This document shows positions 1 to 38,290 of a stretch of DNA of 38,290 nucleotides, in pieces (position 1 is the stretch's first letter; every line of letters starts with the position of its first letter). The notes under the pieces were generated by a model. That model saw nothing but the letters and a program-made list of their open reading frames with translations. It searched no databases and was not told the origin of the DNA. This DNA is from an uncultured Lachnospiraceae bacterium (GTDB lineage Bacteria > Bacillota > Clostridia > Lachnospirales > Lachnospiraceae), in contig CANOMQ010000039.1 in NCBI GenBank assembly GCA_947567595.1, forward strand, positions 1-38,290, in the 5' to 3' direction. Made by a program: the position numbers and the translations under genes.

Positions 1-51
1 CCCTGTTTTCGCCGTGAGAGGGCGACGTCTTAACCGCTTGACCAACGAGCC
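1..51 (-). tRNA. tRNA-Glu (anticodon CTC), 3' part cut by window edge
   Basis: Read on the minus strand from position 51, the sequence starts with a GGCTCGT acceptor strand. A D-arm (GTCA/GAC around AGCGGTTAA) follows, then an anticodon arm TCGCC/GGCGA closing a seven-base CTCTCAC loop. The central three bases read CTC, which decodes GAG (Glu). The T-arm and the acceptor 3' strand lie to the left of the window. A promoter-like pair sits 50 to 78 bases upstream. Confidence 0.9.
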
Positions 52-100
52 ATAACTGTTATCTAACAGCCGCCAGCTTTTTTGCGCTGACAACTATTAG

Positions 101-129
101 AGTATATAACAGTTTTTCTAAAAAAGCAA
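101..129 (-). promoter_or_regulatory. Promoter for tRNA-Glu
   Basis: On the minus strand TTGCTT and TATACT are separated by 17 bases, a good sigma-A pair, about 50 bases ahead of the tRNA 5' end. A small perfect inverted repeat (CTGTTA/TAACAG, 56-69) lies between the promoter and the tRNA. The rest of the gap to the MATE gene is A/T-rich with no other signal I can name. Confidence 0.6.
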
Positions 130-206
130 GTACCTTTTTTACTTTTTACATTTTTTTTACAATTTGCCTGCTAATCAACCGCACCTCTATGCTGACCGCC
201 TTCACA

Positions 207-1517
207 TTACCGCTCACTTCGTCGCACCAACACCGCGCAAAGCACAAGCGTCACCGCCTCCGTAACAGGCGCGGCAAGCCAAACGCCCGTCATGCCAAAA
301 TACACAGGAAGTACAAAAATACAGGCAAGCAGCACCACAAGCCCCCGCGACAGGGAAATCAGCGCAGACGCGAACGCATTTCCAACAGCGGTAAAATAAA
401 ACGACGTAATGGCATTCACACCGCAAAAGAAAAAAGACACCGTAAAAATCAACATGCCCGAGCGCACCATCTCCTGAATTGTGATATTTTTCACAAAAAG
501 ACCGCCGTACCAGTCCGCAAGCCCTGTCATTATCAAAAAGAGCGCCACGCCGATTGCAAACACAAGCCCGTTCGTCCGCTTCCGCAAACGCCTTGCCAGC
601 CCGCCCTCCTTCGCGCCAAAGCAAAAGCTGACCAGCGGGCTTACGCCTTGTCCAAAGCCCACCACGACCATACTGAACACATAGGAAACATATCCCACAA
701 TCGTAAATGCCGTCACGCCGTCCACGCCAATCCGCCGCATAATCACAAAATTGTACGCAAACATGGCAATCCCCGTTGACATCTCACCGATAAACTCCGA
801 GCTTCCGTTTAACAGCGTTTTCACACAGACCGCCGCAGAAAACGAAAATGCCCCAAGTCGGTAAACCGTTGCTTTTTTGAAAAAATAATACAGCAGACAA
901 CCAAACGAAACCGCCGCAGACAAAAGCGACGCTGCGGCAATCCCCGCAATCCCGACACCCAAGACCGCCGCAAACACATAATCCAAAACCGCATTCAGCA
1001 GCACGCTCACAGCATTGACCTTCATAAAAAACTGCGGATTGCCCTCGCCGCGGATAAACATGCCAAAACACGAATTGACCACCATCAAAATCAGTTCCGG
1101 CAGCAAAACCCCGTAATACGACTTAAAATATGCCCGCACCTGCCCCTGCGCGCCCAAAATATCCAGCATCGGCTCAAAAAATAACGCCACTGCCGCACCT
1201 GTCAGCATGGCAAAAACCACCGTCGTCGCAACAGTCTGCCGAAAGGTCTGACAGCACACCGACTGCTCCCCCGCCCCGAATGCCATTTGCGCAAGCGCGG
1301 CGCCGCCGACAGACACCATTAAGACGATTGACAAAAACAGATAAATAATCGGCAGCCCTAAATTCACTGCGGCAATGCCTTCCGCTCCAACGTAATTTCC
1401 GACAAAAAAGCCGTCCGCCACGGTAATCAGCGAAGCGAGCAGCATCGCAACAATAGCGGGCACCGAAAACCGCAGAATGGTTCCTGTCGTGTTTTGTCTG
1501 ATTTTTTCCAAATTCAT
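207..1517 (-). CDS. MATE family efflux transporter
   Basis: A 436-residue multi-pass membrane protein with about 12 hydrophobic segments, the usual MATE length. The N-terminus (IRQNTTGTILRFSVPAIVAM) and the later SVGGAALAQMAFGAGE and GFGQGVSPLVSFCFGAK stretches are typical of the clostridial DinF/NorM-like branch, where each half carries a Gly/Ala-rich loop. These proteins export cationic drugs or metabolites using a Na+ or H+ gradient; the substrate cannot be read from sequence. The start is fixed by AGGAGG eight bases upstream. The gene lies downstream of a nitroreductase and an AraC/GyrI regulator on the same strand, which suggests a small stress or drug-response group. Its leader holds a long inverted repeat that ends at the ribosome binding site. 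Confidence 0.9.
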   Translation of the reverse strand: MNLEKIRQNTTGTILRFSVPAIVAMLLASLITVADGFFVGNYVGAEGIAAVNLGLPIIYLFLSIVLMVSVGGAALAQMAFGAGEQSVCCQTFRQTVATTVVFAMLTGAAVALFFEPMLDILGAQGQVRAYFKSYYGVLLPELILMVVNSCFGMFIRGEGNPQFFMKVNAVSVLLNAVLDYVFAAVLGVGIAGIAAASLLSAAVSFGCLLYYFFKKATVYRLGAFSFSAAVCVKTLLNGSSEFIGEMSTGIAMFAYNFVIMRRIGVDGVTAFTIVGYVSYVFSMVVVGFGQGVSPLVSFCFGAKEGGLARRLRKRTNGLVFAIGVALFLIMTGLADWYGGLFVKNITIQEMVRSGMLIFTVSFFFCGVNAITSFYFTAVGNAFASALISLSRGLVVLLACIFVLPVYFGMTGVWLAAPVTEAVTLVLCAVLVRRSER

Positions 1518-1530
1518 AATAAAAACCTCC

Positions 1531-1579
1531 TGATATGATATTTTCCAAGATCTTTCTTTGAAACGAATTTATCATATCA
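1531..1579 (-). repeat. Inverted repeat in leader of the MATE gene
   Basis: TGATATGATA (1531-1540) and TATCATATCA (1570-1579) are perfect 10-bp arms separated by 29 bases. In the minus-strand transcript the second arm runs directly into the AGGAGG ribosome binding site of the MATE gene. It could be an mRNA hairpin affecting translation or a pair of operator half-sites. The function is not shown. Confidence 0.5.
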
Positions 1580-1643
1580 AGAGACGCAAATATAAACTTC
1601 TGAATTTGTGCTTTGTTTCCTCCATGCCCCCTGCAGCAACCGT

Positions 1644-2482
1644 CTATTTCACGGGCAGGCAAATATCCAACTCCATATACCCCGATTTTTCATCTACCAT
1701 ACGGTAAATGTCAAACCCGCTGCGGTCGTCCAGCACATACCCCGCCTGCGGCAGCCACACGGTAAAAATCGTCTGATACGCCGCATAAATATGCTTCCCT
1801 AATCCCTTATAGGCGTACACCGCGCATTTCCCGCCCGCTATCGTGCAGGTATTCTCAAACGGCACGTCGCCTGCGATACTCATGCAAATATCGTACAGAC
1901 AGCCGTCCTTGTCCGTAATCGCGGGGTCGTCAAACGTCCGTTCAAAAACAGCGTATCGTCCGTTATATACTCTCTGTATTTTTCCATAAAATCATGCCAC
2001 TGCCCGCTCAGATAGCGGTAGCTGCCAATCCTGCGATCGTAAAGCACACGGTAATCGGGCAGTGTCTGCACCGTAATCTTTTTGTCACATTCCGCAAAAC
2101 TCTCCATTTGACTGGCTGTATTGTGAAAAAACGGGTGCCGTATCGTCGTTTCATAACAGTTTCTGCGAAAATTGACCGGATTGGTCTGATACTGCTGCCG
2201 AAACAGCCAACTGTAATTGGACGGACTGTACCCAAACGCATATCCAATGTCCGTAACGCTGCGCTCCCGCTCCACCTTCAGCCGGAACGCACTCTGCTCC
2301 ACCTTCAGCCGCCTGATAAACGCATACACGCTCTCCCCCGTCTGCTCCTTAAACATTCTGCCGAAATGATACTTGGAAAAATGACAGTGCGCCGCCACGT
2401 CCTCTACCGACAGTTCCTCGCCGATATGTCCCAAAATAAAATCAATCGCATGGCTGACTGTTTCGTTTGTAATCGTAACCAT
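1644..2482 (-). pseudogene. AraC family regulator with GyrI-like domain, frameshifted
   Basis: The first 200-codon frame (2482-1880) encodes an N-terminal AraC HTH pair (about residues 8-105, including HCHFSKYHFGRMFKEQTGE and GYAFGYSPSNYSWLFRQQY), then the start of a GyrI-like effector domain. That domain continues in the next frame (about 1940-1644) with FDDPAITDKDGCLYDICMS and ends ELDICLPVK. One extra base in the A5 run at 1944-1948 would join them into a protein of about 279 residues, the normal size for this MarA/Rob-like family, whose C-terminal domain binds small hydrophobic ligands. A ribosome binding site (AAAGGAG) precedes the start, and the nitroreductase ends 11 bases upstream. 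Either the gene is recently inactivated or the sequence has a homopolymer error. If unrepaired, the protein keeps only its DNA-binding part. Confidence 0.8.
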
Positions 2483-2493
2483 TCCGCTCTCCT

Positions 2494-3249
2494 TTAAAAC
2501 TTATCCTGCTCCTCTTTGGGCGCCAAAAAATCCCGCAGATATACTTCCATTGAACGGTTCATCTCCTTGGAAAAATCAGACTCGTATTTCCTTTTGCAAA
2601 AAGCTTTTATCCACTCGTCATAGCTTTTTTTGTCCGTTTTTCCCGAAAACATCTTCCTGATTTGTTCACCGCTCTTTTTCTGGTAACTGTTCTCACAGAC
2701 AATATCCGAAACCCGAAACCGCCCCGGCTTTTTGCGCTGCTTCTGTTGTTCGGTCGGATATCCAAAAACAAGCATACATGCAGGATATACATATTTTGGA
2801 AGCTGCAAAAGTGTTTTGAGTTCTTCCGCATTTTCCATTATGTCACCAATATAGCAGGAGCCTATTCCCAAACTTTGCGCCGCAATCACCGTATTCTGCG
2901 CCGCAATCAGCGCGTCCTCCACAGCCAGCAGCAAATCACCCACACCGGGATTACGCGGTTTCAAACCCGCTTCCTCATAAAAAGAAAGCCATTTTTGACA
3001 GTCCGCACAAAACACAAGCATCATCTTCGCGTTCGCCATAAAAAGCTGGTTGTCACACAATACGGCAAGCCTTTCCTTTTTCTCTTTATCCGTAATGTCA
3101 AGAATCGTGTATAATAACTGACAGCCCGCCGAAGGCGCCTGCAGCGCCGCGTGTAAAATGCTGTTTTTGTCCTCCTGCGTTATCTCTTTATCCGTAAATA
3201 TGCGGACGGATTTTCTCTCATATAAGGATTTCAATATTTCATTTGTCAT
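2494..3249 (-). CDS. Nitroreductase family protein (FMN-dependent)
   Basis: A 251-residue nitroreductase-fold protein. The N-terminal SLYERKSVRIFTDKEI is the family signature in which Arg and Ser contact FMN phosphate. ALQAPSAGCQ, AAQSLGIGSCYIGDI and the later VFGYP are further landmarks of the NfsA/FRP-like branch. Members reduce nitro compounds, quinones or flavins with NAD(P)H; the true substrate is unknown. I chose the ATG at 3249 because AAAGGA lies about ten bases upstream; a longer in-frame start at 3282 has no such site. The C-terminal 60 residues are Lys-rich and include a segment (QIRKMFSGKTDKKSYDEWIK) common in clostridial homologues. The gene leads a minus-strand run into the AraC/GyrI regulator and MATE exporter, and is divergent from another AraC gene. 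Confidence 0.85.
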   Translation of the reverse strand: MTNEILKSLYERKSVRIFTDKEITQEDKNSILHAALQAPSAGCQLLYTILDITDKEKKERLAVLCDNQLFMANAKMMLVFCADCQKWLSFYEEAGLKPRNPGVGDLLLAVEDALIAAQNTVIAAQSLGIGSCYIGDIMENAEELKTLLQLPKYVYPACMLVFGYPTEQQKQRKKPGRFRVSDIVCENSYQKKSGEQIRKMFSGKTDKKSYDEWIKAFCKRKYESDFSKEMNRSMEVYLRDFLAPKEEQDKF

Positions 3250-3305
3250 TCTTAATTTTCCTTTCTGCCTACGGCAAAACACTTGGCTGCGATACGTTTT
3301 CTCAC

Positions 3306-3335
3306 ATCATAAACCTTCCCTCCAGCACTTGTCAA
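3306..3335 (-). promoter_or_regulatory. Promoter for nitroreductase gene
   Basis: TTGACA (3335-3330) and TATGAT (3311-3306) on the minus strand are 18 bases apart, with about 57 bases to the chosen ATG. The -35 box is only 12 bases from the -35 box of the divergent AraC promoter, so one bound regulator could affect both. Confidence 0.65.
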
Positions 3336-3347
3336 TCTTACCGTACA

Positions 3348-3376
3348 TTGCAAAAACACCCAATTTATGATACAAT
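3348..3376 (+). promoter_or_regulatory. Promoter for AraC family regulator
   Basis: TTGCAA and TACAAT with a 17-base spacer, about 62 bases ahead of the ATG at 3439. It is back-to-back with the nitroreductase promoter. Confidence 0.65.
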
Positions 3377-3438
3377 CACCCTAACAATCGAGTGGGCAAA
3401 TAAGCTACTCACCCATAAGAAACCGGAGGAATACGCCT

Positions 3439-4194
3439 ATGAGATTATTACAGGAATGGTACACCCAGGAAACCTTAGACAGTGAAGAAGAAAAATTTCA
3501 CCGCCCCCTCAGCGACGAGCAGCTCTTTTTCCACGCAGTCAGCTCGGGCGACATCGACTTCGTGCGGCAAAACTGCAAGGAAAAGAAATTTATCGAAACG
3601 GACGGCGTCGGTCTTTTATCCCGCGACTGCGTGACCAATCTCAAATACCACTTTGTCATCACGACAGCGTTCATAACAAGGCTCTGCGTCGAGGCAGGCA
3701 TGGAGCTGGAACAGGCATTTCGACTAAGCGATTTTTACATTCTCAAGCTTGACAACCTGAACACCACCGCGTCCGTCGCAGAGCTCCATGACCGCATGGT
3801 CCTTGATTTCACCGGAAAAATGCGTTTTTTAATCCGAAACCAGGGCGCATCAAAGCCCATTATCACCTGCATTGATTACATTTACGCCCACATTACGGAG
3901 CGGATTACAATTGAGGACCTCGCCGAATATACCGGCCTCTCCGCAAGCTACCTCTCCCGTCTTTTCAAAAAAGAAACCGGCGTGTCGGTAAGCGATTACG
4001 TGCGCGAAAAGAAAATTGAAAAAGCGCAGCATTTATTAAAATACTGCGACTACAGTTTAATCGAAATTGCAACTTACCTGTCGTTTTCTTCCCAAAGCCA
4101 TTTCATACAGCTTTTTAAAGAATTTACCGGCATGACGCCCAAAAAATACCGCGACCTCCACTCCCGCGAAACTTGGAATGTAACAAACGAGTAG
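3439..4194 (+). CDS. AraC family transcriptional regulator
   Basis: A 251-residue protein. Residues 1-145 form a helical domain without a recognisable cupin, including SSGDIDFVRQNC and NLKYHFVITTAFITRLCVEAG; this resembles the N-terminal region of clostridial two-helix AraC proteins of unknown ligand. Residues about 150-245 carry the AraC DNA-binding domain: helix-turn-helix one around IEDLAEYTGLSASYLSRLFK and two around IATYLSFSSQSHFIQLFKE, ending with the family TPKKYR motif. GGAGG sits 12 bases before the ATG. The gene is divergent from the nitroreductase with closely spaced promoters, so that operon and the gene itself are the likely targets. It converges on the GH3 gene and shares a hairpin with it. 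Confidence 0.88.
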   Translation: MRLLQEWYTQETLDSEEEKFHRPLSDEQLFFHAVSSGDIDFVRQNCKEKKFIETDGVGLLSRDCVTNLKYHFVITTAFITRLCVEAGMELEQAFRLSDFYILKLDNLNTTASVAELHDRMVLDFTGKMRFLIRNQGASKPIITCIDYIYAHITERITIEDLAEYTGLSASYLSRLFKKETGVSVSDYVREKKIEKAQHLLKYCDYSLIEIATYLSFSSQSHFIQLFKEFTGMTPKKYRDLHSRETWNVTNE

Positions 4195-4213
4195 CGGGAA
4201 ACAGAAATCAAAC

Positions 4214-4241
4214 GGCAGGAGGAACTGCTTAACCTCCTGCC
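4214..4241. terminator. Hairpin between convergent AraC and GH3 genes
   Basis: GGCAGGAGG/CCTCCTGCC, a perfect 9-bp stem with a 10-base loop that contains the GH3 stop codon. Only short T-rich stretches follow on either strand, so it is probably a modest bidirectional terminator. Confidence 0.55.
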
Positions 4242-6694
4242 AGTCTTTCAATCAATGCAAGAATACGCCCCGCGCAGCAGCGGATTTCGTCCTCCGAAAG
4301 CAGTCCCTGCGCATATGCCGCACGGATATTTTCCGCATCTTTGCGGTTTCCCGGCATAATAATATCATTTCCTGCCGCAACGCACTGCCACGGCACACTC
4401 CCGTCCTTTGGAACCGTCGTATTCCAGTCCGACATAATAATCCCCTCAAAGCCCCACTCACCGCGCGCAACCGTTGTACAAAGATCCCGGCTGTTTGCCG
4501 TATGGACGCCGTTTATGCAGTTATAGGAAGACATGATTGCCGCCGGCGCGCTTTCCTTTACCGCAATCTCGAATCCGCGCAGGTAAATTTCCCGCAGGGC
4601 GCGCTCCGAAACGCGCGCGTCAACTGCCATTCTGTTGTCCTCCTGATTGTTGCAGGCAAAGTGCTTGATTGTCACGCCGCATCTTTTATTGCTTTGTACA
4701 CCAGCTGTCACTGCCGCTGCCATCATACCGGACAAAAACGGGTCCTCCGAATAATACTCGAAATTTCTCCCGCACAAAGGATTTCTATGGATATTCATGC
4801 CGGGAGCAAGCCACAAGTCAATCTGAAACTCCTCCATCTCAACTGCTATGGCGCTGCCAAACCGTTTCATGAGCGCCGTATCCCATGTCTGCGCCAATGC
4901 CGTTCCGACCGGAAACGCCGTACAATACTGATAATACCAGTCCGCATCCTCATGCGCTTCCACCTCTTCCAAAAAGCCGTTTTCGAGCGAGCCAAGAACT
5001 CCTGTTCCGTATATGGTATCCGTCTTGCGGTCGACCGCATAATTTTGCCGTAAACGCAGTCCTGCCGGACCGTCTGCCATCACCAAAGCACGTTTTCCGT
5101 AATGCGCAAGCGCCCCCGTCGTTTCCCCGGCAGATCCCGGTACGGAAATTCCTGCTGCGCCAAGCATACCGCCCTCCTGTGACAGCTTTCCATATAAAAG
5201 CGGTATCAGCTCCTCAACAGCATACCCCTTCGCAACCGGAGTCTGAACCTCCTTTCGCACTTCCTTTTGCGGCACAAAGTCAAGCTGCAAAACCCCTTGC
5301 GCCTTTGCCTGCGCAAGATACTCCTGCGCTTTGCGTTTTCGCGTTTCGGGCGCACAAAGCTCCTCAAATTCCGCCTTTTTCGGGCAAATGGCGCTTGTCT
5401 CCTCCAAAATAACCTGCTCCTTAACCGAAAGCAAAGCCGCGGGCTGCAAGGATGCCAAATGCCTCCCCACCCATATACCATACACGCCCTGCTCAATCGT
5501 CCATGCATGGAGCTGCTCCGAAAAGCTTGCAAGCTGCTTTTGGTCAATTACAACGCTAAGCTGCTGCGTTTCCCCGGGGTGCAGTGTTTTTGTCTTTGCA
5601 AAGCCAATAAGCCTGCGCAGTTCCTTTGCCAGCCCCTCCTGCGGCAGGAGCGCGTAAACCTGCACAACCTCTCTGTCGGCATACACCGTTCCTGTATTTT
5701 TCACCGTGACCTCTACCTCAAACCCCGTATCCGTCCTGCGAACCCCTTGTGTCGCTATCGAAAAGTCTGTATAAGAAAGCCCGTATCCAAACGGAAAGAG
5801 CGGTTGGATATCAAAACTGTCAAAGTAACGGTATCCGACATAAATGCCCTCTCTGTATTCGTCATATTCCAAATTTTTGTTCAGATAGCCGAACGTTTCG
5901 GCAGACGGATAATCCTCATAGCGTTTCGCCCAAGTCGTTGTGAGCCTGCCGCTTGGCGATACCTCTGCGAAAAGCACATCTGCCACCGCATGACCGCCCT
6001 CCTGACCGGGCAGGGAACTGTACAGGATTGCCTGAATATTTTTTGCCTCCTGTAAAATCCCCGTCAGCTCTATCGGCGCGCCGACATTTAAAATCAGTAC
6101 GATTGGAAGATTTTGCCCGTTTAAAAACAGAAGGTCTTCCCGCTCCGCGCTACTTAAATAATAATCGCCTTCTTCCCTGCGGCGGTCCTTTCCTTCACCA
6201 CAAATGCGACTGATGACATAAACTGCCACTGCAGCCCCTTCCATATCGCCAGCCGCTATCCTGCGTCCCGTCGGCATGACAAACGGATTTGCCGCATAAG
6301 CGTCAAAAGGATTTTCCATGCCCTTAGCGTCCTCCAGTATCTTTTCCTTCCACGCAGCCCTTGCGTGCGCATAACGCCCTTCGTAATCCGTCAGCCAGTC
6401 CTTACTTGTAACATGCACACCTGCGTCCGCAAGACCCTGATATATGGAAACCGTTTCCCGATTATTGACATCTCCCGAGCCAATGCCTCCCTTGACAGTC
6501 TTTCCTGCTCCGGCGCCAAACAGCGCAACCGCCTTAGAGCGTTCCAGCGGAAGAATGTCTTCGTTTTTTAAGAGCACAATCCCCTGCGCCGCTGCCTCCC
6601 GTGCAAACATGCTATGTATCATTTCCCGCTGTGAAGGATTTTGTGTCAGCGTACCGCTGTGAATTTTGTTTTTTTCTGTCATAGCTTCACCCAT
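4229..6694 (-). CDS. GH3 beta-glucosidase with permuted domain order
   Basis: An 821-residue glycoside hydrolase family 3 protein that removes terminal beta-linked glucose from short oligosaccharides. Domain order is swapped. The alpha/beta sandwich domain comes first (about residues 30-300, with GIVLLKNEDILPLE and GSGDVNN). A fibronectin-III-like domain follows (about 315-430, VEVTVKNTGTVYADREVVQVYA), and the TIM-barrel domain is last (about 540-821). The nucleophile is Asp756 in IIMSDWNTT; GVTIKHFACNNQE carries the KH substrate-binding pair. Classical GH3 enzymes have the barrel first; the reversed order is known from Butyrivibrio and Ruminococcus beta-glucosidases. There is no signal peptide, so it acts in the cytoplasm. 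It is last in the ABC importer operon, starting two bases after the permease stop codon with AAGGGA inside the permease gene. A second in-frame ATG at 6682 is possible. Confidence 0.92.
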   Translation of the reverse strand: MGEAMTEKNKIHSGTLTQNPSQREMIHSMFAREAAAQGIVLLKNEDILPLERSKAVALFGAGAGKTVKGGIGSGDVNNRETVSIYQGLADAGVHVTSKDWLTDYEGRYAHARAAWKEKILEDAKGMENPFDAYAANPFVMPTGRRIAAGDMEGAAVAVYVISRICGEGKDRRREEGDYYLSSAEREDLLFLNGQNLPIVLILNVGAPIELTGILQEAKNIQAILYSSLPGQEGGHAVADVLFAEVSPSGRLTTTWAKRYEDYPSAETFGYLNKNLEYDEYREGIYVGYRYFDSFDIQPLFPFGYGLSYTDFSIATQGVRRTDTGFEVEVTVKNTGTVYADREVVQVYALLPQEGLAKELRRLIGFAKTKTLHPGETQQLSVVIDQKQLASFSEQLHAWTIEQGVYGIWVGRHLASLQPAALLSVKEQVILEETSAICPKKAEFEELCAPETRKRKAQEYLAQAKAQGVLQLDFVPQKEVRKEVQTPVAKGYAVEELIPLLYGKLSQEGGMLGAAGISVPGSAGETTGALAHYGKRALVMADGPAGLRLRQNYAVDRKTDTIYGTGVLGSLENGFLEEVEAHEDADWYYQYCTAFPVGTALAQTWDTALMKRFGSAIAVEMEEFQIDLWLAPGMNIHRNPLCGRNFEYYSEDPFLSGMMAAAVTAGVQSNKRCGVTIKHFACNNQEDNRMAVDARVSERALREIYLRGFEIAVKESAPAAIMSSYNCINGVHTANSRDLCTTVARGEWGFEGIIMSDWNTTVPKDGSVPWQCVAAGNDIIMPGNRKDAENIRAAYAQGLLSEDEIRCCAGRILALIERLAGG

Positions 6695-6696
6695 TC

Positions 6697-7542
6697 TTAT
6701 CCCTTAACGCCTCCAAGCGTCACACCTGCAATAATATATTTTGACAAAAGCAGATAGACAAGGATAATCGGCACAATCGCCACCATAATCATCATGTAAA
6801 TCTTACCCATGTCAAAGTTCATGTAATCCGCGCCACGCAGTGTCGCAATCAAAATCGGCACCGTCATTTTGTCCTTTGACTGAATGACCAAAGCCGGAAC
6901 GAAATAGTTGTTCCAAGAGCCGACAAACGTAAAGATTGCCTGCACCGCGATTGCCGGTTTCATAATCGGAAGGACGATTTGGTTAAATGTCCGAAACTCC
7001 TTCGAACCGTCAATCCTTGCCGCCTCCACCAGCGATAACGGCAGCGACGACTGTAAATAGCTATACATAAAGTAAAATACTGCCGGAGATGCAATCGACG
7101 GGATAATCAGGGGCAGCAGCGAGTCATACATGCCCATTTTCGTAATCAGGCGTAAAAAACCCATTGCCGTTACCTGTGTCGGCATGACAAGGATTGCCAT
7201 GATAAACGTAAACGCGATTTTCTTTAATTTAAAATCATACGCATACAGTCCGTATGCCGTGAGCGCCGAAAAATAAGTACAAATTGCCGCACAGCTTCCG
7301 GATACGATCAGGCTGTTTAAAATCCCCCTTATCATCGGAAACGTTCCGTCGTTTGCCACGTTTTTCAAATTCTGCCAAAAGTAACCTCCCGGAAGCGCCG
7401 AAAAGCCTTTCTGCAAATCCGCGTGCGAGCGCGTCGCGTTGACAAATAAGATATAGAAGAAAAACAGGCACATAAACGATAAAATAACCAAAACAACATG
7501 TGCGAAAATACTGCGCAGAGCGCTTAATGTTTTTGAATTCAT
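6697..7542 (-). CDS. Sugar ABC transporter permease (MalG-like)
   Basis: A 281-residue inner-membrane permease with six predicted membrane segments. The cytoplasmic EAA loop is clear: EAARIDGSKEFRTFNQIVLP at about residues 178-197, where the transporter ATPase docks. Together with the partner permease and the lipoprotein it imports an oligosaccharide of the CUT1 class. The beta-glucosidase and phosphorylases next to it suggest cellobiose, laminaribiose or short cellodextrins. The start has AAGGAG formed by the last codons of the upstream permease, so the two are probably translationally coupled (5 bases apart). Confidence 0.93.
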   Translation of the reverse strand: MNSKTLSALRSIFAHVVLVILSFMCLFFFYILFVNATRSHADLQKGFSALPGGYFWQNLKNVANDGTFPMIRGILNSLIVSGSCAAICTYFSALTAYGLYAYDFKLKKIAFTFIMAILVMPTQVTAMGFLRLITKMGMYDSLLPLIIPSIASPAVFYFMYSYLQSSLPLSLVEAARIDGSKEFRTFNQIVLPIMKPAIAVQAIFTFVGSWNNYFVPALVIQSKDKMTVPILIATLRGADYMNFDMGKIYMMIMVAIVPIILVYLLLSKYIIAGVTLGGVKG

Positions 7543-7547
7543 ACGCT

Positions 7548-8498
7548 TTATCTCCTTCCTGCCTTCCGGTTTTTCCTTGCAGCAGCCTTAGAACCGTCCG
7601 GATCATCATCGTTTGTCATGCGGTAAACGATAAAACACAAAATGCCGCTTACAATAAACAGATATACCGACAGCGAGCCTGCCATACCATAGTTTTTACT
7701 CTTCAAATGACTGTTCAGGAACATAATGAGCGTCATCGACGTACGGTCGGGATTTCCCTGTCCGTTTGTCAAAATCTGCGGCACGTCAAACATCTGCAGT
7801 CCGCCGATAATGGACGTAATGAGCGTGTATGCCAAAATCGGGCGGATCAGCGGAAGCGTGATATGGAAAAACCGCTGCGTGCTGTTGCACCCGTCAAGCT
7901 CCGACGCTTCAAAAATATCAGGGCTGATACCCATAATCGCCGCCATCAGCATAATCGTCGTGTTGCCAAACCACATCAGAAAATTCATCAGTCCAACCAA
8001 CGAGCGTGTTCCAGACACCGAACCCATAAAATCAATTGCATGGTCCGTAAGCCCCATCGACATCAGAATGGAATTCATCGGTCCATTTGTCGAAAACAGC
8101 GTAAAAAACAGCATTGCAAACGCCGACGCCATAATCAGGTTCGGAAGATAAATGACCACCTTAAAAAACTGTTTGCCGTGGATTTTTAAGCGCGCGTCCA
8201 CAAACCACTGCGCAAGCAAGAGCGCGATTACAATCTGCGGAACAAATCCAATCAGCCACAAAATCAGTGTATTTCCCGCATACTTTAGCATATCGGACTG
8301 CAACAGGCTGACATAATTTTTCATTCCGACAAAATTCGGGCCAATCTCCTTGATTCCCGAACGGTAATATTCGTAAAAGCTGTAACGAATGGTATCGACC
8401 AAAGGAATAAAGGAAAAAATGAAAAAAGCTGCAAAAAACGGAAAAATGAAAATATATCCCCATTTTGCGTAATCAATCTTTTTACGTTTTGGTTTCAT
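7548..8498 (-). CDS. Sugar ABC transporter permease (MalF-like)
   Basis: A 316-residue permease with a short basic N-terminus (MKPKRKKIDYAKWG), six membrane segments, and the EAA motif EASELDGCNSTQRFFHITLP at about residues 193-212. It pairs with the MalG-like protein to form the channel. AAAGGA precedes the ATG. A strong hairpin separates it from the binding-protein gene upstream, the usual arrangement that leaves the binding protein in excess. No ATP-binding subunit is encoded nearby, so a shared MsmX/UgpC-type ATPase elsewhere is presumably used. Confidence 0.93.
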   Translation of the reverse strand: MKPKRKKIDYAKWGYIFIFPFFAAFFIFSFIPLVDTIRYSFYEYYRSGIKEIGPNFVGMKNYVSLLQSDMLKYAGNTLILWLIGFVPQIVIALLLAQWFVDARLKIHGKQFFKVVIYLPNLIMASAFAMLFFTLFSTNGPMNSILMSMGLTDHAIDFMGSVSGTRSLVGLMNFLMWFGNTTIMLMAAIMGISPDIFEASELDGCNSTQRFFHITLPLIRPILAYTLITSIIGGLQMFDVPQILTNGQGNPDRTSMTLIMFLNSHLKSKNYGMAGSLSVYLFIVSGILCFIVYRMTNDDDPDGSKAAARKNRKAGRR

Positions 8499-8522
8499 AG
8501 GCGTTCATTCCTTTCTTATTTT

Positions 8523-8552
8523 ATACTGCGGTGCATATCTACACCGCAGTAT
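8523..8552 (-). ncRNA. Intercistronic stem-loop after the binding-protein gene
   Basis: ATACTGCGGTG (8523-8533) and CACCGCAGTAT (8542-8552) form a perfect 11-bp stem with an 8-base loop. No U-run follows on the minus strand, so it looks like an mRNA-stabilising or partial-attenuation hairpin rather than a full terminator. This is an RNA structure within the mRNA, not a separate RNA gene. Confidence 0.6.
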
Positions 8553-8567
8553 TCATTCAATCCTTTT

Positions 8568-10010
8568 TTATTGAGGCCACTGTACCGCGGTAATTTCGGG
8601 ATAGCGCTCGATAATTGCCGTCTCGAAGTTTGCCTTTGCCTTGTCAAAATCAACCATGCCTTGGAAATAATCGCTGAATGAATTCTGGATTAATTCCACG
8701 CAGCCCTGATCGTATGCGGAAAGCGGCGCAATCTTGATGTTTTCCGCAACCGGAGCAAAATACTTGAACGGATTTTGTCCGCCGAGGAAGTCGGAAGAAA
8801 AGTTCGCGTCGTCCGTAGCCGCCTCTCTCATGCTGCTCTGTGTGTTGGTAAAGTCTGTCTTTTCCCGTGAAATTTTTAACAGATTGTCCTTATCCGCAGT
8901 TACCGACATAATAATATCTTTTACATGCTGCGGATTGTCCGTGCCTGTGCATGCATGTACATAAGAACCGCCCCAGTTGTATTCCTGCGGGGGATTGGTT
9001 ACTGCCCACATGCCGTCCTCGCCGTCCCAGTTGGGCTTTAAGGTAAAGTCAATGCCCCATGCCGGGAACAGGAACGCAAACACCTTTGAGGAAGAGCCCA
9101 TTGCCTGATTCCAGTCGGAATTCCACTGTCCCTTTACGGTTTTGTCCAAATAGCCTGCGTCCAGCCATTCCTTGGAGTCGTTAATCCAGTTCATGATTTT
9201 CTGGTCAACCTTGATTGTGGTCTCGCCCGGCGCAACCCACGGCGCGTCAATGCTGTTTCCATAGAGACGGAAGGTATCCGCATAAGAAGAAAATGTGTAA
9301 TAGCCCTTTGCCTTTAACTCGCCTGCCGTCGCCTTAATCGTATCCCAGTCCTTCACCTTCGCGCCGATTTCCTCAGGGTCGTCCGTACCAAACACCTCTT
9401 TTGCAATGTCGCGGCGGTATACAAGCAGTCCCGGGCAGCACTGCCATGTTGAACCTCTCTGCACGCCGTTTACGTCAGACGCCGTTATCTTTGTAAAGCT
9501 GTACTGGTCTGCAAGGTCGGTGCCGGGATTAATGCCAAGGTCTTTCAAAGGCATTGCCACGTCCGCTTCCGCGTCGGTGTACTTGTTTACATAGTCTGTT
9601 TCCGATAAGAAAATGTCAACCTTGTCGTCTGCCGCCGCGCTTGCCTGATTGAGCAGCGCCTCGTCGAGTTTCTGCTGATAAACGCCGTCCTGATTGGGAT
9701 TGATAATCCAGTGGATTTCCGTTCCGTCGTTTAAGGTGGTCACGGTTCCGTCCGCAGACGTTTCCTTCACCTCGGGATAAACCAGCTCCACGCGCTCACG
9801 AAACTCGTTGTTCCAGCAGTAGATGTTGATAACCTTGCCCTCGTCCGTTGCTGTCGCTACCGCCGCGTCCGAACTGCTGCCCTGCGCGTCCCCTCCGGTC
9901 TGCACGTTTGCGCTGTCGCCTGTATCTGAGCCGCCCTGTCCGCCGCAGCCTGCCAGTGTTCCTGCCGCAAGCGCTGTCATTAATACGATACTGACTAATT
10001 TCTTTTTCAT
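8568..10010 (-). CDS. Sugar ABC transporter substrate-binding lipoprotein
   Basis: A 480-residue extracellular solute-binding protein of the family-1 type that serves CUT1 importers. The N-terminus is a lipoprotein signal: MKKKL, a hydrophobic stretch, then the lipobox LAGC with Cys22 as the lipidated residue. A low-complexity Gly/Ser/Asp/Ala linker follows (about residues 23-55). The mature protein has many Trp and Tyr residues typical of carbohydrate pockets (for example IINPNQDGVYQQKLDEALL and FAFLFPAWGID). GGAGG lies eight bases before the ATG. It is first in the operon with both permeases and the GH3 enzyme. A promoter with a palindromic operator-like site lies just upstream. The ligand is probably a beta-gluco-oligosaccharide, inferred from the neighbours only. 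Confidence 0.92.
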   Translation of the reverse strand: MKKKLVSIVLMTALAAGTLAGCGGQGGSDTGDSANVQTGGDAQGSSSDAAVATATDEGKVINIYCWNNEFRERVELVYPEVKETSADGTVTTLNDGTEIHWIINPNQDGVYQQKLDEALLNQASAAADDKVDIFLSETDYVNKYTDAEADVAMPLKDLGINPGTDLADQYSFTKITASDVNGVQRGSTWQCCPGLLVYRRDIAKEVFGTDDPEEIGAKVKDWDTIKATAGELKAKGYYTFSSYADTFRLYGNSIDAPWVAPGETTIKVDQKIMNWINDSKEWLDAGYLDKTVKGQWNSDWNQAMGSSSKVFAFLFPAWGIDFTLKPNWDGEDGMWAVTNPPQEYNWGGSYVHACTGTDNPQHVKDIIMSVTADKDNLLKISREKTDFTNTQSSMREAATDDANFSSDFLGGQNPFKYFAPVAENIKIAPLSAYDQGCVELIQNSFSDYFQGMVDFDKAKANFETAIIERYPEITAVQWPQ

Positions 10011-10065
10011 GTTAAATTCCTCCTATCACATTTTTTTCATTTCTTTGATTGCTTTGTTACGATTA

Positions 10066-10081
10066 TCTTAAACGTTTTCTG
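10066..10081. promoter_or_regulatory. LacI/CcpA-type operator candidate
   Basis: The palindromic core AAACGTTT (10070-10077) lies at or just after the expected transcription start of the binding-protein operon. This is the usual core of LacI-family and catabolite-control (cre) sites. The flanks do not match the full cre consensus, so a local LacI-type sugar regulator encoded elsewhere is equally likely. Confidence 0.45.
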
Positions 10082-10087
10082 CCCGGC

Positions 10088-10117
10088 AATATATCAGAAT
10101 GCCACAAAAAATGTCAA
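10088..10117 (-). promoter_or_regulatory. Promoter for the sugar ABC importer operon
   Basis: TTGACA (10117-10112) and TATATT (10093-10088) on the minus strand with an 18-base spacer, about 78 bases ahead of the binding-protein ATG and just upstream of the AAACGTTT palindrome. There is no obvious terminator between this site and the upstream phosphorylase gene, so read-through is also possible. Confidence 0.65.
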
Positions 10118-10165
10118 ATTCATGTCGTTTCTTTGTCATTTTTTTATATTTTTCTTTTTGCCATA

Positions 10166-12580
10166 TCAGGAAAGCTCTAAAACGATTTCTGAATGCGCTT
10201 TCAATAGCTTCGCCGGGATATAATTGTCCGAAAGCTCCACGCCGTCCACGGTCAGCTTATGGAAGCCGCTCTCCGAATGCTTGGGATTGCGCACTGTGAT
10301 ATGTAAATGGCTGCCCCTGAAATCCTTGTCAATCTCAAAGCACTCCCACGCCTTTGGAATGGAGGGCGCAATCCGCAGCCCGTAAAAGTCGGGACGCATT
10401 CCCAAAATGCCCTCGACACAACCGACCATGACCGTTGAGGCTGTGCCTGTCAGCCAGTGTACATGCGAACGCCCGAAATGCGGGCTTGCCTTCCCTTCCG
10501 TAAACTGCCCGTAACAATACGGCTCCAGCTTACGGATTTCCGCCTTGCCGTTTTGCGCCGCCGGAGCATTTTCCATAAAGTATTCGAATGCACGTTCTCC
10601 ATGCCCGCGCAGTGCCTCCGCCAAAATAATCCAGCCCTGTGACTGGGAGAAAATCCCCGCGTTTTCCTTTGTTCCGGCATTGTAAATCACTGCAAGCGCC
10701 CCGTCAAACGCATGGCTGTGGTACGGCGGATTCATCAAAATCGCTCCAAATTCCGTATTCAACTGCCGATAAACCTGCTCCAGTGCCAAATCCGCCTGTT
10801 CCTTTGTCGCCAGTCCGCTGATGACCGACCAGCTCTGCGGATTGAGCCATAGGTTTGCCTCCAAGTCCGTGCGCTTTCCGATAACCTCGCCCTGCTGCGT
10901 AAAGCCGCGGATAAAACGGTCCTCGTCCCAGCAAAGCTCCTGTATCAGGCTTCCAAGCTTTTCCTGACTTGTATCCAAATATTGGATATATTCGTCGTCC
11001 TCCTTATACTGCGCAAACAGTCTTAAAATCGTCATTGCATAGTAGAACTGGAATGCCACAAAGCTCGACTCTCCGTCCGCCCCAAGACGCAGGCAGTCAT
11101 TCCAGTCCGCATACAGTCCTGCCGGCATTTTGTGCGGTCCCAAATGGTTCATGGAAAACGAAACCGCACGTTTTAAGTGCTCATACACCGTCGCTTCCCC
11201 CTTATTTGCAAACGGAATGACTTCGTCAATAAAGGAAAGGTCTCCCGACTCACAGACATATTTATAAACCGTCGGGAACAGCCAAAGCGCATCGTCCGCA
11301 CGGTATGCGGGGTGTCCCGTTTCCTTCACATAAGACGCATCGTCCGGCGTATCTTCATGTCCGGCGTTATGCGTAAACTTCACAAGCGGAAGCCCGCCGC
11401 CGTTGTCCACCTGCGCAGAAAGCATGAAGCGGATTTTTTCCACCGCCATTTCCGGCGCAAGGTGAATGACGCCCTGAATATCCTGCACCGTGTCCCGGTA
11501 ACCGTAGCCGTTGCGCAGACCGCAGTACGTAAATGACGCGGCACGCGACCATATAAAGGTCATAAAACAGTTGTAGGCATTCCATGTGTTTATCATGGTG
11601 TCAAACTCGGGACTTGGCGTTTTGACTTGGAAATGCGAAAGCTTTCCGTGCCAGTAGGCAATCAGCTCCTGCTGCTCGTTTTCACAGACTTCTTTGGTAT
11701 TCTCATACCGTGCCAAAATCTCCTGCGCCTGCGCGCTGTCTTTCATTCCCAGTACAAACGCAAGGCATTTTGTTTCGTTTGGCGCAAGCGTTATTTCTGT
11801 TGTCAGCGCGCCGCAGCCGTTTTCGTTGTAGTTCAGCGCGCCGCCCAAGTCCCCGTTTATCACGCCGATTGGATTGCCATAGCCGTGATACCTTCCGAGA
11901 AACGCCTCCCTGTCGCCGCAGTATGAGGAAACATCAGCCCCCGCAAGCCCGAAAAAGCGCTCCACGACAATCTTGTCGTCCACGTCCTTACCTTCCTCAA
12001 GACTGTCCAAATTGCCATGTATCCTCTGACAAATCCGGTTGCCCTGAAAGACCGTGCGCGTGATAAACTGCGAATACTGCAAATTCACCTGATCCTGCTC
12101 ATAATTGCTGTTGTTTGTAAATTCCGCGTATCCTGTAATGTTTAACGCTCTCGTGCGCTCCGAATGGTTTGTCACTTGAACGCACCAAACCTCATACTCC
12201 TTGTCAAGCGGCACATAGTAAAGCACCTCCGAGTGAATGCCGCTGTAATCCGCAAGCATTTTGGTGTACGCCGTTCCGTGGCGGCACTCGCTCCTGTAAT
12301 CGTTTAAGTCCTTTCCCACAGGCTGCCACGACGCGGACCAGTAATCCTTTGTTTCCTTGTCCTGCAAATAAATATAACGTCCCGGGCGGTCAAAATCGTT
12401 AAAAACATAACGAAGTATCCTGCCGTTTGCACCGGACTTTGCAAAGCTGTATCCGCCTGCGTTATTGGAAATCACCGCGCCATACGCGGGAGAGCCTAAA
12501 TAATTTGCCCACGGAGCGGGCGTGTCCGGTCTTACAATGACATATTCGCGTTTTTCATCATCAAAATATCCGTAATTCAT
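10166..12580 (-). CDS. Cellobiose phosphorylase (GH94)
   Basis: An 804-residue GH94 phosphorylase, matching the roughly 810 residues of known cellobiose phosphorylases. It converts cellobiose and phosphate to glucose 1-phosphate and glucose in the cytoplasm, saving one ATP per disaccharide. The N-terminal beta-sandwich domain (about 1-300) includes the start MNYGYFDDEKREYVI, typical of this subfamily. The (alpha/alpha)6 catalytic barrel follows, with CGLRNGYGYRDTVQDIQG and the general acid Asp492 in YADWNDCLRLG. The C-terminal domain ends near residue 804. GAAGGAG lies about ten bases before the ATG. It follows another GH94 gene by 35 bases and is probably cotranscribed with it. Confidence 0.93.
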   Translation of the reverse strand: MNYGYFDDEKREYVIVRPDTPAPWANYLGSPAYGAVISNNAGGYSFAKSGANGRILRYVFNDFDRPGRYIYLQDKETKDYWSASWQPVGKDLNDYRSECRHGTAYTKMLADYSGIHSEVLYYVPLDKEYEVWCVQVTNHSERTRALNITGYAEFTNNSNYEQDQVNLQYSQFITRTVFQGNRICQRIHGNLDSLEEGKDVDDKIVVERFFGLAGADVSSYCGDREAFLGRYHGYGNPIGVINGDLGGALNYNENGCGALTTEITLAPNETKCLAFVLGMKDSAQAQEILARYENTKEVCENEQQELIAYWHGKLSHFQVKTPSPEFDTMINTWNAYNCFMTFIWSRAASFTYCGLRNGYGYRDTVQDIQGVIHLAPEMAVEKIRFMLSAQVDNGGGLPLVKFTHNAGHEDTPDDASYVKETGHPAYRADDALWLFPTVYKYVCESGDLSFIDEVIPFANKGEATVYEHLKRAVSFSMNHLGPHKMPAGLYADWNDCLRLGADGESSFVAFQFYYAMTILRLFAQYKEDDEYIQYLDTSQEKLGSLIQELCWDEDRFIRGFTQQGEVIGKRTDLEANLWLNPQSWSVISGLATKEQADLALEQVYRQLNTEFGAILMNPPYHSHAFDGALAVIYNAGTKENAGIFSQSQGWIILAEALRGHGERAFEYFMENAPAAQNGKAEIRKLEPYCYGQFTEGKASPHFGRSHVHWLTGTASTVMVGCVEGILGMRPDFYGLRIAPSIPKAWECFEIDKDFRGSHLHITVRNPKHSESGFHKLTVDGVELSDNYIPAKLLKAHSEIVLELS

Positions 12581-12615
12581 TGTTCTGTCTTGCTCCTTCC
12601 TTATTTTAAAAAAAC

Positions 12616-15336
12616 TTAATCTTCCTGTTTCGCGCCCAGCTCTGCCTCGATTGTATGTACCATATCCGGCAAAGACACAATCGTTTCCCTGTCAAGGACT
12701 GCCGCGCTACCCAAAACCGTTCCACATTCCTGTCCGTCGCATAATACCTTTTTGACCGCGTATTCCCCGTAAGAAAGCTTTTGCGGATTTTTATAAACCA
12801 CTTCAAACTCCTTTTGCGCAAAACGGAAACAAATCTTCGCATTTCCCTGCGCGTCAAACTGCTCTTTTAACAGCTTCGGGCAAAGCTCCATATCGCCAAG
12901 CGCACCGCGCACGCCGAACACCTGTGTGACAACCGTAAGCATATACCAGCTTGCGGCACCCGTTAAATAATGGTACATTCCCCTGCCCGAGCCGTTAAAA
13001 TATTCCGGTATGCCCGGGTAAATCCGACTTGTTTCAAAGTTCATCGCCGCGTCCGCAAGCGTCTGCAGCGCCTTGTAGCCTTCCTTTACAAATCCGCGCC
13101 GGTACAGGGCGTTCGCGTACATTACGGTCATGTGTGAAAAGACCGCCCCGTTCTCCTTCTCCCCGTATGCAAAGCCGAACATTCTGCCCAAATCAAATTT
13201 CAGCTCCCCGAAATCCGTATTCAAACGATACCCGCCGATTTCCTTCTGATACAGATAACGGTCGGCGCTCCTGCAGATTTTTTCTACTTGCTCCTTCGTC
13301 GCGGTTTCGCTCATGATTGCAAACACCTGTCCGGTCAGAAGCATACGCACGCCGTTCTCAAAATAGCCCTCCACACGCGCCCTGTTGTTGTCATAATAGC
13401 TGTTAAACCAACCCTCGTCCTCATGCTGCGCCTGTGAAATCCACTCCGTTCTTCGGATATGCTCCGCCAGCCACTGCGCCTTATGGTATAAATTCTGTGC
13501 CAGTTCCTTCGTCGAAACGCTTATCCGCTCCCCGCTGATGTTGTGCTGACAACTTTGCAGATAACGTTGCAGCAGCTCCTGCTTTGCCCCAACGTCCTCG
13601 TAAAGCGCACCGTCGTCCGCCAAAAGCACCTCAAGCTCCGCCAAAACCGCTATCTCCTGCCAGTCGGGCTGCTCTGACAACTGCTCCAAAAGCTGCGCAA
13701 GCTGCAACAGATTGCCCGCGTACGCACAGGTAAATGCCACACTTTCGCCGTTTTCTGCTGCCATGTCCAACGCATCGTTCCAGTCCGCTCCGCGCAGACG
13801 GATATGGTTATGCGCCCCCACCTCATAAAAAGCACACAAATGTTCTAACAGCAAATGCTCTAAAATACTGCCCTCATACACCGCGCCGTTTTCGTCCTTC
13901 TGCCGCAGTCCGTACGAGGTGTCCCACGCACTGTCCAAACCACCGCCGCGCTGCATCTGCCCGTCCTTAAAATACGGCGCCTGTTCCTTCAAAACCGCGG
14001 TATCTCCCGTTTGGTCAATGTATAGCTTCGTCGTCATAAACGGCCATACGCCGTGGTCCATCCACACGCGCGCAATCCCGTTTCTGTCCGCCACAAAGAC
14101 GCCCTGTCCTTCCCCGATAATCGTAGCGTTGGTGCCGTCAATCCGCACGCCGCCGTAATTATCCAAAATCATCTGCCGCACGCCGCAAGGGTCCATAATC
14201 AGAAGCGACAGACAGTCCTGCCACAAATCGCGCCAGCCTCTTCCGCCTCTGCCATAGTCGTGGTGCGGCAGAAAAGAGCACCCGTAAATCCGCCGCAGCA
14301 TCGGCTGAAAGCTAATCCAGCGAAGCAGATTGTCATAGCGCATATCTCCCGTGTCATAGCGCACATTTACCTTCTGCTGCCAGTAATCGCGCGTCTTTGC
14401 AAATGCCGCCCGAACTTTCTCTTTGCTGTCATAACCGGACAGGGTATGCGCGATTTCGTCCTCCTGCGCAGTCACTCCCATGACAATGGTATACGACACA
14501 CTTGCGTTTGGCTCTAAAACAACCGTTTCAAACCGCAGCCCCCCAAGCGCCTCTTTTCCTGCAAAGCACTGTCCGCCGGGAACGCCGTCCCCATTTTGGA
14601 GAACTTTGCGCGGGTGGGTAAAACTTCCGCCCTCGCCGATATAGTCCTCTGCAACCGGATAAAAATCCTTCGGCTTTTCTCCTGTTCCACTCACGCCGCA
14701 CACAAAATACGTCAATTCATTTTTGCGGTGACCACGCTCGTCAAACGACAGCGTCGGCTTTACATACACCCCGTAATCCGTCGTTCTGATACGGTGCAGC
14801 AGCGAAGTTACGTGCCTGTGGTCGCGGATATTGTCTGCACTTCTTCCATAGATAGGAATTGCGGCAACCGGCGTGATTGTCTGCGCCGTTTTTGCCATGT
14901 TGCAAAGCTCCACATGCATAAGCTCCACATTGTCCCCCAGCGGCACAAACGACGTGACCTGTGCCCTTAGCTGATATTTTTCGGACTGCCTTGTAAGCGT
15001 ATGCCACATCAGCCCTGCTGTCAGTTCGCTTTTATCCTGATTTTTGGTAAATTTCCGGCTCTCCTCCTCAGCGGACGCGCCCACGACAGACCATGCGCCC
15101 ACGCCCTCCACATGACACCAAAAATTGCGTCCCGAGCGGTTATTGTGCAGATTTTCCGCGCTGACAGGCTCCATTAAAAACGCATTCTGATTGGTCTTGA
15201 TGTCGCCGCCCAAATTCGGGGTAAGCGCACTTTTTATCCCGTTTTCCCCCGCAACCGGAAAATACAGATAACTGTAATTTTCCGGTTGCAGCAGGAAAAA
15301 CGTTCCGTCCTTGTCCGTAAAATGCATTGTTTCCAT
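12616..15336 (-). CDS. GH94 phosphorylase, laminaribiose-phosphorylase-like
   Basis: A 906-residue GH94 family enzyme. Landmarks are an N-terminal region with SYLYFPVAGENGIKSALTPN and RNFWCHVEG, a barrel segment GRGGRGWRDLWQDCL, and the general acid Asp518 in RLRGADWNDALDMA. The length and the ADWNDALD motif differ from cellobiose phosphorylase (ADWNDCL) and from the roughly 980-residue cellodextrin phosphorylases, and fit laminaribiose (beta-1,3) phosphorylase better. Specificity within GH94 cannot be settled by eye, so treat beta-1,3 as a hypothesis. I start it at 15336, where AGGAGG lies nine bases upstream; the frame stays open to 15402 but has no ribosome binding site there. It sits 35 bases ahead of the cellobiose phosphorylase, as expected for joint use of mixed beta-1,3/1,4-glucan fragments. 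Confidence 0.85.
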   Translation of the reverse strand: METMHFTDKDGTFFLLQPENYSYLYFPVAGENGIKSALTPNLGGDIKTNQNAFLMEPVSAENLHNNRSGRNFWCHVEGVGAWSVVGASAEEESRKFTKNQDKSELTAGLMWHTLTRQSEKYQLRAQVTSFVPLGDNVELMHVELCNMAKTAQTITPVAAIPIYGRSADNIRDHRHVTSLLHRIRTTDYGVYVKPTLSFDERGHRKNELTYFVCGVSGTGEKPKDFYPVAEDYIGEGGSFTHPRKVLQNGDGVPGGQCFAGKEALGGLRFETVVLEPNASVSYTIVMGVTAQEDEIAHTLSGYDSKEKVRAAFAKTRDYWQQKVNVRYDTGDMRYDNLLRWISFQPMLRRIYGCSFLPHHDYGRGGRGWRDLWQDCLSLLIMDPCGVRQMILDNYGGVRIDGTNATIIGEGQGVFVADRNGIARVWMDHGVWPFMTTKLYIDQTGDTAVLKEQAPYFKDGQMQRGGGLDSAWDTSYGLRQKDENGAVYEGSILEHLLLEHLCAFYEVGAHNHIRLRGADWNDALDMAAENGESVAFTCAYAGNLLQLAQLLEQLSEQPDWQEIAVLAELEVLLADDGALYEDVGAKQELLQRYLQSCQHNISGERISVSTKELAQNLYHKAQWLAEHIRRTEWISQAQHEDEGWFNSYYDNNRARVEGYFENGVRMLLTGQVFAIMSETATKEQVEKICRSADRYLYQKEIGGYRLNTDFGELKFDLGRMFGFAYGEKENGAVFSHMTVMYANALYRRGFVKEGYKALQTLADAAMNFETSRIYPGIPEYFNGSGRGMYHYLTGAASWYMLTVVTQVFGVRGALGDMELCPKLLKEQFDAQGNAKICFRFAQKEFEVVYKNPQKLSYGEYAVKKVLCDGQECGTVLGSAAVLDRETIVSLPDMVHTIEAELGAKQED

Positions 15337-15373
15337 CAGTCCATACCTCCTGTAATTTTTTCTAAACATTTGT

Positions 15374-15408
15374 TTGCTATCGTAGCAATTTCGTACCTTC
15401 ATCGGTAC
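15374..15408. promoter_or_regulatory. Palindromes in leader of the phosphorylase operon
   Basis: TTGCTA-TCG-TAGCAA (15374-15388) is a perfect 15-base palindromic site, and GTACC/GGTAC (15393-15408) is a second inverted repeat beside it. They lie 38 to 72 bases before the GH94 start codon. Both resemble repressor operators or small leader hairpins. I could not place a convincing -35/-10 pair for this operon. Confidence 0.4.
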
Positions 15409-15490
15409 AGGTCTTTTATTTTTCTATTTTAAGAAGTTTCTATTATCTTACTGATTTTCGAAACATGCATATATCAGATTAATGAAAAAA

Positions 15491-15513
15491 ATATCACATC
15501 GATGATGTAATAT
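15491..15513. repeat. Imperfect palindrome in divergent intergenic region
   Basis: ATATCACATC and GATGTAATAT flank GAT, giving 10-bp arms with a single mismatch. The site lies between the GH94 operon and the deacetylase gene, so it could be an operator for either. Confidence 0.4.
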
Positions 15514-15607
15514 CATTTTCAATTCCTTCCATCTTTCTGCCAAAAGACAGGCATTTTTTTCAGAATCCAAAATATCTTTTAATAAGAACGCGATAGGAAA
15601 CAGCCTT

Positions 15608-16507
15608 ATGAACCTTATGAATTTTAGGAACCGAATCACGAAAAAACGAATACCGAAAAAGAAACGAAACACCGGTGCAGTTCACATATCGCAGGTGCAG
15701 CTCATAAAAACAACGCTTTTCGTACTCCTCTTAGTTGCCGCCTTCCTGATTGGCAGAGGAATCGCATATGTCCGATACGAAAAAATAAACGACTGGATTA
15801 TTCCGGCAAGCGGAAGTGTGTCCTCGGAAAACTGGGGGCTTGGGTTCGGGCAGGAAGGCAGCCAGCCCACCGGAAACGCCTCTGCCGTCGAGCTGCAAAA
15901 ATACAACGCCCACTATGTGGGCGACAGCAACGAAAAGGTGATTTATCTCACCTTTGACGCAGGCTTTGAAAACGGCAACACGCAGCCGATTTTGGACGCA
16001 CTCAAAAAGCATAACGTGCCCGCGACGTTCTTCGTCGTCGGGCACTACCTCGAATCCGCGCCCGACCTTGTGAAACAAATGGTCGCGGACGGACACTTTG
16101 TAGGCAACCACACCTACCACCACTTGGATATGTCCTCCATTGCCTCAAAGGAATCCTTTGAAAAGGAAATGAAGGACGTGGAGAGCAAATTTGCGGAAAT
16201 CACGGGCAAAGAGCTTGCGCACTTTTACCGCCCGCCACAGGGCAAGTACAACACCAAAAATTTGGAAATGGCAAAGGATTTGGGCTACCACACATTCTTT
16301 TGGAGCCTTGCCTATGTAGACTGGTATCAGGACAAACAGCCCACAAAGGACGAGGCATTCAAAAAGCTGGTCGGGCGTATCCACCCGGGCGCCATTGTTT
16401 TATTGCACAGCACTTCCAAGACAAACGGGGAAATTTTAGATGAACTCCTGACGAAATGGGAAGAAATGGGATATACGTTTCGGACGTTGGAGGATTTTGT
16501 GAATTAA
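15608..16507 (+). CDS. Polysaccharide deacetylase, PdaA type
   Basis: A 299-residue membrane-anchored NodB-fold deacetylase. A basic N-terminus (residues 1-22) is followed by one membrane segment (about 33-55), so the catalytic domain (about 100-299) faces outside. Motif one reads TFDAGFENG with catalytic Asp117; the usual second metal-binding Asp of TFDDG is replaced by Ala, a mark of the PdaA branch. Motif two is H168-T-Y-H-H172 and motif three is RPPQGKY. PdaA-type enzymes remove acetyl groups from N-acetylmuramic acid as a step toward muramic delta-lactam in spore cortex. This suggests a spore-forming lineage, although vegetative wall roles occur in relatives. TAGGAA lies nine bases before the ATG. 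It is divergent from the GH94 genes. Confidence 0.85.
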   Translation: MNLMNFRNRITKKRIPKKKRNTGAVHISQVQLIKTTLFVLLLVAAFLIGRGIAYVRYEKINDWIIPASGSVSSENWGLGFGQEGSQPTGNASAVELQKYNAHYVGDSNEKVIYLTFDAGFENGNTQPILDALKKHNVPATFFVVGHYLESAPDLVKQMVADGHFVGNHTYHHLDMSSIASKESFEKEMKDVESKFAEITGKELAHFYRPPQGKYNTKNLEMAKDLGYHTFFWSLAYVDWYQDKQPTKDEAFKKLVGRIHPGAIVLLHSTSKTNGEILDELLTKWEEMGYTFRTLEDFVN

Positions 16508-16510
16508 ATA

Positions 16511-16568
16511 TCAAGCTTTTTTGAGCCATATCTGCTGGGAGCGGGTATGGCTCTATGATATTGCTTGA
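16511..16568 (+). repeat. Nested inverted repeats after the deacetylase gene
   Basis: The outer arms TCAAGC (16511-16516) and GCTTGA (16563-16568) enclose the inner arms GAGCCATA (16523-16530) and TATGGCTC (16546-16553). The structure begins right after the deacetylase stop codon but lacks a T-run, so it may be a weak terminator or an mRNA 3' structure. Confidence 0.4.
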
Positions 16569-16665
16569 AAGATCAGAATGATATGCTTATGCATTACTGT
16601 GAAGGGCTGGCTAAAAATGAAAGGATTGGGGATTGCGGTAAAACACAAAATATGGGAAAATAAGA

Positions 16666-16705
16666 AAACGGCTATCCAACAATTTGCTCGTCCGTCAGAC
16701 CGTTT
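16666..16705 (-). terminator. Possible terminator of the ATP-grasp/AstE operon
   Basis: On the minus strand AAACGG and CCGTTT bracket a 28-base loop and are followed by a T-rich run (TTTTCTTATTTTCC). It lies just after the last gene of the operon. The stem is short and the loop long, so confidence is low. Confidence 0.3.
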
Positions 16706-16715
16706 CTGTGCATTT

Positions 16716-17660
16716 TTAGCTCCCTGCGGAAAGATACACAAGCTTCACCGCCGCCGTGTCCGCATAAATGAGAGGCGCCTTATGCTGGAAAAACACCGTA
16801 CCATCCGCAGGCGCACGAAGCTCCTCCAACACACCCCCTTCATACGGGTCGGTAATCACGGCAAGAAGCTGTCCCTTGGTCACTTCCTCCCCGACGAAAG
16901 CCCTGTTTTCATAAATACCTGCCTCCCTGCATCTTACGGACAATAGATTGTCATCGCACAAAACCTGTGACTGGTAATGATACCCGCCATTGACCGTGCT
17001 ATGCACAATCCCTTCCTCATTCAAAAGCCGCTCAATCGCCTTCACCGCGTCCGACGCGCTTTGGCGGTCAATTTCCTCCGTGTCCGTCGTATAGACACTG
17101 AATGCCCGTGTCTCCCAAATCTGCCAGTTGTAATTCAAGGTCGTCGTGTCAAACGGACGCGTGTTTCGCGTCACCACATAGGGAAACGCAAACTTTTTCG
17201 CCGTCTCAATATCCTCAAACCCCGTCTGCATCATGCGGATATGCGGAAGAAACCGTCCTGACATATAATTAGAGGCAAACTGGATACCAATGCCATATTC
17301 CTTAATCACCGCAAATACCCCCGCCGCAATGCGCTGCGTTGTCTCCCCCATATCATAGCCCGGAAACATGCGGTTAATGTCGGTATTATCGGTAGACCAG
17401 AACCGTTTCCCGATATTCATGGAATACGAATTGACACAGGGTATGACAAGAATGCTCTTTCCCGCCGCGATTTCCTGCCGCGCCTCAAGCTGCTTTAAGC
17501 GCTCTATCAGCCTGCTGCACGCAAACATCTGCTGTACCTCATTCCCACGCATACTTCCGACCACGCACACGGATTTTTCGCCCGCGCCAAATTCATATCC
17601 CACAACCTGCATCGGCTCCCGATACAATGCATTCAATTCATAAATAATGTTCTTTTTCAT
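16716..17660 (-). CDS. AstE/AspA-family protein with degraded zinc site (likely pseudoenzyme)
   Basis: A 314-residue protein related to succinylglutamate desuccinylase/aspartoacylase (M14-like zinc carboxypeptidase fold) and paralogous to its upstream neighbour. Family enzymes bind zinc with His and Glu in an HGxE motif and a later His, and use a Glu near the end of the catalytic domain. Here the first motif reads SMRGNE (Arg38 in place of His, Glu41 kept). The second His is Phe128 (IQFASN, against VDIHASN in the neighbour). The catalytic Glu aligns with Tyr190 (FSVYTT, against LVVEAG). The TDINRMFPG segment is intact, so the fold and probably substrate contacts persist. Residues about 240-310 form a barrel-sandwich-like C-terminal domain. 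A substrate-binding or regulatory partner of the active paralogue is the simplest reading. It starts 11 bases after that gene with AGGGAAG upstream. Confidence 0.85.
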   Translation of the reverse strand: MKKNIIYELNALYREPMQVVGYEFGAGEKSVCVVGSMRGNEVQQMFACSRLIERLKQLEARQEIAAGKSILVIPCVNSYSMNIGKRFWSTDNTDINRMFPGYDMGETTQRIAAGVFAVIKEYGIGIQFASNYMSGRFLPHIRMMQTGFEDIETAKKFAFPYVVTRNTRPFDTTTLNYNWQIWETRAFSVYTTDTEEIDRQSASDAVKAIERLLNEEGIVHSTVNGGYHYQSQVLCDDNLLSVRCREAGIYENRAFVGEEVTKGQLLAVITDPYEGGVLEELRAPADGTVFFQHKAPLIYADTAAVKLVYLSAGS

Positions 17661-17671
17661 AACACGCTTCC

Positions 17672-18628
17672 CTACCTTTTTAACAGCCTGCCCACAAGCG
17701 AGCCCTCATCAACCACGGGATATTCCCGAATGGTAAACAAAATGCCGCGCTCAGGCGTCGTGATTTCTGCCAGCACATCGCCCGTTAAAGGATTCACAAT
17801 CCTTCCGACCACATCTCCTCTTTCCAGCGTCGTCCAGTGCTTTGCCTCCGGCACAAAAATCCCCGCTTTTGGCGCATTGAAAAAGACCACGCCGTCCGCC
17901 CGCGCGTCCACAATCGGCTCCCGCGCGGGATACGCCGCACCCTGCCAAATACCAAGCGTGCGCATGGTATTCATCAGCCCGTCCGCAAGCTGCGCTCCAT
18001 ACGCCTTTGTAATCCGCATGCCAACGCCCGCCTCCACGACCAAGGTCGGCGTCCCCGTGCTGTTTAAGCTGTACGCAAGCGTCGATTCCAGCACGGTACT
18101 CGACGCATGTACCCACACAAAATCGACATTCATGTGACATGCAAGCGGCACAAGCACATCGCTATGCAGCTCGTTAATCCGGATTTGCGGAATTTCCGTC
18201 AGGTAAATATTGCTCGCATGAATGTCCACAATCAAATCCGCACCCGACAATTCCTCAATAATCTTGTGCGCCACGTACTCCGTCATCGCGCCGTCGCCGC
18301 TGCCCGGAAAAATCCGGTTCATATCAAGGTCAAACCCGGGAATGCCCCGCGTCATCGAATCAATGCCCATCGGGTTCATTGCAGGGTACACGTCCACAAT
18401 CCCCGTAAGGCACTCTGGCTGTTCCCTAATCCGCCGAAGAACCTCATAGCAGACATACTGCCCCTCCAGCTCGTCCCCGTGAATCCCCGTGACAATGCCA
18501 ATCCGTTTCCTTTTTCCCTGTGCTGTATCCACAGGCAAAATCCTGTTTCGCTTAATCGCCAGCGTCTCCCCGATTGGCAGCTTTACCTCACAGACCGAAC
18601 CCAGTTCCGATTTTATTTCCCGTGCCAT
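17672..18628 (-). CDS. AstE/AspA-family zinc hydrolase (active site intact)
   Basis: A 318-residue succinylglutamate desuccinylase/aspartoacylase-family protein, predicted to cleave an amide bond next to a carboxylate-bearing amino acid in the cytoplasm. The zinc ligands His50 and Glu53 (GIHGDE) and His137 (IVDIHASN) are present, as is the catalytic Glu199 (LVVEAGVG). DLDMNRIFPG is the substrate-binding Asn-Arg segment. A C-terminal sandwich-like domain (about 245-318) follows. Two adjacent ATGs exist; the second (18628) has better spacing from GGAGG. The gene starts 24 bases after the transglutaminase-like gene. True AstE functions in arginine catabolism, but no other ast genes are here. The ATP-grasp/alpha-E/transglutaminase context argues for a different amide or peptide substrate. 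Confidence 0.85.
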   Translation of the reverse strand: MAREIKSELGSVCEVKLPIGETLAIKRNRILPVDTAQGKRKRIGIVTGIHGDELEGQYVCYEVLRRIREQPECLTGIVDVYPAMNPMGIDSMTRGIPGFDLDMNRIFPGSGDGAMTEYVAHKIIEELSGADLIVDIHASNIYLTEIPQIRINELHSDVLVPLACHMNVDFVWVHASSTVLESTLAYSLNSTGTPTLVVEAGVGMRITKAYGAQLADGLMNTMRTLGIWQGAAYPAREPIVDARADGVVFFNAPKAGIFVPEAKHWTTLERGDVVGRIVNPLTGDVLAEITTPERGILFTIREYPVVDEGSLVGRLLKR

Positions 18629-18652
18629 CATGAGCCTCCACCATTTCCTTTC

Positions 18653-19444
18653 TCACACATCATGAACGACAACGCGCACATTCTGCGTCTGCGTCGTCGT
18701 CCCGCAAAACGTCCCGCGGTTGACAATACAATCCTGATAGTCGCGCCCATGCGAAATCTTGATATAGGTGTCGTCAGCCATTTTATCATTCGTCGGATCC
18801 ATCGCGTACCACTTCCCGTCCGCGCAGACCTCCACCCATGCGTGCGAATACCCCTCGCCCATCATCATACCGACAACATAGCGGCTTGGAATATCCGCCA
18901 TCCTGCACAGCGCAAGCATAATATGAGCGTAATCCTGGCACACACCCTGTCCGCCCGAAAGCGCTTCCTCCGCTGTCGTGTGTATGTCCGTTACGCCCTG
19001 AACATACGCCATATCCTGATAAATCTGATGCGTCAGCCGTTCGCAAAACACATACGCGCCCTCGCCCGCCGCCCGCTGATTCCGCTCATAGTATCCCTTT
19101 ATCGTATCCCCCGCCTTTGTGTACTGTGAGGCAAAACGGTACGGCGCAAGCAAAAGCGGGGTGTCCTGACAAGGAAGCGCTGCATTGCCCCAAACGGTCG
19201 CCACACCGCACACCTCCACCCAGAACGCCGTGTGCGGATGTTCAACCGCGCCGTACACATATGCGTTTCCAAAGCTGTCAACGTCTTCCTGCAAGGTACA
19301 CGCAGGTTCCACACAAATCTCCCGCTCTTTAATCTGCTGCCGTGTATCCGACTGCGGCAGCATGCGCAGTGCAAACTGGTGTTTTTGTATCGGCTGCGAA
19401 AACACCAGCGACATCTGATAGCCAAACCGCAGCGTCCTACCCAT
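18653..19444 (-). CDS. Transglutaminase-like cysteine protein
   Basis: A 263-residue protein with an N-terminal beta domain typical of bacterial transglutaminase-like proteins (about 1-115), then a papain-like core. The triad is visible: Cys169 in GGQGVCQDYAH, His201 in GYSHAWVEV and Asp216 in AMDPTND. Bacterial members usually act as peptidases or amide-transferring enzymes rather than as cross-linkers. There is no signal peptide, so it is cytoplasmic. I start it at the ATG at 19444, which has GGAGG eight bases upstream; the longer GTG start at 19459 has GGAG too close. This family is repeatedly found beside alpha-E and circularly permuted ATP-grasp proteins, exactly as here. Confidence 0.88.
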   Translation of the reverse strand: MGRTLRFGYQMSLVFSQPIQKHQFALRMLPQSDTRQQIKEREICVEPACTLQEDVDSFGNAYVYGAVEHPHTAFWVEVCGVATVWGNAALPCQDTPLLLAPYRFASQYTKAGDTIKGYYERNQRAAGEGAYVFCERLTHQIYQDMAYVQGVTDIHTTAEEALSGGQGVCQDYAHIMLALCRMADIPSRYVVGMMMGEGYSHAWVEVCADGKWYAMDPTNDKMADDTYIKISHGRDYQDCIVNRGTFCGTTTQTQNVRVVVHDV

Positions 19445-19508
19445 CTGCATATCCTCCACGCTCCATTTCCAACTGTTTTTATCCGAAATTTCACATATGC
19501 TTTTATTT

Positions 19509-20189
19509 TTATATCAGAACAAGACCTTCCACATCCTTGACAATGCTGCCGTAATCAACCGCTTCTGCCATGTCCATATGCTCAATCGCGTCCGCAAGGC
19601 GTTCCATGCACTCCACGCTGTACGGCATACCGCTTCTTATCAGCCGCGTGCGCATACGGTGCAGCTCGCTTTTTAACTCCTTTGCACCGATTTTCAGCCG
19701 CGCGTACAAATCAATGCGCTCCACCCGCTTCCCCGTCTTGATAATATTCCTTGTGGTCTCGCTCTCAATAAAATCGTCCGCAATGCCCCAGAACGCAAGA
19801 ATGTTGTCCTCCACATTCTGCAGCTCCAAAAGCGGCGCCCGCGAAATCTTTGCCTTGTTAATCGCATAAATGGCTAACTGTATGTACGAAAGCGTCTCGC
19901 TCCCAAGCTCCTCGCGCAGCACGACCGCATTGTCGTAGGCACGCATTAGATTGCTCAGAATGGAATTGGGATCCGTTTCGTCAAAGCCGTATCGCTGGTT
20001 GAAATCCTCCTTGTTCTGGTAGATGTTGGGAATTTCGAGCATTCTGCAAAAATCCCCGTAATTTTCCCCGATATCATCAATCATGTCATCATAGCATTTT
20101 GCGTAAAGACGGATTGTCGTGTAAACCCGCTCGGAATAACGCCCGAGCCAGTATAGCCTGTTTGTCTGTTCTAACGAGATAATACCCAT
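19509..20189 (-). CDS. Alpha-E domain protein
   Basis: A 226-residue, mostly helical protein of the alpha-E family (COG2307). The N-terminus ISLEQTNRLYWLGRYSERV matches the family pattern in which a Leu-Tyr-Trp-Leu-Gly-Arg-Tyr-x-Glu-Arg core opens the first helix. It is shorter than the roughly 310 residues common in other phyla, so a C-terminal part is missing relative to them. The biochemical role is unknown; the family almost always accompanies circularly permuted ATP-grasp proteins and is thought to work with them in making a peptide-like product. Its start codon lies inside the ATP-grasp gene (overlap of 19 bases), and its GGAGG is formed by that gene's codons, so production of the two is coupled. 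Confidence 0.87.
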   Translation of the reverse strand: MGIISLEQTNRLYWLGRYSERVYTTIRLYAKCYDDMIDDIGENYGDFCRMLEIPNIYQNKEDFNQRYGFDETDPNSILSNLMRAYDNAVVLREELGSETLSYIQLAIYAINKAKISRAPLLELQNVEDNILAFWGIADDFIESETTRNIIKTGKRVERIDLYARLKIGAKELKSELHRMRTRLIRSGMPYSVECMERLADAIEHMDMAEAVDYGSIVKDVEGLVLI

Positions 20190-21490
20190 GTGTCCTTAAA
20201 ACCTCCTCCCTGTGATGAGTTTACAATAAACGAATCCGGATTACGCGAAAAACGCGTCAGCCCGCTCTTCCATACATACGGTTCGTCCGCCATCAGGACA
20301 AACGCGCGCAAATCCGCCTTCCGCTCCACAACCGTACCGTTATCCTGTATCTCCAAATCCTGAAAATCAATGACCTCCTGCGCGATGAAACGGCGCGGTT
20401 CCCGCTTTAGCAGTGCAATAAAGTCTGCCTTCTGCGCCTTCGTCATACTGCTGCCAAACACAACGCCATATCCGCCCGCTTCCGCCACATCCTTAAGCAC
20501 CAGCTTGTCAAAATGCGCAAGCACATACGCCATATCCGTCTCGTAAAACGGCAGATACGTCGGCGCGTTTGACAAAACAGGCTCCTCGCCGAGGTAATAG
20601 CGCACCATTTTCGGCACGAAATAATAAATGCCCTTATCGTCCGCAATGCCGTTTCCGATTGCATTGAGCAGTGCAAGGTTTCCCTTCCGGTACACATCAA
20701 AAATATGCGGTATCCCAATCACGGAATCGGGATTAAAATGCATCGGGTCAAGGTACTCGTCGGAAATCCTGCGGTAGACCGCGCCAACCCGTTCCTTTTT
20801 GCCCTTGTAATCCACATAGTAAAGCCTGTCATCCTCCACCAAAAGCTCACTGCCGTTCACCAAATGCGCGCCCGTTTTTTCCGCCAGATAGGAATGCTCA
20901 AAGTAAGCGGCATTGTACCTGCCCGGTGTTAAAATGACCGTGTGCCCCTCAACGTTTACATAATCCATCGCCCTTCGCAAAAGCTGTGCGTAATTTCTGT
21001 TGTCCTCAAGCAGGTTGTCCCGAAACGTTTTCGGGCTGCTTCTCCTGCACAAATCCCTTGCAATCATCGGATAGGACGCGCCGGAGGGCACCCGCAGGTT
21101 ATCCTCAAGGATATACCACTGCCCGTCCTTGCCCTTCACAAGGTCAATCCCCGAGATATGCGAATATATCCTTTTGGCAGGGGTCACCCCTTCGCACGCG
21201 GGCATATAGCCGCTTGACGCAAAGATGAAATCCTCCGGTATCACCTTATCTTTAACAATCTTTTTCCCATGATAAATGTCGTCCAAAAACAGGTTAAGCG
21301 CCAAAACCCGCTGCTTTAACCCCCGCTCCAGATAGTCAAACTCTTTCTTCTGAATGACGCGTGGTATTGCGTCAAAGGGAAACAGTTGTTCTTTGAAGGT
21401 GTTGTTTTTATAAATCCCGAATTTCACGCCATATCGCGCCAATAATCTGTTCACAGTTTCCGTGTTGTCAAGCAAATCCATGTCATACAT
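20171..21490 (-). CDS. Circularly permuted type 2 ATP-grasp protein
   Basis: A 439-residue protein of the COG2308 family of circularly permuted ATP-grasp enzymes. Visible landmarks are YILEDNLRVPSGASYPM (the family hallmark), VILTPGRYNAAYFEHSYLA, GNGIADDKGIYYFVP and VLKDVAEAGGYGVVFG, the last resembling the ATP-binding glycine loop. Members are predicted amidoligases that join a carboxylate to an amine with ATP, but no product is known for this type. It is first in a five-gene operon with alpha-E, transglutaminase-like and two AstE-like genes. I start it at ATG 21490; GTG 21499, with GAGG eight bases upstream, is an equally plausible start, and the frame stays open to 21532. A TATAAT box lies about 95 bases upstream. 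Confidence 0.87.
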   Translation of the reverse strand: MYDMDLLDNTETVNRLLARYGVKFGIYKNNTFKEQLFPFDAIPRVIQKKEFDYLERGLKQRVLALNLFLDDIYHGKKIVKDKVIPEDFIFASSGYMPACEGVTPAKRIYSHISGIDLVKGKDGQWYILEDNLRVPSGASYPMIARDLCRRSSPKTFRDNLLEDNRNYAQLLRRAMDYVNVEGHTVILTPGRYNAAYFEHSYLAEKTGAHLVNGSELLVEDDRLYYVDYKGKKERVGAVYRRISDEYLDPMHFNPDSVIGIPHIFDVYRKGNLALLNAIGNGIADDKGIYYFVPKMVRYYLGEEPVLSNAPTYLPFYETDMAYVLAHFDKLVLKDVAEAGGYGVVFGSSMTKAQKADFIALLKREPRRFIAQEVIDFQDLEIQDNGTVVERKADLRAFVLMADEPYVWKSGLTRFSRNPDSFIVNSSQGGGFKDTWVLSR

Positions 21491-21543
21491 AACATTCACG
21501 CACCTTTCCTCGTGTAAGCATACCCTGCGCATTCAGACGCAGA

Positions 21544-21573
21544 AAAGGCGCCCTGCATACGCAGAACGCCTTT
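21544..21573 (-). terminator. Hairpin with T-run between FlxA-like and ATP-grasp genes
   Basis: AAAGGCG/CGCCTTT with an inner CTGC/GCAG stem, followed on the minus strand by TTTTCT. It would terminate transcripts from the FlxA-like gene. It also lies downstream of the TATAAT box at 21586-21591, so it may sit in the leader of the ATP-grasp operon and act as an attenuator. Confidence 0.6.
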
Positions 21574-21585
21574 GTTCCATTCCTC

Positions 21586-21624
21586 ATTATAGTAACAGTT
21601 TACACGAAATTTCGCATTTGTCAA
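21586..21624 (-). promoter_or_regulatory. Possible promoter region of the ATP-grasp operon
   Basis: A perfect TATAAT (21591-21586) lies on the minus strand. The nearest TTGACA (21624-21619) is 27 bases upstream, too far for a normal pair, and the palindrome CGAAATTTCG lies between them. Either a poor -35 box is used with an activator, or the TATAAT is coincidental. Confidence 0.35.
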
Positions 21625-21656
21625 CAGATATTGGAAAAGTTTGCAAAAGTTTGTGA

Positions 21657-21679
21657 AGCCTGTCACAAAGACACAGGCT
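21657..21679 (-). terminator. Hairpin at the end of the FlxA-like gene
   Basis: AGCCTGT/ACAGGCT, a perfect 7-bp stem with a 9-base loop, overlapping the FlxA-like stop codon. The following sequence on the minus strand is only weakly T-rich. Confidence 0.4.
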
Positions 21680-22541
21680 AAATCCTCACGTCCACATTGC
21701 TGCCAATTTCCGCTGTATGTGCCTGCTTCGTTGGTGCGTCCGCGGGTGCCTCCGGTTCTTCCTGCAACTGCGTCATGGCTATGGCTTGCGCTGCCGCCCC
21801 GGTCACGATCGGCGCCGCAACGCCTTCTGCCATCTTGTCCTCGTCCGCTCCATTTGAAATGCCATTCTGCCCGTCTGCCTTCTTGCTGTCGTCCGTCCTG
21901 TCCGTCTGATGTGTCTTTGCATTCGTGCCGCCCTCTTCGCCTGCCTTGCTGATTTCCTCCTGTGCCTTGGCTAGAAGTGACATCTGTGACGCCGTAGCCG
22001 CTTTTGCCTTCTGTTCCATACCCTCCACGTCGTCCCATTTGCTGCTGATTGCCGCACTGTCGTCCGCCGTGCGCGTGCTGCCGCCGCCATCAAGCCTGAT
22101 TTCCGTACGCTTAATGTTGGCATTGTTCTGCATTTCGTTTGCCGTGCTGCCCTGCTGCTTTGCAAGCTTGAGCGAACCCTCCGCAGAAATCATCGCCTGC
22201 ATGCTGCCCTTTGACAAACCGCCCGCCTCGTCGTCCTTTCCCTTTTTAGTTTCACGCGCCGACTGCTTTGCCTGTTTTTCCTGCTGCGCCTTCCTGCGTT
22301 CCTCCATTTGATGCTGGCGAAGCTGCATGTTCAAGTCGCTAATCTGCTTTTGCAGCTCCTGACGCTTTTTCATCTTCATCTCGGTGCTCATCTCTTCATT
22401 GCCGGAAAGCTCTTGAAGCTGCTTCTGCGCCTCTGCTATCTGCTTTTGCAGGCTCTTGCTGTAGGAATCCATACCGCCGCTGTTTGGGCTGATGGCGCTT
22501 GTGCCCGCGTTTGTATTCCCGCCAATACCGCCTATTGTCAT
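21678..22541 (-). CDS. FlxA-like coiled-coil protein
   Basis: A 287-residue, highly polar protein. Residues about 24-100 form a Gln/Lys/Glu-rich coiled coil (SLQKQIAEAQKQLQEL, then KKRQELQKQISDLNMQL) that matches the FlxA-like family of small clostridial and enterobacterial proteins, linked to the flagellar regulon in E. coli. Residues about 100-287 are low-complexity and rich in Ala, Lys, Asp, Gly and Gln, and are probably disordered. There is no signal peptide or membrane segment. AGGAGG lies eight bases before the ATG. No flagellar gene is present in this window, so the motility link is by family only. It is flanked by hairpins and is probably its own unit. Confidence 0.7.
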   Translation of the reverse strand: MTIGGIGGNTNAGTSAISPNSGGMDSYSKSLQKQIAEAQKQLQELSGNEEMSTEMKMKKRQELQKQISDLNMQLRQHQMEERRKAQQEKQAKQSARETKKGKDDEAGGLSKGSMQAMISAEGSLKLAKQQGSTANEMQNNANIKRTEIRLDGGGSTRTADDSAAISSKWDDVEGMEQKAKAATASQMSLLAKAQEEISKAGEEGGTNAKTHQTDRTDDSKKADGQNGISNGADEDKMAEGVAAPIVTGAAAQAIAMTQLQEEPEAPADAPTKQAHTAEIGSNVDVRI

Positions 22542-22679
22542 GGCTCATTCCTCCTTTTTTGTTTTTCGTGATATGAAACGTTCCCATTGTCCCATATCTA
22601 AAAACAATTTCGGAGAGGTGTTTTCCTATCTGAACCGATTTGTTGTGAACAGGACTTTTTTTGTTGTCAGATTGTTTTT

Positions 22680-24038
22680 TCATCGCACAAGCATGACGCT
22701 TAACTTAAACATTCCGTCCACGCGCTCAATCGTCATATCGCCACAATACTTCTGCGACACGCGTTTTATGTTGGACAGTCCATAGCCGTGCCCTTCGTCC
22801 GTTTCCGCCTGAATGTCCCCTTCCCCGTCAAAGCTGTTCTCGATTTCCAACAGGTATATCTCATTTCTCGCGTAAGAATGCACCCGGATTTCCTTATGTG
22901 CCCCCGCGCTTCGTTCCACCTCTCGGATTGCATTGTCAAGCGCATTATTCAAAATCACGCTGATGTCAAATGCGTTCACTTTTTCACTGTCGGGATAGCG
23001 AAAATCACACACAAACACAATCCCTTTTTCCAGTGCCTCATGCCTGCGCTCGGAAAGAATGGCGTCCGTCACGGGATTGCCGCTTTTAATCTCATTGTCC
23101 GACGCGCAAAGTGTCTGCTTTAACGTCTCCATGTATGCGCCCGCCGCCGCACGCTCCCCCGTTTCATAAAGCGCCTCAAGCGTGGTGATATGGTTTCCCA
23201 TGTCATGGCGCAGCCCGCGGATTTCCATATAAAGCCGTTCCACCTTCCCGATATGGTGCTTCATGCCCTCAATCTGCGCATACAGTAATTCCTTCTGCCG
23301 CGCCTCCTCCTGCTTTTCCTGAATGCTCTGATATAAGACAATCATCACGATAATCGTGCCAAGCGATATGGCATAATAGCACAGACACATCAGGTTAAAC
23401 TGCGCGGATATTTCCGACATGGCATAGCCTGTATCCGCCTTATAATTCGCATCATAAAATTTCAGCATGGCATACCCGACAAGCCCCGACATGGAAGGCA
23501 GCATTAACAGCATAAACTCATTCTTGCGTATCTCCCTGTCGCGGTATTTATACGCCTTTTTCACAACCCATGCAGCCGTAAAAAGCAGCGCGGCGTCAAC
23601 CAAATCATCCACCGCAAGCATAATGACATGCATTCGGAACTGCAATGCATAATTCCCGTAATACCCCGGCATCCCCATACTCATTTTGTTCATCCATATG
23701 TACAGACAGTTCCCGATTGCCATTACAAGCCAGCGGACACTGAAAAACGTCATGCACAAAAATATTTTTTGCAAAATCCGCTTGTGTTCAAACACACACA
23801 GCACAAGAAGCCCCACAAGCGCCCCCAGACCATATACGACAACATTGCCAAATACCATAGCAGGAATGTAATATAAAACCGCAAGCGTCACAAAATAAGC
23901 AGCCCCTGCCGCATATGCCGTCTTTTTTTGCTTCACAAACGGTATGCAAAAACAGAAAAACGCTGTTCCGTAAATAAGACTAATCAGGATGGTATGTATG
24001 TCGCTTACCAATGCATAAAGGCTTTCCCAGTCTGTCAT
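22680..24038 (-). CDS. Sensor histidine kinase, AgrC-like (GHKL ATPase)
   Basis: A 452-residue membrane kinase. Residues about 1-235 contain six or seven hydrophobic segments forming a sensor domain. A coiled linker (QSIQEKQEEARQKELLYAQ) leads to the dimerisation region with the phospho-acceptor His278 in GLRHDMGNH. The C-terminal GHKL ATP-binding domain has an N-box (ILNNALDNAIREVE) and a G-box (GHGYGLSNIKRV). This architecture is that of AgrC/ComD-type receptors for peptide signals or cell-envelope cues. The gene follows the LytTR regulator by 24 bases with GGGAGG before the start, so the pair is cotranscribed. No AgrD-like peptide or AgrB gene is adjacent, so the ligand is open. Confidence 0.9.
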   Translation of the reverse strand: MTDWESLYALVSDIHTILISLIYGTAFFCFCIPFVKQKKTAYAAGAAYFVTLAVLYYIPAMVFGNVVVYGLGALVGLLVLCVFEHKRILQKIFLCMTFFSVRWLVMAIGNCLYIWMNKMSMGMPGYYGNYALQFRMHVIMLAVDDLVDAALLFTAAWVVKKAYKYRDREIRKNEFMLLMLPSMSGLVGYAMLKFYDANYKADTGYAMSEISAQFNLMCLCYYAISLGTIIVMIVLYQSIQEKQEEARQKELLYAQIEGMKHHIGKVERLYMEIRGLRHDMGNHITTLEALYETGERAAAGAYMETLKQTLCASDNEIKSGNPVTDAILSERRHEALEKGIVFVCDFRYPDSEKVNAFDISVILNNALDNAIREVERSAGAHKEIRVHSYARNEIYLLEIENSFDGEGDIQAETDEGHGYGLSNIKRVSQKYCGDMTIERVDGMFKLSVMLVR

Positions 24039-24062
24039 GTGCGCTTCCTCCCAGTCTCTTGA

Positions 24063-24809
24063 TTACTGACATATGCGTTTCATATACGCCATGTATGCCT
24101 TTACAAATCCCGCGTAACTCTGTTTTGCCAGCGGAACCTGTCCCTCCTGCAAAAATATGACACTACTGTCATATTTTATGACGTATGCGAAGTTGACAAG
24201 GTAAGAACGGTGCGTCCTGAAAAAGCCATCGCCAAGCTCGTCCGCAAGGCTTTTAAGCTTTCCGTAATACTCAATGCTCTGCGTCGTCGTATGGAGTACG
24301 ATTTTGCGGTTAAAGACCTCCGCGAAAATGATGTCGGACACCTTTACGGAAGTATGGATACTGCCGCTTTTGACCACAATCCGCCGCGTGTCCGCCGTTT
24401 CCAAATCCGAACCGGTATACCTTGTATCCGCTTTTTCCTGTGTAAGCTCCCTCGCGGCTTTGTGCAGAACCTCCGCTAGCTTTTTATCAGAAACAGGCTT
24501 TACCAGATAGTGGAATGCGCCAACGTCAAAGGCATCAAATACGTAATCCGCATACGCCGTGATAAAAATCAAAATCGTTTTCCACCCGATACTGCGCAGC
24601 TTCCTAGCAAGCTCCATGCCGTTCATGCGGTTCATTTGGATGTCAAGCAGCAGGATGTCCGGCGCACGCTTTGGCTCCTCGTTCGCCGCATGCCAAAGCG
24701 TGTCCGCATCGTAAAAGCTTTCGATAAGTGCATTTTGGAAAACGGTTCTAATCTTCTCCTCCAAAAATCCGCAGATTTTCCGGTCATCGTCACAGATTGC
24801 AATGTTCAT
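24063..24809 (-). CDS. LytTR family response regulator, AgrA-like
   Basis: A 248-residue two-domain regulator. The receiver domain (about 1-120) has the acidic cluster CDDD at residues 6-9, the phospho-acceptor Asp56 (LLLDIQMNRMNG) and the conserved Lys in HYLVKPV. The C-terminal LytTR DNA-binding domain (about 145-245) includes SDIIFAEVFNRKIVLHT and FFRTHRSYLVNF. It presumably receives phosphate from the adjacent GHKL kinase and binds paired direct repeats upstream of its targets. I start it at 24809, where GGGAGG is five bases upstream; a further in-frame ATG at 24830 lacks one. No LytTR-type repeat pair was obvious in this window. Confidence 0.9.
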   Translation of the reverse strand: MNIAICDDDRKICGFLEEKIRTVFQNALIESFYDADTLWHAANEEPKRAPDILLLDIQMNRMNGMELARKLRSIGWKTILIFITAYADYVFDAFDVGAFHYLVKPVSDKKLAEVLHKAARELTQEKADTRYTGSDLETADTRRIVVKSGSIHTSVKVSDIIFAEVFNRKIVLHTTTQSIEYYGKLKSLADELGDGFFRTHRSYLVNFAYVIKYDSSVIFLQEGQVPLAKQSYAGFVKAYMAYMKRICQ

Positions 24810-25021
24810 AATGCCTCCCCTTTGGCGCACAGCGCTCGTCCTTGTATTTAAAATGGTTCCTGCGTCAATTCTGAACCTCCTTTTGGCGATTGGTTCTTAT
24901 GCATAGGGTAACACTTTCGGGCTGTAACCGTCAACTGCGGATTTATCCGGTTTGGCATACATTATCACAATCCGGTTCTGTCCACAGCGCTTTTACAATA
25001 TTATTTTTCCCTCAAACCGCC

Positions 25022-25050
25022 TTGTTTTTCCAAACAATTTATTGTAAGAT
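25022..25050 (+). promoter_or_regulatory. Promoter for ABC-F gene
   Basis: TTGTTT and TAAGAT with a 17-base spacer, ending 40 bases before the ATG at 25091. The 281-base gap between the response-regulator gene and this start holds no other clear feature; I see no attenuator ORF of the kind found ahead of some antibiotic-resistance ABC-F genes. Confidence 0.55.
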
Positions 25051-25090
25051 AGTATGGATTACGATTACAGAAAAAAGACGGAGGATTACC

Positions 25091-26998
25091 ATGATTTTAT
25101 CATGCAGCAACATCGACAAAACATTTGTTGACAACCATGTCATTAAAAACGCTTCCTTTCATATAGAAGACTACGAAAAAGCCGCCATCGTCGGCATCAA
25201 CGGCGCCGGGAAAACCACTCTGTTAAAAATCATTGTCGGCGAACTGCCTGCGGACGCGGGGCTTGTGACCTTTGCCAAGGACAAGACCTTTGGCTACTTG
25301 GCACAGCATCAGGCAGTGGACAGCGAAAATTCCCTGTTTGACGAGCTTTTAACCGTCAAGCAGGAGGTGCTTGACTTAGAAGCCGCGATGCGCCAATGTG
25401 AGCTTGACATGAAAAGCGCGCAAGGCGATGCGCTTGCGCTTTTGCTCAAAAAATACACGAACCTGACGCACCGCTTTGAGGACATTAACGGGTATGCCTA
25501 CAAAAGCGAAATCACAGGCATTTTAAAGGGGCTTGGCTTTGGGGAGGACGAATTTACCAAGAAAGTCGCAACCCTCTCCGGCGGTCAGAAAACGCGTATC
25601 GCGCTTGGAAAATTATTGTTGCAAAAGCCCGATTTGATTATGCTTGACGAGCCGACGAACCATTTGGACCTAAACTCCATCGCATGGCTTGAAACCTATC
25701 TTTTGAACTACAAGGGCGCCGTCATCATCGTATCGCACGACCGCTACTTCTTGGACAGGATTGCGACAAAAATCATCGAGCTTGACAACGGCGTCGTCTC
25801 CTCATTTAAGGGAAACTACTCCGACTACGCGCTGCAAAAGGAACGCCAGCGTACAGAACGGATGAACGCCTATTTAAACCAACAGCGCGAAATCAAGCAT
25901 CAGGAAGCCGTTATTGACAAGCTAAAGCAGTTCAACCGTGAAAAGTCCATACGCCGCGCCGAAAGCCGCGAAAAAATGCTGGACAAAATCGAGCGTTTAG
26001 AAAAGCCCGTCGAGGTCAACGCTGACATGAAGCTTACGCTCACCCCGTACAGGGAAAGCGGAAAAGACGTGATGCAGATACAGGAGCTTTCCAAAAGCTT
26101 CGGGCAAAACAAGCTCTTTGAGCACGTTTCCTTTGAGCTAAAGCGCGGCGAGCATGTCGCCATCATCGGCGATAACGGCACCGGAAAGACGACGCTGTTA
26201 AAAATCATCAACGAACTTCTTCCCGCCGACACGGGGGAAATCCGGCTTGGCGCAAACGTGGAAATTGGCTACTATGATCAGGAGCATCACGTGCTTCACA
26301 TGGACAAGACACTGTTTGAGGAAATCAGCGATGACTACCCGTACCTGACCAACACCCAAATCCGAAACACGCTTGCGGCGTTTCTGTTCACGGGTGAGGA
26401 CGTTTTCAAAAAAATCAGTACCCTAAGCGGCGGCGAGCGCGGGCGCGTTTCACTTGCAAAGCTCATGCTCTCGGAGGCAAATTTCCTAATCCTTGATGAG
26501 CCGACAAACCATTTGGACATTACCTCAAAGGAAATTCTCGAATCAGCGCTCAATGCTTACGAAGGCACTGTGCTCTACGTTTCGCACGACCGTTATTTTA
26601 TCAACAAGACCGCGTCGCGCATCTTGGAGCTGACGCATCAGTCCTTTATCAACTATATCGGAAACTATGATTACTATCTGGAAAAACGTGAAATTATGAC
26701 ACCCGTGTCGGTTTCTGAATCCGCCTCACAAGCCGAGAAGGAACCGTCCGCACAAAAACGCGACTGGAAGCAGCACAAGGAATTGCAGGCACAGGCACGC
26801 AAAAAGGAAAATGACCTGAAAAAATGCGAGGCACGCATTGAAGAACTTGAACAGCGCAGTGCAGCGCTTGACGCGGAAATGGCAAAGCCCGAAAATGCCA
26901 CCAACTCCGTCAGACTCCAAGAGCTGTCAGGCGAAAAAGAAACCGTTTGTGAAGAATTAGAGCAATTATATGAAAAGTGGGAGACGCTTTCCGAGTAA
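25091..26998 (+). CDS. ABC-F family ATPase
   Basis: A 635-residue soluble protein with two ABC ATPase domains and no membrane segments. Domain one has GINGAGKTT, LSGGQKTR and LIMLDEPTNHLD; domain two has GDNGTGKTT, LSGGERGR and LILDEPTNHLD. Between them lies the charged helical linker (about residues 245-315, with RQRTERMNAYLNQQREIKHQ) that reaches the ribosomal E/P site in this family. A Lys/Glu-rich coiled coil closes the protein (about 560-635), as in Uup and YdiF types. ABC-F proteins act on stalled or antibiotic-bound ribosomes. Nothing here marks it as a resistance determinant, so a housekeeping role is more likely. I start it at 25091 (CGGAGG upstream), although the frame is open from 24890. 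It converges on icd with a shared terminator. Confidence 0.93.
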   Translation: MILSCSNIDKTFVDNHVIKNASFHIEDYEKAAIVGINGAGKTTLLKIIVGELPADAGLVTFAKDKTFGYLAQHQAVDSENSLFDELLTVKQEVLDLEAAMRQCELDMKSAQGDALALLLKKYTNLTHRFEDINGYAYKSEITGILKGLGFGEDEFTKKVATLSGGQKTRIALGKLLLQKPDLIMLDEPTNHLDLNSIAWLETYLLNYKGAVIIVSHDRYFLDRIATKIIELDNGVVSSFKGNYSDYALQKERQRTERMNAYLNQQREIKHQEAVIDKLKQFNREKSIRRAESREKMLDKIERLEKPVEVNADMKLTLTPYRESGKDVMQIQELSKSFGQNKLFEHVSFELKRGEHVAIIGDNGTGKTTLLKIINELLPADTGEIRLGANVEIGYYDQEHHVLHMDKTLFEEISDDYPYLTNTQIRNTLAAFLFTGEDVFKKISTLSGGERGRVSLAKLMLSEANFLILDEPTNHLDITSKEILESALNAYEGTVLYVSHDRYFINKTASRILELTHQSFINYIGNYDYYLEKREIMTPVSVSESASQAEKEPSAQKRDWKQHKELQAQARKKENDLKKCEARIEELEQRSAALDAEMAKPENATNSVRLQELSGEKETVCEELEQLYEKWETLSE

Positions 26999-27017
26999 AG
27001 CATCTCCCATTTTATTT
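26979..27017 (+). terminator. Terminator after the ABC-F gene
   Basis: GGGAGACGCTTT and AAAGCATCTCCC form a 12-position stem with one mismatch around a 6-base loop, followed by ATTTTATTT. The stem includes the last codons and the stop of the ABC-F gene. It may also serve the convergent icd gene. Confidence 0.75.
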
Positions 27018-27019
27018 GC

Positions 27020-28225
27020 TTAAATCGCGTCAAACGTCGCCCGGACTGCCTTGATAAAGTCCTCGCTGTTAAGCACCGTCACGTCCTTCAATGACGTAAT
27101 CAGCGCCAAATCCTTCGTCATCTTTCCGCCCTCTATCGTCTGAACCGTCGCCTTTTCCAGCTTATCCGCAAACGCCACAAGCTCCGAAATCCCGTCAAGC
27201 TCACCGCGCTTTCTGAGCGCCCCCGTCCATGCAAAGATTGTTGCAACGGAATTGGTCGAAGTCTCCTCACCCTTTAAATGCTTGTAATAATGACGCTGTA
27301 CCGTGCCATGCGCCGCCTCGTACTCATACACGCCCGTCGGCGATACCAACACGGAGGTCATCATCGCAAGCGAACCGAACGCCGAGCTTACCATATCGCT
27401 CATGACATCGCCGTCATAATTTTTACAAGCCCAGATAAATCCGCCCTTTGCCTTCATCACGCGCGCCACCGCATCGTCAATCAGGGTATAGAAATACTCA
27501 ATCCCTGCCGCCTCAAACTGCTTCGCATACTCGGCGTCGTAAATCTCCTGAAAAATATCCTTAAACGTATGGTCATATTTCTTGGAAATCGTATCCTTTG
27601 TCGCAAACCACAAATCCTGCTTCGTGTCCAAGGCATACTGAAAGCACGCGTGCGCAAAGCTTGCAATTGATTCATTGGTATTGTGAATGCCCTGCAGGAT
27701 TCCGGCGCCGTTAAAATTGTGAATGAGCTCTCTCGTCTCCGTTCCGTCCTGCGCCGTAAACACAAGCTCCGCCTTTCCTGCGCCCGGAACCTTAATTTCC
27801 GTATTTTTATACACATCGCCATAGGCGTGTCTTGCAAGCGTAATCGGCTTCTCCCAGTTTTTTACGCAAGGCTCAATGCCCTTTACGACAATCGGGGTTC
27901 TGAAAACCGTTCCGTCAAGAATTGCCCTGATTGTGCCGTTCGGACTTTTCCACATTTCTTTCAGATTATACTCCGTCATACGTGCCGCATTGGGTGTGAT
28001 TGTCGCACACTTGACCGCCACGCCATACTTCTTTGTCGCCTCCGCCGAGTCCACGGTCACTTGGTCGTTTGTTTCGTTCCGGTACTCAAGTCCCAAATCA
28101 TAATACTCCGTCTTTAAGTCAATGTAGGGTGAAAGCAGCTCGTCCTTAATCATTTTCCAAAGGATACGCGTCATTTCGTCCCCGTCCATCTCTACAAGCG
28201 GTGTCGTCATCTGAATTTTTGCCAT
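27020..28225 (-). CDS. icd: Isocitrate dehydrogenase (NADP+)
   Basis: A 401-residue decarboxylating isocitrate dehydrogenase of the eukaryote-like type II group, whose usual length is about 400-410. It makes 2-oxoglutarate, CO2 and NADPH in the cytoplasm. Visible signatures are the N-terminal [20 protein letters not shown], the substrate loop [20 protein letters not shown], the metal-binding region around [21 protein letters not shown] (the Asp residues contribute) and the cofactor stretch [17 protein letters not shown], whose Arg-His favour NADP. AGGAGG lies nine bases before the ATG. It is third in an operon behind Re-citrate synthase and a GntR regulator, consistent with making 2-oxoglutarate for glutamate rather than running a full TCA cycle. 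Aconitase is not in this window. Confidence 0.95.
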
Positions 28226-28252
28226 TAATCTCTCCTCCTGTTTTCATATATC

Positions 28253-28933
28253 TTAATGTTTTGCGCTCAAACCACATTTTACCATATTTTTGTACGCATT
28301 ACAAATATGCTCGTCCGCAAGCCGTTCCGCAAGCTGCGCATTGCCGTCGCGGATTGCCTCCATGATGCTTTTGTGCTCCGCCACCGCCGCCTTGCTGCGC
28401 TCCTTGTCGGAAAGCGTCTTTTGCCGCTCCTTTTGCACGTACTGATGAAAATCCTTTAGCAGATGTATCAGCATCTTGCTCTCGCACGCCTCGTAAAGCT
28501 GCATGTGGAACCGGTTGTCAAGCTCCGTCAACTGTTCAAAATGCCCCTTTGACAGATGGAACTCGCTCAAAAGAATGGTTTCCTCCATCTCCTCGATTGC
28601 GTCCTTTGATATTTTTTTCGTCGCCCATTTCGCGCACAAGCCTTCAAGGAGCGAACGGATTTCGTAAATGTCCGCCACATCACAAGCGGATATTCCTGTC
28701 ACATATGCCCCCTTGTTTGGCACGATGCGGATTAGCCCTTCTAACTCCAACTGCCGGAATGCCTCGCGCACCGGCGTCCTGCTCACACCAAGCTCCTCTG
28801 CGACCGCCGCCTCCTTTAGCTCGTCTTTTTCATTATATCTTCCGCTCAATATATCTTCCCGAAGCTTATTAAATACCCTGCTGCCTAACGAATATTTATC
28901 TGATGTGTCATGATTGACATCATATTCGCCCAT
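28253..28933 (-). CDS. GntR family regulator (FadR/FCD type)
   Basis: A 226-residue transcription factor. The N-terminal winged helix (about residues 15-80, with LREDILSGRY and ELGVSRTPVREAFRQLELEGLI) is the standard GntR HTH. The C-terminal FCD domain (about 90-220) is all-helical with likely metal-binding or ligand-contacting Asp and His residues (ELDNRFHMQLYE, AEHKSIMEAI). FCD regulators usually sense a carboxylic acid; citrate or 2-oxoglutarate would fit here but is inference. I start it at the ATG at 28933; its AAGGAG lies inside the end of the citrate synthase gene. Lying between citrate synthase and icd, it most likely controls this operon. Nested palindromes over the operon promoter are its probable target. 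Confidence 0.88.
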   Translation of the reverse strand: MGEYDVNHDTSDKYSLGSRVFNKLREDILSGRYNEKDELKEAAVAEELGVSRTPVREAFRQLELEGLIRIVPNKGAYVTGISACDVADIYEIRSLLEGLCAKWATKKISKDAIEEMEETILLSEFHLSKGHFEQLTELDNRFHMQLYEACESKMLIHLLKDFHQYVQKERQKTLSDKERSKAAVAEHKSIMEAIRDGNAQLAERLADEHICNAYKNMVKCGLSAKH

Positions 28934-28937
28934 TGTC

Positions 28938-30377
28938 CTACTGCTGCTCCTTTCCAACCGTTCCTTTTTGGAGTGTGATGCCAAGCGTCTTGCAGCCCTC
29001 GTCAATCACCGCCAAAAGCTCGTCGTCCGTAATCACCGTGACACGACCGCCCTCGTACTCCGCGTCAACCCATGTCTTGACATAGGCAACAAGCTCGGAG
29101 GTCTTTTCAATCTTCTCCTCACCCGAAAGCCTGAAATACGTGTTAATCCAATGCGCAATGCCCGCAAGCCCGGAGGTGTTGGAAACCGCGCACAGCACCG
29201 GTCTTTTCAGGAATTTTTCCGTGTCGAAAATGTTGTAGATTTCCTCGTTTTTCAGCAATCCGTCCGCATGGATTCCTGCCCTTGTGATATTGAAGTTCTT
29301 TCCGACAAACGGCGTTCTTGGCGGAATCTGATAACCGATTTCCTTCTCATAATATTCGGCAAGCTCCGTGATTACAGTCGTATCCATGCCGTTTAATGTC
29401 CCGCGAAGCTGCGCATACTCAAACACCATCGCCTCAAGCGGCGTGTTGCCCGTACGCTCCCCGATGCCAAACAGCGATGTATTGACACCCGCACAGCCGT
29501 AAAGCCATGCTGTCGTTGAGTTTGTGACCGCCTTATAAAAATCGTTGTGCCCATGCCATTCAATCCACTCATGCGGCACGCCTGCGTGTGTGTGAATTGC
29601 ATAGATGATGCCCTGCACGCTCCTTGGAATTACCGCGCCGGGATAATTCACGCCATAGCCCATCGTGTCGCAGGCGCGCACGATAATCGGTAACTGATAC
29701 TGCTCCGCAAGCTTCATCAATTCCTGACAAAACGGTACGACATAGCCGTAGATGTCCGCCCTCGTAATGTCCTCCAAATGGCACCTGACGCTGATGCCCT
29801 CGTCAAGGCACTCCTTCACGACAGAAAGATAATGCTCCATCGCCTGTCTTCTTGTCATCTTTAATTTCATGAAAATATGGTAATCGGAGCAGCTTACAAG
29901 AATACCCGTCTGCTTCATTCCGATTTCCTTTACCAGCTTAAAGTCCTCCTTGCTTGCCCGAATCCACGAAGTGACCTCCGGGAACTGGTAGCCGCGCTCC
30001 ATGCATTGATACACGGCGTCCCTGTCCTTTTTGCTGTACAGGAAGAACTCGCTCTGGCGAATCATGCCGTTTGGCCCGCCAAGCTTGTGGAGGTAATCGT
30101 AGATTGTCACGATTTGCTCCGTGCTGTACGGCGCCCTTGACTGCTGCCCGTCGCGGAAGGTCGTGTCCGTTATCCAGATTTCCCTTGGCATATTGTGCGG
30201 AACCACCCTGTCGTTAAACGGTATTTTGGGTATCTCGTCATAGGGGAACATGTTGCGGAACGCGTTTGGCTTCTCCACGTCCTGCAGCTGGTACATGTGC
30301 TCCTCAATCTGTAACAGGTTATTGTGCTCGTTCATGGTAACCGGGCGGTTTTCGAAATATCCGGTATTCTTTTCCAT
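28938..30377 (-). CDS. Re-type citrate synthase (HMG-CoA-lyase-like family)
   Basis: A 479-residue member of the isopropylmalate/homocitrate synthase family. TDTTFRDGQQSRAPYS holds the metal- and substrate-binding Asp-Arg pair, HLEDITRAD the following acidic and basic residues, and WHGHNDF the two metal-binding His residues. A C-terminal extension follows (about 375-479). Relatives of this length in clostridia, first established in Clostridium kluyveri, make citrate from acetyl-CoA and oxaloacetate with Re stereochemistry and replace the unrelated usual citrate synthase. Plain homocitrate or citramalate synthase is the alternative, but the operon with isocitrate dehydrogenase favours citrate synthase. 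AAGGAG precedes the ATG. A strong promoter and nested palindromes lie about 70-100 bases upstream. Confidence 0.85.
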   Translation of the reverse strand: MEKNTGYFENRPVTMNEHNNLLQIEEHMYQLQDVEKPNAFRNMFPYDEIPKIPFNDRVVPHNMPREIWITDTTFRDGQQSRAPYSTEQIVTIYDYLHKLGGPNGMIRQSEFFLYSKKDRDAVYQCMERGYQFPEVTSWIRASKEDFKLVKEIGMKQTGILVSCSDYHIFMKLKMTRRQAMEHYLSVVKECLDEGISVRCHLEDITRADIYGYVVPFCQELMKLAEQYQLPIIVRACDTMGYGVNYPGAVIPRSVQGIIYAIHTHAGVPHEWIEWHGHNDFYKAVTNSTTAWLYGCAGVNTSLFGIGERTGNTPLEAMVFEYAQLRGTLNGMDTTVITELAEYYEKEIGYQIPPRTPFVGKNFNITRAGIHADGLLKNEEIYNIFDTEKFLKRPVLCAVSNTSGLAGIAHWINTYFRLSGEEKIEKTSELVAYVKTWVDAEYEGGRVTVITDDELLAVIDEGCKTLGITLQKGTVGKEQQ

Positions 30378-30440
30378 TGTTGGTTCATCTCCTTTATTTT
30401 GTATGTTCTTTTTGGCAGGTTGTTTTGCATTTCTGCATTT

Positions 30441-30481
30441 TTGTATTATTGTATACGATTATACAAAATATGTCAATACAA
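30441..30481. promoter_or_regulatory. Nested palindromic operator over the citrate synthase promoter
   Basis: The inner palindrome is TTGTATA-CGAT-TATACAA (30449-30466), with perfect 7-bp arms. The outer pair TTGTATT (30441-30447) and AATACAA (30475-30481) is also perfect. The pairs share a centre to within one base and cover the -35 box, spacer and -10 box, so a bound protein would block transcription. The TTGTATAC-like core fits what FCD-type GntR proteins recognise. Confidence 0.6.
30448..30476 (-). promoter_or_regulatory. Promoter of the citrate synthase-gntR-icd operon
   Basis: TTGACA (30476-30471) and TACAAT (30453-30448) on the minus strand with a 17-base spacer, an almost perfect sigma-A promoter. 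The expected leader is about 65 bases. It lies just downstream of the terminator of the preceding minus-strand gene. Confidence 0.8.
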
Positions 30482-30515
30482 AAAAATCCGCCTTTTTACC
30501 AATGCATTTTTACCC

Positions 30516-30551
30516 ATATAAAAACGGGGAACAACTCTATGCTGTTCCCCG
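30516..30551 (-). terminator. Terminator upstream of the citrate synthase operon
   Basis: On the minus strand CGGGGAACA and TGTTCCCCG form a perfect 9-bp stem with a 9-base loop, followed by TTTTTATAT. It ends transcription from the truncated DUF4143 gene. Confidence 0.8.
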
Positions 30552-30608
30552 ATACATTTTATTAATTTTAACATCTACTTAAAATTTTTAGCAGCAAAAA
30601 CAGCAAGC

Positions 30609-31478
30609 TTAAAGAAACATTGCCATATACAACGGCAATACGATTTTCTTTTCATTTACACCGACATTTCCAGAAATCAGCTTATAGCCATACGGAATAT
30701 CTGCTCTTTTTAAAAGCTCATTCAAGGAAACAGTTGCCCCGTTGCCTGATTTGACCTCAACCGGAATCACATTGGCATCTATTGAGAGCATGAACTCTAT
30801 TTCAATCCCGCCATTATCCGTCCGATAATAGCTCAGGCGGTATCCGCGCTTGACCAGCATATCCGCAATCAGGTTCTCATAAATCCCGCCTTTGGCATTC
30901 CCCTTTAAGGTATCGTCGATAATGGCTTTTTTCATATCAAACCCATATAAAGCGACAAGCAGTCCGATATCGGAAAGATACATTTTGTACTGTCCTTCCT
31001 TCTCGTAGGCAGGAAGTGGGAACTCCGGTGTGCTCACATTGTAGCAAAGACGCACAAAATTCGCATCACGCAGCCACTCGATGCTGTTCTCATATTTTCT
31101 TGCTGTCGCCTTTTTCTCCACAACCGAAAACTGAAATTTTTTATTTTCCTTGGCAAGCTGCTTTGGAACGGACAAAAAGCAATTTTTCACTTTTGGTTTC
31201 TCTGTCTTTGATGCATATTTTGAAATGTCGTCTAAATAACTGTCCAAAATCTGCTGCTGTATTTTCCATACCTCGCCAAAATGTCTGCTTTCCACAAATT
31301 TGTTTACAACTGCCGGCATTCCGCCAACAACAATATATTCGCGCAGATGCTTCATCATTGTATTGTGGACAGACTCCGGCACCTTTTCTTTCTTATTAAA
31401 ATATTCCCGTAAAAGCGCTATCTGCTGCTCACCATATCCCACTGCCCACAGGTACTCCTCAAAATCAAGCGAATACAT
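30609..31478 (-). pseudogene. DUF4143 ATPase, 5'-truncated remnant
   Basis: A 289-codon open frame that matches only the C-terminal part of the AAA_14/DUF4143 family, whose full members are about 400-450 residues. It begins at MYSLDFEEYLWAVGYGE, normally the middle of the protein, and continues through YIVVGGMPAVVNKF and the DUF4143 region. It ends in the nuclease-like segment with TDNGGIEIEFMLS and VIPVEVKSGNG, the latter recalling the D/ExK core of restriction-like folds. The N-terminal P-loop ATPase is absent. In frame upstream, a stop codon follows the start within three codons, and a residual ESLP appears before it. No ATPase sequence follows in the A/T-rich stretch beyond. The remaining reading frame is intact, so a shortened protein could still be made, but I see no good ribosome binding site. 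Confidence 0.75.
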
Positions 31479-31544
31479 TTCCGTTCATGGCAATGATTCC
31501 TATCCATATTTTATTGTATTATATACAGTCCGTCAATAAAAAAT

Positions 31545-31640
31545 GCATATTTTCAGAGTATTAAAAATAACTTTTTACATATTTTTAGAGTACTTTCATG
31601 CTAAAAATACATATTTTTATAACACTTTAACTCCCTGCCA
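31545..31640. repeat. Three imperfect repeats with exact 32-bp spacing
   Basis: GCATATTTTCAGAGTATT starts at 31545, ACATATTTTTAGAGTACTTT at 31577 and ACATATTTTTATAACACTTT at 31609. The copies are exactly 32 bases apart and share an (A/G)CATATTTT core. The second half of each unit is poorly conserved. They lie in the A/T-rich gap upstream of the truncated ATPase gene. They could be regulator binding sites or decayed tandem duplications. Confidence 0.5.
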
Positions 31641-31668
31641 AAGGATACACAAGCTTTGAAGCTTTACA
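31629..31668 (-). pseudogene. Short remnant resembling an AstE-like C-terminus
   Basis: On the minus strand this reads KASKLVYPLAGS followed by a stop, against AAVKLVYLSAGS and stop at the end of the AstE-like pseudoenzyme gene (16716). At the DNA level 23 of 26 bases agree (16719-16744 against 31631-31656). No more of the gene is recognisable; the EAL-domain gene ends 11 bases away. It may be a leftover of a deleted paralogue or a recombination scar. Confidence 0.4.
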
Positions 31669-31678
31669 AAAGCCTTTT

Positions 31679-33742
31679 TCATTTATAATCACTAATATCA
31701 CAATAAGTAACCATAATAATCATCGTATCCGCGCGCCTCCCAATCGGCTTTATGAACAGCCTGTACCACACGTCCGTCATAACCTCATATTCCACAGGCT
31801 CAAACAGCTCGCCCCTGACAAGCTTTCCAAATTCCTCCTTTAAGATATCACACTCACGCCGAACCCTGCGGTTATGCTCACTTTCGTCGACGCCAATTTC
31901 AAACGAGATATCATTGTCATACCTTATGTTTGCACGCAGCAGCTCGATTTTATCATTGCGGTATTCATAGATTGCCACAGGAATATCCAACATATCAAAG
32001 AAAATCCCCGTATTGGAACGTGTGTTCCAAATCTCGTTGATAATGTCCGTGTTTTCGTTTGTAAAGAGCCCCGTTTCCCTTAGGTTTTCCTTCTCAAGAA
32101 ACGCTTCATACTCTTCTATCGGCATAGGCTTTGCATAGAAAAAGCCCTGCGCATACTCGCAGCCGATGCATTTTAAGAAATCCACCTGCTCAATCGTCTC
32201 CACACCCTCTACAATCGAGGGAAGATGCAGCCATTTTGCCATACGGATTACGGAAGTGATAACCTTCTCGCCCTTACTGTTGTTAAACTTCTGGCTTTGC
32301 TGGAGGAATTTCATATCTACTTTCAGATAGTCTACCTCCATATCCTTGAGCACATTGAGCGAAGAATATCCGCTTCCAAAATCGTCCATCATAATCTTAA
32401 ATCCAATGTCATGGAGCCTGCTCATGGTCTTCATCACAAGCGCCTGATCTTCCATAAACGCGCTCTCTGTAAGCTCAAGGTTTAAAAGCCCCGCCGGAAT
32501 ACGATATTCCGTAATCAGCTTTTTTAAGATTTCCACCAAATGGGGATTGTAAATGTTTACCCGCGACACATTGACAGATATCGGATTCGGATTTTTCCCC
32601 TCATCAATCCACCTGCGAAGAAGCATACACACATGACGCCACATATACTGGTCAAGCCGTCCGATAATGCCGTTTCGCTCATACACTGGAATAAATTCCC
32701 CCGGGGATATCATCCCCCTGTCCGGGTGTTTCCACCGTACAAGTGCCTCTGCACCATACGATTTATCCGTCACAAGATTAATTTTGGGCTGCAAAAAGAC
32801 CTCAAACTGCTCCTCCTCAATTGCCTTGTTGACCTCATTGATGATAAACTGCTCCTGCCGCATGTTTTCAATCATGCTGTCATCATAATATGCAATGCTG
32901 TCCACAAATTTACCCTTACAGTTTTTCGCCGCAAGAAATGCCCTGTCATACATCTCGGACACGTCCATCGTGCGATCCTTGATGATGTAAACACCGCACG
33001 AAACCTTGATGTTGTAATCCTTGTTGACCTTTTTCATATTAATCTGGAGCGCTTTGACCAGCAAATCAATGTTCTGCTCTTTATAAGGAAGGCACACTCC
33101 AAACACATCATTTTCCAGTCTGCCATAGACAAACTTTTCAAACACCGTGGCAATGCGGTTCAGCTCCTTTGCCACACTGCGCAGAACCTTATCGCCTTCC
33201 TTAATGCCGTAAAAATTGTTAATCATTTTAAAGCGGTCTATGTCAATCCTCACAAACGCAAAGGTCTCCTCCTTTGCCTCAATGAGCAGCAGGCGCACCT
33301 CCTGATAAAATTTGAACTTTGTATACAAGCCCGTCACCGAATCACGCTCGGACATAATCATGCGGCTCTTATCAATCGCGTTCTTTATTCGGAATTGCAA
33401 AAGCACCGGATTATACGGCTTCATCACAAAGTCCCACACGCCCGCCTCCAAACACTTCTTTTCAGAATGCCAGTCCTCGTTTGAGGTCGCCACAATTACA
33501 GGAATATTATCATATTCTTTATGGATACGAAATTCGTCCATAAACTGAAAACCGTCCATAACAGGCATAATCAAATCCAGTACAATCACAGCAATTCTGT
33601 TAATATTGCGTTCGAGCAGTTCAAGAGCCTCCTTACCGTTATTCGCGCAGATGACCTCAAACTCATCTTTTAGCACATCTGAGAGGGATTTCTTAACGAG
33701 CTCTTCATCGTCTACCACTAATATAGTATCTTTTAATTCCAT
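31679..33742 (-). CDS. Receiver-GGDEF(degenerate)-EAL-PAS-like protein, probable c-di-GMP phosphodiesterase
   Basis: A 687-residue cytoplasmic signalling protein. A receiver domain (about 5-125) has the acidic pair DDE and the phospho-acceptor Asp56 (VLDLIMPVMDG), with Lys in FVMKPYNP. A GGDEF-fold domain (about 130-290) follows; its signature is degenerate, reading ENDVF at 210-214, so cyclase activity is unlikely. The EAL domain (about 295-550) looks active: EALVR at 332-336, NVSRVN, ELTES, MDDFGSGYSS (Asp453, Asp454), DYLKVD and VEGVET. The last 120 residues resemble a PAS-like domain (DMLDIPVAIYEYRNDKIELLRAN). Phosphorylation by an unlinked kinase would tune c-di-GMP breakdown. I start it at 33742, where AAAGGAG lies eight bases upstream; the frame is open to 33832. 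Confidence 0.9.
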   Translation of the reverse strand: MELKDTILVVDDEELVKKSLSDVLKDEFEVICANNGKEALELLERNINRIAVIVLDLIMPVMDGFQFMDEFRIHKEYDNIPVIVATSNEDWHSEKKCLEAGVWDFVMKPYNPVLLQFRIKNAIDKSRMIMSERDSVTGLYTKFKFYQEVRLLLIEAKEETFAFVRIDIDRFKMINNFYGIKEGDKVLRSVAKELNRIATVFEKFVYGRLENDVFGVCLPYKEQNIDLLVKALQINMKKVNKDYNIKVSCGVYIIKDRTMDVSEMYDRAFLAAKNCKGKFVDSIAYYDDSMIENMRQEQFIINEVNKAIEEEQFEVFLQPKINLVTDKSYGAEALVRWKHPDRGMISPGEFIPVYERNGIIGRLDQYMWRHVCMLLRRWIDEGKNPNPISVNVSRVNIYNPHLVEILKKLITEYRIPAGLLNLELTESAFMEDQALVMKTMSRLHDIGFKIMMDDFGSGYSSLNVLKDMEVDYLKVDMKFLQQSQKFNNSKGEKVITSVIRMAKWLHLPSIVEGVETIEQVDFLKCIGCEYAQGFFYAKPMPIEEYEAFLEKENLRETGLFTNENTDIINEIWNTRSNTGIFFDMLDIPVAIYEYRNDKIELLRANIRYDNDISFEIGVDESEHNRRVRRECDILKEEFGKLVRGELFEPVEYEVMTDVWYRLFIKPIGRRADTMIIMVTYCDISDYK

Positions 33743-33792
33743 GACAACCGCTCCTTTTGTATAAAATACCGAAATTGAATGGTATATTTTTA

Positions 33793-33822
33793 ATTTTACT
33801 GTCAAAATAGTACAGTTGTCAA
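33793..33822 (-). promoter_or_regulatory. Promoter of the EAL-domain gene
   Basis: TTGACA (33822-33817) and TAAAAT (33798-33793) on the minus strand, with an 18-base spacer, about 50 bases ahead of the ATG. The promoter directly follows the strong terminator of the upstream surface-protein gene. Confidence 0.5.
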
Positions 33823-33828
33823 TAGTTT

Positions 33829-33864
33829 GCACAAAAAGGAACCGAAAACGGTTCCTTTTTGTGC
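33829..33864. terminator. Strong terminator after the transglutaminase surface-protein gene
   Basis: A perfect 16-bp stem (GCACAAAAAGGAACCG and its complement) closes an AAAA loop. The A- and T-runs inside the stem make it work on either strand. It lies 14 bases after the stop codon of the minus-strand surface-protein gene. Confidence 0.85.
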
Positions 33865-33878
33865 AATATTACTATATT

Positions 33879-34596
33879 TTATTTTGTCTTAAAGCCTTTC
33901 ACAATTGGATTCTGATTTGTAAGATTTGCACCCGCTGCCTCTATCTTTACATAATAACTCGTTTTCTCCAAAAAAACTGAACCGATTATCTTATCTTCAT
34001 CTGTACATTTTTTATCAGTATAGTAAGATATCTTATAATCTGTCTGTGGCAATTTATTTTTTCCCATTGTTACCGTAACGACAGGAACTGTACCATTCAC
34101 CTTAACTGATACCTTAACCTTCTTGATATCATTTGGCTTAATCTCATAGGTTCCTGATACAACCGCTTCTCCTGCATAATTTCCCTTACCTATAATTTTC
34201 ATTGTGTAAATACCGGTCTCTTTAGGCTCATCAGTCGTTATGTTTCCTTTCGTATATTCAATGTAATAATCCTTGCCTGCCTTTAACCCTACTTTTTTGG
34301 TTCCATTAAGATGCTTTACTGTACTCTTAGCCTGATTTACACCGCCATTATATATATTTGAATCTGCGATCTTCGTTGAACCGGAATCCACATTTAAAGT
34401 CAATGGATTGATTTTAAATGTACGCCTAATCTCACCACCATATATCCCCGTACCTGTAATAATAACAGACGCATTTCCTGCATCTTTATTATTCAGATAA
34501 CTTACCTTAAACTTCACCTTCTTAGCTTTTCCTTCATCCGAAAGCTCAACCTTGGGCTTATATGCCTTTCCCGTATATGGCAAACTCTTATTGTTC
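33879..34596 (-). repeat. C-terminal Ig-like module, copy 1 (paralogous to 37527-38260)
   Basis: This coding segment and 37527-38260 encode homologous modules of about 240 residues in the same orientation, each placed at the very end of a secreted protein. Similar DNA stretches, for example near both stop codons, could allow recombination between the two genes. Confidence 0.7.
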
Positions 34597-37130
34597 ACAA
34601 GCTCATCTACCTGTTCAAGCTTAAACCACTTCTCGTCAAGCTTTTGACCTACTGAGTAGTTCAATGTAGCCTTCTTTTTGCCATAGGTAATGACAATCTT
34701 TGTTTTTCCTTCCTTTACGGGTACCAGCTTCAAGTCAATCGTATCTCCCGTAAGCTTATATGTAACTGTTGCTATACTTGGGTCTGAAGGTTTTATATCA
34801 ACAGCAGGTAGAATTTCAACATCATTCAAAGTTTCGTCGTTTCCGTCATTCTCATTTATTTCAAGATCCTCTGCTGTATATACGGCATTTTTTTGATTTA
34901 CTGTCAGTAAAATATGTTGTTCTTCCCCGTTTCCACCAACAATACTTCCTGAAGCGGTAAGATTCGGTTTTCCACCATCGTCAAAAGTGACTGAATCAAT
35001 CTGACTGACTGTTACAATGCATGTATCCGATATACCTGCCACTACATATGTTATAGCCGCCACGCCCGGAGCTACTGCCGTAATCACACCCTTTTGATCG
35101 ACCTTTACCACTTTTTCATCACTGCTTAACCATGCTTTTGCAACATTTTTATCTTCTGTATATGCATTGTTACAAACAAGCTCTTCTTTCTGTTTCGGTA
35201 CAAGATTTACTATTCTCTTTGAAAAAATGATCTCGCCATCCTTTGGCGGTTGATAGTACGAAGAAGAACGACCCACAAATTCAAAATTCTTTAAGCCGGT
35301 ATATCTGGTTCCTTGCGGCTTATGTCCCAAAGACTCATTCGCATCGTCACCACACAAAAGATAACTTTGCGTAGATGCGGAATTTACCTTATCTGATGTA
35401 AAATCCACTTCATTCCAAGTAGAGTCCTGCAAATACCATTTTCCGTCCGGCATTTCCACATAATTCCACGCATGCCCGCCACCATTGCCGATGCCTGTCG
35501 CATACATATTAGGAATACCGATTGCATCAAGAAGTCTTGTCATCGCAAGAGCATAGCTTTCACACACACCATAACCTTGCAGCAACGCGCCATACGATGA
35601 ATGACAATAAAAATAAGGCGCCTCTTTCTCCTGAGATAACTTTATCACTAAATTTCCTTTATCATCTATAGCGTAATCATTTTCTGTCAATACGCCCTTC
35701 TCTATCTCATAATAATTATGCTCACAAATCCACTTATCAAAATATTCCACAACTCCATACACCGGAAAAGCCGGATAATTTTCAATTGCATATTCCTGTG
35801 CCTCCGCTGCAATCTCCAAAACTTTGGCATTTGCTGCTTTTTGGATTTCGGGAGTATAATATTTTGATTTTTCATAGGTTATCGTAGTCTTCTGATATTT
35901 TTTGCTTCCTCCACCCACAAGGAATATGTCAACCACACTAACCGGCTGCGTTAAATCAATCCAATCACATTTGTATGGCTCGGTTATCATATATGCGGAA
36001 ACTGCCTGAAGAATATCACTCATTTCAGGCATGGAAGAAGGGGCAATTGTAAATGAGTTTTTGCCTTTCCCCAGTACCTTGCTTGCATTATATATTGACT
36101 TCTGCCCATTCGTAAGCTGTTTACTGAACCAATCGCTTGCAGGAAGAATCGAATTATACTGCTGCATGTCCCCTGCCATGTCATAGCCTAAATCAATTAT
36201 AACATCTGCTTTCGCATTTTCAACAATTTCAAATTCCTCTACCTCTGGTTTGTAAATCAGCTCCATATTTTCCGCTGATAATGCCGGCTCCTCTATCGCA
36301 GTTTCTCTTTCCTCTATTGAAATTTCTTCTGTTGTGTTTTCTTCTGATAACTGCTCTTCTTCAGATGTATCTTCTGTAACTGCCTCATTTGATGCAGCAT
36401 CCTCTACCATAGTTTCCTCTATTGCCGTTGACTGCTCCTCTTCTTCTACAGATGCAACCTCTTCCGAAGATTCTGCCTTTAAATTTTCCTGTACAGTTTC
36501 TTCTATATCTGTTATCTCGCTTTCCGCTTCAATCTCAAAAACATCCGAAACATTTTCAGTCTCATGTTCCTCAATATGCTCTTGAGTTAAAAGTTCTTCT
36601 GCCTTCTCACCATCATATTCTGTTTCATTCTCTGATGCTGCTGTATCTTCAAAGGCGTTCTCTACAAGCTCTTCTTTAAACGTCTGAAGTAATTTCATGG
36701 AAGCCTGACGTTGAACAAGAAGGTTTCCCTCCCCATCTACTGCAATAACTGCATTTTCCAAGAAATCCCCTGCGCTCTTCTCCTCGGCAATCTGATCACA
36801 TATCTCAATATAAGCACTCTGACCTTCCGCATCAAACGACTTTATTGTGTCTATTGAAAGATATGTTACATCATCATAGACAATGCCATCAGAACCTACA
36901 GCCTTTCCATCCTTGGAAACATAAAATGTACATAAATCGCCTGTTTCTGAACGAAGCTCAGTCTCATATGCTTCCTCGCTCCCAATTATGTCTCGCGTTT
37001 CTTCTGTTTCAGCAATCGCTTCATCCCCTGAAATCTCTGCCGCATTTACCCCCTGTACCGTTATACCCGCAGGCATTTCGGAAACCAAAAGAGTCAATAC
37101 AAGCAGCATTGAAACAATTCTCTTCTTCAT
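33879..37130 (-). CDS. Secreted transglutaminase-like protein with Ig-like repeats
   Basis: A 1083-residue exported protein. The signal peptide is MKKRIVSMLLVLTLLV..., with likely cleavage after GVNA (residue 30). Residues about 155-300 are extremely acidic (Glu/Thr/Ser-rich) and probably extended. A transglutaminase-like core at about 440-590 has Cys523 (GYGVCESYA), His553 (GGGHAWNYV) and Asp569 (LQDSTWNEV). A Big_2-type Ig domain follows at about 633-710 (VVKVDQKGVITAVAPGVAAI), then another Ig-like stretch. The C-terminal module (about 845-1083) has three repeats of the YDG-like kind common in Lachnospiraceae surface proteins (YTGKAYKPKV, then NNKDAGNASVIITGTG). No LPXTG anchor is seen. It may cleave or modify surface or host proteins; the substrate is unknown. 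The C-terminal module is shared with the next gene upstream. Confidence 0.85.
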   Translation of the reverse strand: MKKRIVSMLLVLTLLVSEMPAGITVQGVNAAEISGDEAIAETEETRDIIGSEEAYETELRSETGDLCTFYVSKDGKAVGSDGIVYDDVTYLSIDTIKSFDAEGQSAYIEICDQIAEEKSAGDFLENAVIAVDGEGNLLVQRQASMKLLQTFKEELVENAFEDTAASENETEYDGEKAEELLTQEHIEEHETENVSDVFEIEAESEITDIEETVQENLKAESSEEVASVEEEEQSTAIEETMVEDAASNEAVTEDTSEEEQLSEENTTEEISIEERETAIEEPALSAENMELIYKPEVEEFEIVENAKADVIIDLGYDMAGDMQQYNSILPASDWFSKQLTNGQKSIYNASKVLGKGKNSFTIAPSSMPEMSDILQAVSAYMITEPYKCDWIDLTQPVSVVDIFLVGGGSKKYQKTTITYEKSKYYTPEIQKAANAKVLEIAAEAQEYAIENYPAFPVYGVVEYFDKWICEHNYYEIEKGVLTENDYAIDDKGNLVIKLSQEKEAPYFYCHSSYGALLQGYGVCESYALAMTRLLDAIGIPNMYATGIGNGGGHAWNYVEMPDGKWYLQDSTWNEVDFTSDKVNSASTQSYLLCGDDANESLGHKPQGTRYTGLKNFEFVGRSSSYYQPPKDGEIIFSKRIVNLVPKQKEELVCNNAYTEDKNVAKAWLSSDEKVVKVDQKGVITAVAPGVAAITYVVAGISDTCIVTVSQIDSVTFDDGGKPNLTASGSIVGGNGEEQHILLTVNQKNAVYTAEDLEINENDGNDETLNDVEILPAVDIKPSDPSIATVTYKLTGDTIDLKLVPVKEGKTKIVITYGKKKATLNYSVGQKLDEKWFKLEQVDELVNNKSLPYTGKAYKPKVELSDEGKAKKVKFKVSYLNNKDAGNASVIITGTGIYGGEIRRTFKINPLTLNVDSGSTKIADSNIYNGGVNQAKSTVKHLNGTKKVGLKAGKDYYIEYTKGNITTDEPKETGIYTMKIIGKGNYAGEAVVSGTYEIKPNDIKKVKVSVKVNGTVPVVTVTMGKNKLPQTDYKISYYTDKKCTDEDKIIGSVFLEKTSYYVKIEAAGANLTNQNPIVKGFKTK

Positions 37131-37255
37131 AGCTTTCCCTCCTAATTATTTTTATCCTTTTGGAAATAATACGCAGTTAAGCAGAACATTTTTGTCTGTC
37201 AGTGTTGTAAACCATTGTTTATATAAACACTAAATCTTTTCCACGTATATAATAA

Positions 37256-37283
37256 ATTATAATGCATTTTTATCATATATCAA
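37256..37283 (-). promoter_or_regulatory. Promoter of the transglutaminase surface-protein gene
   Basis: TTGATA (37283-37278) and TATAAT (37261-37256) on the minus strand with a 16-base spacer. The implied leader is about 120 bases and contains the palindrome at 37216-37229. I see no match to either known c-di-GMP riboswitch class in it. Confidence 0.55.
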
Positions 37284-37410
37284 TAACTATTTTTAACAAA
37301 AATTGGTTAAAATCATTATAAACATTTATAATTATTATCAAAAAAACTTCACACAACCTCCCATTTTGGCTTTTATAATGCATGATATTGTTTCCTATAT
37401 TATATTTGTA

Positions 37411-37439
37411 TTTAAAAATACGCCGACTATATGTCGGCG
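37411..37439 (-). terminator. Terminator after the partial surface-protein gene
   Basis: On the minus strand CGCCGAC and GTCGGCG form a perfect 7-bp stem with a 5-base loop, followed by TATTTTTAAAT. It is the canonical terminator of the upstream gene. Confidence 0.75.
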
Positions 37440-37468
37440 CAAATTCTCATTATAATTGTACTTCATTC

Positions 37469-37508
37469 AACTCAGCCACTACTGGCTATAGTCGATAGTG
37501 GCTGAGTT
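37469..37508. terminator. Second hairpin after the partial surface-protein gene
   Basis: AACTCAGCCACTA (37469-37481) and TAGTGGCTGAGTT (37496-37508) form a perfect 13-bp stem with a 14-base loop, 18 bases after the stop codon. The T-run (TTTTCTTCT) follows on the plus strand rather than the minus strand, so on the minus strand it may act as an mRNA 3' stabiliser ahead of the true terminator. Confidence 0.55.
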
Positions 37509-37526
37509 TTCTTCTATTACTAAATT

Positions 37527-38290
37527 TTATTTCGTCTTAAAACTTTTCACAATCGGTTTCTGCTTTATATCTGTCAGGTTAGGGCCTGCTGCCTCCACCT
37601 TCACAAAATACTTCGTTTTCGATAAAAGCGCAGAACCATCTATCTCATTTTCTTTTTCACACCTCTTATCCGTATAATATGTTATTTTATAATCCGATGC
37701 AGGCAGCCCGTTCCTGCCGATAGCAACGGATACGGTAGGAATTGTACTGTTTACCTTGACTGACACTTTTACCTTTTTGATATCATTTGTTTTTATCTGA
37801 TATGCATCCGGTATCTCATACACTCCTGTATAATTGTTTTTGCCCACAAGCTCCATCTTATAGGTTCCTACCTGTATAGGCTGCAAAGTCAGCTCATCAT
37901 TTGTACCTATTTTCGTATACAAAATATCATAATCCCTGCCTGCCTTTAAGCTGACCTTCTTTGCAACGTCTTTGTCCTTCTCCCTATAACGGTTCATATT
38001 CCTTACCGTGCCTTTTGTCTGATTGACGCCGCCATGATAAACATTGGACTCTTTTAGTTTGATGTAATTGATTTCCAAAGGCATTTGCTCAATTTCAAAG
38101 GTCTGCACAAGCTGTCCGCCATATTCCCCGGAACCGATAACTACTACCGATGCTGTGCCGGCATCTTTATTATTGAAATAATTTACCTTAAATTGAACCT
38201 TGTTCTCTTTTCCTTTCTCTGAAAGCACCACCTTAGGTTTGTAAGCCTTTCCTGTATACAAATTCTTTGTTTCCTGAAGCGCTTTTACCG
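37527..38290 (-). CDS. Surface protein paralogue, C-terminal part only (cut by window edge)
   Basis: The frame is open to the right edge, so about 254 codons of the 3' end are visible and the start lies outside. The visible part matches the C-terminal module of the neighbouring transglutaminase protein from YTGKAYKPKV to the end. It has the same three Ig-like repeats (NNKDAGTASVVVIGSGEYGG, then YHGGVNQTKGTV, then IKKVKVSVKVNSTIP) and a nearly identical tail (KPIVKSFKTK against NPIVKGFKTK). It carries a short insertion relative to the neighbour (NRYREKDKDVAKK). The shared module probably serves surface attachment or binding, while the unseen N-terminal part may differ. The TTG at 38261 is an internal Leu codon, not a start. 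Confidence 0.8.
   Translation of the reverse strand, partial: VKALQETKNLYTGKAYKPKVVLSEKGKENKVQFKVNYFNNKDAGTASVVVIGSGEYGGQLVQTFEIEQMPLEINYIKLKESNVYHGGVNQTKGTVRNMNRYREKDKDVAKKVSLKAGRDYDILYTKIGTNDELTLQPIQVGTYKMELVGKNNYTGVYEIPDAYQIKTNDIKKVKVSVKVNSTIPTVSVAIGRNGLPASDYKITYYTDKRCEKENEIDGSALLSKTKYFVKVEAAGPNLTDIKQKPIVKSFKTK

Follow-up and report, generated by a model that had tools for sequence, protein, structure and literature searches.

The closest described system is the Anbu operon of proteobacteria and other bacteria, in which genes for ATP-grasp, alphaE and transglutaminase proteins and for the Ntn-hydrolase Anbu, a relative of the proteasome, lie in conserved order (PMC6376114; this and all other sources are cited from the parts available). 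According to the same partial source, Anbu is high under nitrogen starvation, Yersinia bercovieri Anbu showed neither peptidase nor amidase activity in vitro, and pull-downs of the co-expressed Yersinia operon proteins gave no specific interactions. Expression of the Anbu-operon proteins is reported as unchanged under various conditions in the available part of PMC5666114, which speaks against a strong nitrogen response. Excerpts from two further papers describe an NtrC-dependent transglutaminase/DUF403/DUF404-407 cluster in Burkholderia (PMC5491218) and an association, in marine metagenomes, between the module's domains and those of urea metabolism (PMC3597751). No product of the ATP-grasp/alpha-E/transglutaminase module is established in the literature covered, itself available in part, and no AstE-like gene is linked to this module among the matches listed from the open-licence literature.

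The window, that is, the whole stretch of 38,290 nucleotides of uncultured Lachnospiraceae DNA analysed here, carries a five-gene operon on the minus strand that shares its first three families, with their order and position, with the Anbu operon. Both operons have a hydrolase gene after the transglutaminase-like gene; where the Anbu operon has Anbu, however, the window operon has an AstE/AspA pair, one copy of which lacks the catalytic residues. Recomputed from the open reading frames (starts at 21490, 20189, 19444, 18628 and 17660), the intergenic gaps are −19, 64, 24 and 11 bases, as an earlier note on this DNA had given them, and its family calls for the five genes agree with Pfam matches that all lie above the curated cut-offs. 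In a promoter and terminator scan, matches were no commoner than in shuffled sequence.

The first gene (20171..21490, minus strand; alternative start 21532) encodes a circularly permuted, type 2 ATP-grasp protein, which we take to be COG2308-like and which is a predicted amide ligase. It matches CP_ATPgrasp_2 (PF14403) with 447 bits, has long near-invariant residue runs across 86 rows and is closely related in sequence to glutathionylspermidine synthase-like ATP-grasp proteins through the solved relative 3n6x (E 2e-107, 363 bits), which itself bears only a 'putative' name. Unlike glutathionylspermidine synthase, it is without a Gsp-type amidase domain, Pfam finding ATP-grasp families only. The second gene (19509..20189, minus strand) encodes an alpha-E protein of 226 amino acids, a short form compared with that of the Anbu operon. 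Its match to PF04168 (74 bits, cut-off 20.8) spans profile positions 7–164 of 294, about the first half rather than the whole profile, and 24 of the 31 genomes searched gave a match running from position 3–7 to 161–200; the protein has 307 amino acids in locus L178 and 324 in L177, and a search for solved relatives found none convincing (best E 0.72). The third gene (18653..19444, minus strand; alternative GTG start 19459) encodes a transglutaminase-like, papain-fold protein matching Transglut_core (PF01841, 72 bits) and Bact_transglu_N (PF08379, 45 bits), with 3isr as a solved relative (E 5e-16) and an intact Cys-His-Asp triad (C174 and H206 in 88/88 rows, D221 in 87/88). The family prediction for the module reportedly comes from Iyer 2009.

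The fourth gene (17672..18631, minus strand, starting at 18631 or 18628) encodes AstE1, an AstE/AspA-type protein that matches AstE_AspA_cat (PF24827) with 77 bits, above the curated cut-off. Its zinc and catalytic residues are conserved, H138 and E200 in 99/99 rows and H51 and E54 in 98/99, with a gap in the remaining row; on these residues AstE1 is probably a deacylase, and of the two proteins it alone is complete as a metal deacylase. Where the activity of AstE/AspA enzymes is known, the substrates are small N-acyl amino acids. DoeB/EutE (N-acetyl-L-2,4-diaminobutyrate deacetylase; 6twl, 6twm), described in the available part of PMC8739950 as AstE/AspA-type enzymes acting on such compounds, share their family and their zinc and catalytic residues with AstE1.

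The fifth gene (16716..17660, minus strand) encodes AstE2, a paralogue that matches PF24827 with 39.8 bits (cut-off 25) and is homologous to AstE1 over its full length (303 columns, probability 99.7). At the positions of the lost residues it has R38, A129 and Y190; one zinc ligand of three remains, and the catalytic Glu is missing too. The earlier note had mentioned neither this loss nor the half-length alpha-E match. Across 97 rows, R38 and N96-R97 are invariant, no His occurs at 128–130, and residue 190 is Tyr in 89 and Phe in 8. Profile alignments give a gap or A129 opposite the AstE1 zinc His and set Q127 against Asp136 of AstE1; mapping the lost second zinc His to residue 127 was therefore rejected, and the His present at 127 in 6/97 rows is no clear restoration of the ligand. 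AstE2 is under purifying selection: dN/dS is 0.05–0.10 in five of seven comparisons, a rough value with dS above 1 in those five and saturated in two, and R38, E41, F87, W88, N96, R97, S130, T174, L175 and Q180 are its own fully conserved residues in 68 rows. Judged from its residues, AstE2 is an AstE-derived pseudoenzyme, predicted to be non-catalytic.

In a tree, the AstE1 sequences make up one supported group and the AstE2 sequences another; by a 100/99 branch, the first copies of f140 go with AstE1 and its second copies fall on the AstE2 side. Position and tree lead us to treat the f140 second copy as the counterpart of AstE2; pairwise scores against AstE1 and AstE2 do not settle this (112 and 109 bits for L178, 116 and 127 bits for L177). 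Six genomes, inferred to be heliobacteria, have a second AstE in which the zinc residues remain but the catalytic Glu does not, which suggests a stepwise decay. The loss of catalysis in the co-encoded paralogue looks graded, AstE1 being complete, the f140 second copy having the zinc residues without the Glu, and the copy of the window's clade having neither.

The five-gene operon is real and conserved, more than expected by chance, and recurs in many anaerobic bacteria. Among the best 80 of 141 relatives found through AstE1, a set biased to linked copies, 74 carry the complete set of five on a single strand and in the same order; the six others start at most 254 bases from a contig end and have their remaining genes in order. 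The conserved order that the earlier note expected of a system is thus present in 74/74 loci of this set that no contig end truncates, 69 of which have exactly the 19-base overlap between ATP-grasp and alpha-E.

A fairer test of linkage is given by 293 genomes sampled from the class, all searched for AstE1, AstE2 and ATP-grasp and a part of them for alpha-E and transglutaminase. AstE1 is strong in 11 genomes and AstE2 in the same 11, a pairing (11/11) that distinguishes AstE1 from DoeB/EutE and other AstE/AspA enzymes. Matches to CP_ATPgrasp_2 above 400 bits occur in eight genomes, all with the AstE pair, and nowhere else in the sample; ATP-grasp and pair are contiguous in seven, and in G296 the first genes of the ATP-grasp/alpha-E/transglutaminase trio and the AstE pair are on different contigs. 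The rare linkage of the AstE-like genes to the trio that would have refuted the earlier note's reading was therefore not seen: a full ATP-grasp match implies the pair in 8/8 genomes. Three of the 11 genomes have the pair without such a match, and five further genomes have partial ATP-grasp matches above the cut-off (37–60 bits) without the pair. Set aside as weak were eight genomes with AstE2-query matches of at most 26 bits and 20 with PF14403 below 60 bits, five of these above the cut-off.

Six genomes (G241, G303, G321, G045, G051 and G054) hold the AstE pair with alpha-E not found anywhere in the genome; nor was any gene of the trio seen next to the pair. The pair can therefore occur independently of the trio, and the two need not share a substrate. 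In G020, AstE2 adjoins an ATP-grasp gene split in two pieces; a search of that genome gave no match to alpha-E, and transglutaminase and AstE1 were not found in the stretch read. Together, these results uphold a dedicated system with an AstE pair, as the earlier note proposed, but by its residues the pair does not comprise two amide hydrolases, those of AstE2 being lost in 97/97 rows. The sequence does not imply any particular substrate, and so does not bear out the note's making, transfer and trimming of an aspartyl- or glutamyl-type conjugate. There was no sign of phage or plasmid cargo: AstE2 had no match in plasmids, and viral contigs gave no confirmed relative. A sixth conserved gene was rejected after clustering 1,899 flanking open reading frames and scanning, with Pfam and NCBIfam models, 139 neighbour genes drawn from 50 loci after thinning at 85% AstE1 identity, with 24 of 163 listed genes left out for length or size.

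The proteasome family PF00227 has no match in the window's genome, which is 98% complete. Of 30 genomes with the pair, five have a match at E ≤0.001, of which one is above the cut-off, a 184-aa frame in G098 on a contig other than the pair's.

We propose, with about even confidence, a cycle of amide ligation and hydrolysis that is probably linked to nitrogen metabolism and in which a pair of deacylases, one active and one inactive, stands in for Anbu. By analogy with their families, the ATP-grasp and alpha-E proteins would use ATP to couple a carboxyl group with an amine, and the transglutaminase-like protein, with its triad intact, may cut or transfer the amide on the product. AstE1, judged by its residues, would hydrolyse the amide in an N-acyl compound that bears a carboxylate, freeing an amine or amino acid. 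AstE2 may bind it as an AstE1–AstE2 heteromer and help to recognise or gate the substrate; what suggests the heteromer is genetics, namely the fixed adjacency of the two genes, their exact co-occurrence, and the strong conservation of AstE2 despite the loss of its catalytic residues. Because the pair holds Anbu's position in the operon, the cycle is most likely of the same ligase-plus-hydrolase kind with a different, unrelated hydrolase, and its role is most likely the use or buffering of amine or amino-acid nitrogen, as some neighbours and the nitrogen control of proteobacterial relatives suggest. AstE1 would be a tractable hydrolase. Enzymes of its family remove acyl groups from small N-acyl amino acids, so small amides can be screened for its substrate, which may in turn be what the module as a whole produces. 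A bolder version, which we hold tentatively and at well below even chances, is that the heteromer is a non-homologous replacement of Anbu, that the module makes a small amide conjugate, and that Anbu and AstE1 hydrolyse the same small molecule; if so, Anbu would act as an amidase in metabolism rather than as a protease.

For the most part the flanking genes are unrelated, and the Pfam family seen most often among the 139 neighbour genes occurs five times, so the nitrogen context is drawn from a few loci picked by eye. In G241, which has the pair without the trio, a regulator, polar amino-acid ABC transporter-like genes and a GABA transaminase above its cut-off lie beside the pair; in L055 an N-carbamoylputrescine amidase, also above its cut-off, adjoins the five genes. 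GABA or putrescine as a substrate class was judged weak, resting on few loci so chosen. Four of five GabT-like probe matches lie more than 1 kb away on the other strand and resemble, by eye, neighbours from arginine synthesis, and the fifth, in L055, is above the argD subfamily cut-off and far under the putrescine ones.

Such neighbours would also fit catabolic salvage only, in which an imported amide or peptide is primed by the ATP-grasp protein and cut by the transglutaminase-like protein and AstE, with nothing stored or built. A parallel for the priming is the Puu pathway, which attaches glutamate to putrescine. Polar amino-acid ABC transporter-like genes lie just upstream on the same strand in L043, L046, L052, L059 and L065 (probe) and in L165 and L166 (by eye), and the binding protein in L165 has a match, under the cut-off, to an Asp/Glu-binding model. 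A C26 peptidase of the gamma-glutamyl-GABA hydrolase family adjoins the operon in L166 (110 bits, under the cut-off of 266), a C26 peptidase was found by probe beside the operon in L088, and the G241 transaminase points the same way. These neighbours are, however, absent from most loci (by probe, SBP-like genes in 6/80, permease-like in 7/80 and C26-like in 1/80 of the best 80 of 141), and we consider pure salvage a possible but minority explanation.

Less likely is protein tagging, in which the trio would modify proteins or peptides with a small amine or amino acid that the AstE pair would take off again. Proposals published for the Anbu operon (PMC6376114, available part) and the intact transglutaminase-like triad are in its favour; the small N-acyl amino acid substrates of AstE/AspA enzymes with known activity, DoeB/EutE among them (PMC8739950, in part), argue against it, as does the lack of a recurring carrier-protein gene beside the operon among genes of at least 80 aa. 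It is similarly improbable that AstE2, rather than being a non-catalytic partner, catalyses a reaction at a new active site, either free of metal or placed elsewhere: its own conserved residues and low dN/dS would suit one, but a single zinc ligand is left of three, the catalytic Glu is gone, and the f140 counterpart is already without the Glu.

A role of AstE1 in arginine or ectoine catabolism, as succinylglutamate desuccinylase or DoeB, is very improbable: DoeB (TIGR02994) is its closest NCBIfam model, but with 57 bits for AstE1 and 39 for AstE2 against a cut-off of 402.7, and with TIGR03242 (AstE, arginine catabolism) not listed among the matches of AstE1 and giving AstE2 18 bits against 305.65, identity with either equivalog was rejected, and neither an ectoine-hydrolase gene nor an Ast gene was noticed in a Pfam scan of the window. 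The absence of arginine catabolism genes nearby, remarked on earlier, was confirmed among the 27 window open reading frames scanned with Pfam. The operon's own neighbours in the window are silent on nitrogen; by Pfam they are sugar phosphorylase-like genes and a sensor kinase/regulator pair.

The products of the five-gene operon (16716–21490, minus strand) are an ATP-grasp protein of the circularly permuted type, an alpha-E protein of short form, a transglutaminase-like protein and two AstE/AspA-like proteins, AstE1 and AstE2. The main match of each of the five proteins exceeded the curated Pfam cut-off; that of the alpha-E protein was limited to positions 7–164 of the 294-position profile. 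Gaps of 11, 24, 64 and −19 bases, given in an earlier note that had proposed an operon of this makeup, proved correct with the chosen start codons. The genome of the window comprises 4.16 Mb in 99 contigs and is 98% complete.

With AstE1 as query, the genome collection yielded 141 relatives, and the best 80 were analysed, a set thus selected by AstE1 similarity; among these, the closest named-record relatives were Lachnospiraceae metagenome assemblies. All five genes lay on one strand in identical order at 74 of the 80 loci, and at the remaining six the first gene started at most 254 bases from a contig end with the rest in order, so that none of these best 80 loci had a broken gene order. The ATP-grasp and alpha-E genes shared an exact 19-base overlap at 69 of the 74 complete loci. 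Because this set was selected by AstE1 similarity, we added a second sample of 293 genomes spread evenly over the class (completeness filter 90%). Strong AstE1 (E ≤ 1e-25) was found in 11 of the 293, and AstE2 (at least 280 bits) in the identical 11. CP_ATPgrasp_2 matches above 400 bits occurred in eight class-sample genomes, all of which carried the pair; in seven of them (the window and loci L157–L160, L167 and L168) the five genes were contiguous, and in genome G296 the pair was on a different contig from the ATP-grasp and alpha-E genes. Twenty further genomes had CP_ATPgrasp_2 matches below 60 bits, five of them over the cut-off; of these twenty, the pair was present only in G241, whose match was below the cut-off. 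The operon is real and conserved.

We then compared the two AstE proteins residue by residue, excluding rows shorter than 75% of full length. In AstE1, the HxxE zinc motif was retained (H51 and E54, each in 98/99 rows, the sole miss being a gap), as were the second His (H138) and the catalytic-site Glu (E200), both in 99/99; we assume these zinc-binding and catalytic roles from homology to the AstE/AspA family. AstE2 aligns as a homologue of AstE1 from end to end (303 columns, probability 99.7), yet in all 97 rows its first zinc His is replaced by Arg, and the catalytic Glu site holds Tyr (89/97) or Phe (8/97). Profile alignments differ in what they place opposite the second His, one leaving a gap and others giving A129; residues 128–130 contained His in 0/97 rows, and residue 127, whose aligned partner in AstE1 is Asp136, was His in six. 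The Glu of HxxE and an Asn-Arg pair, a substrate contact in this family, were retained in 97/97 rows. Judged by its residues, AstE2 is thus a predicted pseudoenzyme. Against near relatives, dN/dS was 0.05–0.10 for AstE2 (computable in five of seven comparisons), inside the AstE1 range of 0.04–0.13 (four of seven), and these ratios are rough because dS was high; they indicate that the AstE2 gene is not decaying. The transglutaminase-like triad was intact (C 88/88, H 88/88, D 87/88), and the ATP-grasp protein contained long runs of near-invariant residues (86 rows).

A search of 299 genomes sampled over the phylum for AstE2 relatives identified one at 56% identity in G687, a genome carrying the five-gene operon, and others at 30–32% identity in two genomes of another family, coded f140. 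Pairs of the f140 type were present in six of the nine genomes of its order, and the two loci read whole (L177 and L178) had the same five families in the same order, with longer alpha-E proteins (324 and 307 aa). Since the photosystem family PF00223 was matched in eight of these nine genomes and heliobacteria are the phototrophic Bacillota, we infer that these genomes are heliobacteria. The second AstE copies of all six pair-carrying genomes of the order keep HxxE and the second His, with Met replacing the catalytic Glu. In the tree, a 100/99 branch joined the f140 first copies to AstE1, and the second copies therefore fall on the AstE2 side. A single duplication probably preceded the split; the AstE2 side would then have lost its Glu, and the window's clade, later still, the zinc site. 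This order of events is likely but not proven, because branches are long, the tree has no outgroup and pairwise scores are even.

The known Anbu operon consists of four genes in conserved order, ATP-grasp, alphaE, transglutaminase-like and the proteasome-family protein Anbu (PMC6376114, PMC5666114). In the window operon, the AstE pair occupies the place of Anbu. No proteasome-family match was found in the window genome (98% complete), and among 30 pair genomes five had a match at E ≤ 0.001; a single one of these five matches passed the cut-off, and its 184-aa frame was on a different contig. In each of ten additional genomes, of which seven carry the operon or pair, one match exceeded the cut-off, in open frames of 186–206 aa and one of 324 aa, none adjoining the operon; by frame size, we take these to be HslV. 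With the AstE pair at the Anbu place and proteasome-family matches away from the operon, the Anbu slot is held by an unrelated hydrolase. Neither peptidase nor amidase activity was seen for Yersinia Anbu, whereas phosphate release from ATP is described for the ATP-grasp protein encoded with it (PMC6376114). Both operons probably share one logic, in which an amide hydrolase comes after a ligase module. The operon adds an AstE-pair variant to the ATP-grasp/alpha-E/transglutaminase kind, its surprising part being a fixed pair of deacylases, predicted from residues to be active and inactive, at the Anbu position. This makes the product of this module directly testable, and perhaps the role of Anbu too.

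Three published accounts agree in tying the ATP-grasp, alpha-E and transglutaminase trio to nitrogen: a Burkholderia cenocepacia gene cluster that depends on NtrC and includes DUF403, DUF404/407 and transglutaminase genes (PMC5491218), high Anbu under nitrogen starvation (PMC6376114) and association of the trio domains with urea-metabolism domains in marine metagenomes (PMC3597751). Among neighbours picked by eye, the trio-less pair of G241 (L153) adjoins a GABA transaminase over the cut-off, a regulator that looks PucR-type by eye, and genes resembling polar amino-acid ABC transporters that score under the equivalog cut-offs; the five genes of L055 adjoin an N-carbamoylputrescine amidase (over the cut-off) and an aldehyde dehydrogenase; and the operon of L166 is followed by a gamma-glutamyl-GABA-hydrolase-family gene and urease-like genes (urease names by eye). 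A urease probe matched none of the best 80 loci. Speaking against the nitrogen link, the commonest Pfam family accounted for only five of 139 neighbour genes, and the examples above were selected by eye. A role of the operon in nitrogen metabolism is likely, and the GABA/polyamine detail is a lead only. At L043, L052, L059, L165 and L166, a cytidylate-kinase-like gene lies between the operon and polar amino-acid ABC transporter-like genes.

The pair also occurs without the trio. Three of the 11 pair genomes in the class sample (G241, G303 and G321) lacked CP_ATPgrasp_2 above 400 bits, and in these and the relatives G045, G051 and G054 a profile search found no alpha-E match and no trio genes were seen near the pair. 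Within the window's genus, carriage is patchy: strong AstE2 was present in 15 of 38 genomes, some incomplete, counting the window and a remnant (G020). In that remnant (L156), AstE2 adjoins an ATP-grasp gene split in two pieces, and the intervening genes were not found. The open frame that holds AstE2 at L158 (4669–6204) spans 511 aa instead of the usual 310, either an extension or a frame artefact. L094, from a record titled Treponema sp., has a complete operon whose AstE genes cluster with Lachnospiraceae copies, reflecting either transfer or mis-binning.

Apart from the operon, the window encodes a 1083-aa protein with a 29-bit Transglut_core match (33879–37130, minus strand) and two consecutive GH94-family phosphorylase-like genes (10166–15402), of which the 928-aa one matches the catalytic profile weakly and brokenly. 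An isocitrate/isopropylmalate dehydrogenase family gene, a GntR regulator and an HMGL-like gene lie at 27020–30377; an isocitrate dehydrogenase-like gene is also near the operon in L157 and L168, and L088 has a fragment of one where the locus ends.
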